Origin: Eunapius fragilis
Lineage: Eukaryota; Porifera; Demospongiae; Spongillida; Spongillidae
Direction: 5' to 3'
Assembly (NCBI GenBank): GCA_963681505.1
Contig: OY811990.1
Span: 5,386,708-5,450,707, forward strand
DNA: 64,000 nt
A program made the position numbers and the translations under genes. Numbering within the stretch: the stretch's first letter is position 1; each line of letters starts with the position of its first letter. The notes below the pieces were generated by a model. The model saw only the letters and a list, made by a program, of their open reading frames with translations. It was not told where the DNA came from and made no database searches. Shown piece by piece: positions 1-64,000 of this stretch.

Positions 1-21
1 GTCTCATTTTTTCAATCCCTT

Positions 22-1245
22 TTAACCTCGCTCTTTACATACTCGTAATGCACTCTTAGCAATGGGTGTTCCATCTTGCCCTGGATACCACATTTGCTGT
101 AACACTTTCTTCATCGAATTTGTGGCCAAATCAAATGTTTCAAACCATCCCATTTGTGTAATGATTGGTTGCTTGCCTCCATCAGTCATGTTCATACGAG
201 CAGTAGACAGTGACCCTTTTTTTACAGCAGTGTGAAAGGGAGCATTATCATATGTCAACAACAATTGGCATCCTGGATACAAATGTTCGAATTGATCAAT
301 AACTTTTTTCAGATTATTCATTACATTATCGTGCTTCCATGTTCCATCACTTTTGGGCTCAATGGTTTCTAGTCCCAACCAGCCTTGGCATGGAACTGAG
401 ACGCCACTTACCATAATGGTAGCTCCATCTCCTTTCGGCTTCATATGGTAAGCATCATCACTTACCCAAGCAAACCGGTTCCCTTCATTTGCATACAAAA
501 TGCACTCATCATGGTTGCCATGAAGAAGAGGTTTTTCACCTGCAGGGAGGTTGGGCCATTCTGGTTTTCCAGTTGCCTCACTTAAAATTGGCAGACGTGG
601 CTTTAAAGCCAACATTTGCTTTACCCATTCGTTACGATAGGTAACAACATCCTGGTCCTCGTGTCGATCACAAAAAGGAGCTCTGGATGAATCAGCCCAC
701 TTATAGCCCAGCTTGTGCATCCAACGCAGAACAATCATTCGTGATACCTGACGTGAGTGGTATCTAGCATCATGAAGATCTAGAAGTTCTGGTGACACAA
801 CGTCTGGATCATTGAAAAGAACATTATTGATGTAATTCTGCAATTGTTGAATTGTCAAATAGCCATCTTTATGCTTGCCACCTTGTTTGAGCCTATTTTT
901 AATCCAGCTTTGTAGCTCAAACACAAGGGCTGGACTACCAAAAAGAAGTGATGGATCTCTTTCTTCATGTTCGCTTCGATGATCCAACAAAGCATCTTCT
1001 CCAATAGATTCCCAAGACGAAGACCATCTTTTCACTGTTGCCACACTCACCAAGAACATTTGACTAACTTTGTTTCGAGCACGAATGGGAGATACGCCAT
1101 CTGCCAATTCAATGTAGTATAATCGCAATGCAAGTGTTCTTGCATCCGTATCAGCAAGGTTAGGCATAAATTCCGCTAGAGACTGCAACTCTTTCGCGGC
1201 ACTTTTTGCGATTGCAGCTGCAGTCCTTCTCTTCACCGTGCTCAT
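22..1245 (-). CDS. Tc1/mariner-IS630-like DDE transposase, incomplete at its 3' end
   Basis: About 407 codons from an ATG at 1245-1243 to a TAA at 24-22. The N-terminal third has a helix-turn-helix-like stretch (SPIRARNKVSQMFLVSVATV) suited to binding terminal repeats. The catalytic half shows an acidic pair in WVSDD and the motif TYDNAPFH, which looks like the second aspartate of Tc1/mariner-IS630 transposases. The third catalytic acid normally lies further on, in the C-terminal part, and is not seen before the stop. So the copy is truncated, carries a nonsense change, or continues after an intron that leaves the window (the final GAGCGAGGTTAA could hold a weak donor). The reading frame upstream of the ATG is open except for one TGA near 1265. 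No terminal repeats were identified, because the downstream end is outside the window. I am confident of a transposase and less so of the exact family. Confidence 0.65.
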   Translation of the reverse strand: MSTVKRRTAAAIAKSAAKELQSLAEFMPNLADTDARTLALRLYYIELADGVSPIRARNKVSQMFLVSVATVKRWSSSWESIGEDALLDHRSEHEERDPSLLFGSPALVFELQSWIKNRLKQGGKHKDGYLTIQQLQNYINNVLFNDPDVVSPELLDLHDARYHSRQVSRMIVLRWMHKLGYKWADSSRAPFCDRHEDQDVVTYRNEWVKQMLALKPRLPILSEATGKPEWPNLPAGEKPLLHGNHDECILYANEGNRFAWVSDDAYHMKPKGDGATIMVSGVSVPCQGWLGLETIEPKSDGTWKHDNVMNNLKKVIDQFEHLYPGCQLLLTYDNAPFHTAVKKGSLSTARMNMTDGGKQPIITQMGWFETFDLATNSMKKVLQQMWYPGQDGTPIAKSALRVCKERG

Positions 1246-1263
1246 CAGCAAAATCTTGCTGGC

Positions 1264-1446
1264 TCACTGTACGGACCGTTTCGCTGCTGCCCCAGCTCGC
1301 GGGTCTCCCCTTGGAGATTTCTTCACACAAAGTGGTTTCCAAGCAGACATTGCAGCTCGACTAGTCTTTCTCGGCAAGCGACGAGTGATTTGGCTCTGAA
1401 AAGAACCGTTTTCGCTTTCAACAACACTACCAACGCCCTCAGCCAT
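1264..1446 (-). pseudogene. short basic ORF in frame with and just upstream of the transposase
   Basis: Sixty codons rich in Arg, Lys and Ser, in the same frame as the transposase and separated from its ATG by one TGA at about 1264-1266 and a few codons. It may be an N-terminal part of the transposase cut off by a nonsense mutation, or an upstream ORF. No family is recognised. Confidence 0.25.
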
Positions 1447-1449
1447 AAT

Positions 1450-2090
1450 CGATAACTAGTGGATAACTTGAATAACGTTACTATTTTAATGTAATTCATT
1501 GTAATCATGGCTGTGTTGTCAAGCCCCATTTCTTTGAAAGCATTTTTTTTGCGATGCATGGCGCGTTGACACTATAGAAACGAGTTCAAACGATAAAGTA
1601 AGGATCGTACCGCTATCTTGTAAGTTTGCGAGACATAATAATCGTGCAAAGCGAAGCGGCTTGCCTAACACAAAACGATATCAAATATGGCGTCTGAATC
1701 GAAAACACCATTTCCTTTTACCGGACTAAAAATCTAACTCGAGCAAACGATGGTAAAACGGCCACTCTCCTTACGTGCCATGATTCGTAATGATTCGTAG
1801 CCGTGCGAGAGAGAAATGTGCCTAAAACTATAAATGGTAATTTGTTTACTATCAATAATCGTAGTGAAACCAAAAAGTCACGTGACGCATTCTAGTTGTG
1901 AATGCTTATTGAAAAACACATATGCAACAAATGAGCGTTGTTAGATTTTTATTTACGTTCTCATTAATCAAAATACATTCAAGTGACCAAACTTCACATG
2001 AAGAAAAATTTTAGGATCAAGTACCACGATTTCCACTGTATTCCTAAAAGCCACACCCTCCTCCCCATGCTCATTCAAATGATGTGATGT
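1450..2090. other. intergenic, no gene seen
   Basis: Ordinary AT-rich sequence with no supported ORF. The 5' terminal repeat of the transposase element would be expected here, but I could not recognise it without its partner. Confidence 0.4.
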
Positions 2091-2102
2091 CCATGCAGCA
2101 CA

Positions 2103-2206
2103 TTGTGTGTGTGTATGTGTGTATGTGTGTGTGTGTAGTGTGTGTATGTGTGTGTGTGTGTGTGGTGTGTGTGTGTGTGTTTGTGTGTGTGTTTGTGTGT
2201 GTGTTG
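2103..2206. repeat. (TG)n microsatellite, imperfect
   Basis: About 100 bp of TG dinucleotides interrupted by TA and TT steps. The apparent ORFs on both strands are produced by the repeat. Confidence 0.9.
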
Positions 2207-2279
2207 TTTGGAGGCTGTGCAATTTATTTTTTGGGGATGTGTACACAGGCTACTTGTACAGTAGTGTGCTCTAAGGCTA

Positions 2280-2781
2280 TGATCATAGGGGGAGGGGATT
2301 GATCATAGGGGGAGGGGATTGATCATAGGGGGAGGGGATTGATCATAGGGGGAGGGGATTGATCATAGGGGGAGGGGATTGATCATAAGGGAGGGGATTG
2401 ATCATAAGGGGAGGGGATTGATCATAGGGGGAGGGGATTGATCATAGGGGGAGGGGATTGATCATAAGGGGAGGGGATTGATCATAGGGGGAGGGGATTG
2501 ATCATAGGGGGAGGGGATTGATCATAAGGGGAGGGGATTGATCATAGGGGGAGGGGATTGATCATAAGGGGAGGGGATTGATCATAGGGGGAGGGGATTG
2601 ATCATAGGGGAGGGGATTGATCATAGGGGGAGGGGATTGATCATAGGGGGAGGGGATTGATCATAGGGGGAGGGGATTTATCATAGGGGGAGGGGATTGA
2701 TCATAAGGGGAGGGGATTGATCATAGGGGGAGGGGATTGATCATAAGGGGAGGGGATTGATCATAGGGGGAGGGGATTGTT
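2280..2781. repeat. 20-bp minisatellite
   Basis: About 25 head-to-tail copies of GATCATAGGGGGAGGGGATT. Variants have AAGGGG instead of AGGGGG, or one G fewer. The G-rich strand carries runs of four to five G in every unit and could form G-quadruplexes. It lies about 0.6 kb beyond the 3' end of the RhoBTB gene. Confidence 0.95.
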
Positions 2782-3376
2782 TATTGCATGTGACCAAGTG
2801 GTTGAGGAACCATTGTGGTGTAATGGAGTAGAATGTCCACATGGTTTGGGTTTGTGGCGTGTTTCATAATAGGTGAAAGAACTGTACCACATACTTAGAA
2901 TTTTAAACAAGCTGTTAGTGACACAGCATATATTTGTCTGTCGATAAGCGAATGCTTGGGCTGTGTAGAGGAACTAGAGACATCTTTCCTTGAATTCCAT
3001 TCATGCACAGCTAAATGCGTGGAAGACATATCCCCGCACATATGTAGACAAAGAAGCTGATGACCGAGTTATTATCTAAAAATTCTGCAGGTCAAGTTTG
3101 TTTCTCTTCATGGCCAAAAGCCACTACCAGCTTCCAACATTGGGTTTCTTGAAGAGTTGATACACAATGTCATGAAGGTGCTTGTGGGGTGCAGCTACGT
3201 CACTACCCCTCTTGCAAGTTAGGTCTTGTGAATCCCCAACAGTACACGTAAGACATGCTAATATCTCATAAATATTACATGACAGACACCACAAACACAA
3301 AGAGATTTGATATTGATTGCCGTGGTGACAATCATCTGTGCATCATTGTCAACAGCTGGAGGCGTGGTCTTTGCAG
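2782..3376. other. 3' flank of the RhoBTB gene
   Basis: Unique sequence with no supported coding region. It probably contains the RhoBTB 3' UTR. I did not find a clear AATAAA on the minus strand next to the stop codon. Confidence 0.4.
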
Positions 3377-6274
3377 TCACATGACAGAACATTTATCAGA
3401 GGACCTCTCTCCTCCAGCTGCCAGCTCAGTCCTTCCCTCTTCCCCATCCCCTTCATACTTCTTCCTGTACTCCTCCATGGCCTCCATATAGGACACGGGA
3501 GGCCATTGGTGGGCCTGGACGTAGGTAAGGTTGTCATCAGTAATGAGGGAGAACTCTGGCTTTGAAGAGAAGGCTGTGTAGTTGCTGGAGATGAAGTGGA
3601 GACACCAGGCACCCAGCTGGTGAGCATTGTGCAGCTGTGCTGTTAACAGGAGGGCTGCAAATAGAACACACAAGGTAATGGATGGTGGGTGGAAGCACTG
3701 ACATACTGTGGGAACGGAGATATTTAGGTGAAGGGTGTGGTTTGGGGAGGAGGATACTGTGGGCATGGGAAGGAGGTAACGAGGGTGTGGTGGGAGGAGG
3801 GTTCTAAGGGATATGCAGTGGAACTGGGGAGGAGGGTACGTACCAACAACGTCAATGTCCGCTCTTGCTATGCACTTGGTGGTAGCTCTGTCTACCTCTT
3901 TGGTAATGTAGAGCTCACAGAGGGAGGTAAGCCTGGGCATCACGTACTCATTGGCCAGTACCAGGATGCCCACAGAGTCTCCCTCCTCTATGGGGGAGTG
4001 GTCAGTATACAAGTACTCCAAGAAGGCTAGCATGTTTTCATGGGTGATGTCATGAAGCTCCACCTACAAAGATAATGAATGTCATTAAGGTGCAATCATT
4101 GTGCTCAGATGTGCAGTTTATTATGCAATCACAATCAAAATACAAACATTGGATACATTGGATAGTGCATCAGTACATTTTCAGCTTCAATCTTCTTACC
4201 TCTGATATTTCACTTTCGACAAAGCCATTTCTAAACATGGCAGAAAGAACATCGCACCTGGCCATAAAGACCACCTTGTGAGCAAGTATGGTTTTCCCCT
4301 CCACCATCAGACGCACATCGGACAGCTGCGGCTGGTTCAGAAACAGGGTCTTGGCTATGCCACTATTTCTGTCATTCAGCCATGTTCCTATGCTTGGGTT
4401 GAAGTGGACAAACTCCTCCCCCTTTTTAGCATTCTCACATATCGTCTGCAGCTCTGGAAGGTTGAAGAATTCAGCCACCTTCACTGTTTCATCAATGAGG
4501 GGACTCTTGGGCTCAAATTCTACAATTCCTGTGTAGAGGAACTCGAGACATTTCAAGAAGGGACCTTCAGAGACCAAGGTGTCATCCAATGTGATCCTAG
4601 CGACCATTTTACCTGTCTCAGCGCTCGCACTGATGGATGCAAACCTGTGATCATGAGAGTAGCCCACCACTTTATGCAGTGGACCAACCTGTACTGAATG
4701 TCCTTTAGTCCCGCCACTTTCCCACCATTTATGTTTGCCGGAGTCACCTCCTGCAGTCGCTTCTTGTTCCAATGTGGGCACTCACCAAGGCTACTAGCTT
4801 TTATCGTGTCTTCCACTCCAAATACTCTCCTGAACACATCAGAGGCACAGCAGAGGACATACTTGTGGGCATGGTACGTCTTCGGTCCGAGAAGGAAGGT
4901 CACGTCGGAGAGGTCCTCGCAGTTGAACAGCTTCTTCCAGTCACTGGCAAACGTCGATGTGCTGACGTTGATCCAGGGGGCGTGTTCATTCTTTGGCAGT
5001 GTGGGGGGTGGAGGGATGCCAGAGTTTGACGTGACCTCTGTACCTTCATCCCCTGTGGTCCTGGAACACACCCACATAGGCACACACACACACACATATG
5101 GAAGATGGATATTTGGAGAGTGTGCATTGAAATGGAGATACCTCTTCTTCCTGAACCAGGTGAACCTCTTCTTATGAGATGTGGTCCCTGATGGGCTCAA
5201 ACCAGCCCGCATTGCTGACATCATTGTTTCTGAGAGACCACTTTGTGTGAGAGAGCTGCATTCAAAATATCCAACTGCCCCTGTGTATTTGATGGGAAGG
5301 AATATACAAGAATATCCTAACATATCCAACTGCCCCTGTGTATTTGGTGGGAAAGAATATCCTAACATATCCAACTGCCCCTGTGGGAAGGAATACGCAA
5401 GAATATCCTAACATATCCAACTGCCAGTGTGTATTTGATGGGAAGGAATACACAAGAATATCCTAACATATCCAACTGCCAGTGTGTATTTGATGGGAAG
5501 GAATACACAAGAATATCCTAACATATCCGACTGCCATTGGTGTGAGGGTTACACAAGAATATATTGAAGCCAAAGTGATACCCCAGCTCTGGCAAAATCT
5601 TCATTGCATAAAATCAACTACTGGTCACATTTAATTCTCTGTAACCTTACTGGTCATATCAGTTTCTCAGCATTGGGGGGAGTGCATGTGGTAGGTAAGC
5701 ACCAATGTGTGACATTTTATGTCTGGACTGGTTGTGGGGAGGAAGGGGGTGTGGCTGACCTAGCTGCTCCGCCATATCCTTGGCCTCCTGATGAGTCACA
5801 AATTCCCTTCCTGGGACGGCGGCCATGTGCGAGGAAGACGCTCTGAGGTCCGCCTTCAATCCAAGCAGTAACCATGGAGTGTTAGGACAGTAGTGCTTGA
5901 TTTCGGTAAACCACTTATCGCGGACGTTATCTAACGAGTACTTTCGTTCCACGCTGAAGGCGATCAGGAATACGTCGGTCTGCGGGTAGGAGAGCGGCCT
6001 GAGACGGTCATAGTCCTCCTGACCCGCTAGTGAACAGAAGGATACATATCGAACGTGATGTGTGGGTGTGGCTCGATATTTTTTTTTTTCTGTTACCTGT
6101 GTCCCACAGAGATACCGAAACGGGTTTACCGTCCACCATAACGTTGGCCGCATAGTTGTCAAACACAGTCGGGACGTACTCACTAGGAAATGAGTTCGTG
6201 GTCCATGATATGATAAAACAAGACTTGCCGACGGCTCCGTCTCCAACTATCACTATCTTCAAAGAGGATGCCAT
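3377..6274 (-). CDS. RHOBTB: RhoBTB GTPase (Rho domain plus two BTB domains) with a C-terminal CAAX box
   Basis: Seven exons: 6274-6097, 6026-5760, 5274-5142, 5060-4689, 4644-4200, 4063-3844 and 3654-3377. They total 1,893 nt (630 aa plus stop), and all introns are GT-AG with matching phases. Residues 1 to about 180 are a Rho GTPase: P-loop GDGAVGKS, switch [10 protein letters not shown], switch [13 protein letters not shown] with the catalytic Gln, LKAD in place of T/NKxD, and [11 protein letters not shown] basic, Pro-containing linker follows. BTB1 is around [20 protein letters not shown] and BTB2 around [20 protein letters not shown]. The C-terminus has the family's NQL-like [12 protein letters not shown] and QWPPVSY motifs. 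In the family, the BTB domains bind Cullin-3. The protein ends SDKCSVM, a prenylation-type CAAX box, which as I recall vertebrate RHOBTB1 and RHOBTB2 lack. The G-domain looks competent to bind nucleotide. Confidence 0.93.
5266..5545. repeat. short tandem repeat in RhoBTB intron 2
   Basis: About five imperfect copies of a unit of roughly 40-60 bp, containing CATATCCAACTGCC and GGAAGGAATACACAAGAATA. The repeat directly abuts, and slightly overlaps, the 3' splice site of exon 3. The exon 3 acceptor (CAG at 5277-5275) lies within the CCAACTGCCCC word shared by several repeat units, so other units carry look-alike acceptors. Confidence 0.85.
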
Positions 6275-6414
6275 CTCTGTTTGCAACGTTGGATATGAAA
6301 TATTCAGTACATACCTTTGTCCCCTACATGAAATTTATACTCTATTAAAATGCCTAAAAATAGATATCAATCTATTTTTAGCTTACGCAACAGTTGTAAT
6401 GATCTCTTTTTTGT

Positions 6415-6445
<31 letters not shown>

Positions 6446-6680
6446 AGAGGGGTACAGGATCGTGCTCACGGCAAACTATGGCGACCATTATACAGTGCCG
6501 CATGGTAAATTACGTTCGTGCATGCCAATCCGTGCGCGAGGCAATAATATTGCAACCCGCCGAGTGAACTAAGGCATCTCTTCCGGTATACTAGGATACA
6601 CATTTTAAGTTTGAGCAATTTTATAAATTCAAGCCAGCTACTTCACGATCCATCCAAAACACGTGCATCAGTTTATTATA
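6275..6680. promoter_or_regulatory. 5' flank and presumed promoter side of the RhoBTB gene
   Basis: Non-coding sequence upstream of the RhoBTB ATG, with a run of about 26 G at 6418-6445. No specific promoter element is recognised. The position is the only evidence for a promoter. Confidence 0.3.
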
Positions 6681-6682
6681 TA

Positions 6683-6924
6683 GACCCCTTGCCGTGTCAT
6701 CCCGGGAAGAATCAAAACATTAGCGGCCATATTGTTTTGGACCAAAACGTGTGCGTTATTTATGTTTTCATTACTAAACGTATATACGTATCATGAAGTG
6801 TCAATTGAACAATTGCGTCATTGCCATCGTATATACACAAATTTCTAAATAACGCACATGTTTTGGTCCAAAACAATATGGCCGCTAATGTTTTGATCCT
6901 CCCGGGATGACACGGCAAGGGGTC
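6683..6924. mobile_element. fold-back MITE with TA target duplication
   Basis: A 242-bp element whose two halves are near-perfect inverted repeats of about 80 bp. The ends begin GACCCCTTGCCGTGTCAT, and the arms include TTAGCGGCCATATTGTTTTG. It is flanked on both sides by TA (6681-6682 and 6925-6926), the insertion signature of Tc1/mariner-type elements. It has no coding capacity. The arms are very similar, so insertion is probably recent. Confidence 0.85.
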
Positions 6925-6997
6925 TATCGTGAAAGTTTGGAAATGAATTCTTGAATAACACTGAGTCACAGGATGCTCGAATTCGTCACATATAAGA

Positions 6998-7065
6998 AAG
7001 GTTCAGGATTGTATGATATACCCAGGTGATGCCACATCACCTGGGTTCATACAATCCTGAACCTT
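6998..7065. repeat. near-perfect 68-nt hairpin
   Basis: Two arms of about 32-34 nt (AAGGTTCAGGATTGTATGAT... and its complement) separated by a 3-nt loop, with one or two mismatches. It could be a tiny MITE or a small-RNA precursor. No target duplication was identified. Confidence 0.75.
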
Positions 7066-7906
7066 AATTCTGATCATCATCATTTTTTCGTTTTAAATGA
7101 TGATTATTTTAATGCTTGAACCAAATAGATGTTACTGATATGTACAAAGCATAACCAAGTAGCCTTAACCCCCATTTTTTGAAGCAGATCTAGTTGTTAA
7201 CAAAGGCCACTTAAATACACAGCAGAGCAAGCTTGTCTGAAGGGACTGCAGTGGAGGCCAGGAAGCATGAGCAAACGACCCCAAGTGTTAAGAGCTGGGT
7301 TAGGTGTGTATCCCACTTGCGGTAGAGACATATGAGAACTGGGGAAGGGAAGCCCAATCTACTTTCTCTCGTCTGGCTTCTCACCTAGCTGGCCATCATC
7401 ACCTCGTCCCACAAAGGTAAGGTGCTCACAGAGCTATACAGCAGGCTGAACTTCACCCTGGTTTGGGCTGTGGCTAGAGCCTTGTTGGCAAGATGTGCTC
7501 CCTCCCTTGGCCTCCAGGACATCCTTTGAGTTTTTCTATGTATTGCAATTCTACTCAGTATATAAGTACCGTTAGTATATTAGTATTCTGTACATAAATT
7601 GTAATCAGCGCTACGTGCAGTGATAAAATATGGGGACTTAACACAGGCGGATAGACAGACTATTCGCCCATTTATAAATAGGTGCTGGAGCAAATCTTTT
7701 AGCGTTAGAACTGGTCCGTGTAAGAAACCGCCACTCAATATTTCAATTGTTCAATTAATTGGAATTTGCAATTTTGACGCACTAATTGCCGATTTTTAAT
7801 GATATTTGTTATTTTCACTACGTGAATAATTGATCTAGCGAGGTTTTTTCAAATTTTCAAAATTTCAATTAAAAATTGGAAAATTGAAATTTTGAAAAAT
7901 GCTTCG
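7066..7906. other. intergenic, AT-rich, no gene seen
   Basis: No supported ORF. The last part is AT-rich and contains a short palindrome at about 7853-7899 (CAAAATTTCAATT / AATTGAAATTTTG) directly outside the left arm of the following inverted repeat. Confidence 0.4.
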
Positions 7907-8834
7907 TGCGGGGTCCGTGTATATTTCCGCCATTCCTAAATTTCATTGGTTTCAATATTTTCAGAAATTGAGAATTTGCTTTTTCTTCCAATATTTCATT
8001 GTTTCATCAAATTCAATTCATGCAGGTAAGCAATTTCGCCTGTATTCTACTTGATAGATCTCAATTTTTGAATCAATTCACTGTATATTTCCGCCATTTC
8101 CTAATTTCAATCGTTTCAATTTTTTCAGACATTGAAAAATTGCTTTTCCCTCCAATGTTTCATTGTTTCATTAAGTTCAATTCCTAGAGATGAGTAATTC
8201 CGCTTGTGTTCTTCTTATATGATCTCAATATTTGAATCAATGCCGTTGTCTATTAACCTGTTGTTAAATTTTCAATTTTTTTTTGCATCCTAATTAAGTT
8301 TTTGCAGTCTCGTCCCCAGATCAAACGTATATAAGTACCCCGCTCTTAGCAATACCTACCTTGGTTCATAAGTCCCGCCTTGACAAGGAAGCATTTAAAG
8401 CCAAGTTTATTATAGAGAAGCAAAGCAAAAGGGGTAGATACGCAGCTATGAAAGAGAGGGAAGTTAACGTTGGGGTGGCTCCATTGAGCTACGCCCCGGG
8501 GGGGGGGGGGGGGGGGGTTAACCCACCCTACCTCCACCTTTAGTAGTTTACGATAGATATATATAATCCCATTGGCCTCATCCCTGTAAGCATTCCCCGT
8601 TACTACTAACAACTCGCACCTTCAGCAAATTAGGGTTAACTAAGTATAAGTGGGCTTTGTACGCACAAGGCTATGGAAATACCAATTTGGGGGGTTATAG
8701 TTATTACATGTGCATGTTTATGATCTGCAGAAACATGTGGATACTGAGCCTATACGTAGCTGCCATCAATCACCATTGGAACATATATCACAGGTATAAG
8801 GAACACTTCTTTAAATATGGAATTGGTACCAGAA
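7907..8834. repeat. inverted repeat IR1, left arm
   Basis: Reverse complement of 10642-11652. The outer edge reads TGCGGGGTCCGTGTATAT and the inner edge ends near GGTACCAGAA. The outer part contains two to three diverged copies of a unit of about 170 bp that starts near TATATTTCCGCCATT (about 7917 and 8087, with a more distant relative at 7711). A poly-G run at 8499-8517 matches a longer, more complex tract in the other arm. Confidence 0.85.
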
Positions 8835-9796
8835 GTACATTAGTACAAATACCGCCTCAATGAAAGTACTTGTGTTGCATGGCATATATGAGATGATGAC
8901 TGTCCAACTCACAATTAAATTTATAAGTATGGGACAGTGTCCAGCTAAATCGGCTTTCTGGGGTTACGCATGCATAAAAAATTGTAGGCAGATACATAAA
9001 TCCATGATCCTCGCAATTGTACAACGCTTAATCGCTTCCCACACTATTTGCCCCTCCTTTTGGTGGTCTAGCTATTTTCTTTGCCGTAAGAACAATTAAA
9101 GCTCCCCAACCCATCGGGTACATATCTCCAGGTACGCGCGTCATATATCGAGGAGTTCTTTAGCTATTTAACAGTCCATACTGATGACTTGAATGTTATC
9201 ATTACGTAGATATTCCATGCTGTGCAAATTGAGTGGATGTGGAATCCATTTTTTTACCTTCATGACAAGACCGCCCTCTTTCAGGTCGAGGCTGAAACAC
9301 GTCTGCACTCATGAAAGCCCTTTTTGCTCCGCAATGCATTTGCAAATAATGTATACTTGTTATACGGACATCACCTTAAAACAAAAAGTCTCCAACTTTA
9401 TGACAATTAACCGCGTGCTATAGTTCACTCCATGTAAAGTCGGAGGGAGGCCTTGGAATAAGGAGTGCTGCATGTTCATGCACCTTCCTCCGTCAGCATA
9501 TTTAGCTAGCCTCATTTTCGGGTTTTGAGAACTCACCTTTACCATATACATTGTACTACCACCCCGTTTTCAAGAGTTATCACCCTTCCTTTGGCTCTAC
9601 AGTTACATGTAGGTCATAATGAACATCCTCCTTCGGGCCCTATGTCATATCCTGCATGGGACTCTTAGCCACTGCCTCTGATCCCTTGTCTGAGGTGAGG
9701 CTCCTATCTGCGTGCCTCTATGTGAAAAGCTTTAATGCATGCATGGTTACTTCCATGCATGGGCCTTTGCATGCGTGGACGATAATACTATAGGTG

Positions 9797-9837
<41 letters not shown>

Positions 9838-10329
9838 TCAAGAGATAAATTAAGCAAAAATGACAAAGAGGAATTATCTCAGGCCTTTAAAATGGTGCCT
9901 TGTGTGGTACTAGATGCTCCTATAAGCATTCCCCATTGGTATTAGCATAGCGTGCATGGTTGTGTTTCAATGTAAAACACATAATGAGATGTGTATACAT
10001 ATATAGATGATGGCATGCATTAGTCTAGGTACCCGACTGATCGGTTGCACTATCATAGTGATAGTGCAACCAGTCAATACTCTGACTAATAGGCATGCAT
10101 ATGCGCGTATGTGCACAGGATATACAGCTAAAACTACATTTATACACAATTTCACGACCATCAACTGCATGTGAGTCTGGAATCTAGCCAATAGGTGGAC
10201 CTTAGAAGTACATGCAAGTCGATCGTGCAGTTTAATACTGTAGGTGTAGTATTTGCAAAGACTGGTGCAAGAATTAAAAATTAAATTAAAAAAAACCCAC
10301 TATGAAACAATAAAATGCGCAACAATGAT
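8835..10329. other. IR1 spacer, no gene seen
   Basis: Unique sequence between the IR1 arms. It contains an (AT)n run at about 9801-9834 and a perfect 29-nt palindrome at 10043-10071 (GGTTGCACTATCA, TAG, complement). No intact ORF is supported. Confidence 0.5.
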
Positions 10330-10650
10330 TTAACATCTTTTAAAAGAGAGAAGGTTGGAAGCAAAGTTCCAAAAACATTTATGCAGCATTCCCCTTCTGA
10401 ATGGCAACGGAATGCTTTTGCATGAGGTACGCCAGAGAGCTTTTGTCACCTGCATGGCGTTCGCAATGCGGCGACCTAAGTCTGTCAAGAAAGGTATGGA
10501 ACGAGGGCTGCAGGCTCCAGAAGCTTCAAAAGCATTGCAACAGGAGTGAAGGATTGATAGCCATGGGTGCGCCTGGTTCGCTGCTGCACATACTTCTGAG
10601 GCTGTGATGGATATATGGGAATTAAGGGGCAAAAATGTCCATTCTGGTAC
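10330..10650 (-). pseudogene. degenerate C-terminus of a reverse-transcriptase-type element
   Basis: The minus strand reads PFLTDLGRRIANA and then, in another frame, GDKSSLAYLMQKHSVAIQ followed by KGNAA and a stop. This order (FLT-LGRRI, then a QR-SVAIQ-GNAA block before the stop) resembles the C-terminal segment of pol-like retroelement proteins that are multicopy in sponge and cnidarian genomes. One frameshift separates the two blocks, so this copy is dead. No RT core is present. The family assignment is from memory of such proteins. Confidence 0.5.
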
Positions 10651-11036
10651 CAATTCCATATTTAAAGAAGTGTTCCTTATACCTGTGATATATGTTCCAA
10701 TGGTGATTGATGGCAGCTACAGGCTCAGTATCCACATGTTTCTACAGATCATAAATATGCACATGTAATAACTATAACCCCCCAAATTGGTATTTCCATA
10801 GCCTTGTGTGTACAAAGCCCACTTATACTTAGTTAACCCTAATTTGCTGAAGGTGCGAGTTGTTAGTAGTAACGGGGAATGATTACAGGGATGAGGCCAA
10901 TGGGATTATATATATCTATCGTAAACTACAAAAGGTAGAGGTACGGTGGGTTAACCCCCCCCCCCCCCCCCCCCGCCCAAAAAAAAAAAAAAGTTTGTCT
11001 GGCTACGAGCCTTCCCGTTGCTGGGAAAGGGGTGGG

Positions 11037-11067
<31 letters not shown>

Positions 11068-11652
11068 TAGCTCAATGGAGCCACCCCAACGTTAACTTCC
11101 CTCTCTTTCATAGCTGCGTATCTACCCCTTTTGCTTTGCTTCTCTATAATAAACTTGGCTTTAAATGCTTCCTTGTCAAGGCGGGACTTATGAACCAAGG
11201 TAGGTATTGCTAAGAGCGGGGTACTTATATACGTTTGATCTGGGGACGAGACTGCAAAAACTTAATTAGGATGCAAAAAAAAATTGAAAATTTAACAACA
11301 GGTTAATAGACAACGGCATTGATTCAAATATTGAGATCATATAAGAAGAACACAAGCGGAATTACTCATCTCTAGGAATTGAACTTAATGAAACAATGAA
11401 ACATTGGAGGGAAAAGCAATTTTTCAATGTCTGAAAAAATTGAAACGATTGAAATTAGGAAATGGCGGAAATATACAGTGAATTGATTCAAAAATTGAGA
11501 TCTATCAAGTAGAATACAGGCGAAATTTGCTTACCTGCATGAATTGAATTGATGAAACAATGAAATATTGGAAGAAAAAGCAAATTCTCAATTTCTGAAA
11601 ATATTGAAACCAATGAAATTTAGGAATGGCGGAAATATACACGGACCCCGCA
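10642..11652. repeat. inverted repeat IR1, right arm
   Basis: Reverse complement of 7907-8834, about 80 bp longer because of expanded C, A and G homopolymers at 10957-11065. Similarity is high apart from these tracts. The two arms give mirror-image ORFs, for example around 8346-8612 and 10860-11213, which are not genes. Confidence 0.85.
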
Positions 11653-12659
11653 GGACATTGTTTAATTCTCGAATTTATTCCCTCTCACGATCACAGACCC
11701 TGTGTAATGGAACCGACGCGTTGACACCGGACACTCCCCTCTGGGAACGAGGGCATATTACAAGCTTAAGTGCCATGATTATGCGTGCGTAGTAGTATAG
11801 CAGCTGCCGCCACACCGTTCCATGTGCTTAGCCACTTTTCGGCCCACACGACACAAAGCCGACAGCTCTTTGTGCTTGGCAAGGTAATAGTAGCCACAGA
11901 TATTATCGCTAATTAATACTCGATCGCACAGCTGAGCTAGCTAGAATATCGTGCGCTTTACAGTTACAGACGGCTCAGTTATGTTGAGCTATTTTGTTAA
12001 ACATTTCCCGCTACTTTTGCTTGCTGTAACGTTTAATAGTACTAGTACTCAGCAATGCAAATTGCGATTCAAGCTAGTAGCTTGAATTAATAAATGTGAA
12101 CACAACCCAGTTGGGGTAGGGCCCCCTAGCTGGAGGTCTCAACTGATCATGACGGCAACCGGGGGGGGGGGGGGGGGGGGGAGGATGTTATGTCGGTCCC
12201 CTATGTGCACATTTCTTGCCCTCGGATTGTCCTGTTTCTAAACTGGTGCCATCACAAGTCCTGTTTAATCAATATTTTCCTTTTCCCATTGCCTGTATTG
12301 CCTGTATGTCATAAATTTGTGCATTCAACGCAAGTATGTGTACCTAATTTTAAAACTCAGGTCAAAGTTAAGTTCTATCTGTCCCCCTTAATTCTATGTG
12401 GCAAGGTAGCCAGCCACACCAGCCCACTGTTTCATGTGAGCCAGCACCACGTGCTGGAAGTGAGGTAGATGTGGGTTTTAAAAATCCGCTACAACTAAAT
12501 TACCACAAAAAAGTGGTCGCCATGGTGACCACACACCCACTCCCACCATGCATGCATGTCAATGGCACCAGTGCATACATGACCCTATCCCAATGACCAC
12601 AAAGTTCAACAATGGTGCAAGCAAGCTTCTCTGCCACATGTCTCTGGGTATGTCTGCAT
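11653..12659. other. intergenic, no gene seen
   Basis: No supported coding sequence. A run of about 21 G occurs at 12160-12181. Confidence 0.4.
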
Positions 12660-13122
12660 GCAACTTGTAACACTCTCTGAGACTGCATGGAAATAAGAAT
12701 GCGTGTGTCAATGATGTGCATTAGTGAGCTGAGAATGTGTGCAAAATGTAAATGGATAAAAATTGATCATAGGAGATAAGCACACATACTACCACACATA
12801 CACAGACTCAAAAAGTAATGCCCCCACTAAATACTTTGTGCAAGACCCACTTGTTGCATCCCTCCATCATGAAGTTTTAAAGCAGATCTAGACAATCTGG
12901 TGATTGTTCCTTGTTGCCTGTGTACATACAGCCTCTTCTTTGTTACCAGGCATATATGGTGTAAACTACGATGGATTGTCCAATTAGCAAAACAGACAAC
13001 AGGAGACGGGCAATTCTCTTGTGCACATGTGAGAATGGGGAACCCAATGCTAAGGCTGGTTCCCCAATGCTGAACAAACTTATGGGAATGACCCCATAGT
13101 GATGGCATTTGGTTCCCCATCA
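12660..13122. repeat. inverted repeat IR2, left arm
   Basis: Reverse complement of 15915-16366 with scattered mismatches. The arm includes CAGATCTAGACA, the CTCCATCATGAAGTTTTAAA region and a GGGGAACC-rich inner end. Its outer limit cannot be fixed because the partner arm runs into the assembly gap. Confidence 0.8.
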
Positions 13123-15124
13123 TAAACTCTATTCAGTACCACACCACCCAAGGAGTAAGAATTGTTTGCAGAGACATGTCCAAAGGATTTTACACACTAC
13201 ATTTCTGAAGAGCAATATTACCATCACATAGAGGATTTTTAGCCTTGCACTCTGAGCCTTGGGCTCTGAGCTGAACGGCAAAATTGCTTTGCACTCATGT
13301 GCAAAGTTGGACTGCATTGCATGTACGGCTCTATGTCAATAGCTCATGTGAACGACCTACCAGGCCACCATCATGCACATGCAAAACATACACATACACA
13401 CACACACCACCATGCACCACCACATACATGCACAGACCCTTCAGAACCCAACTTCCAGCTTAAACGTAACATCTGACAGTCAGAAAACAGGATATCCTAA
13501 TAGCTAGTGTATGTGATGATGGTGAACATGTGTAGTAGAAATGTGTGAAGAGGGAGGTTACAGTCAGCCATATCTCCTGTAAAGATTACCAGTAAGAACA
13601 CACCCTTACTTTCCCTTCAGAACACACTCTTATTTTCCCTTCACCCCCTTTTCCCTCACCTCAAACTCAACTTTTCCTTTTTGCTTCAGTACACTTGGAA
13701 TCATCCCACTGTCCAATCAGATGAAAGCATTACATTATAGCATACACCAATCTACAATGGCATCCCATCTGCCACACACACACACACTTTGAATATGCAG
13801 AGTTGATATTCATATACTGTTTACAGTGCTACAATTCATCCACGTCAACTTCTTTTAGTACCAGCAGTGTGAAGGAAACAATCTGAAGACAGAAGGCGGT
13901 GTAACTGTTAGAAGTGTGATATAGCAGCATTTTTAATACGTATTGCGTGGGCGAACAACTTCATAGGCGTATCCCGATTATTCTATAGATGTACTATAGG
14001 CTGCCCTATAGTTTAAAGGTTTGGCTGAAACCAGGCTGTGCTTGCCACATTGGGAGGGGACTATGAAATGCCGTACATGTAGGGGCTAACCTTTTCATTT
14101 GAGCCATTTCAGCAACTCTAGTGACAAGTTTTTCTAATAACATCGACGGACCTCGTTTAGCAAATTAAAGGTACTGCGCATGCCTGCACGCACATGTATG
14201 TGTCGTTGGAGAAAATCTTATATGCATGGTGGCTTGAGGGTATGTAATGTATTACAGTGTGCCAGCGTTCGATGTATTGAAAATAGGCGGCGGATACAAT
14301 TAGTGTGTAAACAAATAAGTACTGCACAGATGCCACAAAAAAAAGTAAATAAGAGTGATATAAAGTTTTAAATTAACATCTATGTGGAAGATGAACAATG
14401 AGCAACCCACTTGTCTGGACGCCATGATCTAGCTAGCAGCCAACTGTTTGTCTAAAGTGGCGCCGAACTTGGATACAGAGTCCTAACACTATATCAATGG
14501 GTCCATTGGGAATGAGGCCATGTAGTCAATTAAGCGTTGTGAACCAATTGTGTATGGTCATCAACTGTATTGAGTCATGGCGTGACGAATTACAAACGCA
14601 AAGTGTGTTCTCTGATATTGCAGATGCTACCTTGTTAATTAGTTACAACGCCAACTATTGCCCATGATCAATGGCAGCAGTTTTGTTTTTAGGTGGAGGC
14701 ACACACTAATAGTTGCTATGCACATTTACACACAGTGTCACAGTTTGTTTGCATAAACAGAAGGAATGAGTGGCTGTGTGTATGTGTGTACAGATTTTGC
14801 ATTTGCAAATGTATTATGAAGGGGTGGTATTGTGTGTGTGTGTGTGTGTGTGTATGCAAGCGTGTTGGAGTATTTGATATGGCTCACCTTTGGACTGTGG
14901 CCACACCCTCTTATCTATGCTGTTCATATTATTCTGCCAGCGTGCTTGAAAAAAATGAATCCCTCAATTTGCGAATAGTTCATCCCACTCTGGCCCCTTC
15001 TCCTCATGAATGAGAACATCAGGAGAAGACTGCAATGTTCCATGATGACCACACCCACCCAGGTCTCAACTTACTATGGTGTGAAGAAATCATCAAATAA
15101 TCCGGTTATGATAAGCAGTTTGGC
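13123..15124. other. IR2 interior, no gene seen
   Basis: Ordinary sequence with short (CA)n and (TG)n runs (near 13385-13420 and 14830-14855). No supported ORF or RNA gene. Confidence 0.4.
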
Positions 15125-15450
15125 ACATACATGCCAACGCTCTGCAAGGCAATTAAATTCTTTCAAACTCAAGCACAAGGAATGCATCAGTTCATCCAGG
15201 ATGGATGGGTTGTTATAATGTGACACTGTGGGTGCCAGGCAGTCACGTAAGTAGAAAAAAGGGGTGCTGTATTGACGTATTTGGTTTTGCCTGATGGTCC
15301 ACCTTTACCATGTGCACATGAATGCTAAACACCCCCCCCCCCCCCTCCCTTTGTTAGTTTTAGGTTTCTATCCAAGTGATCAGTGATATGCAATATTTAG
15401 AGCTGTGATACGCATTGCCTAACTAATGTGATATGAAGCAAAACGATTAT
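15125..15450. repeat. inverted repeat IR3, left arm (nested in IR2)
   Basis: Pairs with 15605-15905. Shared blocks include GACACTGTGGGTGCCAGG, AAAAGGGGTGCTGTATTGAC, GCCTGATGGTCC and TAGTTAGGCAATGC (in complement). The arms are diverged and carry different poly-C/poly-G tracts (15330-15347 and 15684-15707). Confidence 0.75.
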
Positions 15451-15604
15451 AGGTAGTACATGTAGGGACATGCAGCCTCCAATTGTTGCACAGGGGTGAA
15501 TGATGCCTGCTCAACCTCACAGATTCGACCTGTGCATGCACAGTACCATTCAGGAGCACACTGGAAGAATTTCCTGAAGAATTTCTGTTGGTGGATCTGA
15601 CTGA

Positions 15605-15905
15605 GAAAGAGGATATGTGTTAGTTAGGCAATGCATATCACAGCACAAAATATTTCATGTGAAAGTAAACCTAAAACTAACATGGGGGGGGGTGGGGGGG
15701 GGGGGTAGCACTCATCTGGTAGAGGCGGACCATCAGGCAAAACCGAATACGTCAATACAGCACCCCTTTTTTCTACTTGCACGACTACCTGGCACCCCAC
15801 AGTGTCAGATTATAAGAACTCATCCATCCTGGATGAGCTGAAACATTCCAGGTTCTTCAGTTTCAAAGTACTTGAATACAAAAATTCCTTGTTGGCACAG
15901 GGTAG
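15605..15905. repeat. inverted repeat IR3, right arm
   Basis: Reverse complement of 15125-15450. It ends only about 10-15 bp before the right arm of IR2, so the two fold-back structures are nested and almost adjoin. Confidence 0.75.
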
Positions 15906-15914
15906 CTGTGCACA

Positions 15915-16366
15915 TGTTGCAATGGGGAACCAAAATGCCATCATTATGAGTCATTCCCACAAGTTTGTTCAGCATTGGGGAACCAGCCTTAGCGTTGGGT
16001 TCCCCATTCTCACATGTGCACAAGAGAATTGCCCCGTCTCCTGTTGTCTGTTTTGCTAATTGGACAATCCATCGTAGTTTACACCATATATGCCTGGTAA
16101 CAAAGAAGAGGCTGTATGTACACAGGCATGTCTAGATCTGCTTTAAAACTTCATGATGGAGGGATGCAACAAGTGGGTCTTGCACAAAGTATTTAGTGGG
16201 GGCATTACTTTGAGAGTCTGTGTATGTGTGGTAGTATGTGTGCTTATCTCCTATGATCAATTTGTATCCATTTACATTTTGCACACATTCTCAGCTCACT
16301 AATGCACATCATTGACACACGCATTCTTATTTCCATGCAGTCTCTGAGAGTGTTACCAAGTTGTGT
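15915..16366. repeat. inverted repeat IR2, right arm (cut by the assembly gap)
   Basis: Reverse complement of 12660-13122. The visible part stops at the first N. The gap is therefore likely to have arisen where repeat and low-complexity sequence meet. Confidence 0.8.
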
Positions 16367-16566
16367 NNNNNNNNNNNNNNNNNNNNNNNNNNNNNNNNNN
16401 NNNNNNNNNNNNNNNNNNNNNNNNNNNNNNNNNNNNNNNNNNNNNNNNNNNNNNNNNNNNNNNNNNNNNNNNNNNNNNNNNNNNNNNNNNNNNNNNNNNN
16501 NNNNNNNNNNNNNNNNNNNNNNNNNNNNNNNNNNNNNNNNNNNNNNNNNNNNNNNNNNNNNNNNNN
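16367..16566. other. assembly gap of 200 N
   Basis: Exactly 200 unresolved bases, a typical placeholder length, so the true size is unknown. ORFs that appear to cross it are not meaningful. Confidence 0.99.
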
Positions 16567-16597
<31 letters not shown>

Positions 16598-16634
16598 GGA
16601 GAGAGAGAGAAAGAGAGAGAGGGAGAGAGAGAGG

Positions 16635-16692
<58 letters not shown>
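16567..16692. repeat. (GA)n-rich low-complexity tract
   Basis: GAGAGA with GGGA interruptions, directly at the gap edge. It is the probable reason the assembly broke here. The sequence to 17070 is ordinary and carries no supported gene. Confidence 0.95.
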
Positions 16693-16701
<9 letters not shown>

Positions 16702-17094
16702 GAAAGGGAAAGGGAGGCATATACCAGAGGAGAGGGAGGCCCAGAGGGGAGGAGTCAGAGGTACTAATGAACATTTGCATATGGGGTATGCCAGCAGTTT
16801 GAGAGTGGTACTTTCTCTTGCATATTTCAAACATCACTGATAATTGTATGGCTCTCCAATTGATGCCTTGATGGTCTTTGCCAGTTGGCCTTTGTTGGGC
16901 TTTCCTCTCATTCCTGCCCATGATCACTGACGCAACCCTACCTGTATGGCTTTATAGGGGAGGGGGGAGGGTAAGTGCCCCAGTCATTATTGCTTAATAT
17001 GAAACAACCACGCACGAACTAGGGCTGACATGAGCTATAGTCCACCCCACCCCCCCACACACACACACATTTAGTGATGATCATAGCCACTGAA

Positions 17095-17922
17095 ATTATG
17101 TGTGTTGTGCTATGTGTTGTGTGTGTTGTGCTATGTGTTATGTGTGTTGTGCTATGTGTTATGTGTTATGTGTGTTGTGCTATGTGTTATGTGTTATGTG
17201 TGTTGTGCTATGTGTTATGTGGGTTGTGCTATGTGTTATGTGTGTTGTGCTATGCGTTATGTGTGTTGTGCTATGTGTTATGTGTGTTGTGTTATGTGTT
17301 ATGTGTGTTGTGCTATGTGTTATGTGTGTTGTGCTATGTGTTATGTGTGTTGTGCTATGTGTTATGTGTGTTGTGCTATGTGTTATGTGTGTTGTGTTAT
17401 GTGTTATGTGGGTTGTGCTATGTGTTATGTGTGTTGTGTTATGTGTTATGTGTGTTGTGTTATGTGTTATGTGTGTTGTGCTATGTGTTATGTGTGTTGT
17501 GCTATGTGTTATGTGTGTTGTGCTATGTGTTATGTGTGTTGTGCTATGTGTTATGTGTGTTGTGCTATGTGTTATGTGTTATGTGTGTTGTGCTATGTGT
17601 TATGTGTTATGTGTGTTGTGTTATGTGTTATGTGTGTTGTGCTATGTGTTATGTGTGTTGTGCTATGTGTTATGTGTGTTGTGCTATGTGTTATGTGTGT
17701 TGTGTTATGTGTTATGTGTGTTGTGCTATGTGTTATGTGTGTTGTGCTATGTGTTATGTGTTATGTGTGTTGTGCTATGTGCTATGTGTTATGTGTGTTG
17801 TGCTATGTGTTATGTGTTATGTGTGTTGTGCTATGTGTTATGTGTGTTGTGTTATGTGTGTTGTGTGTTGTGCTATGTGTTATGTGTGTTGTGCTATGTG
17901 TTATGTGTGTTGTGCTATGTGT
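17095..17922. repeat. 21-bp TG-rich satellite
   Basis: About 40 copies of TGTGTTATGTGTGTTGTGCT plus A, with some units extended by an extra TGTGTTA. The unit length is a multiple of three and lacks stops on the plus strand, so it yields three long spurious ORFs (281-331 codons of C, V, L, Y and M). Confidence 0.95.
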
Positions 17923-17939
17923 CCATTATGTTTACACTC

Positions 17940-18165
17940 CCAGCTGAACTTGTGCAAGGCAGGACTAACTCACTGCATAACCTTGTCACAAGGTCCGTAT
18001 GTTCCTCCGTTATGTGGCAATACGCTATCCAAGCCTAGCTATAAGCGAAATGGCCTCGGCCCGGCGTAATTAACCTTTTACGGGCACGTGATATAAGTTA
18101 CGCGTATGGTTTGGAAGATGAATATTATATGAGTTGAACAGTAGTATGATCAGTACAAACAGCCA
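17940..18165. other. short intergenic stretch, no gene seen
   Basis: Unique sequence between the satellite and a MITE. Nothing recognised. Confidence 0.4.
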
Positions 18166-18170
18166 TCGTA

Positions 18171-18925
18171 CAGTGGCGGCGGAAGTGGGGGGGGCTGGAG
18201 GGTCTCGAGCCCCCCCAATAATGACATAGGGGGGGCTCAGCCCCTCCTAAACAATAGTACAATTGTTATTCCTTGCACAGGGAAAAAACGCGTGGAATCA
18301 TTTAGGAATCATTGTGTGATATCACAGAGAATCATACACATCAGATTCTCTATGTACATGTAAGATCACGCAATGATTTTTCAGAAGATTTAAAAATCCT
18401 CAGTAAAATCAGAACTTGATTCCACGCGTTTCTTTCCTGTGTTGCCCGCGAGATTGCTCGCATATACCGTTACCGTTCGCTCGTGCCCGCGCATTTATAT
18501 AATGGCATCCAGAAAAGTCACCGCTCGATGGGGAAAAGGGGGCCCCCCTCTCAACTAATAATCTTTATAGAGCTAGTTTTCTTGAATCGTATGAGTTTTT
18601 TCGTGCATAAATATAATTAGGGCATCGAAAGCTTCCACAAATTCGCGCGGGAGGGCACACCTCCTCCTCCTTCCCCCCCCCCCCCCCCCCCCCCCCCGCC
18701 ATTAGCGTGCTTGACAATGTGAAGCGAAGGCTGTCCCGATTGATTGTTAGCTGTATGCCAAATGCTAACAGTACAGATAGATTGTAATGGGTTGGGGAGT
18801 TCTTACTCCTCCCGCCCCCGGCAGACAAAAGGAATATTGTGAACAAATGCTCTCTTTGAAGTCATGAATTTAATAATCCTCGCTTTTAGAGCCCCCCCAA
18901 TCTTATATACCTTCCGCCGCCGCTG
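18171..18925. mobile_element. hAT-like non-autonomous element with a 5-bp target duplication
   Basis: A 755-bp element whose ends are inverted copies of CAGTGGCGGCGGAAG, followed by G/C-rich subterminal repeats (GGGGGGGCT and AGCCCCCCC). It is flanked by direct TCGTA repeats at 18166-18170 and 18926-18930. CAGTGGCGG termini are typical of hAT-type elements, though 8-bp duplications are more usual, so the class is tentative. It encodes no transposase. A second MITE is inserted inside it. Confidence 0.75.
18276..18441. mobile_element. small MITE nested in the hAT-like element
   Basis: A 166-bp element with inverted ends CACAGGGAAAAAACGCGTGG / ...CACGCGTTTCTTTCCTGTG, and TTG directly before and directly after it, consistent with a 3-bp target duplication. 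The centre is AT-rich and holds a second weak hairpin around AGAATCATACACATCAGATTC. Confidence 0.7.
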
Positions 18926-18929
18926 TCGT

Positions 18930-19164
18930 AATAATAAAGGAGACATTTTGCGTAAATAAATATTACAAGCCGAAGCGTCACGTAACGCAACTTGATAATT
19001 TAAGGTTGAGGGGAACGCAGTGGGCATGGTATAACGCCTGGAATGCTGGATTTAAGATTAATGATTCTAGCACATGCAAATGATAACGGCGCTAAAAGCT
19101 ATTGTTTTTTTTTTTTTTTTTTTTTTTTGTTTTTTTTTTTGTTTTTTTTGTATTTCACGCCCAA
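18930..19164. other. intergenic with a T-rich tract
   Basis: A stretch of about 50 nt of mostly T at 19104-19152, directly outside the left arm of the large palindrome. No gene. Confidence 0.5.
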
Positions 19165-19846
19165 ACCGGGCTGGCTATGGAACGCCGTTGCCGTCAATAT
19201 TCAATTTTTCTTTTAAAAAATTTCCCCGAATCGGGCCCCGTATTTATTATTATATATATATATTTTCCCCTCATCTTGGTGTGCATCTATTAGAATAGTG
19301 TATCCATCGTGAGATCAGTCCCCTAAATCTGCCGTGCCGTACAACATACAAGGGTGCCGTGCCCTACGACCTACAAGGCTGCCGTGCCCTACGACCTACA
19401 AGGCTGCCGTGTCCCTGTCGAACTATCGATCGAGTTATCTACTTATATCTTGAGGTACGTTTAACGCTGCTACTTGATACTCGATCGTTCATATATCAGG
19501 GGTTCTAATTTCAGTCGGCTAAAGTACTAAGTATGATATATTAGGGTCCGATTCTCGATTCGTCGCAACACATCAGCAATTCAGAGGAACTATGGCAAGC
19601 ACAGGAGAACCCGCGAAAGGTAGGACCGTAGGAGGCAGGGAGGGGTGGGGATCGATCAATATTAACCAACTGGGCTATACCATACATCCTTACAGATGCA
19701 TGGGGCAAACGTAACCCCACCCAACCACCCCAGAACATATTTTTAAAATACCCCCTGGACGAGCTTTACACCTCCCTATGTTATACCTGCTAAACCCTCC
19801 TCTTGGGACAGGCATTTATACCACCATCCCCTGAACATATTTCCAA

Positions 19847-19944
<98 letters not shown>

Positions 19945-20184
19945 ACACACACACAACACATACACACACATACACACACCTGCTAAACCCTCTTTGGGAC
20001 AGGCATTTATACCACCATCCCCTGGACATATTTGCAAACACACACACACACACACACGCACACATACACACATACATACAACACACACATGCACACACAA
20101 CACATACACAACACACACACATACACACACCTGCTAAACCCTCTTTGGGACAGGCATTTATACCACCATCTCCTGGACATATTT

Positions 20185-20256
<72 letters not shown>

Positions 20257-20454
20257 ACAACATAGACACACAACACACACATACACATACACATGCACAC
20301 ACAACACACACACAACACACACACACGCACACACATGCACACACACACATACACACACACACACACACGCACACACACACACACACACACCTGCTAAACC
20401 CCCCTTGGGACAGGCATTTATACCACCATCCCCTGGCCCCTGGACATATTTCCA

Positions 20455-20500
<46 letters not shown>

Positions 20501-20755
20501 TGTATACACACCACATACACACAACACACATATACACACATACACACACATACACACACAATACACACACACACACATACACACACATACACACACACAA
20601 CACACACAACGCACACATACACACACAATACACATACACATAAACACACACCCTGAACACCATTTATTGTCCTCTGTAGGGGTGTACAGTTAAATAATGG
20701 AATAGCCCAATGTTCCTCGCTGATACTATTGGTAACACCCTAATTTGTCATAGAT
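19165..20755. repeat. inverted repeat IR4, left outer arm
   Basis: Reverse complement of about 28050-29790. From the outside in it holds a TATATA block, a 23-bp tandem repeat (GCCGTGCCCTACGACCTACA..., 19325-19412), a single-copy stretch of about 330 bp, and a series of composite CA satellites. The inner end is AGGGTGTTAC-like sequence. Similarity across the single-copy part is clearly high, with small indels. Confidence 0.9.
19785..20655. repeat. composite (CA)n satellite in the IR4 left arm, four cores
   Basis: Four copies of a core of about 60 bp (CTGCTAAACCC, GGGACAGGCATTTATACC, ACCATCCCCTGGACATAT) at about 19789, 19981, 20132 and 20392. Each is followed by a (CA)n tract of variable length. 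All CA/GT-coded ORFs here are artefacts. Confidence 0.95.
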
Positions 20756-21899
20756 TGTCTATTACCTTTGTGTAGCAAGTACCTCACAGCAGTGACATAA
20801 TTACAAAAGTGTATACAAAACAAAAGTACGTGCTCACCAGTGCCATTTTATTTGACTGCATGTATCATTATGGAATGCTGCTGGCCACCAAAATGAATTA
20901 TTAACATTGGGAGTGTGGAAAGGAACAAGGGGTGGGGTAATGTGCACCTGATATGTCTGCCATAGTAAGCTAAAATTCCATTCTCGGGGCCTGGTCTGGT
21001 CTGGTGAGATGTGTGTATCCATGTAGGCCTATGTGCATTTGTGTGCATGCACGTATGTGCATGTGTAAGTGTGAGTGTGAGTGTATGTATGTACAGTATG
21101 TGTATGTGCTTATGGTCTATTTATGATCTTTCCAGACCTGCTGAGTGTTGAGCACCTGATCATCCAGCTTCAACTTCTACTCTCTCGTATGTTTTGATTT
21201 GTTGACTCTTGCTAGTTAGATGAAAGTATCCAAAGGCTACATACACTCTTGAAATTGTGTCTATGATTCAAAATGTATAAACAGGACCGTAGTTAACTGG
21301 TTTTGGGTTGTGTGTGTTGAATAATCGTCCTGCACAGATAGGGGGTATTTTGGGAGAGTCCTAATTAATTATAATGATCGCCTTTATACTGAGCTGCGGT
21401 TCCAGTCTACACACTACCGTTTAGCCTATGTACATCTAGTATTACAATGCATAATCAGTCATTGTCCCATGTGTACCTTGCTCATCTCTCACTCTGCTTC
21501 CTCTAAATGTTGAACCTGAAAGCCTTCTAATATGGGGGGGGGGGGGGGGGGAGAAGCTCTGGCCTTGAAGATTTCATCATGATCCATTGCTTGTATTAAA
21601 CATTGTGGGACAACCAGGATAGATTGTTTTATGAACTTGATTTTCTTTACCTCACGCATGCATTCTTCTTACTTGAATAGTCTATCCATAAAATCATAAG
21701 GTGGAGATTTCTGAAGGCTGGTTATTGGAGCTGTACTTTCATTCTCACGCATTAGAAATTCAATTCTGCTTTTTGATTTTACAATGCTTAAATTCCTTGA
21801 TGTTTTTAACAAATTAGAAATTGATGTTTCACTGACATTGCCATGTTGTGATTTCAAGATATCACAGTTTATGGTGATCGATCAACTGCATTACATACA
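20756..21899. other. IR4 interior, left, no gene seen
   Basis: No supported ORF. This part of the palindrome is not clearly matched on the other side (the counterpart 27336-28049 is shorter). A poly-G run occurs at 21534-21551. Confidence 0.4.
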
Positions 21900-22085
21900 G
21901 ATGGTTAGCAATTCAGAAAATATTGGTACTTCCTAGCAATTCTTCAAAGATTGTCAATACTACATTGTTAAAATATGTATTTTTGGTAAATCACAAAGCA
22001 ACTTCAAGTAATGTTGGAAAGATCAGAACGACATGTTAAATGAAGGGGGGGGGGGGGGGGGGTAGTTAGGTCTTTGCCATCAAGC
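21900..22085. repeat. inverted repeat IR4, left inner arm
   Basis: Reverse complement of about 27140-27335: GGTTAGCAATTCAGAAAATA, AACTTCAAGTAATGTTGG and TAGTTAGGTCTTTGCCA all recur in complement. A poly-G run at 22046-22061 is reduced to CCCCC in the other arm. Confidence 0.85.
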
Positions 22086-22129
22086 TATTTCTATGATGAA
22101 CTTCGAATCAAAAGAGGTCATACTTGCTT

Positions 22130-22700
22130 ACATAACAGACTATCATTGCCTCTTGAAGGTGGAGGCTGAGATGGACCAATTTATGGAGGGCTTACAAACA
22201 TTGGGTGTCCATGCATTGTTCAAGGGTTTTTGTGTTCCATGATCGTGTCTTGAAGGCAGGTAAATGTTCTAAAATACTTGCAATTTGACATGCTTATTTC
22301 TTTTTAGATGACATTGGAGCATTGTAGAAAGTTCAGTTCTCCAACGAAAGTGACTTGGGGGAAGACCAGGCATATGTGCATCATCTTGATGGATTCCTTG
22401 ATGATTGTGAAGGTAGTGTATTGGTTTTAAATTATTAACAGTGACTTCTTGTTCTGTTCAACAGAGGAAATTGAGGTAGTCAGTGCACAATTTACTGAGT
22501 TTTTTTTTACTGGAAGTTCCGCAATCCTCCTGAAGAATTTGGAAGATTCGTTCCTCCACGGTGATGATTTGAAGTTGCCTATGGCGTCCACTTGTTCCTT
22601 GCAGTTGCGTGTCCAACCAGCCATGGTGCGAACTATGTGGCATTCAAGGAGAGTATGGCCCTTGGTGTAAAAGGGAATGATGGTTTTGGTTTCTGCTAAC
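22130..22700 (+). pseudogene. decayed HECT-domain gene, C-terminal part
   Basis: Three exon-like blocks are separated by short introns with plausible GT-AG ends. Block 1 (about 22150-22258) encodes AEMDQFMEGLQTLGVHALF. Block 2 (about 22308-22410) encodes VQFSNESDLGEDQAYVHHLD. Block 3 (from 22465) encodes FTEFFFTGSSAI and then LKLPMASTCSLQLRV. Another frame gives VAFKESMALGVKGNDGFGF. The order (GL-LG, FL-DCE, F-TGSS, LP-A-TC, GFG) matches the C-lobe of HECT E3 ligases, with the catalytic Cys in TC. An in-frame TAG near 22325 and a frame change in block 3 show that it is inactive. HECT-like domains of this sort are often multicopy and transposon-linked in sponges and cnidarians. Confidence 0.55.
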
Positions 22701-23510
22701 ACTTATGGACCTCCTTTTATGTACCAGTTTGGCTTCTGCTAACTCTTTCCATGATTGCGTGTGATCTGGCACTTGTACATGTAACTTGATTTGGGTCTGG
22801 ATACTCTACACCGATTAAAACATTGGGTAGGGGGAAGTGAATGTAAATCAGTTGTCTCTAGTTATAATATAATTAATAAAAATGTCCCAATGGTATTAAA
22901 ACTTGTATTTTCACTACTTCATACTACACCATTTCTCTATGGTACAATATAGTCTTGTACCCAGACCAAAATGTACGTAACGATGATCTTACAGAAGCCT
23001 CAAGAATTCATCGTGTGGACCACTAGCATCGAGGGAGAGCTCACCAAAGAATGTTATCTAAACATTGATAATGAGTTTTGGCAGTTAACATACATTATAT
23101 TACTTCAACAAAGAGAAGCTATTGAATGATATCTGGGGCTTTGTTGAGTGCATCCACCCAAACACTGCAACAGCGAACCGTTATATGCATCTGCTTCATT
23201 GTCCACACACTCTGCTAGTTAAATAAATAAATATATGTATATCAGCCAAACACACACTTTAGATGTAAAAATAATGCTTATGATTTCTTCATAGAATTAC
23301 CTTTCAGGTGCTGTCTTGCTGCTTCCAGGTGATTGTGACCAAGTCTCACTTAAAATGTGACTAAAAAAAAGACCAAACACCATGGTGATGATATACTTAT
23401 CACAAAGTTTTGTCCTCAGTGATCTTCACAAAAAAAAAGATTTCTGGCATCTGGTGTGTTCAGCTGACAAGATTTGCTTTAGTACATAACGACAGCTGCA
23501 ACCTACTTAC
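22701..23510. other. intergenic, AT-rich, no gene seen
   Basis: No supported coding or RNA feature. Confidence 0.4.
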
Positions 23511-23514
23511 TGCT

Positions 23515-24010
23515 TCACCAATACATTAATACTAGAAGATATTTAAAATAGTGAAGTCAATACCTTATGCACTGTTCCTTGATGTCCCTGTCTGGCCTAA
23601 ATAAAGTGAATATCTTATATGCAAAAAAAAAAACTCGTTTCTTTACCTTCCCCCTCTAGATTGGCATACCTGCTGCTATTTGGTGCATGCACCAACAAGT
23701 TTCTACTAAAGTTGGATCATTTTAAAAATGTAACATTATAATACCTTCTGTACTCTTCACTGATATCACTCTACACACCTGGCCTACTCTGCACTGAGTC
23801 CCGAATGAATACTGTGGCAGAATTGCTATCATAGCCTGCTAGTTATACATTAATATACCTTCTATATTGTTCACTTTCATCACTCAAATCTGTATACCTG
23901 CTGCTTTATGGTGTTGACACCAACACATTCATACTAGAAGATATCTAATAGTGAAGTCAATATTGTTCATTGATGTCCCTGTCTGGCCTACTGATTGCTG
24001 AGTTACTAAT
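23515..24010. repeat. degenerate tandem repeat of about 200 bp, three units
   Basis: Units share ACTAGAAGATAT, TAGTGAAGTCAATA, TTGATGTCCCTGTCTGGCCT and TACCTGCTGCT. The first and third copies (23520-23596 and 23925-23996) are the most similar. The middle one is diverged. Origin unknown. Confidence 0.65.
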
Positions 24011-24504
24011 AAAGGGATACTAAAGTAGTATTACTAAACTAAGTTGTTTCTTGCCATTTCAAAGTTACATGAAATGATCTGAACAGAAACAATTAAGTTT
24101 ACCTATCACAGTGTTCAAGATGACTGGCCAACTCATCAACATTGAAGAACATATTACTATGTAAGCACTTCTCTTTCAACTAAATAGCAAGCGAGGAGGA
24201 AATAATTACTCCTATAGGTGCATAGCATCCATTTACTACAACACAGCAACAATTATAAAAGTCCCTCAGCCTGTCACTCTCAACCTTGTCCCAGTCTGTT
24301 TAGCCTTGATGAAGTATTGATGACAGCATGAAATTTGGTTGGCATCTTACTATTGAGTATTCAAAACCACAAATCAAACTTGAAAATGCAAAATGACCAC
24401 TACAATATTAATTAACTTGGCTTTCATAATAATAATAATAATTTACATTAACAGGTAAATAAATGCACACATAAATCATGTAAGACACACAAACTTGCTC
24501 AAAA

Positions 24505-24774
24505 CTAGCCTTCAAGCAAGTCCATTGTTGTAGCCAACCTAGCATTGAACGCACGGGCATTGGCTTGAACTAGTATGAGATTTAGGCTCCCATAGATGTT
24601 ATTCAACATTGTTGTCTTTGAGGAATGGCTTTGAACTGCAAGTCGTGATGCGAGTTCTCCAAAAAACTGGCCTGCAGTTCTTCCCCAAGCACCAAACGTC
24701 TCCACCACTAATGGTACACACTTCCATCCCAATTCGGAGGAGATTGTATCATTGGAGTGTTGATAACTCACCAT
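24505..24774 (-). pseudogene. C-terminal remnant of a reverse-transcriptase-type element (copy 1)
   Basis: About 89 codons with LGWKCVPLVVETFGAWG, then FFGELASRLA and IYGSLNLILVQANARAFNAR before the stop. This is the conserved tail of a family of pol-like retroelement proteins known to me from sponge and coral genomes. The RT core is absent, so only the 3' end of the element was retained, as with 5'-truncated retrotransposons. The reading direction points left, away from copy 2. Confidence 0.6.
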
Positions 24775-24812
24775 TACAAAATCTAATACTAATTTTTTAA
24801 TTTCATTAAATA

Positions 24813-25113
24813 ATGGAGATGGTTAATAATATTACTCATGAAGGAGCAGCAGCCTTGGCTGCTGAGACAAGGAAGCATGCAGCTAATGATGCTAGGTGCC
24901 AAGCACTCGGATGGTCGTGCATTCCTCTTGCAGTGGAAACATTTGGCAATTGGAGAAGAGAGGCACAAGGCGTTTTTTTCTCGCTTGACCACTTTGCTGG
25001 CCCTGCATCAGGGTCGATCGAAGTCTACTGTTGTCAGAGACATTTATGGTCACCTCAGCATCTCTCTGGTAAGGTCAGTGGCTAGGTCCATTATGGGGCG
25101 CTCTAGAGATAGT
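24813..25113 (+). pseudogene. C-terminal remnant of a reverse-transcriptase-type element (copy 2)
   Basis: Same tail as copy 1: LGWSCIPLAVETFGNW, then in another frame FFSRLTTLLALHQGRSKSTV and DIYGHLSISLVRSVARSI. The frame change lies in a run of T near 24970-24977, so the copy is inactive. Copies 1 and 2 are back to back, 38 bp apart, near the centre of the large palindrome. Confidence 0.6.
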
Positions 25114-27139
25114 TAATTGACACTTTTGTAGGTAGGTTAGATGTTTAACTTTTTTCTTTGTGATCAGTGTATGTTCATGTATAATTATATGAATGAGTTG
25201 TGTTAGTAATAATTAAATCCTGTGTGTGCATTTATTCCCATTTGTGTATTCTCTTGTAGCTTCAATCATAATAACTTTAAAGCAAATTATGGTCTTAAAT
25301 GTTTATTATTGAACTTAGTAACTTGAAATCAGTGCTGTTCCACTGCATATTCAGATCTTGCGTTACATATTATTATTTATTAATCAATATCTCTAACCGT
25401 AATCTTGAATAACGTTGACAATAGAGGGCTTTGAATATTTTGATTCTAAAACAATTACTTATCTGCTTACAATAATTATCTCCCTAACTACTCCAATATA
25501 TATTAAAGAAATCAAGCAGTTAATCAATTTCAATCCTGAGTTATAGTGTTGTGTTTTTTAGTGGACACCCTGTATGAAATACAACATATGAGAACCGTCT
25601 CACTATCCTTATTCATGCAGTCACTAATCAGGGTTCCTACACCAAAAGTATGCGTCAAAATAAGACTTTTACTTTTTAAATGAATATTCATTCACACTCA
25701 GCCAATTAAACAATAAAATGCACTGATTTGCTGCACAAAAATACATAAGCGATGGAACAATTTATTTCAAAGTTGCTATTTTAATCACTGCTATTTCATT
25801 CAGCCTGCTTTCAGCAGCCTTGCACATAGATTTTGTAATTCTTTGAGACATCACTTTTAATTCACTCCAAATGAAAAACGCACTTCTGCACATGACGCGT
25901 TATTAAGTCCATGTTATGATTGCGATTAATTAAAACAAAATGCCTTTGCAAGATATTGCCCTCATTTCAATGCCTTTTGAATACAAAAATCGAAAATTAA
26001 TACCTTTTCAAGAAAAAAACAAATTTAATACCTTTTCAATTTAGCGTGGGAACCCTGCTAATATTCCACATACGAAAGCATTCAATTACACGTACATATT
26101 ATACATATAACAGTATAAATTGTCTGTGTGAGTATTCCAATTAGAAAATGTTAGTGCTTGATTAAGCACACATTCAAGTAGGTGCTGATTTTATTTGATC
26201 ATGCCGCAGTTAATGACACGAATGACTGCAAAATTTCATATTAAGGTTGCTATGCATCAACATAGAGAAAACGCAAGCTATACAATACATGCATTGCATT
26301 TTCACAACACATCAAGATTGTTCTGGATAATCTGTGACCACATAGTATCTCCACCAAGGAATGGTAGGCGCATGAAGCTACAAAAGAAAAAAAAAAAACA
26401 TTTTATTGTGGCTCCAATTTCCCAGCACAGACAAGACACACACCAATACCAATTCAGATCTTATCACATACTCCTACATAAAGATTTGCAGAGATTGATC
26501 AGGTGCCCTCCTTCCCCCCCCCCCCCACCCCCGTATGTGACTGTGCATATGACATATGACATGTGAGCACAAATGATGAGATGTTTAACACATATGTATG
26601 TACCTGTAGGTCTGCACAGAGCAGGCACACATGACCTACCAATATCAGTGATGTAATAACCTCTCCACATCAGTGTGATGGCGTGTATGTAATGACCTCC
26701 CCATATCAGTGAGATGGTGTGCAGGTTTTAATCATAACCATATCAATGTTAACCTTTAATCTCCAAGGTCACATCCTATGTCATAGGACCTGGTCCAATA
26801 AATTCATTATAAATAGGATTTTGGCTTCCGTTTCTCTACTGTTGTTTGATGTGGCTATTACCAATTGTCAATGTATTTTTTAAATTACACGTGATGCAAA
26901 AAAAACAGATGCAGTTCCTGCAAAAAGTACGACAAGTATAACTTTGTTAAAAACTATTTTTTGAAGCATGATGTGTGTGCTACATAATATATTCAATGTC
27001 AGTGTTTTAACTCTAATTGGTTTTGCCATTTTTACCAAAAACATACTGTACATTGTCCATTCACTTGGCTATTACAGCAGCATGCGACTGACAAATACCT
27101 ATCGTTCATACGCTTGTGGAGCTAGCAAATTCCTTTGCT
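25114..27139. other. AT-rich intergenic, no gene seen
   Basis: Long AT-rich stretch with no supported ORF. A C-rich run at 26515-26532 is the only feature noted. Confidence 0.45.
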
Positions 27140-27335
27140 TAGTGGCAAAGACCTGTCTAACTACCCCCTTCTTTTAACATGTCATTCTGATCTTCCCAAC
27201 ATTACTTGTTGGTACTTGAAGTTGCTTTGCGGTTTACTGAAAATACATATTTTAACAATGCAGTATTGACTGTATTTGATAATCTTTGAAGAATTGCTAG
27301 GAAGTACCAATATTTTCTGAATTGCTAACTATTTG
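27140..27335. repeat. inverted repeat IR4, right inner arm
   Basis: Reverse complement of 21900-22085. Confidence 0.85.
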
Positions 27336-28049
27336 TACAATACAATGCATTTTTGGTTTGTTCTCTGTTCATGTGAGTTTTCTAAAAATTAATTTTAACT
27401 TGCGTCCTACGCATAGGACTTATCATCCAAAAATAACCACACACATGTACCACATACATGTATACACCTTAGGATTCCCAGATATGCACATGTATAATGT
27501 ACTTGTTCTCTCCCTCACTTACAAGTCTATTTTCAACAAACTCCCCAACCCCTCCCCATCTCCCTCCCACATACCCATTGTCTAACCTGTTGTCAGGACT
27601 TGTCCACAACAGTGTCTGGAGACTTGAAGAATGTTGTATATATTTTAACAAAAATGTCCTTCACTCATAAGCTGATTCAACAGTTTCCAGGGGTTGCCTA
27701 GGAGATCAAGACATGCTAACCCTCTCTCTTGGCATCCTAAGCCCTTTTCTCCACCACCATGTCCCCATTCTCATCTAAAACCCTCTTGATATTCTCTTTC
27801 CCCTAGGCAAGGTTTAGATGTAACCTCCCCCTGCAAAATGAAAATTGAATTTTTTTTGTGTGAATGCTTTAAAAAACAAAATCGATTTTTTCCTAATAGG
27901 TTTTTACCAGCTGAATACCTAGGTTATTCAAGTTTTCTGCTCACAAGAGTTATGGTTATCATTTACATACCATCAGCACACAGCCACAACTACCTACATG
28001 CACACAACCCAACCATTTACGCGTACAGATACCCTATCTATATCTATGA
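27336..28049. other. IR4 interior, right, no gene seen
   Basis: No supported ORF. It corresponds in position to 20756-21899 but is not clearly alignable by eye. Confidence 0.4.
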
Positions 28050-28213
28050 CAAATTAAGGTGTTACCAATAGTATCAGCAGGGAACATTGGGCTATTCCAT
28101 TACTTAATTGTACACCCCTATAGAGGACAATAAATGGTGTTCAGGGTGTGTGTGTTGATGTATTTGGAAATATGGGATGGTGGTATAAATGCCTGTCCCA
28201 AGGGGGGTTTAGC

Positions 28214-28268
<55 letters not shown>

Positions 28269-28534
28269 GTGTGTGTGTGTTGTATGTCCAGGGGATGGTG
28301 GTATAAATGACTGTCCCAAGGGGAGTTTAGAAGGTGTGTGTGCGTGTGTGTGTGCGTGTGTGTGTGTGTGCATGTGTGTGTTGTGTGTGTATGCATTGTG
28401 TGTGTATGTGAGTGTTGTGTGTATGTGTTGTGTGTATGTGTGATGTGTATGTGTTGTGTGTGTGTGTGTATTTGGAAATATGTCCAGGAGATGGTGGTAT
28501 AAATGCCTGTCCCAAGGGGGGTTTAGCAGGTGGC

Positions 28535-28592
<58 letters not shown>

Positions 28593-29025
28593 GTGTGCGT
28601 GCGTATGTGTTGTCTGTATGTGTGTGTGTATATGTGTGTTGTGTGTGTTATGTGTGTGTATGTGTGTGTGTCACTGTATGTGTGTATGTGTGTGTGTTGT
28701 GTGTGTATGTGTGTGTTGTATGTCCAGGGGAAGGTGGTATAAATGCTTGTCCCAAGGGGGGTTTAGCAGGTGTGTGTGTGCGTGTGTGTGTGTTGTGTGT
28801 GAATGTGTGTGTTATGTGTGTATGTGTGTTGTGTGTGTGTGTGCATGTGTGTGTATCACTGTATGTGTGTGTATGTGTGTGTATATGTGTGTATTTGGAA
28901 ATATGTCCAGGGGATAGTGGTATAAGTGCCTGTCCCAAGAGGGGTTTAGCAGGTACGTTTGTATGTGTGTATGTGTGTATGTGTTGTTTGTGTATGTGTG
29001 TTGGTTGTGTGTGTGTTGTGTGTAG

Positions 29026-29063
<38 letters not shown>

Positions 29064-29790
29064 GTGTGTATTTGGAAATATGTCCAGGGGATGGTGGTAT
29101 AAATGCCTGTCCCAAGAGGAGGGTTTAGCAGGTATAACATAGGGAGGTGTAAAGCTCGTCCAGGGGGTATTTTAAAAATATGTTCTGGGATGGTTGGGTG
29201 GGGTTACGTTTGTCCCATGCATCTGTAAGGATGTATGGTATAGACCAGTTGGTTAATATTGATCGATCCCCACCCCTCCCTGCCTCCTACGGTCCTACCT
29301 TTCGCGGGTTCTCCTGTGCTTGCCATAGTTCCTCTGAATTGCTGATGTGTTGCAACGAGTCGAGAACTGCACGCGTCGGACCTGATATATCATACTTTAA
29401 TAGGGCCTAGTACTTTAGCCGACTGAAATTACAATCCCTGATATATGAACGAGTAGCATTAAACGTACCTCAAGATATAAGTAGATAACTCGATCGGTAG
29501 TTCGACAGGGGCACGGCAGCTTTGTACGTTGTAGGGCACGGCAGCCTTGTAGGTCGTAGGGCACGGCAGCCTTGTAGGTCGTACGGCACGGCAGCCTTGT
29601 AGGTTGTACGGCACGGCAGATTTAGGGGACTGATCTCACGATGGATACACTATTCTAATAGATGCACACTAAGATGAGGGGAAAATATATATATATATAA
29701 TAATAAATACGGGGCCCGATGCGGGGAAATTTTTTAAAAGAAAAATTGAATATTGACGGCAACGGCGTTCCATAGCTGGCCGGCGATCTC
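28050..29790. repeat. inverted repeat IR4, right outer arm with composite (TG)n satellite
   Basis: Reverse complement of 19165-20755. It holds six cores of the composite satellite (about 28160, 28290, 28475, 28725, 28900 and 29075) against four in the left arm, and four or five copies of the 23-bp GGGCACGGCAGCCTTGTAGG repeat (29510-29625). Satellite copy number has therefore changed independently in the two arms. The arms lose similarity near 29790. Confidence 0.9.
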
Positions 29791-30026
29791 GCAGAACTTT
29801 AAAACGCACGACCAATCACCGTGAAACAATTAACACATGTGAAGCCATATGATTATGCGTGTAAATAATCGTAGCACGTGGCTAAGTTGATGTCATGCGA
29901 GCAGCTGGTGTATTTGGTAATGCCACGGCAGGATCTAGCCTCGCTGTACCAGTCCTGCTGGGTATGGTCGACGGGGTATCCACGGAGTCCCACCCAATGT
30001 CAGTAACCTGGGGACAACGTATTAAA
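29791..30026. other. 3' flank of the coiled-coil gene
   Basis: No supported gene. A plus-strand ORF at 29895-30125 is antisense to the last exon of the coiled-coil gene and is discounted. Confidence 0.4.
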
Positions 30027-32718
30027 CTACTTGCAGGTCTGGGGACTGCCATTTGTACTCACTATTTGTGGTCTTGTGGGTTTGGTGTTTCCTTTAACAG
30101 CACTGCTAGACTACGGAGGAGGTAAGCTATCGCGGTGTATATAAATGAAGGCACTCACATAGCCAACTGTAGCGTGGTGAAGAAGAGCTGACTGTCTCTG
30201 CAGGTTGTATCTTATGAAGCACTCATCTTGAAGGGAATGGAAGCTGTGTGATGGAGAGGGTGAGGAGTGATGGAGGTAGAGGTGTGATGGGAGGGTGAGG
30301 AGTGATGGAGGTAGAGGTGTGATGGAGAGGGTGAGGAGTGATGGAGGTAGAGGTGTGATGGGAGGGTGAGGAGTGATGGAGGTAGAGGTGTGATGGGTGG
30401 GTGAGGAGTGATGGAGGTAGAGGTGTGATGGGAGGGTGAGGAGTGATGGAGGTAGAGGTGTGATGGGTGGGTGAGGAGTGATGGAGGTAGGAGTGATGGA
30501 GAGGGTGAGGAGTGATGGAGGTAGAGGAGTGATGGAGAGGGTGAGGAGTGATGGAGGTAGAGGAGTGATGGAGAGGGTGAGGAGTGATGGAGGTAGAGGT
30601 GTGATGGGAGGGTGAGGAGTGATGGGAGGGTGAGGAGTGATGGGAGAGTGAGGAGTGATGGGAGGGTGAGGAGTGATGGAGGGTGAGGGAGTGGTGGGAG
30701 AGTGAGGAGTGATGGAGGGTGAGGAGTGATGGGAGTGATGAAGGTAGAGGTGTGATGGGAGGGAGAGGAGTGATGGAGGTAGAGGAGGGGAAGCATTGGG
30801 ACCTACTTCTTCTGCATAATGGCATGTTTCAGTTCCCACATTTTGCCACATCGCTCCAGCTCTTTTGTTAACCTGTAATAGGGGGAGGGGCAGGAACATT
30901 AGGAGGAGGGGCAGGACATTAGGGGGGATTCCCTCCTACCTTGCTATTTCTTCACTCTGAAATGCTTCCTTTTTCTGAAGCCGATCAATGACAGTGGCTA
31001 GGTCACCTTCTATCACTGGCTTCTCATGTTGCTGTGGAAACATGTCTTTTCTCTTATCTGCACTCCCCATCCTCCCTCTCCACCCTCCCCTCTCCCTCTC
31101 CCTCTCCACCCTCCCCTCTCCCTCTCCCTCTCCACCCTCCCCTCTCCCTCTCCCTCTCCACCCTCCCCTCTCCCTCTCCCTCTCCACCCTCCCCTCTCCC
31201 TCTCCCTCTCCACCCTCCCCTCTCCCTCTCCCTCTCCACCCTCCCCTCTCCCTCTCCCTCTCCACCCTCCCCTCTTCCTCTCCCTCTCCACCCTCCCCTC
31301 TCCCTCTCCCTCTCCACCCTCCCCTCTCCCTCTCCCTCTCCCTCTCCACCCTCCCCTCTCCCTCTCCCTCTCCACCCTCCCCTCTCCCTCTCCCTCTCCA
31401 CCCTCCCCTCTCCCTCTCCCTCTCCACCCTCCCCTCTCCCTCTCCCTCTCCACCCTCCCTCTCCCTCTCCCTCTCCACCCTCCCCTCTCCCTCTCCACCC
31501 TCCCCTCTCCCTCTCCCTCTCCACCCTCCCCTCTCCCTCTCCCTCTCCACCCTCCCCTCTCCCTCTCCCTCTCCACCCTCCCCTCTCCCTCTCCCTCTCC
31601 ACCCTCCCCTCTCCCTCTCCCTCTCCACCCTCCCCTCTCCCTCTCCCTCTCCACCCTCCCCTCTCCCTTTCCCTCTCCACCCTCCCCTCTCCCTCTCCAC
31701 CCTCCCCTCCACTCTCCCTCTCCACCCTCCCGTCTCCCTCTCCACCCTCCCCTCTCCCTCCCCACCCTCCCCTCTCCCTCTCCACCCTCCCCTCTCCCTC
31801 TCCACCCTCCCTCTCCCTCTCCACCCTCCCGTCTCCCTCTCCACCCTCCCCTCTCCCTCTCCACCCTCCATTCCTCTCTGCATTCCCATGCATGCATTTA
31901 CATTAATCTGATATCCCTTGGTCCCTGACCACACACTATCCCTTGGTCCCAGACCTATCCCTTGGTCCCAGACTGCACACTATCCCTCGGTCCCAGACCT
32001 ATCCCTTGGTCCCAGACTTCACACCTTTGCTCTAAGTTCCTGTTCCAGTTGTTTCTGCTTCTGTATCTCCTGCTGGTGTCGGGCCATGTCCCTGGCCCTC
32101 TGAGCTTCAGCCTGTTGCTCCGCCCTCTGTGTGGCCTGGGGAAGAGTACAGAAATGAATGAGGAGTTGAGAAGGTGAGGTGCTCTATATGAGGGGGAGGG
32201 GAGGGAGAGGGAGGGGAGGGAGAAGGGGAGGGAGGGAGAAGGGGAGGGAGGGGAGGGGAGGGAGAAGGGGAGTGGAGGTATGGGGAGGATAGGGGCAGGA
32301 AGAAGGGGAGGGAGAGGGGAGGGGAAGGGGAGGGTATGGGGGAGGGTATGTATATATATATATATCACAGTACGGGGGGAGGGGGGGGGGGAAGCATAGT
32401 ATGTACCTCTTTAATAGAGTTGGTCAGTTTTTCTTTCATCTCCTGCTGCAATGCTTCAAGCTGACTGGCAGCCTATGGAGAGAGAGGGCATGTCGTGATG
32501 TATCTCTCTCACCACTGGACTGGGTACCAGCTTGCTGGCTTTTTCTTGGTCACTCTTTGCTTTGTTCTTGCAACTCTCAAGGTCCCTCTGTAGCTGCAAC
32601 ACCTTACCCTTCTCATCGTCCAGCTGTCTAGTGAGAGCATTCACCTGTTGGGCTGGTATGACGGTGTTGTGTAGTCCCCAGACCTCTGTACATCGCTTTA
32701 AATGCTCAGGCCTGACTC

Positions 32719-32765
<47 letters not shown>

Positions 32766-32843
32766 TACACACACAGACACACAGACACGCACACAGACAC
32801 ACACACACACAAACACACACACATACACACACACAAACACACA

Positions 32844-32887
<44 letters not shown>

Positions 32888-32888
32888 T

Positions 32889-32939
<51 letters not shown>

Positions 32940-35290
32940 GTCCCCAGGCCTTACTCAGTTTCTTATTGCTGTCCTCTTTGGCTGCCAGCTGGGACCTCAG
33001 CTCTGTGCCCTCATCCTCCAGTCGCTCTATCTCACTCTGCAGAGTGTGGGCTTCCTCCAGGCTAATGCCTGGAGGAGGAGGGGGCGGGGCTTCTGGTGGG
33101 GGCACCTAGGGTCTCAGCATAAAGGAGAAGTCATGTAAGTCCCCAATACCTCAACCATCAGGACCCCAGCCCATACCTTAACCATCAGGTCCCCAGTCCA
33201 TACCTCAACCCATACCTCAACCATAAGGTCCCCAGTCCATATCTCAACACCATGAGGTCCCAGTCCATATCTCAACCGTCAAGTCCCCAGCCCATACTTC
33301 AACCATCAGGTTCCCAGTCCATACCTCAATCATCAGGTCCCCAGTCCATACCTCAACATTCCTCAAACCTTCCAGCTCCTTCAGCTTCACTTCTATGTTT
33401 CCAATAATGGTGTCTTTTTCCTGAAGCTGCTGTTCCATCAGCTGCACCCTATGTGCATATGGGACCTCTCATGTCTAGCCACTCCCCCTCATGTCTAGCC
33501 ACTCCCCTCACGTCTAGCCACTCCCTCTCATGTCTAGCCACTCCCCTCATGTCTAGCCACTCCCCCTCATGTCTAGCCACTCCCACCATGTCTAGCCACT
33601 CCCCTCGTGTCTAGCCACTCGCTCATGTCTAAACACTCCCTCTCGTGTCTAGCCACTCCCCTCATGTCTAGCCACTCCCCTTATGTGCTTGCACAATTAC
33701 AACGTTCCCCTAATCATAGTGCAATATGATAACCTCAGGAAATATGGACTAGGTTGTAAGAATTACGCAATTATAAAGGGGGATATTCTGGTGGGGTATA
33801 AGGTACCACTACATGAATTAGCCATATGATCTACAGGACAAAATGATTACTGAACTAAACTATTATTTTAATGAGGTGGCTTTTTTTTTAATTGGGGGGT
33901 GGAGTGGATATAAGGGCATATGATGTATGGGGGGGGGGGGGGGGGGATATAAGGGCATATAAGGTATTGGGGGGGGGGGGGGGCATATAACATATAAGAG
34001 CATAGGACCTGCTATTGGGGGGGGGGGGGGGGCATAAGGGTATATGAGGTATTGGGGGGGGGGGGGGGGGCATATAAAGGCATATGAGGTATTGGGGGGG
34101 AGGGGGGGCATATAAGGGCATATGAGGTACTGCCACCACTACATTATGTCATCATTTCATTACATCACCACTTAATCAAGTGCTAGCTCTCTCTCATACT
34201 ATCCAAACCTTTCTTTTAGCTCTTTCACTTTCAAGTCTTGCCTACCAGCCTTTCCAAGTAACAATTGCTCGTAGTATGCCTGTCATGGAGGAGGAGGAGG
34301 AGGAGCAGGAGGAGGAGGAGGGGGAGGAGGATACTGTACATGGCTCAGGGACTTTTGACTTCTTCTTTAGGCCCACCCAACCAACCAACCAATCAAGCAG
34401 TACCTTGTATTCACCAGAGATTTGCTGTATGGCATTAGAAAGTTGTGCTCTTGTGCTTAGTCTGATCAACTCTAGTTTCTGTGTGTTGAGAATGTGGTGA
34501 GGGGGTATAGTGAAGTGTGTGTGAATGGTGAGGTGTGGTAAGGGATGGTGAGTGCATAAGAAGACTAGCTGGGTGGGTGTACAGCATAATGCTTGCATGT
34601 ATGTACCTCTTGAAACTGCTGTTCCAAAACCTGCACCCTCTCTTTGGCATGGCAGTAACTAGTGTGTGCAAGAAGATTAATGATGTGCTTGTCACACACA
34701 CACACACATACACACACACCAACAACACAAACATAACTAACAGTTCACTTGCTCTCTCTTCTAATTTTGCCTCATAACTTGCTTTGAGCACATTTTTAGT
34801 GAAGTTCAAATCTTTCTTTAACTGAATTGTGTCCTGAAATATACATGCATGCAGGCTACATTACATCCGATGTTTAGTTAATGGTGGATCATCCCATATG
34901 CGTGAGGCGTATGCGTGCTGCTTGCACATTTGTGTTTGCGTATATCCCGGACTCCTGCATGCAGGCCGTACCTGAATGAGAACCCATAGAACCTGAGTGA
35001 CTTGTTTGACGTCTAGTATGTCGGTGCGGTCAGTCTGTGCACTCTGGTCACTGAGGAGGAACCCAATCTTCCTCTGGGAGGCCAATGACGGCCTGGACAG
35101 GGAATAACACCGCGCGCGGGGGGCCCGGGGTTTATTTATCTACTTCTAGCAACTGGACGAATTGAACGAACCGCATTTGAATTATATCTTCCGTTTTGAT
35201 AGAAGAGAATTCAATGCGCGGCACAACAGCCCGCGGCAGATTGGATAGTTCCAAGCTGGATCTGGCGGTAGCAGCAGAAAGTTCCGTCAT
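30027..35290 (-). CDS. coiled-coil protein resembling human C10orf67 (DUF4709-type)
   Basis: Fifteen exons: 35290-35172, 35092-34972, 34833-34742, 34658-34607, 34478-34404, 34279-34209, 33448-33352, 33105-32955, 32652-32528, 32472-32407, 32135-32025, 31031-30940, 30872-30807, 30243-30159 and 30110-30027. They sum to 1,407 nt (468 aa), with consistent GT-AG phases. The N-terminus has [13 protein letters not shown], then [20 protein letters not shown] (a SDQSAQTD box). The middle is coiled coil: [35 protein letters not shown], a [12 protein letters not shown] break, then [20 protein letters not shown]. The C-terminus has [20 protein letters not shown] and [12 protein letters not shown]. The ATQTD-like box, coiled coils and terminal block match my memory of C10orf67. 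Its function is not established; a ciliary or testis role is possible. Exon 1 end and exon 15 are the least certain parts. Confidence 0.65.
30245..30790. repeat. 35-bp minisatellite in an intron of the coiled-coil gene
   Basis: About 16 units built from GATGGAGGTAGAGGTGTGAT and GGGAGGGTGAGGAGT, with shortened forms. It fills the intron between exons 13 and 14 up to the acceptor at about 30244. The long minus-strand ORFs are repeat artefacts. Confidence 0.95.
31070..31866. repeat. 26-bp polypyrimidine minisatellite in an intron
   Basis: About 30 units of CCCTCCCCTCTCCCTCTCCC plus TCTCCA, with shorter units at the right end. It is almost pure C/T on the plus strand, so a purine strand in the transcript. 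It lies between exons 11 and 12 of the coiled-coil gene and generates seven overlapping spurious ORFs of about 280-330 codons. Confidence 0.95.
32188..32395. repeat. purine-rich low-complexity tract in an intron
   Basis: [22 protein letters not shown] repeats between exons 10 and 11 of the coiled-coil gene, ending with a short (TA)n and a poly-G run. Confidence 0.9.
32719..32939. repeat. (CA)n tract, read as (UG)n in the transcript
   Basis: About 220 bp of CA with AA steps. It starts about 15 nt inside the intron that follows exon 8 of the coiled-coil gene. Sense RNA is a UG repeat. Confidence 0.95.
33130..33350. repeat. 27-bp intronic repeat
   Basis: About eight units containing AACCATCAGGTCCCCAGTCC and ATACCTC, in the intron between exons 7 and 8. 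On the minus strand each unit contains GAGGTATGGACTG, a copy of the exon 7 donor. Confidence 0.85.
33475..33690. repeat. 20-bp intronic repeat
   Basis: About eleven units of TCATGTCTAGCCACTCCCC with small variations, between exons 6 and 7 of the coiled-coil gene. Confidence 0.9.
33893..34132. repeat. poly-G interrupted minisatellite
   Basis: Units of GGCATATGAGGTATT followed by 12-18 G, five to six times, in the same intron. A strong G-quadruplex candidate on the non-template strand. Confidence 0.9.
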
Positions 35291-35538
35291 GTTTTCCAGC
35301 TCCGCCTATATTCAGTAAGTCGGGATTCGGGAACCATAGCAACGCTCACGTGAAAACAAACAAACATCTGTAATTTTTTTTAACAACGAAAGGTCGAAAC
35401 TTCATCATAGCAATATAATACCAAGGAGACTATGGTTTTAACCATGCCGTTAAAAATCTAAGCCTCTAGCATCAGAAGAATTCCTATCGCTGAAAAGAGA
35501 GTGTCTGCAAGCTCCGGGAGTTGAATCAAGCCACTAAC
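35291..35538. promoter_or_regulatory. shared head-to-head promoter with a candidate RFX X-box
   Basis: The start codons of the coiled-coil gene (35290, minus) and the giant gene (35539, plus) are 248 bp apart, so both promoters must lie here or overlap. GGAACC-AT-AGCAAC at 35330-35343 fits the RFX X-box consensus GTNRCC-N0-3-RGYAAC except at one position. A CACGTG E-box follows at 35347-35352. No TATA box is evident. Confidence 0.5.
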
Positions 35539-36597
35539 ATGACAACACAGAGGACATCGAAGGCGGATCTGTGCGTGCTCTGCATCCTTCTGTTGGCTTG
35601 GAGCGCTCGCAGCGGAAGCACGGCCGGTAAGCGGTTAAAAAAAAAAAAAGCAGCCCCACCTCCTTCTTTTGTGTGGCTTCTTGCATTCTTTGAATTTGCC
35701 GGAGGGGGCGGAGTGTCGATATGACTATTTTGTTTCATTCCCATTAACAGCTAATGGATTTAAGGGCTTTAGATTTCAAAAGAGCAGCAGCCCATCAAGC
35801 TTCTTTGAAGGTACAGAGAGCCCCTATTCGGTGATCGCGAGAAGTCCCGTACCGTATAACGTTACACTACAGCTTGCAGCCGTAAACTCCGTTATTGCGT
35901 AAGCTACCTCTTATTAACCATATGACCGAATGCCACGCTGTTTCCCCTCCATGTCACAGGACTGTTACCTCAATGATAGACTTCAACCCATTGAACTGGA
36001 ATAGCAGTTACAATTTTTATCTCTTCGGAGTTGAAGATGACGTCATACTTCCCAGTCCGTACGGGGGTCGGTTTCGCGTGTCCTCGCTTAGCTCTAATAA
36101 GTCGCTGAACGCCAACGGCACTCTAACCGTACTCATCGCAGACGATGACCGAGGTAACATGAAAGGGAATGAATATTACTATATATGAAAGGGAATAATA
36201 TATGCACAGAGTTCCCGAAACTGAATTGATTGCATTATAATCCCTTCCAGCCGGTGTGGTGATCGTGCGCAAGGAAACGTACCCTTATCCTGCCGAACTC
36301 CCCGAAGGGAGATGGGCTGTGTACGAGGTCACGCTCCCAAGTCGACCCCAGCAATCCGTCGCCATATTCTTTCATTCTCTGAACAACTCTCTCTCCCTCC
36401 TGCCGAATTCCATGGTGTTTGCGCCGGAGCAGTGGAACGTCTCCCAGAACCTGGTGGTCTTTGCACTCCAGGAGAACAACACTGGCCCCTCCTCCTATGA
36501 CGTCGCCTTTAATATGAGCCTTCAGAGTGCTGATAAGAACTTTGATCAATTTCCTGTTCCTAACTTCAACCTAACAGTAGCCAGTGATGACATAGGT

Positions 36598-36662
<65 letters not shown>

Positions 36663-38379
36663 CACTCTGACATGGTGCCATGCCTGATTCCATTGCACCC
36701 TCCTAACTCCACTTATCACACTTTCCCTCCTTCACACCACCACCCAACTCACCCACCCTCTCCCTACACCTTCACCCCCACAGATGATGCAGTGCTCTCA
36801 GGATCAATGAGCTGGCAGACCATCCCATCTGTCTCCCTCACGGCTGCAAAGATCACACTCATCCTAACACTCTCATTGGACTATTACCCGACTGTGAGAG
36901 CCAACGGCACCCTCACCCTTCTGGGCTCCCTGGACTTTGGAGATCGCACTGGTGTACAGCAGGGTGTCTACACAATGCAGGTGGGCGTATGGTTAAGGTC
37001 CTTGCTGTGCAGGGAATGAGTGTTACAAGTAATAAAAAACAAAACATTCACTAGGAGAAAGTTGGTGGCATAGAGGATTGGAAGGTAATAGTGCTGTAAA
37101 CAAGGGTGGTATAATAGTCCTATATTTAGCACACACAACAAACAACTAATGTCCTCAGAGTGGTATATTGTAAGAGTTATTGCATATGATGATGATGATG
37201 ATCAATTGTAATAAAATGCACTGATCCCAATAATTGAGAACATGCTCAATAAATGTAATCTAACCAATCCCAATAAATTGCGTAGGCGTAGAAGGCGCGA
37301 AAGGGGTGGAGCTGGTGCAATCGTAATAATACATTACATCATAGCGACCGCCGCGTGGGTAAATGCAATATTTCTTAATTTGTTATTTTAGAAAATCAAT
37401 CCGATGCCGCCAAATTACAAATTATGCAGCTGTTAGTTTACTTTTGAGTGATGTGTCTAACTCCGTAGAAGGACTGAACGCCATTCGGCTCACTGGCTAT
37501 CTGCTGCATCAGTATGGGTGTAAAAACGCCGAAACGTAATAAGAGAAACTAAAACCTTTCCAGTGCTAGGTTAAGATGCAATGAGAGGGAAGTGGAGGGC
37601 GCGGACCGGAGTAGCACTCCTGTATTCCGCTCTATTTGCAAAAATGTATGGTATCTCGTTTCGCTGCTTCTATGCGCCCTCCCTTTGGGGACTCGACATG
37701 GTTCCTTCTCCGCGTGTAGACCCAACTCGCTCTCCTTGACAAGGACGTTGTCTTGTTACGTGTGTGAACTTTCCCCTCCATGTAGGTACTGACTGTCAAT
37801 CACGAAGATGGATATCTCGTTGCCATGTCAACCATAGTCCACACCTACTCCGACGACAACAATTATGGCGTCCCATGGCTGACGGTCTTTGAGTACTGCT
37901 GCAGAGGCACAGGTCTTTCCAACAATGCAGGCACCCGGTAAGCTTAAGGGACTGCTGGTGTGGTTTGGACCCCTAAATGCTGATCCATACTCCTCCCCCG
38001 TCCAGTCTCACCATCACAATCACAGTGGACTTCTCCCTCATGTCTTCCCTCCTGCTGCCCGCCATACCTGTGGTTCACCTCTCCTCTGGGAATGCTTCCC
38101 AGCAGTTCTTCTTCCCTGCCCTCACCTCCACTGGTCACCCTTTGGTCTACCTCACTGGCTCCTCTCTTGATTACCGCTCGTCCCAGGCAGGGACACCCCA
38201 GGTTGGTGTCTCAGTTGTGGTGTGCATTTATTAAGAGGTGTCATCGTTCCTTGTACAGGGACTGCAGATTGGGTACACCACGGGTTTGGTTACCTGGGAT
38301 ACCACCTATGTGTCCCCCGGTGACTATAGTGTGCAGGTGGTGGTGATGGATGCGTTCAACGGCCTGCGGGTAAGATTTC

Positions 38380-38431
<52 letters not shown>

Positions 38432-41400
38432 ATGTGTGTGCGCCTGTGCAGTCAGTGATATGCACATTCAATCTCACTTTCCTTGCACCATCACATCGTC
38501 TCCCCCTCACACCTCTCCACTCTTGTCTATTCAGGCAACCTCTGAGCTTCTCTTTCGAGTGTCTGCACCCACCAGTGGGAACTATCCACCTCTCCTTCTT
38601 GCCCCTTGGACCCCATTGCTGCCCCCAGATGTCCTCCATGTTACCCCAGGGTCTATGCTGACATATGACATCACAGTGTTTGATAGTGAGACCATTCTCA
38701 GCACCGTGGTAACCAGCCTCCTCCCACTTCCTGTGGGAGCATCTGTTGGTGGCCTACAGGGATACGTATCACAAAATGGTTAGTTATTTTAGGAGCACGG
38801 GCAGGGAGGAGGGTATAATATATTAACTGGGTACACGGAAGAGGTGGGTACGTGATGTGAAGAGGTGGATACATGATGTGAAGAGGTGGGTACGTGATGT
38901 GAAGAGGTGGGTACGTGATGTGAAGAGGGTATGTGATGTGAAGAGGTGGGTATGTGATGTGAAGAGGTGGATACATGATGTGAAGAGGTGGGTACATGAT
39001 GTGAAGAGGTGGGTACGTGATGTGAAGAGGTGGATACATGATGTGAAGAGGTGGGTACATGATGTGAAGAGGTGGGTACATGATGTGAAGAGGTGGGTAC
39101 GTGATGTGAAGAGGTGGATACATGATGTGAAGAGGTGGGTACGTGATGTGAAGAGGGTACGTGATGTGAAGTGGTGGGTACGTGATGTGAAGAGGTGGAT
39201 ACATGATGTGAAGAGGTGGGTACATGATGTGAAGAGGTGGGTACGTGATGTGAAGAGGTGGGTACGTGATGTGAAGAGGTGGGGCATGATGTGAAGAGGT
39301 GGGGCATGATGTGAAGAGGTGGGTACGTGATGTGAAGAGGTGGGTACGGGATGTGAAGAGGTGGGTACGTGATGTGAAGAGGTGGGGCATGATGTGAAGA
39401 GGTGGGTACGGGATGTGAAGAGGTGGGTACGTGATGTGAAGAGGTGGGTACGTGATGTGAAGAGGTGGGTACGTGATTTGAAGAGGTGGGTACGTGATGT
39501 GAAGATGTGGGTACGTGGTGTGAAGTGGTGGGTACGTGGTGTGAAGAGGTGGGTACGTGATGTGAAGATGTGGGTACGTGGTGTGAAGTGGTGGGTACGT
39601 GGTGTGAAGTGGTGGGTACGTGATGTGAAGAGGTGGGTACGTGATGTGAAGAGGTGGGTACGTGATGTGAAGAGGTGGGTACGTGATGTGAAGAGGTGGG
39701 TATGTGATGTGAAGAGGTGGGGCATGATGTGAAGAGGTGGGTACGTGATGTGAAGAGGTGGGTACGTGATGTGAAGAGGTGGGTACGTGATGTGAAGAGG
39801 TGGGTACGTGATGTGAAGAGGTGGGTACGTGATGTGAAGAGGTGGGTAGGTGATGTGAAGAGGTGGGTACGGGATGTGAAGAGGTGGGTACGTGATGTGA
39901 AGAGGTGGGGCATGATGTGAAGAGGTGGGTACGGGATGTGAAGAGGTGGGTACGTGATGTGAAGAGGTGGGTACGTGATGTGAAGAGGTGGGTACGTGAT
40001 TTGAAGAGGTGGGTACGTGATGTGAAGATGTGGGTACGTGGTGTGAAGTGGTGGGTACGTGGTGTGAAGAGGTGGGTACGTGATGTGAAGATGTGGGTAC
40101 GTGGTGTGAAGTGGTGGGTACGTGGTGTGAAGTGGTGGGTACGTGATGTGAAGAGGTGGGTACGTGATGTGAAGAGGTGGGTACGTGATGTGAAGAGGTG
40201 GGTACGTGATGTGAAGAGGTGGGTATGTGATGTGAAGAGGTGGGGCATGATGTGAAGAGGTGGGTACGTGATGTGAAGAGGTGGGTACGTGATGTGAAGA
40301 GGTGGGTACGTGATGTGAAGAGGTGGGTACGTGATGTGAAGAGGTGGGTACGTGATGTGAAGAGGTGGGTAGGTGATGTGAAGAGGTGGGTACATGATGT
40401 GAAGAGGGGGATACGTGATGTGAAGAGGTGGGTACATGATGTGAAGATGTGGGTACGTGGTGTGAAGAGGTGGGTACGTGATGTGAAGAGGTGGGTACGT
40501 GATGTGAAGAGGTGGGTACGTGATGTGAAGAGGTGGGTACGTGATGTGAAGAGGTAGGTACGTGATGTGAAGAGGTGGGTACGTGATGTGAAGAGGTGGG
40601 TACGTGGTGTGAAGAGGTGGGTATGTGGTGTGAAGATGTGGGTATGTGGTGTGAAGTGGTGGGTACGTGGTGTGAAGTGGTGGGTACGTGATGTGAAGAG
40701 GTGGGTACGTGATGTGAAGAGGTGGGTACATGATGTGAAGAGGTGGGTACGTGATGTGAAGAGGTGGGTACGTGATGTGAAGTGGTGGGTACGTGATGTG
40801 AAGAGGTGGGTACGTGATGTGAAGAGGTGGGTACGTGATGTGAAGAGGTGGGTACGTGCATGAGCAGGAGTGAATAGGGGGTGATTGAAATGTCGCTTGT
40901 TCTTTGGCAGCGATATCTCGACTGACCTGGAATGCAACCAGTGTGGATTCGTGCATCTTCTGCCTGGTTGCTAGGGACATGATGGGACTGCCCAGCCTCC
41001 CACTGTGTGTGCCTGTCATGGCGACCCAACGCTCCATCGTGGTGAGGATGGGGATGAGCACAAGGGAAAGGGATGAGTATGAGGGGAGGGGGGAGGGTGG
41101 GGGTGGAGATGAGGGAGGTGGTATTCCACTGTGAAATTTTCTCTGTCCTCTGCACAGCAACCAGTGTTGGATACCAATGGACCTCAGACGTCTGGGCCAG
41201 CCTTCGCCCAGACATTCACCAAAGGTCTGGACCAGCTTGTTCCTCTGGTCTCCGCTAATGCCACCTTAGTGTCCCCTGGCCCTGTTGAGCTGATGTGCGC
41301 CAGACTGTGCCAGTACCCAGATGCTGAAAACGAGGCCTTGACCGTTGACCCCACCTTCCAGCACCCAATCCTTCAGTACGTTTCCCTCTCCGCTCCTGGG

Positions 41401-44400
41401 TACCCGACCGCAGCCTGCTTTCAGGGGCGTGCCTCACCGGGCACATACCAGCAGGCCCTGCGCAGCCTCAGGTACGCCAACGCCAAGCCTTCCCCCACAC
41501 CTGGCCCACGGGCGGCCATTGTGGAGGTGTACTATGGTGGCACCACCAACGCAATATCTTCTGCGTACTCTGTGCTGAACGTCTCCATCCACAACCACCC
41601 CCCCACCGTCTCTGTCAGCGGCTCCCCAGATAGCTTCTACAACACCTTCTTCCCTCACTGGGGGCCCGTCCCCGCCATCAGCCCCTCTGGTGCCCAGGTC
41701 ATTGATGCCGACAGTGCGACTGTTGTCATGGCAACTGTGGCTATCCAGAATGCCTTAGATGGTGGTAGCAAGGAGTCTCTAGTGGTGAGCTACACCTCAC
41801 CAGAGCGGGTGAGCGTGCCGGTGGTGGAGCAGGCATTGGACCTCAACATCCCCGTGGGGCTGCTTTGGAACGGGGATGCTGCTCCCACCATCACCAGCAC
41901 CATCACCATAGCACAGGACGGGTACGTGGGCGACGTAGCCGTTGTGGTGGACATTCGCCATTCTAGGACTGGGGACTTGGCCCTCCAGTTGGAACACCTT
42001 GGCTATGTGGACCTACTGGTACTCAGTCCAGGGGGCCACACCTGCTCCCAAGACGACATGAGGGGTACTGTCTTCTCCACCAACACCTCCTCCAACGTTT
42101 TCCTATCCAGAGGATACCGGTCCCCAGGCCTTTGCAAGTTCATGTCTCAGGGTCTCTTCACTCCAGATGGGGACCTGTCTCGCTTCAGAGGTCTGGACAT
42201 AGCTGGTAACTGGACGCTGTCTGTCATAGACCAGGCCATCTCTGTCGACACCGGCCGTCTCGTGAGCTGGGCACTCGTAATACAGCCAAGAGAGGACCAC
42301 CTGGTGTGGGCGTGGCCTCCCGTGGTCCCCGCTTTGGCGGTTTACCCCGGGAAACGGTCGCCAGAGTACCACCAGCGGGACGTGGAGAGCGATGGTCGCC
42401 TCACTGACCTAGCCGTGCACGTCCACCTCTCTGTCCCCTTTGAGGCGGTGACCCTTTACGCTCCGACGCTCACCCTGGTGCACCCTGATGGCACCCAGGT
42501 GCTCCTCTTCAACGGCTCTGTCCCCCTGTGTGCCGTGGGGAACTACACATATGTCATCTTCAAGGACAACGCCTCGCTGGGCTGCGACTACGTGTGCTCC
42601 TCCTCTAATGGCTCTCAGTATGGCTCTGGGTCGGGAGCAGGTGTGTGTGAGGAGGGAGAGGAAGGACTGATCAAACCCGGTCTCGTTGATGTCATTGCAC
42701 CTGCCACGCCTCTCTCTGCGCTCAGGGGGAAGCTTGCCGGGGGTCGGTGGGTGCTGCGGGTGTCGCCTTCCTCGGTTGGTCCCTCCGACCTCCTGGGTTG
42801 GTCTATGCGGATGGCTCGAGAGCCCAACGTCTTTTCTACTTACGACGGGAGCTCGCAGCTGCTAACGATTGTTGGGGCGGACTCCGCCCTGAACTACCAG
42901 AGGGTGCTGCAGAGTGTGGTATACGATAACACTGCTCCCAGTATGAACTTCTCCACCCCTCGTCACATTGTCACCACTGTGTTCGACAGTGAGGCGCACT
43001 CCAATGCATCTCTGGCCTCCTCCTCTAGCTATGTCACTGTCCACCACATTGGTCTGACCCTTGACCCTGCCGCAGCAACGTGGGTTGAGTCGCTGACGCG
43101 CAACGTTTCATTCGTGCAAAACCAACCACCACTTCCGCTTTTCAGTTTCCAAATCCCTGTGCTCTCTGATGCAGTGTTCCTGCAGCGTAACTACACTCTC
43201 TACGCGACAGTGAAGGGTTGTGAGGACCTGGGTGTGGAGGGCCTCACCCTGAACGCCTCAGCCGTACCCACCATGCATGTGGTGAACTCCTCTGACGTCC
43301 TGGCTGGTGTCTATCGGCTTGTGGCCACCTCGAACAACCTAACCTCCATCGCTGATGTGCAGGCTCTGCTGAGAACACTCAAGTACTTCAACTATGCCGT
43401 GGTGTTCCATGGGGCGGGGAGAGAAGTTAACATCGTTGTCACGGATACGACCAATGGCAGCCTGTTTACCAGTGGTGTGGGTGTGGTCAACGTTGGGTTC
43501 GTCTACGTTGACCACCCTCCTGAGCTGATCCTTAACAACCACATAGCCCAGACGGACACCATGTCCAACGTCCTGGGCTACACTGAAGGAGACCCAGCTC
43601 TCCTCCTGGCCAATGTGACGGGGCTGGTGCTCATTGATGTCGACAACACCACGCTGGTGTCCATCACGGTGACCATCCTTGACCCAGCTGATGGCATGTA
43701 TGAGGTCCTGGCTGCCAACACCTCTGGCACTAACATCACCTCCACCTACAACACCAGCTCCTACACCCTCCTGCTCAGTGGGGTGGCTCCCCTAGACCAG
43801 TACCGGGCTGTGCTCACGACCGTATCATACGAAAACCTAAATGCTGACCCAGGTGACCCCAGCACCGTCCCGAGGCAGATCTCCTTCGTTCCATTTGATG
43901 GCATCCGTTACGGTAAGGCCTCCATCGCCTATGTGCTCTTCACTGCCATTAACAACGCACCATTTGGGGACCTGAATGGGCAGGCCACAGGCACTAACAC
44001 GTCTGCCCTCTACGTGGAGAGAGACCCTCCTGTCCCTCTGTGCCCCAACGCCGCCATCTTTGACGTGGACAACGCCACCTTGGCTTACATCAGCGTGCAG
44101 ATCCTCAACGTACGCGACAGGGCGCAGGAGGAGGTGCTCCGGAGCGGCCTGGGGCTGACGCACTTTGACCCCAGTGTGGGCCTCCTCACCATCAGGGGGC
44201 TCCCCACAGTGGAGGCATTCCGGGCCGCCCTGCGGAACGTGTCGTACGTCAACTATGCAGATGAGCCCAACACCTCCCCCAGGATCATACAGGTGCTAAT
44301 GAGTGACGGGCTGGAGATCAGCGAACCCCTGTACGTGACCGTTAACATCACCCTGGTGAACGACTCTCCCTACTTCAACTCCTCTGCTCCGCCCTTTGAG

Positions 44401-47400
44401 CCCGCCATGTTGGAGGACGAGTCCCTTACCTCCAACACGGGGTGGGCAGTGAGCGAGATGTCCTACCTGATACAGGACAGCGACGAGGGGGCAGTGAGGG
44501 GTGTGGCCATCGTGGGATACGACACCCAGTTAGGAACCCTCCAGTACACCCTCGACGGATCAAGCTGGTCCCCCGTGTCAACGGCGGTCTCCCTTAACCA
44601 CTCCCTCCTCCTCAGCGACGAGCCTGGCCGCGGGATCAGGTTCCTGCCAGTCATGTACTACAACGGACCTGTGAACATATCCCTCGTGGCTTGGGACCGC
44701 ACTGATGGGCTGGCCAGCGGGAACTACGCAGACGCACGCCACACCTCCAGCCAGTCCCCTTACAGCTCCCAGGTGCTGAGGATAACCCTGTTCGTCATCC
44801 CCGTCAACAACGCGCCCGTCCTCGAGGGGATTCCCCTCCAGCTGACCCCTATAAAGGAGGACAACATGACATCAGCTGGGGACCCGGTGACCAGCCTCCT
44901 GCTCCACGTCACTGACCCCGACCTACCCAGCGTCTTTGGGATAGCCGTGGTGGGGGCTGAGCAGATCAATGGGACGTGGCAGTACTCTACTGACGGTGGG
45001 AGGGTGTGGCATCCCTTTGGTGACGTGAAGCCATCCTCTGCCCTTGTACTCCAGGGAGTACCTGGTACTCTGGTTAGGTTCGTCCCTAAGATGTACTTCA
45101 CTGGGAACGCCTCGTTCCAGTTTAAAGCGTGGGACCTGACCACTTTTACTGAAGACTACGGTTCTGGTTTTGGACCTGGGTACGGGTTTTCCACCAATGG
45201 GACTAACTTTACCAATGGAAGCTCCTCCCAGTCTTACCCCTCTGGGACCTTAGTGGACACGCTCCTGTCTGATCCAGTCAACGGGCCGTTCAGTGTCAAC
45301 ACCACCAATGCCACCATATACGTGGTCCACGTCAACCACTCCCCCTTGGTGCTTGCGGGCATGTCCCTCAGCCCCATCCTGGAGGACACCCCCGCGGACA
45401 TGAACCACGGCACCACTGTGGCGGGGGTCATCAAGTGGGGGACTTACTACTACGACTTTGATGCCAGCTCAGCGTCCGGTCTGGCCGTGGTGGGCGTGGA
45501 CAATCGCTACGGCACCTGGCAATACAGCTGCGATGGAGGCGGTGGGGGTGGCGCGCTGAACTGGACCTCCTTCATAGGTGACCTGTACTACGGGTACCGT
45601 ATCCCGCCCCTCCCCACCCTCCAGAAGGCCACCCTCCTCCTCTCCTCCTGCTACATACGCTACCTCCCCTCCACCTACTTCAACACTCAGGTGGACCTCA
45701 ATGGTAACTCCCGGCCTCCTTTGGACACACCCTTCATCACCGTCCTCGGATGGGACGACACGGGCCTCACTGCGGGACGGTCTGGGACCTACGGGAACGA
45801 CGCCTCTTACTACGGGAGGTCCGGCTCTGTCGAGTTCAGCGCTTCAGTTGTGCCTGTGACCATCACCGTCATGTCAGTGGACAATGTGCCCATACTGCTG
45901 CTCAACGACAGCACTACACCAGACTACAGGACCACCTACTACGAAGACCGTGTCCCTGTGCCCGTAGTGGGGGGCGGAGTCACCTTGATTGACCACGACA
46001 ACGCCACACTGAAGGACCTCACCATCACCATACACTCCACCTTTGACCTTGCACCATTTTTGGGCGTTGCCCTTCCGAACACAACAGCTTCGTACGGTGC
46101 GGGTGTAACCTCCTCCCCAGTCTACCCTTCACTCCAGGCTATTGTTGACTACGTGAACAACCTCACATCTCCCACTCCACTCCAGCTGTACTGTGCAGGT
46201 CTGGCAGCCACAAGTGAGGTCATTTTGGTCACCACGGCTGGTACAGACCTCACCTCGCAGATAATCAGCTGGTGTCCCTTCTCTGTGCGCATTTACGGCA
46301 CCAACAACACAGTTGCACCCAAGGAGCAGTTCCAATATGTGCTCACCAAGGCACTCTTCAACAATAGCATTGATCCACCTACCCCAGGAGATCGTACGCT
46401 GACCTTTGTGGTATCTGATGGCCTGGGCCTGAGCATACCGGTCGTCACCACAGTGACGGTGGTATCTGTGAACGATGCCCCTGTCCTCGACCTCAACGAC
46501 AACGAACCCGACTTCAATAACCACGTCTTCTACGTGGAGGGAGAGGTGGAGCTGCCTCTGACCAACGAGACGGGACTGAGGCTAACGGACACAGACAACT
46601 CAAGCCTCCTGTATGGCCGCGTGGTGCTGCTGGACTACCCCGATGGGAACTATGAGTTCCTCGACGCTTCCACCCTGGGGACTAACATCTCTGCTCGCTA
46701 TGTGCTTGCAAACCACACCCTCTACTTGTACGGCAACGCCAGCTTGCAGGACTACGTGGACGTGTTAAGGACGGTGTCCTACACCAACACCTTTGCCAAC
46801 CCGGGCAACCCCTCCACCCTGCAGAGGAGGGTCCTGTTTGTGGTGAGCGACGGACTGGATGAGAGCGCCTCGGTGTACAGTTACGTCTCCTTCACCGCTG
46901 TCAACAACCAACCGTGGATGGACGTCAACGGCAACGCGTACGGTGCTGACAACAATGTCGTCTTCACCGAGGAGAGGGGTCCGGTGTCCATAGTTGATCC
47001 AGCCGGCTTTGTCATGGATATCGATAACACCACCGTCGCGTCCATGATAGTCCAGATCGTTAACCCCTATGACACCTTCTCGGAATACCTCCAAGTGGAT
47101 CCCATACTGGTCTACTACCAGCCGTACGTTAGCAATGGGCAGGTTGTCATGGCAACATCGGTGATCAACGTCACGAGCAACGTGTGGTACGACGCGGGTG
47201 CGGCAGCTCTGAGGATTAGCGGGCTACCCTCCCTGGAGCAGTACAACATGGTGCTGAGGTCAGTCAAGTACAACAACCTCAAGCACAAGGTTGACCTGAA
47301 GGGCCGGCGGGTGGTGTTTGTGTCCAACGATGGCCTCCTCAACAGTACCGCTGTGTACTCCAATGTCACCATGCAGCCGGTCAACCACGCCCCTTTCTTC

Positions 47401-50400
47401 ACCAGCTACCCTGTCATTACTCCGCTTATACTGGAGGACCAAACCAGTTCAGCTGGTGTCACAGTGTTTAACATCATTACAGGCTACGATGTTTACCCCT
47501 ACCCTGGCCTCATTGGGGACGATGACGATGTCAACTACGCGTCTGAGAAGGGCATAGCTATTGTCGGCGTCGACAACAGCCATGGTGTCTGGCAGTACAA
47601 GGTTGGAAACGGGGGCAGCTTTGTCCCCTTCCAACCAAACGTAACCCTGCACAGCGCCCTCTTGCTCAGGGGCACCCAGTTCACCCAAAACTACCTCCGC
47701 TTTGTCCCTAACCCTTACTTCAACGGCAACACCAGTATCACCTTCCTGGCCTGGGATACCTTCTACCCCTTACCTGACGGCACCACCAAGGACACAACCT
47801 CCCCTCCAGACCCCCAGAGTCCCTTCAGCACGGCCACACACACCATGTATATGGTGGTGGTCCCTGTGAACAACGCCCCCATTATCAACACCTCTGTGGT
47901 CCCTTCAATGACCCCCGTGTACGAGGGTACCAGCTCTCCCCCAGGAGACGACGTCTCTCTGTTCCTGACTGCCCTCCAGGGTGACCCAGACGTGAGCACA
48001 CTCAACCCTCAGGCCTTTGGCATAGCCGTAGTGGGCGCTGATACCACCAACGGTGTATGGCAGTACTCCACCAATGGGGGGAGGAACTGGACCACGATGA
48101 CTACGCCCACTAGCACCACTGCCACCGTGCTCACCAGCACCCCTCCACAGCAGCAACGGGTGAGGTTCGTGCCCCAGAGGTACTTCTTTGGTACGGCCTC
48201 CATCACCTACGTGGTGTGGGACAAGAACACCACGTTCCCCAGTGGGGGCGTGGTCAGCACCTCCCCCCCTAGTGGAGTGGACCCGACCACCTACACCTTC
48301 AGTGTGCAGTCCACCTCGGCAACCATCACCGTCCTCCACGTGAACAACGCCCCTGTGGTCTCGGGCAGCTCGCAGCTCTTCAGCATCACAGAGGATGTCT
48401 CCAACTCATTCAACGGGGGCCAGCAAGTGGGCGTGGTCATCTCAAGTGGGGGGGTCTTCTACTACGACGTTGACCCCGGCTCTGCCGTCGGCATTGCCGT
48501 CGTAGGTGTTGATCGTCGCTATGGCACCTGGCAGTACTCGTGTGCAAGCGGCGCTCAGAGGGTGTGGCTTCCATTTGTTGGGGGTTATGTGCTGGGAGTG
48601 GCCGCCCCCGCAGATCCCAGCGACCAGTACGCCACCCTCCTGGACTCGAACTGCTGGGTGCGCTTTGTACCCCAGGCCAACTTCAACTCCCAGTACGACA
48701 GCAGTGGAAACCACCGCCCCGCCTCCGACGCACCCTACATCAGGTTCAGAGGGTGGGACACCACTTACGGGATAGTGGGTCAGGTGGGCGTGAACACCTC
48801 CTACGATACCCTGTATAACTCTGGAGCGTTCAGCATGAACGTCAGCAATGCGTACATAACAGTGACCTCAGTGAATGACCTCCCTGTGCTGTGGGTGAGC
48901 GGCCAGTCCTCCAGCTACTCCACTGTGTACACCGAGCCCATCCCACTCCAGAGGGTGGTGAAACCTGTCTCCCTGGTCAACACAGCTAACTTCACCCTGA
49001 GTGACGTGGACAACGCCAGCCTAGCCAGGATTACTGTCTCCTTCACTCTGAGGGATGGGTCTGCCGAGGCCATCCTTGGTAGCACTCAGGGGACTTCCCT
49101 AAACATCACCACCACCGTCACGGGCACCTACTCACTCAGGATAGCCCCCCTGATGGGCTCTTCTGCCCCCCTCGGAGACTTCAGGACTGTCCTCCGCACC
49201 CTGCAGTACCAGAATACCGTCAAGAAACCCTCCACCGTCAACAGGGTCATCACCTTCCTGGTGAGTGATGGCCTGGGGACTTCATCGGCCGCCACAACAG
49301 TGGTAGTGTTGCAGGTGGCGAACCCACCAGAGTTGGACCTCAACGCCAGCATGAGTGACATATACAACGTCTACTACAAGCAGGGGGAGGGCCCTGCCTC
49401 CATTGTTGACCCCACAGCGACCCTGGTGGTGTACAATACCTACCTAGTCGTGAATGCGACGGTGCTGATCCTGTCTGCCCCCGATGGGAGCAGGGAGATA
49501 CTGTCTGCCAACACCACTGGCACCAACATCACTGCCACTTACAACGGCACCAGACTGGTCCTCACTGGGCCAGCCACCCCCTCGGATTTTAGAAACGTCA
49601 TCGCCACAGTGACGTACACGAACCTGTGCTGCACCAACGCCAACCAGCAGTCGTACAACCCACCAAGTTCCCAGACCCGCATGATCGAATTTGTGGTCAA
49701 CGACGGCATCAACTCGAGCGTCCCCGCTTATGTGTACCTGTACTTCACCCCATTGAACATCCCACCATTCCTGGACCTCAGCGGGAACATAACAGGGATC
49801 AGCTCTGTGGCCACCTTCTATGATGAGATGGGACCCATTCCTGTGGTGGCCCCAGACGCCATCTTGTACGACATTGACAACATCACCCTATCTTACATTA
49901 GGGTGACCATCCTTAACCCAGAGGACGGTGCATTTGAGACATTGTGGGTGGAGTCTGTCAGCGTGCCCTATCGCATAAGCCGTACTGTCATGGGTGTGGT
50001 AACCTACACGCCCACCCAGTCCTATAACACCTCCACCTCCACCCTCCTCATCACCGACCTGGACACTGTCCCCCAGTATGAGCTCGTCCTGAGGACACTG
50101 AAGTACAACAACCTGGCTAACCTGCCCAACAATGCTACGAGGATCTTGTCTGTGGCAGTGTCTGATGGACTGCTGGAGACTGTCGTGAATGCTTCCATCG
50201 TGGTGGTACTTTTCAATGATGCCCCGTATTTCAATGCGTCGGCCGTATTGTACCAGCCTGTGGTGGCTGAGAACACTCCCACCACCATCAATGTGGGCTG
50301 GTCTATAGAGGACCTCATGTCAGGCCTTCTCCTGCTGGATGACAACGAGGGTGACGGCCGAGGTATTGGCATTGTGGGTCTGGACACCCGTAATGGCCAA

Positions 50401-53400
50401 TGGGAGTACACAACAAACTTCATTGCTGTCACTAACACCTCCACCATCACCAACACCTCCATCACAAACACCTCTGCTACCACTAACACATCCACCATCA
50501 CTAACACTACCACTATGGATCCTGACTATGGCAGTGGCAATGACACGTGGTCTGGAAGTGGTATGTACGAGGAGCAGCCTTCTTCGCTACCTGCGCAAAG
50601 CAGCTCACAAAATAGTACCACCAGCTCACAAAATGGTACCACCAGCTCACAAAATGGTACCACCAGCCCACAAAATGGTACCACCAGCTCACAAAATGGT
50701 ACCACCAGCCCACAGAATGGAACAGGCAGTACAACATTGTGTTCTAAATATTCCCCACCAGTAATTCCTGGTGATCCTCCATCGTCCTTCCGTGCTGATT
50801 GGCACCGCCTCTCTTCTGATACAAGCATCGCCATGGCAACCTTATTGAAAGTGAATGGTTCATTCACACGCCTGAGGTTCTTGCCAAACAAGTACTTCAC
50901 TGGTGCAGCGTTGTTCACCTTTGTAGCCTGGGATGGCACGGATGGCCGCCAGAGTGGCTCCATTGCAAACGCTACATATGTTACCCAGGTGGGGCCATTC
51001 AGTGCCAGGACTGCATCATTGAATGTGACGGTCTCTCACGTGAACAATGCCCCATTCCTCTCCAACACCACCATCACACTGTCCCCAGTGCTTGAGAACC
51101 AGGTTAACCCCCTTGGTGACATGGTGGTCTCCATGGTGACACCCATCAGCGATGTTGATGTGGGTAGTCAGTTTGGTGTAGCCATCATCCAAGTGGACAG
51201 CTCCAATGGTACCTGGCAGTTCAGCACAGATGGAGGACATAGCTGGGTCACATTGACCAACGTCTGCCCACAAAACGCTACCCTGCTCAGGTCCTACCCT
51301 ATTGCAATGAACAAGGTGAGGTTTGTTCCCAACAAGTACTTCTTCGGGAACGTGTCCCTCTGGTTCCTGGCCTGGGACCTGACATCAGGTGAGGCTACGG
51401 GTACTCAGTCCATAGATGTCACAGTGGCTGACCCCCTCCACGGAGCCTTCAGTACCTCCCAGACCTCTGCCACTGTACCCGTCATCCATGTTAACAATGC
51501 TCCCATGTTGGCACCAGGAGCCAAGCTCCTCCCTATATTGGAGGACACACCCACCTCTAATAACAATGGGACAGCAGTGGCAGATATCGTGACTGGAGTT
51601 TACATTGATGTGGATCCTGGATCTGAAGTGGGTGTGGCAGTGGTGGGCGTGGACCTGAGGTATGGGGTGTGGCAGTGGTGGTGTCCCCAGTCCAAAACAT
51701 GGCAGACGTTTGTGGGGGACATCTACTATGGTGTGGTGGTACCCAAGGACCCCTTGGTACAGAAGGCCACCCTCCTCGCTGGAGACTGTCGCATACGATT
51801 CCTGCCCGTATGGAACTTCAACACACTCAAGGACACCAGGGGATTTTACAGACCTGCCTCTGATGTCCCTTACATCACTATTCTTGGCTGGGACAACACT
51901 GGGGTTACAAGGGGGAAGTCTGGCAGGTATGGGATTGATGCTTCTTACTACAACCTTAGCGACACTGATGAGTTCAGTGGAGTCATTGGGACTGCCACCA
52001 TTGAGGTCATATCTGTGGATGACCCTACTGCTGTCAGGATATCGGGCAGTGGTAGTGGGACATACCTCAGTGTGGACTACCTACAGCTGAGTCCCTATGT
52101 GCGGATCGTACAGCCCCAGTTTGTTTCACTTACTGACACTGACAATGCTTACCTTGTGTCCATAACTGTGCTGGTACTTAACCCCAAAGATATAGGTGCT
52201 GAATCCATTGGACTTCTCAATTCTTCTGCCGTCACTTTGGTTAATGATACGCTGGCTATCGTCACTGTTAACCATACACAGGAAAAGATCCTACTGGACC
52301 GATACGTCTACGTCAATGACAGTGGTGAACCGTACTCGTACCTCCACATGTACTCAGATGATGCCAATAATGTGACTATTGAAGCCTTCCAGGCACTCCT
52401 GATGCAGGTGGTGTATGGTGACATTGCCGTGGAGATAGATAACAGTACGCGCTATGTCACCATTGAGGTGGATGATGGTACCATTGTGACAACAGTTCAG
52501 ACTGAGGTTCATATTGTGTTGTTTGATGCCTACGACCCTGTTATTAGCAACTCCTTGACGTCATTCAACTTCACAGAGGATAGCTCTTCTCCTGTCTCCC
52601 TGGTCTCCCCAAGCCTCACCCTCTCTGATCTGGACAACAATGTCTACTTCCTGATGGGCAATGCCACCATCTCCCTTACCCCAATACCTGCCTCCTCTGA
52701 TGAGAATGTCTCAGTGGATATCAGCTCCTATCCATCCCTCACACAGAGATATGACCCCATCACAGGTGTCCTGGTGGTATCAGGTGCCGCCCCAGTGTCC
52801 ACATACCAGTCCATTCTCAGGTCTGCACAGTACCACAATACCGCAGATGAACCAGAGCCTGGTCCCAGGACAGCCTCTATCGGGGTGACTGACCTTGGAG
52901 GGCGGGCCAGTAATGTGGTTAAGGTGGTGGTGATTGTGATAGTCATCAACAATGACCCACCTGAGGTGACCACACCCAATGTCACCTTTATCTACATTCA
53001 AGGCCAGCCCCCTGTCCCCATATCACATGGAGTGGTCCTAAGCGATGCAGACAGTATGTTCTTCCAGGAAGTGAGCCTTACATTGACCATCACAAATGCC
53101 TTCAATGGGTCTGAGGAGGTACTTAATGTTGTCCCAGTGGGGAATGTTAGTGTCACTTACGTCAATGATACCCTGTTGCTACTCGGACCAGCTTGGCTGG
53201 AGGATTTCCAGAAGACAATAGCTTCTCTAACGTATGTGAACTTGGCAGAGCTGCCAGACCCTCGTACCAGGCACATATCTGTGGTGTTGTTTGATGGGGT
53301 GTACCAAAGCAGTCCTCCTGATCAGTACATTCTAGTGGACATCCAGCGAGTGAACTACCCTCCAGAGGTGAACCTCCACGGCCCTGTTGCCTTCATGTAT

Positions 53401-56400
53401 GACATCATCATCAACTATGTGGAGGGGGAGGGGCCTGTTCCCCTTGCCCCCAATGCCACCATTGTTGACAAGGACAACACAACTCTAGTCCGTCTGGTGG
53501 CCAGACTGCTCAACCTGTATGACCAGCCTCTTGAGGTCCTAAGTGTTTTTGGAGACCATCCTAACATCATTGTCAGCTATGACAACATGACAGGGATCCT
53601 TGACCTTAGCGGAGTAGCTCCCATAGCAGATTACGTGCAGCTCCTCAGAAACCTTAGCTATGATAACCTGAACTATGACCCAGGCGACCCCAACACTACG
53701 ATGAGGGTGGTGGAGATTGAGGTGTTTGATGGCGTGAACAGCAGTGTGCCTCGTGATGCCTTCATCACCTTCCACTCAGTGAATGACCCTCCCTTCTTTG
53801 ACCTGAATGGGCCGGGCAATGGAACAGACTTCACCACAGTGTTTGTGGAGGATGGACCAGCGATATGGGTCACCTCTCCCTACATGACCCTCTTTGATGT
53901 TGACAACTCCACGCTGGCCTATGTGAAAGTTAGCATAGTGAACCCAATGGATCCTGGGGAACAACTGATACCTCCTTTCACCAATAACACCACTCTGTAT
54001 CCTAATGGCAGCTTGTTGGTCTACGGCCTTGCAACCACCATGGATTTTAGAAACTATATGGCGGGTATAAAGTATATTAATCCAGCATATGTGTTAAAGA
54101 ACAATGAAACACGTCTCATCTCCTTTGTGGGTAGTGATAATGGCTTTGTAGAGGGTAACACTTTCTACACCAGGGTGCTCATTTCACGTGTCAACCACAT
54201 CCCTGTGCTGATTATATCTGGCCTAGTCCCCAGCCCTCTTCCCATCACCACGCCCACTTCAAGCTCCTCCTACTCAACTGGCTCCTCCCACTCTAGTACT
54301 ATGAGCACTTCCTCTGTGGTCTCATCTACTCCCTTCCCCACCCCCTCTGCCACACCTCTAGATGGGTCTGGTTCTGGAACTTATGGGTCAGGTTCCGGAT
54401 CCTATGGGTCAGGGTCAGGTTTTGATGCCGAGAATGTTTCCACCTCTGTTGGACCCACCTCTGGACCCACCTCTGGACCTACCTCTGGACCTACCTCTGG
54501 ACCCACCTCTGGACCTACCTCTGGACCTACCTCTGGACCCACCTCTGGACCTACCTCTGGACCTACCTCTGGACCCACCTCTGGACCTACTTCTGGACCC
54601 ACCTCAGTACCTACCTCTGGACCAGTTTATAATGACACCTTTGTTCCTGGCCCCACCTACATAACCTCTTACTATGAAGATGCCACACCCATCCCAATTG
54701 TAGACCGTAACAGTGTCTACATCAGTGATCCAGATGTGTATGATGAATATCTCCACCAGCTGGAGGTAGTGATGGAGGGGGCTGTGGACACCACTTCTGA
54801 AGGCATCTTTCTGGATGGACCAGCAATCCTTGATGATGCAGTATTTGTAATGATGTCTACGTCACCATGGTTCTCACCAACGGGAAGGTGCAGTGATGTA
54901 ACATTCCCTGCCAACACTTCTGTTCTACTCTCCTTTTCAGCCATGCTCACTCCTTCAGCATGGAAGGATGTTGTGAGATCATTGAGGTACTGCAATCGTG
55001 ACAAGAACATGACTAGTGGGAACAGGACTGTCTCCTTCAGAATACTGGACCACCCAGGAGGCAACTGGAGCAAACCTGTGTACACCATCATCAGAGGGTT
55101 CAGTGTGAACAATCCTCCAATATACAGTCCTCCTGCTAACTACTCTGAACTGTTCACTATTAAAGAAGACCACAATTTGACCTTTGATGCCCTGCAGTAC
55201 TTCTTTGACTATGAGGAATTTCTCACTGGTGCTGCCATCATGTCAGGTACTTTACCTGATGTGGGCAAGATCAGTATAGACACCACCACTGGTAACATCA
55301 CCTACTACTCTGCCCTCCATGACTTTGGCACCAGAACATTCTCTTATCATGCATGTGACTCCCATGGGGACTGCTCTGAGGACGTGATCATCACTGTTAA
55401 TATTACATTTGTCAACTACCCACCCTTCCCCATACGTCCATTGGAGGCGGAGACACTGGAGGACACGCCCATCATCATCAACGTCTCGTACTACTTTGAT
55501 GATGTGCAGGTCCCTCCATGGGTAGTGGCTGTGGAGGCCAGTGAGGGTGACTGGCACTTTGTGGACCGATCGGTGCAGAACCGTCACTTCTTTGTTTACT
55601 ACAAGCCTCCCTTATACCAGTATGGCGACTTCTTTGTTAACATGAGTGTGTGCGATAATAATGTTTGTGTTCCCTATGTCATTGTTGTCATGGTGACACG
55701 AGTGAACTACCCACCCTCCATTGATGTGGACCATCTCTACACTATCCAGGGAGGACAGGTCTTAGACATCACCTTCAAAACTAGTGATGTGGAGTCTCGC
55801 AGATGGAATCCAGTCCTGCTGCAGTATGCCAACGTCACACATGGATCAGCAATGTTAAGCCCTGTATCTGATGATGTAATAAACAATGTTCTGGTTCAGG
55901 TATGGAGGCTGGTCTACACACCTGATGCCTACTACAATGGTTCTGCCTCTCTTGTTCTAGTGGCCACAGACTATGAGAATTCCACCTCTGTGGTCATGGT
56001 GAACATTTTTATCAACTATGTCAACTTCCCACCCTCATTTGGTACAACCAACCTTACAGTGTTCGAGGACACACCCTTTATGGTGACCCTACCTCAGGGG
56101 TTAAATATAACAGACCCCAATGACCCTGTGTATTCTGACCTCTTCTCCATAGAGCGGGGGACAACTATCGGGAACATATCATACTCAGGAGGTGTCCTGA
56201 GGTACACGCCCCCACTTCATTACTTCTCTCCCACACCCTGTCAGCCCATCACCTTTGTCATGAAGGCCTGTGATAACAACAGTGTGGATGTCCCCAAGTG
56301 CCAGACAGCTACCATCTACATCTGTGTGCTGTTCCTCAACCACCCACCACAGTTCTCCCCAGCTGTGATGTACGTTCTGGAGGACCAGACAACCTTCACG

Positions 56401-59400
56401 TCTCTGAACATCTCAGCAGCTCTCTCTGATGTTGAAGATGGCACACCACCACTCAACGGTACACACATCCTCACTGACCCCGCCCATGGTAAGGCCTACT
56501 ACAACAACATCACAGGTAATGTCACGTACAGACCAGACCCTGCCTATTATGGCGTAGACCTCATCTATGTACGGGCATGTGACACCCTCAATGGCTGCAC
56601 GGTGGGTAACATCACTGTAGTTGTGCAGAACGTGAACCGCCCACCATCAGTTCTCAACTTCACCCACTACTCCAATGAAGACGACTTTGATCTGATTGGT
56701 CTCTACAACTATGTCAGTGATGGGGAGACACCTCACGACAACATCCTGGGTACCCTTCTCTTCAGCATAGTGAACACCACCTCTGGGGCCTACAGCAGTC
56801 TGGGCACCACCTCAATGGGAGGAGCTCTACGTGTGTACAACACCCATGGGATCACCACCTATGCCCCCCCAAGTGGTTATGTGGGGGTGGACACCTTCAC
56901 CTTCTCTGTGTGTGACCCCTGTGACCCCACATGGGCAGCAGAGTTGGGACGACCCCTTTCCCTCAACTGTACCCTGCAGCAGCAGAGGGTGGAGCCTACC
57001 TCTAGAAGGATAGCTTGTAGTGTTGCCATGGTGACCATATATGTGATAGGTGTTGACCATCTGCCCACACTTCAGACCCTGTCAGCCATCATATCCTTTG
57101 GAGAGAGCTATACCTTCAGACCGTTTGATGACTCAGCAGTTCCTGATCTGACCAGTCCTGGTGTGTACTGGTATCGTAACCAGAGTGCAGCCATCTTTGA
57201 TCGTGATGATCTACAGGGCTATGAGGCTAAGCAGAAAAAAATGAACTTAACCCTTTTCAACCTCCACAATGTCTCTGACATAGATGAACACTCTCTCACC
57301 CTCACATCCCTCCCCACGTACGGCATAGCACAGGTCACAGCTGAAGGTCCATATGGTCGTGGAACAATCACGTACAAACCTTTCTCTACTTTCTCTGGCT
57401 ATGAACATTTTAGTTACCGTGTGTGTGGACTGGCTCATGGCAGTGCCTTGGCCAAGTGTTCAGAGGCCAGTGTACAAGTGTTTGTGTCCAAACCAGCACC
57501 AAGCATCATAGAAGTGACTGCCACACCTGGTGGTGCTAGTGACGCAAAGATATCCAGAGGTGACACCATCTCAGTATCCTTTGATGAGGCCACCAACATG
57601 CCTCCTTTCAACACCACTTCCTACACCCTTAACACCTCTGAGGTGGACATGGTGTTTGACTTTGCCCTGCCTTTCATCAACACCACATTGGTGACAGATG
57701 CCTACTCGGGCATCTGGCTTAGCCCAGTAAAGTTTCTACTAACAATTAACGACGAGGGTTATCCTCAGCCATTTTCAAGTGTTTCAAAGATAGAGACAGC
57801 CGTTGGGGTGTGGACAGTGTCCGTTGATCAGAGCAGAGGTCCATGTAGCAGGATATCTAACCAGTACATTGATCCTTACTGTCTCCTCACTGCAGATGCC
57901 ACCTCCCTACAGGCCAACTCAACCTCCCCAGTTCTCACGGGCAGCTTTGGTAAGACACTGCCAAACGTGACAGTGATTGTGGTTCGAAATGACCTGGTGG
58001 AGAGTGAGGTGCTTCTGGACAACCCAGGTGTCCTTCTCTTCCAGGGTACACGTCTCGTGCTACTCCTGCAACCAGCTCTGTCTTACTTCCAACTATACCA
58101 GCTATGCAATGAACAAACTGAACAGGTACTTGCATTTGGGAATGGTGTACAGCTGGATATTGAAGGCTGTTCCAACTACCTAGCCAATGGGACAGACGCC
58201 AATGAGCTGTACGCATACCAGATTGGGGTCATGACCTCTGGTTCTGCCAAGACTGGTAAGGGCACGGCAGCTACACTAACATCTAGGTATGAAGAGCCTG
58301 TGACGTCCGAAATGGTATTCAGGATTAGTGTTCTTACAGACCCAACACCCAGTGATACAAGCGCTCTGTCCTCCGCAGTGAAAGATGGCGGCTTCAATGT
58401 GGAAACACTTGCAAACATTGTCTCAAGGACTACAGGTGTGCGCCAGGAATCAACACCCCTGACTGGTCTGATCGAAGTGCTGGTGGAGGGTGATGATTCC
58501 ATCACACCCCAAATCATTGGGGTCTTGGCAGGCAATCCCCCGGGAGACTCTACTTATGGTAAAGGGGACACAGTAACTATATACTTTGACTCATTAACAA
58601 ACAAGCCACCTGTGTCAACCAAGGCTGACCTGGACAAGATCCTTACCTTCACTCCATCACTTGGGAAAGATTATATGGGGGTGTGGCTTTCAGATGGGAG
58701 CTCCCTACAGATCACAGTGGTTGACCCATCACGCCCATCTGCTGATACCCTTACCCCAACCGGCACTAACTGCGTCCTCACCTTCAATCCAAACTATGAT
58801 TCTGTTCAAAGGCCAATCTCCGCCTACCTAGGGTCATCTCCATCACGATGTGTGGGGACACACCTCTGTGATGCATCTGGTATATCCGTTGGCGTCTGCT
58901 CTCAGAATAAGCTATCCTGCAGGGTTAACCAGAGTGTGTTTGGCTTTGGTGGGTCCTTTGATAGCATCACCAACCCCGTATCAGGAAGCTCTGTGACCTC
59001 TCTGCCCAGCTATGGTGCAGTGCTCCTAGCCATCTTCTGTGTGGTGGTCATTGCCATCATCCTGGTGGTGGTGTTCTACTGTTATCGCCAGTACAAGCTC
59101 AAGAACCAGAGGAAAGAAGCACTTCGTGTTGTCCAGAGATGGAAGAAGGACACCTATGCCCCTGGGAAGGCAGTTAAGAAGGATGATGGAGATTCCAAGG
59201 TTTGGTCTAAGCCACCTGATACCCATGCCATGAGGACTGTGATAGACCCATTTGTAGAGGAACCAAAGACCATTAGGTCTGGGGACTCAGCTGGTATCCG
59301 ACCAGCGACCGCTGCTCCAGATGTAGAACACCTTCCTCCATTGCCTCAGCAACGTTTATTCTTGCCACGTTCCCAACCTCGCATTCCCACAGTGTTACCA

Positions 59401-60563
59401 GACCTCCATTCCATACCAGATCAGATGCCTCGTACAAGGACAGTTCCTCAACCCCCACCTGCTGCACTGGTAAGGAAGTGGGTAGCTCTGTTGTGTGCTA
59501 TGACCATACATATTTCCCTTTTCCCCCACAGGGTCCTTCTACCATTCCCAATTCTGAAGCCGTCCCCAAAGCTGTTGCTATCTCAGACCCTCGCACCAGT
59601 CTTAAACCTCTGAAGGATCCCAAGATAAATGTTCTGGCCATGAGGGCTCTCCAGGGTGCACAGGCTGATCCAACTGCTCCCTTACCAAAGACCCAGTCAT
59701 CCATCTTAAAGCCCACCAGACTAGAACCACTGCACATGGAGGCCAAGCTACCTCCACTACTAGCCCCACCAGAAGCATTGTGGAACAGGGAGAAGGGGAA
59801 GGGACCTAGTGGAGGGAAGCAGGCACCAAAGAAGACACCTCCAGCAACCTCTTCTGAAGATGACTCGGTCTCCCGAGCAAGTTCAGAGGAGATGGAGAAC
59901 AAGGAACCAATGCCTTCTCAATCTTCCAAGCCCACCTCTACGGCACCCCTCCCTCCTATTGGGAGCCTCCCCCCTCCCCCCATAGGGACTGCCATACAAG
60001 CTCCCCTAGTGCAACACCAACCATCAGGTACATCTCTACCCACTCCTGTGCAACCACCTTTCATGCCTGTCAGGAAACCAATGGTGGACCCATTTGCTGA
60101 TTCTACATCTGAAAAGCCACCTCCCTCTACAAGGATGCCAACCACTTCCCCTCCAACCAGTCCTCTGAGAGTGACCTTCTCTCCAACGGCGCTACCATCA
60201 CCTCCAATGAGCCCCACCTCCCCTCCCGTGAGCCCCCTCAGGCCAGCATTCTCTGCAATGCCAGTGTTCCCTCCAACAAGGCCCCTTGCACGTCCAGTCC
60301 TACCAGTACGAACAGGCATGCCCACTCCTGCCATAGGCCCTGGTATGCCCGTTCCATTGGTACGCCCAGCCCTTCCCATCACCATTCGTCCAGGCATGGG
60401 AGCAGTGCGTCCATTAGGGGGTGGAATGCCTTTCCCGCCAATACGCCCGGGAGTGCGCCCCTCAGGCCCAGGCCTACCTCAGCCGGTTCCACGTCCAAGT
60501 GTCCCTGAATCAGTAGGACCAGCTGCAGGCACTGGGAAGGCTGATGGACCTACAGCTCAATAA
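35539..60563 (+). CDS. giant single-pass membrane protein with cadherin-like, Calx-beta-like and P-domain repeats (7,049 aa)
   Basis: Twelve exons: 35539-35626, 35751-35898, 35960-36153, 36251-36595, 36784-36980, 37786-37937, 38006-38201, 38259-38369, 38535-38778, 40911-41041, 41158-59469 and 59532-60563. They sum to 21,150 nt with matching phases. Residues 1-29 are a signal peptide. Two Calx-beta-like repeats follow (exons 2-5; each ends in an Asp-rich box such as ADDDR). Then come Ig-like segments (to ~790), two P-domain-like modules (~830-1160), about 22 cadherin-like repeats (~1380-4960), a stalk (~4970-5095), one more repeat, seven tandem-95-like repeats (~5250-6040) and a doubled C-terminal module (GDTISVSF, GDTVTIYF; ~6045-6550). 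A TM helix lies at ~6553 and a Pro-rich tail follows. NxS/T sites are dense. No furin, EGF, laminin-G or catenin-binding region was seen, so it is not a classical cadherin. A cell-surface adhesion or matrix receptor is inferred. Confidence 0.9.
36597..36660. repeat. (TG)n at the 5' splice site of intron 4
   Basis: About 30 TG units beginning within a few bases of the GT donor at 36596. Confidence 0.95.
38382..38430. repeat. (TG)n near the 5' splice site of intron 8
   Basis: About 22 TG units starting roughly 12 nt after the GTAAGA donor at 38370. Confidence 0.95.
38838..40862. repeat. 21-bp minisatellite filling intron 9 of the giant gene
   Basis: About 96 units of GAGGTGGGTACGTGATGTGA plus A, with variants (ATACATG, GATGTGGG, GTGGTGTG, and a shortened GGGGCATG unit). 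It occupies nearly all of the 2,132-bp intron (38779-40910). A higher-order duplication is visible: about 490 bp from 39382 recurs at 39905, a shift of 523 bp. Unit length is a multiple of three without stops, giving spurious ORFs of up to 820 codons. Confidence 0.97.
41840..42835 (+). other. two P-domain-like modules within the giant protein
   Basis: The first (41840-42285) reads ITIAQDGYVGDVAVVVDIRH, then SRTGDLALQLEHLGYVDLLV, DDMRGTVF, and FRGLDIAGNWTLSVIDQA before VSWALVIQP. This is the P-domain pattern of proprotein convertases (HxxxGDL...L.SP.G, then F.G....G.W.L...D). The second (42370-42835) is more diverged: LTDLAVHVHLSV, LTLVHPDGTQVLL, then LAGGRWVLRVSPSS and LLGWSMRM. No subtilisin-type catalytic domain is next to them. 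Confidence 0.7.
43500..54235 (+). repeat. cadherin-like repeat array, types A and B, inside the giant exon
   Basis: Two module types alternate. Type A (about 13) has DVDNATL..., an LxGxAP-like turn, YRxVLRTVxYxN and R-I-FVVSDG. Type B (nine) has IAVVGVDNRYGTWQYS, a DGG-W, LLL, RFVP-YFNG and AWD-T. Type B modules come in threes, starting near 44367, 44814 and 45340; 47390, 47875 and 48350; and 50222, 51050 and 51500. Type A modules lie before, between and after the triplets. Acidic DxD positions at module junctions suggest calcium binding. Both module types resemble domains common in very large bacterial surface proteins. Confidence 0.85.
50595..50722 (+). repeat. Ser/Thr/Asn-rich insertion with repeated NGT sequons
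   Basis: Inside a type B module, a low-complexity insert carries six near-identical 7-residue units (SSQNGTT or SPQNGTT). Each has an Asn-X-Thr glycosylation site. Just upstream are an SGSG and several TNTS repeats (50430-50560). The unit is 21 bp at the DNA level and recent. Confidence 0.9.
54245..54640 (+). repeat. mucin/proteoglycan-like stalk (SGSG and GPTS repeats)
   Basis: A Ser/Thr/Pro-rich segment, then four DGSGSG or YGSGSG motifs of the kind used for glycosaminoglycan attachment (54362-54421), then about 14 tandem GPTS units encoded by a 12-bp repeat of GGACCCACCTCT (54450-54625). It separates the main repeat array from the membrane-proximal modules. Confidence 0.9.
59012..59085 (+). 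other. transmembrane helix of the giant protein
   Basis: About 24 hydrophobic residues (AVLLAIFCVVVIAIILVVVF) followed by the basic stop-transfer sequence YRQYKLKNQRKEAL. This gives a type I orientation with the repeats outside. Confidence 0.95.
59086..60560 (+). other. proline-rich cytoplasmic tail of the giant protein
   Basis: About 470 residues split by a 62-bp intron (59470-59531). Many PxxP and polyproline stretches occur (LPPLPQQ, PPLPPIGSLPPPPIG, SPPMSPTSPPVSPL), and RPALPITIRPGMG-type repeats lie near the end. Such sequences bind SH3, WW or EVH1 domains. No catenin- or integrin-type motif was seen. Confidence 0.8.
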
Positions 60564-60770
60564 CATACTACCACATCAGTACACACATTAGTGATGACGT
60601 AGAGGACTGTTGAGAAAAACTTAGAAATCTATGTTGTGTGTTATGGTCACTTCTGTGTGGTGTACTTTATGGTGTTGATGATAATTAAATATTAATAACT
60701 GGATGATGAAGGAATATCATGTAGAAAAAGTGAAAGTGAGTTACCACTGCTGTTTCCACGTAGCCCCCTA
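60564..60770 (+). promoter_or_regulatory. 3' UTR with ATTAAA poly(A) signal
   Basis: ATTAAA at 60684-60689 lies about 120 bp after the stop codon and is the likely poly(A) signal. If it is skipped, AATAAA motifs at 63584-63593 on the far side of the satellite could serve instead, which would place the satellite in the 3' UTR. Confidence 0.5.
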
Positions 60771-63549
60771 TACCTGTACCTGAAGGTGTCTGTAACTCTC
60801 CATACCAGGACCTGAAGGTGTCCATGTAGCCCTCCATACCTGGACCTGAAGGTATCCATGTAACCCTCCATACCTGGACCTGAAGGTGTCCATGTAGCCC
60901 TCCATACCTGGACCTGAAGGTGTCCATGTAGCCCTCCATACCTGGACCTGAAGGTGTCCATGTAGCCCTCCATACCTGGACCTGAAGGTGTCCATGTAAC
61001 CCTCCATACCTGGACCTGAAGGTGTCCATGTAACCCTCCATACCTGGACCTGAAGGTGTCCATGTAACCCTCCATACCTTTACCTGAAGGTGTCCATGTA
61101 ACCCTCCGTACCTGGACCTGAAGGTGTCCATGTAGCCCTCCATACCTGGACCTGAAGGTGTCCATGTAGTCCTCCATACCTGGACCTGAAGGTGTCCATG
61201 TAACCCTCCATACCTGGACCTGAAGGTGTCCATGTAACCCTCCATACCTGGACCTGAAGGTGTCCATGTAACCCTCCATACCTTTACCTGAAGGTGTCCA
61301 TGTAACCCTCCGTACCTGGACCTGAAGGTGTCCATGTAGCCCTCCATACCTTTACCTGAAGGTGTCCATGTAACCCTCCATACCTGGACCTGAAGGTGTC
61401 CATGTAACCCTCCATACCTGGACCTGAAGGTGTCCATGTAGCCCTCCATACCTGGACCTGAAGGTGTCCATGTAACCCTCCATACCTTTACCTGAAGGTG
61501 TCCATGTAACCCTCCATACCTGGACCTGAAGGTGTCCATGTAACCCTCCATACCTGGACCTGAAGGTGTCCATGTAACCCTCCATACCTGGACCTGAAGG
61601 TGTCCATGTAGCCCTCCATACCTGGACCTGAAGGTGTCCATGTAACCCTCCATACCTTTACCTGAAGGTGTCCATGTAACCCTCCATACCTGGACCTGAA
61701 GGTGTCCATGTAACCCTCCATACCTGGACCTGAAGGTGTCCATGTAACCCTCCATACCTTTACCTGAAGGTGTCCATGTAACCCTCCATACCTGGACCTG
61801 AAGGTGTCCATGTAACCCTCCATACCTGGACCTGAAGGTGTCCATGTAGCCCTCCATACCTGGACCTGAAGGTGTCCATGTAACCCTCCATACCTGGACC
61901 TGAAGGCGTCCATGTAGCCCTCCATACCTGGACCTGAAGGTGTCCATGTAACCCTCCATACCTTTACCTGAAGGTGTCCATGTAACCCTCCATACCTGGA
62001 CCTGAAGGCGTCCATGTAACCCCCCATACCTGGACCTGAAGGTGTCCATGTAACCCTCCATACCTTTACCTGAAGGTGTCCATGTAGCCCTCCATACCTG
62101 GACCTGAAGGTGTCCATGTAGCTCTCCATACCTGGACCTGAAGGCGTCCATGTAACCCCCCATACCTGGACCTGAAGGTGTCCATGTAACCCTCCATACC
62201 TTTACCTGAAGGTGTCCATGTAGCCCTCCATACCTGGACCTGAAGGTGTCCATGTAGCTCTCCATACCTGGACCTGAAGGTGTCCATGTAACCCTCCATA
62301 CCTGGACCTGAAGGTGTCCATGTAGCTCTCCATACCTGGACCTGAAGGTGTCCATGTAACCCTCCATACCTGGACCTGAAGGTGTCCATGTAGCCCTCCA
62401 TACCTGGACCTGAAGGTGTCCATGTAGCTCTCCATACCTGGACCTGAAGGTGTCCATGTAACCCTCCATTCCTGGACCTGAAGGTGTCCATGTAACCCTC
62501 CATACCTGGACCTGAAGGCGTCCATGTAGCCCTCCATACCTGGACCTGAAGGTGTCCATGTAACCCTCCATACCTTTACCTGAAGGTGTCCATGTAACCC
62601 TCCATACCTGGACCTGAAGGCGTCCATGTAACCCCCCATACCTGGACCTGAAGGTGTCCATGTAACCCTCCATACCTTTACCTGAAGGTGTCCATGTAGT
62701 CCTCCATACCTGGACCTGAAGGTGTCCATGTAGCCCTCCATACCTGGACCTGAAGGTGTCCATGTAACCCTCCATACCTGGACCTGAAGGTGTCCATGTA
62801 GCCCTCCATACCTGGACCTGAAGGTGTCCATGTAACCCTCCATACCTGGACCTGAAGGTGTCCATGTAGCCCTCCATACCTGGACCTGAAGGTGTCCATG
62901 TAGCCCTCCATACCTGGACCTGAAGGTGTCCATGTAGTCCTCCATACCTGGACCTGAAGGTGTCCATGTAACCCTCCATACCTGGACCTGAAGGTGTCCA
63001 TGTAGCTCTCCATACCTGGACCTGAAGGTGTCCATGTAACCCTCCATACCTGGACCTGAAGGTGTCCATGTAGCCTCCATACCTGGACCTGAAGGTGTCC
63101 ATGTAGCCCTCCATACCTGGACCTGAAGGTGTCCATGTAACCCTCCATACCTGGACCTGAAGGTGTCCATGAAACCCTCCATACCTGGACCTGAAGGTGT
63201 CCATGTAGCCCTCCATACCTGGACCTGAAGGTATCCATGTAACCCTCCATACCTGGACCTGAAGGTGTCCATGTAGCCCTCCATACCTGGACCTGAAGGT
63301 GTCCATGTAGCCCTCCATACCTGGACCTGAAGGTGTTCATGTAGCCCTTCATACCTGGACCTGAAGGTGTCCATGTAGCCCTCCATACCTTTACCTGAAG
63401 GTGTCCATGTAGCCCTCCATACCTGGACCTGAAGGTGTCCATGTAACCCTCCATACCTGGACCTGAAGGTGTCCATGTAGCCCTCCATACCTGGACCTGA
63501 AGGTGTCCATGTAACCCTCCATACCTGGACCTGAAGGTGTCCATGTACA
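60771..63549. repeat. 34-bp minisatellite downstream of the giant gene
   Basis: About 82 head-to-tail units containing GTCCATGTA, CCCTCCATACC and TGGACCTGAAGGT. Common variants are GTAGCC/GTAACC, TTTACC for TGGACC, and GCGTCC for GTGTCC. The TTTACC variant recurs at multiples of 34 bp (often 2-6 units), which suggests block duplication. No stop exists in any minus-strand frame, so an 877-codon ORF appears; it is an artefact. Confidence 0.97.
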
Positions 63550-64000
63550 AGGGCGTCGGAAGGTAAAATACATTGGTCCGGCAAATAAATAAACAATGAG
63601 GTGGGTGGACTCGGAGAGGACCGCCCACAGCAACGGAATGGGGAGCGCTGCAGATGCTTTCCGATCTGGGTCTGAGGTTTCGCCCCAGAAGTTTTGTCAG
63701 TTGTGCATTATTAATGCAAGAAATTTCACTAAAATGACTAGCTCGCACGAGGCGTTAAGTGCTCGAACTCGGGGTAATGATCACGTGAGAGGTTTCCAAT
63801 CCATATCACCTGTCTAGTCTTTAACTCTTTGGACGCCAAGTGTGTATTCATGCATACACACACAACCGTTATAATACCATTCATGTGATCTTACATGCGA
63901 AATGTGTTGATCATTCACAATTCCATGATGCATGCAAATGGACTTGTACCCTTATAAGTACATGTACAAGGTAACTATGCTCCTTCTTACACCTACTAAT
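63550..64000. other. window end, no gene seen
   Basis: Unique sequence with two overlapping AATAAA motifs (63584-63593). A plus-strand ORF of 73 codons here has no recognisable features. Confidence 0.4.

Follow-up and report, generated by a model that had tools for sequence, protein, structure and literature searches.

The window, a 64,000-nucleotide stretch of a Eunapius fragilis contig, contains a gene whose product is probably a type I transmembrane receptor for adhesion, about 7,000 residues long and a member of an old and apparently undescribed family that shares its modules with bacterial giant proteins and would form a calcium-stiffened rod. Our gene model, predicted from the sequence by joining GT-AG exons by script, comprises 12 exons (35539-60563), which lie on the + strand, like all other features described below, and specify a protein of 7,049 amino acids with 169 N-glycosylation sequons along its entire length. 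Exon 1 (35539..35626) provides the ATG, a hydrophobic N-terminus that reads by eye as a putative signal peptide, and a GT donor. It is followed, with AG/GT borders and a continuous frame, by exons 2-5 (35751-35898, 35960-36153, 36251-36595, 36784-36980) and exons 6-10 (37786-37937, 38006-38201, 38259-38369, 38535-38778, 40911-41041). Across exons 2-10 (35751..41041), global alignment placed 74-99% of the residues, with 22-38% identity, in all five homologs covering this region (P0008, P0013, P0030, P0031 and P0055). Exon 11 (41158..59469) extends over 18,312 nt (6,104 residues) without an intron, contained in an open frame of 6,166 residues (41113-59613), and exon 12 (59532..60563) is modeled to encode a proline-rich cytoplasmic tail up to the stop codon. 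The model bears out a preliminary description of this DNA, which had reported a spliced gene with a signal peptide, a transmembrane helix and a proline-rich tail, and repeats within an intron-free exon.

The main part of exon 11 is an array of two kinds of module, A and B, with ten canonical A copies (within 43507-50205 and 52945-54189), nine of them containing a DxDN/S motif, and eight canonical B copies (within 44356-48870 and 51040-52041). Leave-one-out profiles recovered every held-out module, with scores of 70.5-131.8 bits for A (10/10) and 82.0-129.4 bits for B (8/8), whereas the best of the shuffled controls (200 per module) reached at most 11.2 bits, excluding chance repetition as the origin of the array. 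Upstream of the canonical copies lies a degenerate A module (41587..43047) whose halves (41587-41862 and 42739-43047) are separated by a proprotein-convertase P-domain region (41932-42741; P_proprotein 28.9 bits, cut-off 21). As delimited by the module profiles, the array continues with A modules 1-2 (43507..44355), the first of which also matches part of CLSTN_C (PF19699), B modules 1-3 (44356..45876), a degenerate A module with an insert (45877..46467; two partial matches of 29.3 and 25.0 bits), A modules 3-4 (46468..47379), B modules 4-6 (47380..48870) and A modules 5-7 (48871..50205). A further B module (50212..51039; half matches of 44.1 and 44.5 bits) is split by an in-frame, low-complexity insert rich in Ser, Thr and Asn, with a 21-bp tandem repeat at 50601-50720, and precedes B modules 7-8 (51040..52041), two degenerate A modules (52015..52944; 37.1 and 56.5 bits) and A modules 8-10 (52945..54189). 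The two kinds of module noted previously are thus real, but they are arranged in blocks (A-A, B-B-B, A-A and so on) rather than in strict alternation. Similarly, the span previously given (43500..54235) fits the canonical modules (43507-54189), but the whole repeat region is larger, reaching from degenerate A modules at 41155 to the tandem-95 domains and D repeats that end at 58833. A search of solved structures with the A and B profiles returned no significant match (best E 0.04 and 0.16).

Other domains flank the array on both sides. In the head, a SIBA-E_N domain (PF24907; residues 265-382, 36801..38027) is spliced together from exons 5-7 and scores 37.1 bits against a curated cut-off of 28.1; it is followed by a putative Ig domain (He_PIG, PF05345; residues 421-474, 38142..38360) from exons 7-8, with 28.6 bits against a cut-off of 24. 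PF24907, whose domain is split over exons in the window, found no match when run against the whole genome or against 14 control genomes, a result that therefore does not speak for absence. In the same genome, a silicatein-type pattern, meant as a marker of demosponges, matched neither in the forward nor in the reverse direction (0 and 0, against 1 in the forward control) and carries no weight, and one hedgehog-signal match (30.1 bits, cut-off 22.1) is compatible with an animal or a near relative but is weak evidence. Downstream of the array lie an in-frame, mucin-like GPTS linker (54450..54623; 14.5 copies of a 12-bp repeat) and seven domains of the tandem-95/Big_9 type (55105..57492), the last one weak at 12.1 bits. 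This region passes the tand_rpt_95 profile (97.6 bits, cut-off 90) and, in Pfam, matches Big_9 with 62.7 bits and Cadherin_5 with 55.8 bits. Two D repeats (57493..58833; copies at 57493-57813 and 58501-58833), recognized by a profile made from these two copies and lacking a Pfam match, lead to a single transmembrane helix (59014..59091), predicted from a hydropathy of 3.42 at residue 6555. The cytoplasmic tail is 21.5% proline and carries the motif WSKPPDTHAMRTVIDPF (59203..59253), which fits the pattern W..PP...MR..DPF.

The same plan recurs in a family of 44 proteins, consisting of the window protein and 43 homologs (P0002-P0031, P0046-P0056, P0128 and P0129), with A/B blocks, tandem-95 domains, D repeats and a transmembrane segment in this order. 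In one homolog search, the module order was shared by 30 of 44 matches (P0002-P0031, of which P0007, P0009, P0028 and P0029 are incomplete sequences and P0031 has a shorter array). It also occurs in named proteins from Branchiostoma and Ptychodera. The EukProt transcriptome protein P0129 likewise combines this order with a transmembrane segment and the tail motif. Of 42 members examined, 40 have a hydrophobic segment after the D repeats, and the remaining two ORFs stop before this point; the nesting of P domains within an A module is found in the window protein and 35 of the 43 homologs; among the homologs listed, P0030, P0055 and P0129 lack it. The pattern W..PP...MR..DPF occurs in 31 of the 44 members (30 of the 43 homologs) and in none of 87 other proteins, and it is missing from all seven deuterostome members. 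A Sib N-terminal domain is listed for P0008, P0013, P0046 and P0031, in the last case just below the cut-off (27.7 versus 28.1 bits), and Pfam found neither a Sib nor a P domain in P0129 and P0055, so conservation is weaker in the head than in the array. P0128 is listed with a VWA domain. No earlier description of this family was found in the open-licence literature, in keeping with the earlier suggestion of an undescribed adhesion-receptor class, in which adhesion is a predicted property.

Within the family, B modules fall into classes by position. The third B modules of the triplets group together (34 rows, SH-aLRT 99), with all 12 family proteins sampled contributing, and in a second B tree the third B module of the window protein (WIN_B3) sits inside a 16-row, all-family set with a support of 98. 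P0031_B2 and P0055_B2 lie outside the other B classes. In P0030, B4 pairs with B7, A4 with A7 and A5 with A8 instead of with their position mates, a sign that one part of this array has its own history of amplification or homogenization.

By sequence, both A and B have relatives among the modules of giant proteins from bacteria. Profile searches detected B modules in 77 of 78 bacterial loci retrieved, and identity reached 46% along a portion of a query made of three B modules, confirming the previously noted resemblance to huge bacterial surface proteins. Both kinds of module occur together in 31 of 81 bacterial ORFs, and nine of the 81 contain runs of both. Outside the family, few B matches were seen in the eukaryote-like giant proteins that were examined (P0063, 93.2 bits; P0130, 69.5 bits; P0035, 56.5 bits) and remain below 30 bits in P0042, P0043 and P0045. 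A quick LG+G4 tree of B modules, with long-branch warnings for WIN_B7 and P0021_B1, was built from 12 family proteins; each bacterial ORF contributed its best module if this reached 60 bits and 110 residues (P0037, P0038, P0041 and P0057 were taken as bacterial). In this unrooted tree, one branch with a support of 84 divides family modules from bacterial ones, and the midpoint root falls among family rows. A smaller tree used six family proteins and a random draw of 30 from 84 bacterial rows; here the free search required two changes, but a constraint that kept the bacteria together yielded a higher likelihood (p-AU 0.682). For A modules, an unrooted tree gave no resolution, with 13 changes in the family, 7 in bacteria and 14 in the cadherin-type rows; it took in eight family proteins, the four top-scoring modules from each of six cadherin-type proteins and a single best module per bacterial ORF.

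Among explanations for this distribution, we tentatively entertain an exchange of an A-B block between bacteria and an early animal relative that long predates the present lineage. The block would have acquired a Sib-type head and a transmembrane tail and would then have been amplified in threes. The bacterial ORFs with runs of both modules, the scarcity of B matches in eukaryote-like giant proteins outside the family and the seemingly intron-free counterparts of exon 11 in homologous ORFs are all consistent with such an ancient transfer. However, the trees are unrooted, with the midpoint root among family rows and A modules without resolution, and do not favor a direction of transfer, and A modules also appear in giant cadherin-type proteins, which makes an older shared module pool possible. 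A bolder proposal, which appears doubtful, is that the receptor class is older than animals: an early holozoan would have captured, a single time, an AAA-BBB block of bacterial giant-adhesin modules and fitted it with a Sib-type head and with a tail that carries a new docking motif. The block would have become fixed as an 18-kb exon without introns, and the receptor would have persisted in filter-feeding lineages, amphioxus and acorn worms among them, as an extremely long tether for adhesion or capture.

As to function, calcium binding and adhesion are suggested by the domain type. About 40 beta-sandwich domains could form a calcium-stiffened rod on the order of 150 nm, which would hold a ligand-binding head far from the membrane. 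The head may mediate attachment between cells or to matrix or particles, and the tail could recruit endocytic or cytoskeletal adaptors. It seems unlikely that the protein acts mainly as an endocytic or recognition receptor for particles, bacteria or self/non-self ligands, and not as a structural adhesion tether. DPF is an AP-2 appendage ligand, and the conserved tail motif includes it, with two DPF copies in the tail of the window protein and five in that of P0030, which favors an endocytic role, and Sib proteins of Dictyostelium have a role in phagocytosis. They also serve adhesion (PMC12686525). On the other hand, Pfam scans of the window protein, which covered exons 1-10 and 41158-59200, found no lectin or other named ligand-binding domain, and the tail motif is missing from the deuterostome members.

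The composition of the gene bears on the possibility of a lateral gain of the array. GC3 is 0.603 in exons 1-10, rises to about 0.70 beyond the exon 10/11 border and reaches 0.732 in the first half of exon 11. The observed/expected ratio of CpG is, however, alike across this border (0.61 and 0.60), and the main change, at around 50 kb, falls within exon 11, whose second half has a GC3 of 0.542 and a CpG ratio of 0.29. Codon usage correlates at 0.67 across the border, compared with 0.71 between the two halves of exon 11. The comparison of exon 11 with exons 1-10, proposed earlier as a check, thus fails to mark exon 11 as foreign despite the step in GC3. A lateral gain of the array in this lineage from a bacterium such as a sponge symbiont, with splicing onto a host receptor, as raised in the preliminary description, is highly improbable and already contradicted by the distribution of homologs: although bacterial modules of both types, the lack of introns in exon 11 and the GC3 step could speak for it, the module order extends to amphioxus and acorn worm, the B modules form position classes across the family and, in the larger B tree, are separated from those of bacteria, the largest change in composition falls within exon 11, and the start of this long exon is matched in 27 of 34 homologous ORFs.

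Collectively, these findings introduce an unusually large receptor family with members in amphioxus and acorn worms that combines Sib-type, P-domain and bacterial-type modules, and they offer W..PP...MR..DPF as its candidate docking motif. The family is relevant to the question of how adhesion in animals was put together from components that bacteria also have, and of when and in which direction modules passed, and a giant exon seemingly kept throughout it is a puzzle for the evolution of gene structure.

Comparison with known systems sets the family apart from several established groups. The modules do sit in a family reaching chordates and hemichordates, as in the alternative considered previously, but this family is not FRAS/FREM, since the scanned parts gave no CSPG match (PF16184) at E up to 1 and no Calx-beta match (PF03160), and the bacterial affinity stays. 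Two N-terminal stretches look Calx-beta-like by eye. The previously reported cadherin-like character holds for PF17892 and Big_9 (PF17963), both above their cut-offs, but the cadherin repeat PF00028 is not matched in the scanned parts, and the protein is not a true cadherin. Lefftyrins, coherins and hedglings carry cohesin, Hh-N or PTP domains alongside cadherin repeats; matches to all four are absent from the scanned parts, which speaks against membership in these groups. One study terms them cadherin families and counts them, with TMEM132, among early holozoan adhesion proteins, including some with a bacterial-type (cohesin) domain (PMC6030884). The window protein matches TMEM132_C weakly (E 0.16).

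Calsyntenins contain two cadherin repeats and an LG domain. In the window protein, 89 residues of an A module align with positions 133-218 of the 354-position CLSTN_C profile (29.7 bits, cut-off 27), for which the Ptychodera protein scores 49.2 bits, but no cadherin or LG domain was found by Pfam in the scanned parts of the window protein. The integrin-beta-like Sib proteins of Dictyostelium share the SIBA-E_N domain and the single membrane pass, but the window protein shows no VWA match in its scanned parts and no NPxY in its tail, a motif absent from all six tails searched. SibA couples to talin (PMC12686525). Bacterial giant tandem-95/cadherin-like proteins (for example ORFs from Zoogloea, Magnetococcales, Pseudomonas, cyanobacteria and Planctomycetota, many from cut loci) share the A and B modules and the tandem-95 profile passed by the window protein, but their B modules lie on the other side of the B tree, and their genes are intronless, in contrast to the 12 exons modeled here. 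The closest counterparts are uncharacterized proteins of amphioxus and an acorn worm (Branchiostoma LOC144902533, Hypp5455 and C3ZRA8; Ptychodera flava P0055). They are shorter (3,688-4,660 residues as listed, some partial), with fewer A-B blocks, and differ in the missing tail motif (7/7) and, for P0055, in the Sib and P domains, yet they retain the same order of A/B blocks, tandem-95 domains, D repeats and transmembrane segment, and P0031, from this group, keeps the nested P-domain order of the window protein.

The open frame at window positions 41113-59613 constitutes exon 11 of a gene model with 12 exons (35539-60563) that encodes 7,049 amino acids, has GT-AG borders at all 11 introns and lies in a genome of 219 Mb on 24 contigs. 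The product of this spliced gene indeed combines a signal peptide (recognized by eye), a transmembrane (TM) helix and a proline-rich tail (21.5% proline), as previously described. Its signal peptide is followed by a match to SIBA-E_N, a domain of Dictyostelium Sib proteins (Pfam, 37.1 bits; cut-off 28.1), and its head also contains an Ig-like He_PIG domain. Exon 11 starts with degenerate copies of its A modules, one of which is interrupted by a proprotein-convertase P-domain region; no peptidase S8 match was obtained alongside the P domain in exons 1-10 or in 41158-59200. The canonical A and B modules (43507-54189) are followed by seven tandem-95 domains, the last one weak, and then by two D repeats (57493-58833), the single TM helix and the tail. 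The D repeats had no Pfam match and recur across the family of related giant receptors, including the EukProt protein P0129 and the deuterostome members. Most of intron 9 consists of a minisatellite (38838-40858) with a 21-bp unit in about 97 copies; another minisatellite (60755-63547), whose 34-bp unit is present in about 82 copies, begins about 190 bases past the stop codon.

The repetition of the A and B modules is real, which upholds the array initially proposed. With leave-one-out profiles, all ten held-out A modules scored 70.5-131.8 bits and all eight held-out B modules 82.0-129.4 bits, compared to at most 11.2 bits for shuffled controls (200 shuffles per module). The blocks are ordered A-A, B-B-B, (A)-A-A, B-B-B, A-A-A, (B)-B-B, (A)-(A)-A-A-A and another degenerate A, with brackets marking degenerate or split copies. 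In a region-by-region comparison with the family members P0003, P0008 and P0013, two of the three B blocks were the best-kept parts of the ectodomain (48-54%, versus 42-49% for A blocks); the B block at 2677-3173 was no better kept than the A blocks.

When residues 800-4200 of the frame of exon 11 served as the query, 44 proteins were retrieved, 30 of which (P0002-P0031) share this module order, with best local alignments of 31-71% identity; among these, P0007, P0009, P0028 and P0029 are truncated, and the array of P0031 is shorter. A search from the Branchiostoma member yielded more proteins of Branchiostoma and one from Ptychodera flava, and a third search, using the divergent P0030, identified P0129. 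This protein, marked complete in EukProt, has the same module order and tail motif, bears a header of the kind used for de novo transcriptomes and would fit an origin from a choanoflagellate. In P0129 and the Ptychodera protein P0055, Pfam detected neither a Sib nor a P domain, so the head is less conserved than the array. For another relative, P0128, a VWA domain is listed, a type that Sib proteins also have; its tail lacks W..PP...MR..DPF.

The bacterial affinity of the modules was borne out. When genomes of bacteria and archaea were scanned with a B alignment, there were 183 pattern matches, 160 of them encoding a relative; the best 80 of these 160, corresponding to 78 loci, span Pseudomonadota, Cyanobacteriota, Planctomycetota, Chloroflexota, Myxococcota, Nitrospirota and others. 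Within this best-80 set, profiles recovered modules including B in 77 of the 78 loci (81 ORFs). A and B occur together in 31 of the 81 ORFs, a biased rate because the loci were selected by B, and runs of both are present in nine, for example in Zoogloea and Magnetococcales. In module trees, which are unrooted, the third B of every triplet falls into one 34-row group (SH-aLRT 99) with rows from all 12 sampled family proteins, taking in deuterostomes and P0030; a mixture model places the third B of the window in a set of 16 rows, all from the family (support 98). Modules of closer homologs pair by position, but some modules of P0030 pair among themselves. Of the module trees, as suggested in the preliminary description, the B tree has one branch (support 84) that separates B modules of the family from those of bacteria (91 and 84 rows), and the A-module tree, which does not resolve the groups, requires 13 changes for the family and seven for bacteria. 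A smaller B tree needed two changes under free search, but the tree keeping bacteria together was likelier (p-AU 0.682). An ancient exchange of modules between bacteria and early eukaryotes, in some form, is likely.

The preliminary description favored gain of the array by this lineage through lateral transfer from a bacterium, perhaps a sponge symbiont, but recent transfer is opposed by the distribution of the family, including the module order of the 30 homologs and the presence in Branchiostoma and Ptychodera, by the module classes, by the family/bacteria split among B modules, by the long exon and by composition. The intron-free exon, once read as a possible trace of such gain, has counterparts in homologs: 27 of 34 homologous ORFs start within window-protein residues 592-661, around the exon 11 start at 603, and 22 of the 34 end within 6634-6718, near its end at 6706. 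Since their ends run into unrelated residues, these 27 ORFs would represent unspliced genomic frames; the others include the full-length P0008, P0013 and P0030, which are probably transcripts, as well as truncated ORFs and ORFs with ambiguous end alignments. Composition does not single out the exon either. GC3 rises from 0.603 to 0.732 across the exon 10/11 border and then drops to 0.542 in the second half of exon 11; CpG is similarly high in exons 1-10 (0.61) and in the first half of this exon (0.60), and falls to 0.29 in its second half and 0.26 in exon 12, with the main change near 50 kb, inside the exon. Along the window, CpG observed/expected is 0.50-0.67 in 34001-50000, a stretch starting just upstream of the gene, and 0.15-0.33 beyond 50 kb; this pattern would fit a lack of germ-line methylation in the first half of the gene.

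Elsewhere in the genome, shuffled exon 11 shards (median 95% identity, some with in-frame stops) occur at 46 loci, some overlapping (L003-L020, L022, L023, L028, L030, L031, L033-L049, L052, L054-L057, L061), mainly at 3.58-3.82 Mb and 5.49-5.91 Mb of contig C20 and also on C7 and C1. Nineteen of them have a junction in common, at which 66-71 bp separate window positions 53575 and 56177, as might result from recent amplification of a composite pseudogene unit. Unit pieces of the 34-bp minisatellite adjoin some shards (L041, L046, L048, L049). A modules also occur in giant open frames at L140-L141 (G000:C19:331501-351500) and L025 (C15); the C19 frame matches P0035 with 69% identity over 6,522 aa, indicating that the genome has more giant A-module proteins.

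If each of its some 40 domains spans about 4 nm, the ectodomain would form a rod of about 150 nm. Acidic DxDN/S motifs, found in nine of the ten A modules, suggest putative calcium sites, and the Sib-type head, by analogy, points to a role in adhesion. Dictyostelium SibA couples to talin (PMC12686525). NPxY is absent from all six tails examined, making talin coupling through this motif unlikely. The motif W..PP...MR..DPF is present in 31 of 44 members, in none of 87 other proteins compared and in none of the seven deuterostome members. Its retention, together with DPF, an AP-2 appendage ligand, favors a long adhesion tether linked to endocytic or cytoskeletal adaptors.

Our literature search, with coverage mainly outside subscription journals, found no description of this receptor family. 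In Pfam scans of exons 1-10 and 41158-59200, the window protein failed the family tests for lefftyrins, coherins and hedglings, for true cadherins and for FRAS/FREM, the family within which the modules might have grouped without bacterial affinity; such affinity is present. A partial resemblance exists to calsyntenin, part of whose C-terminal region is like the window A module. Lefftyrins, coherins, hedglings and TMEM132 set a precedent for adhesion proteins of early holozoans that contain domains of bacterial type (PMC6030884).
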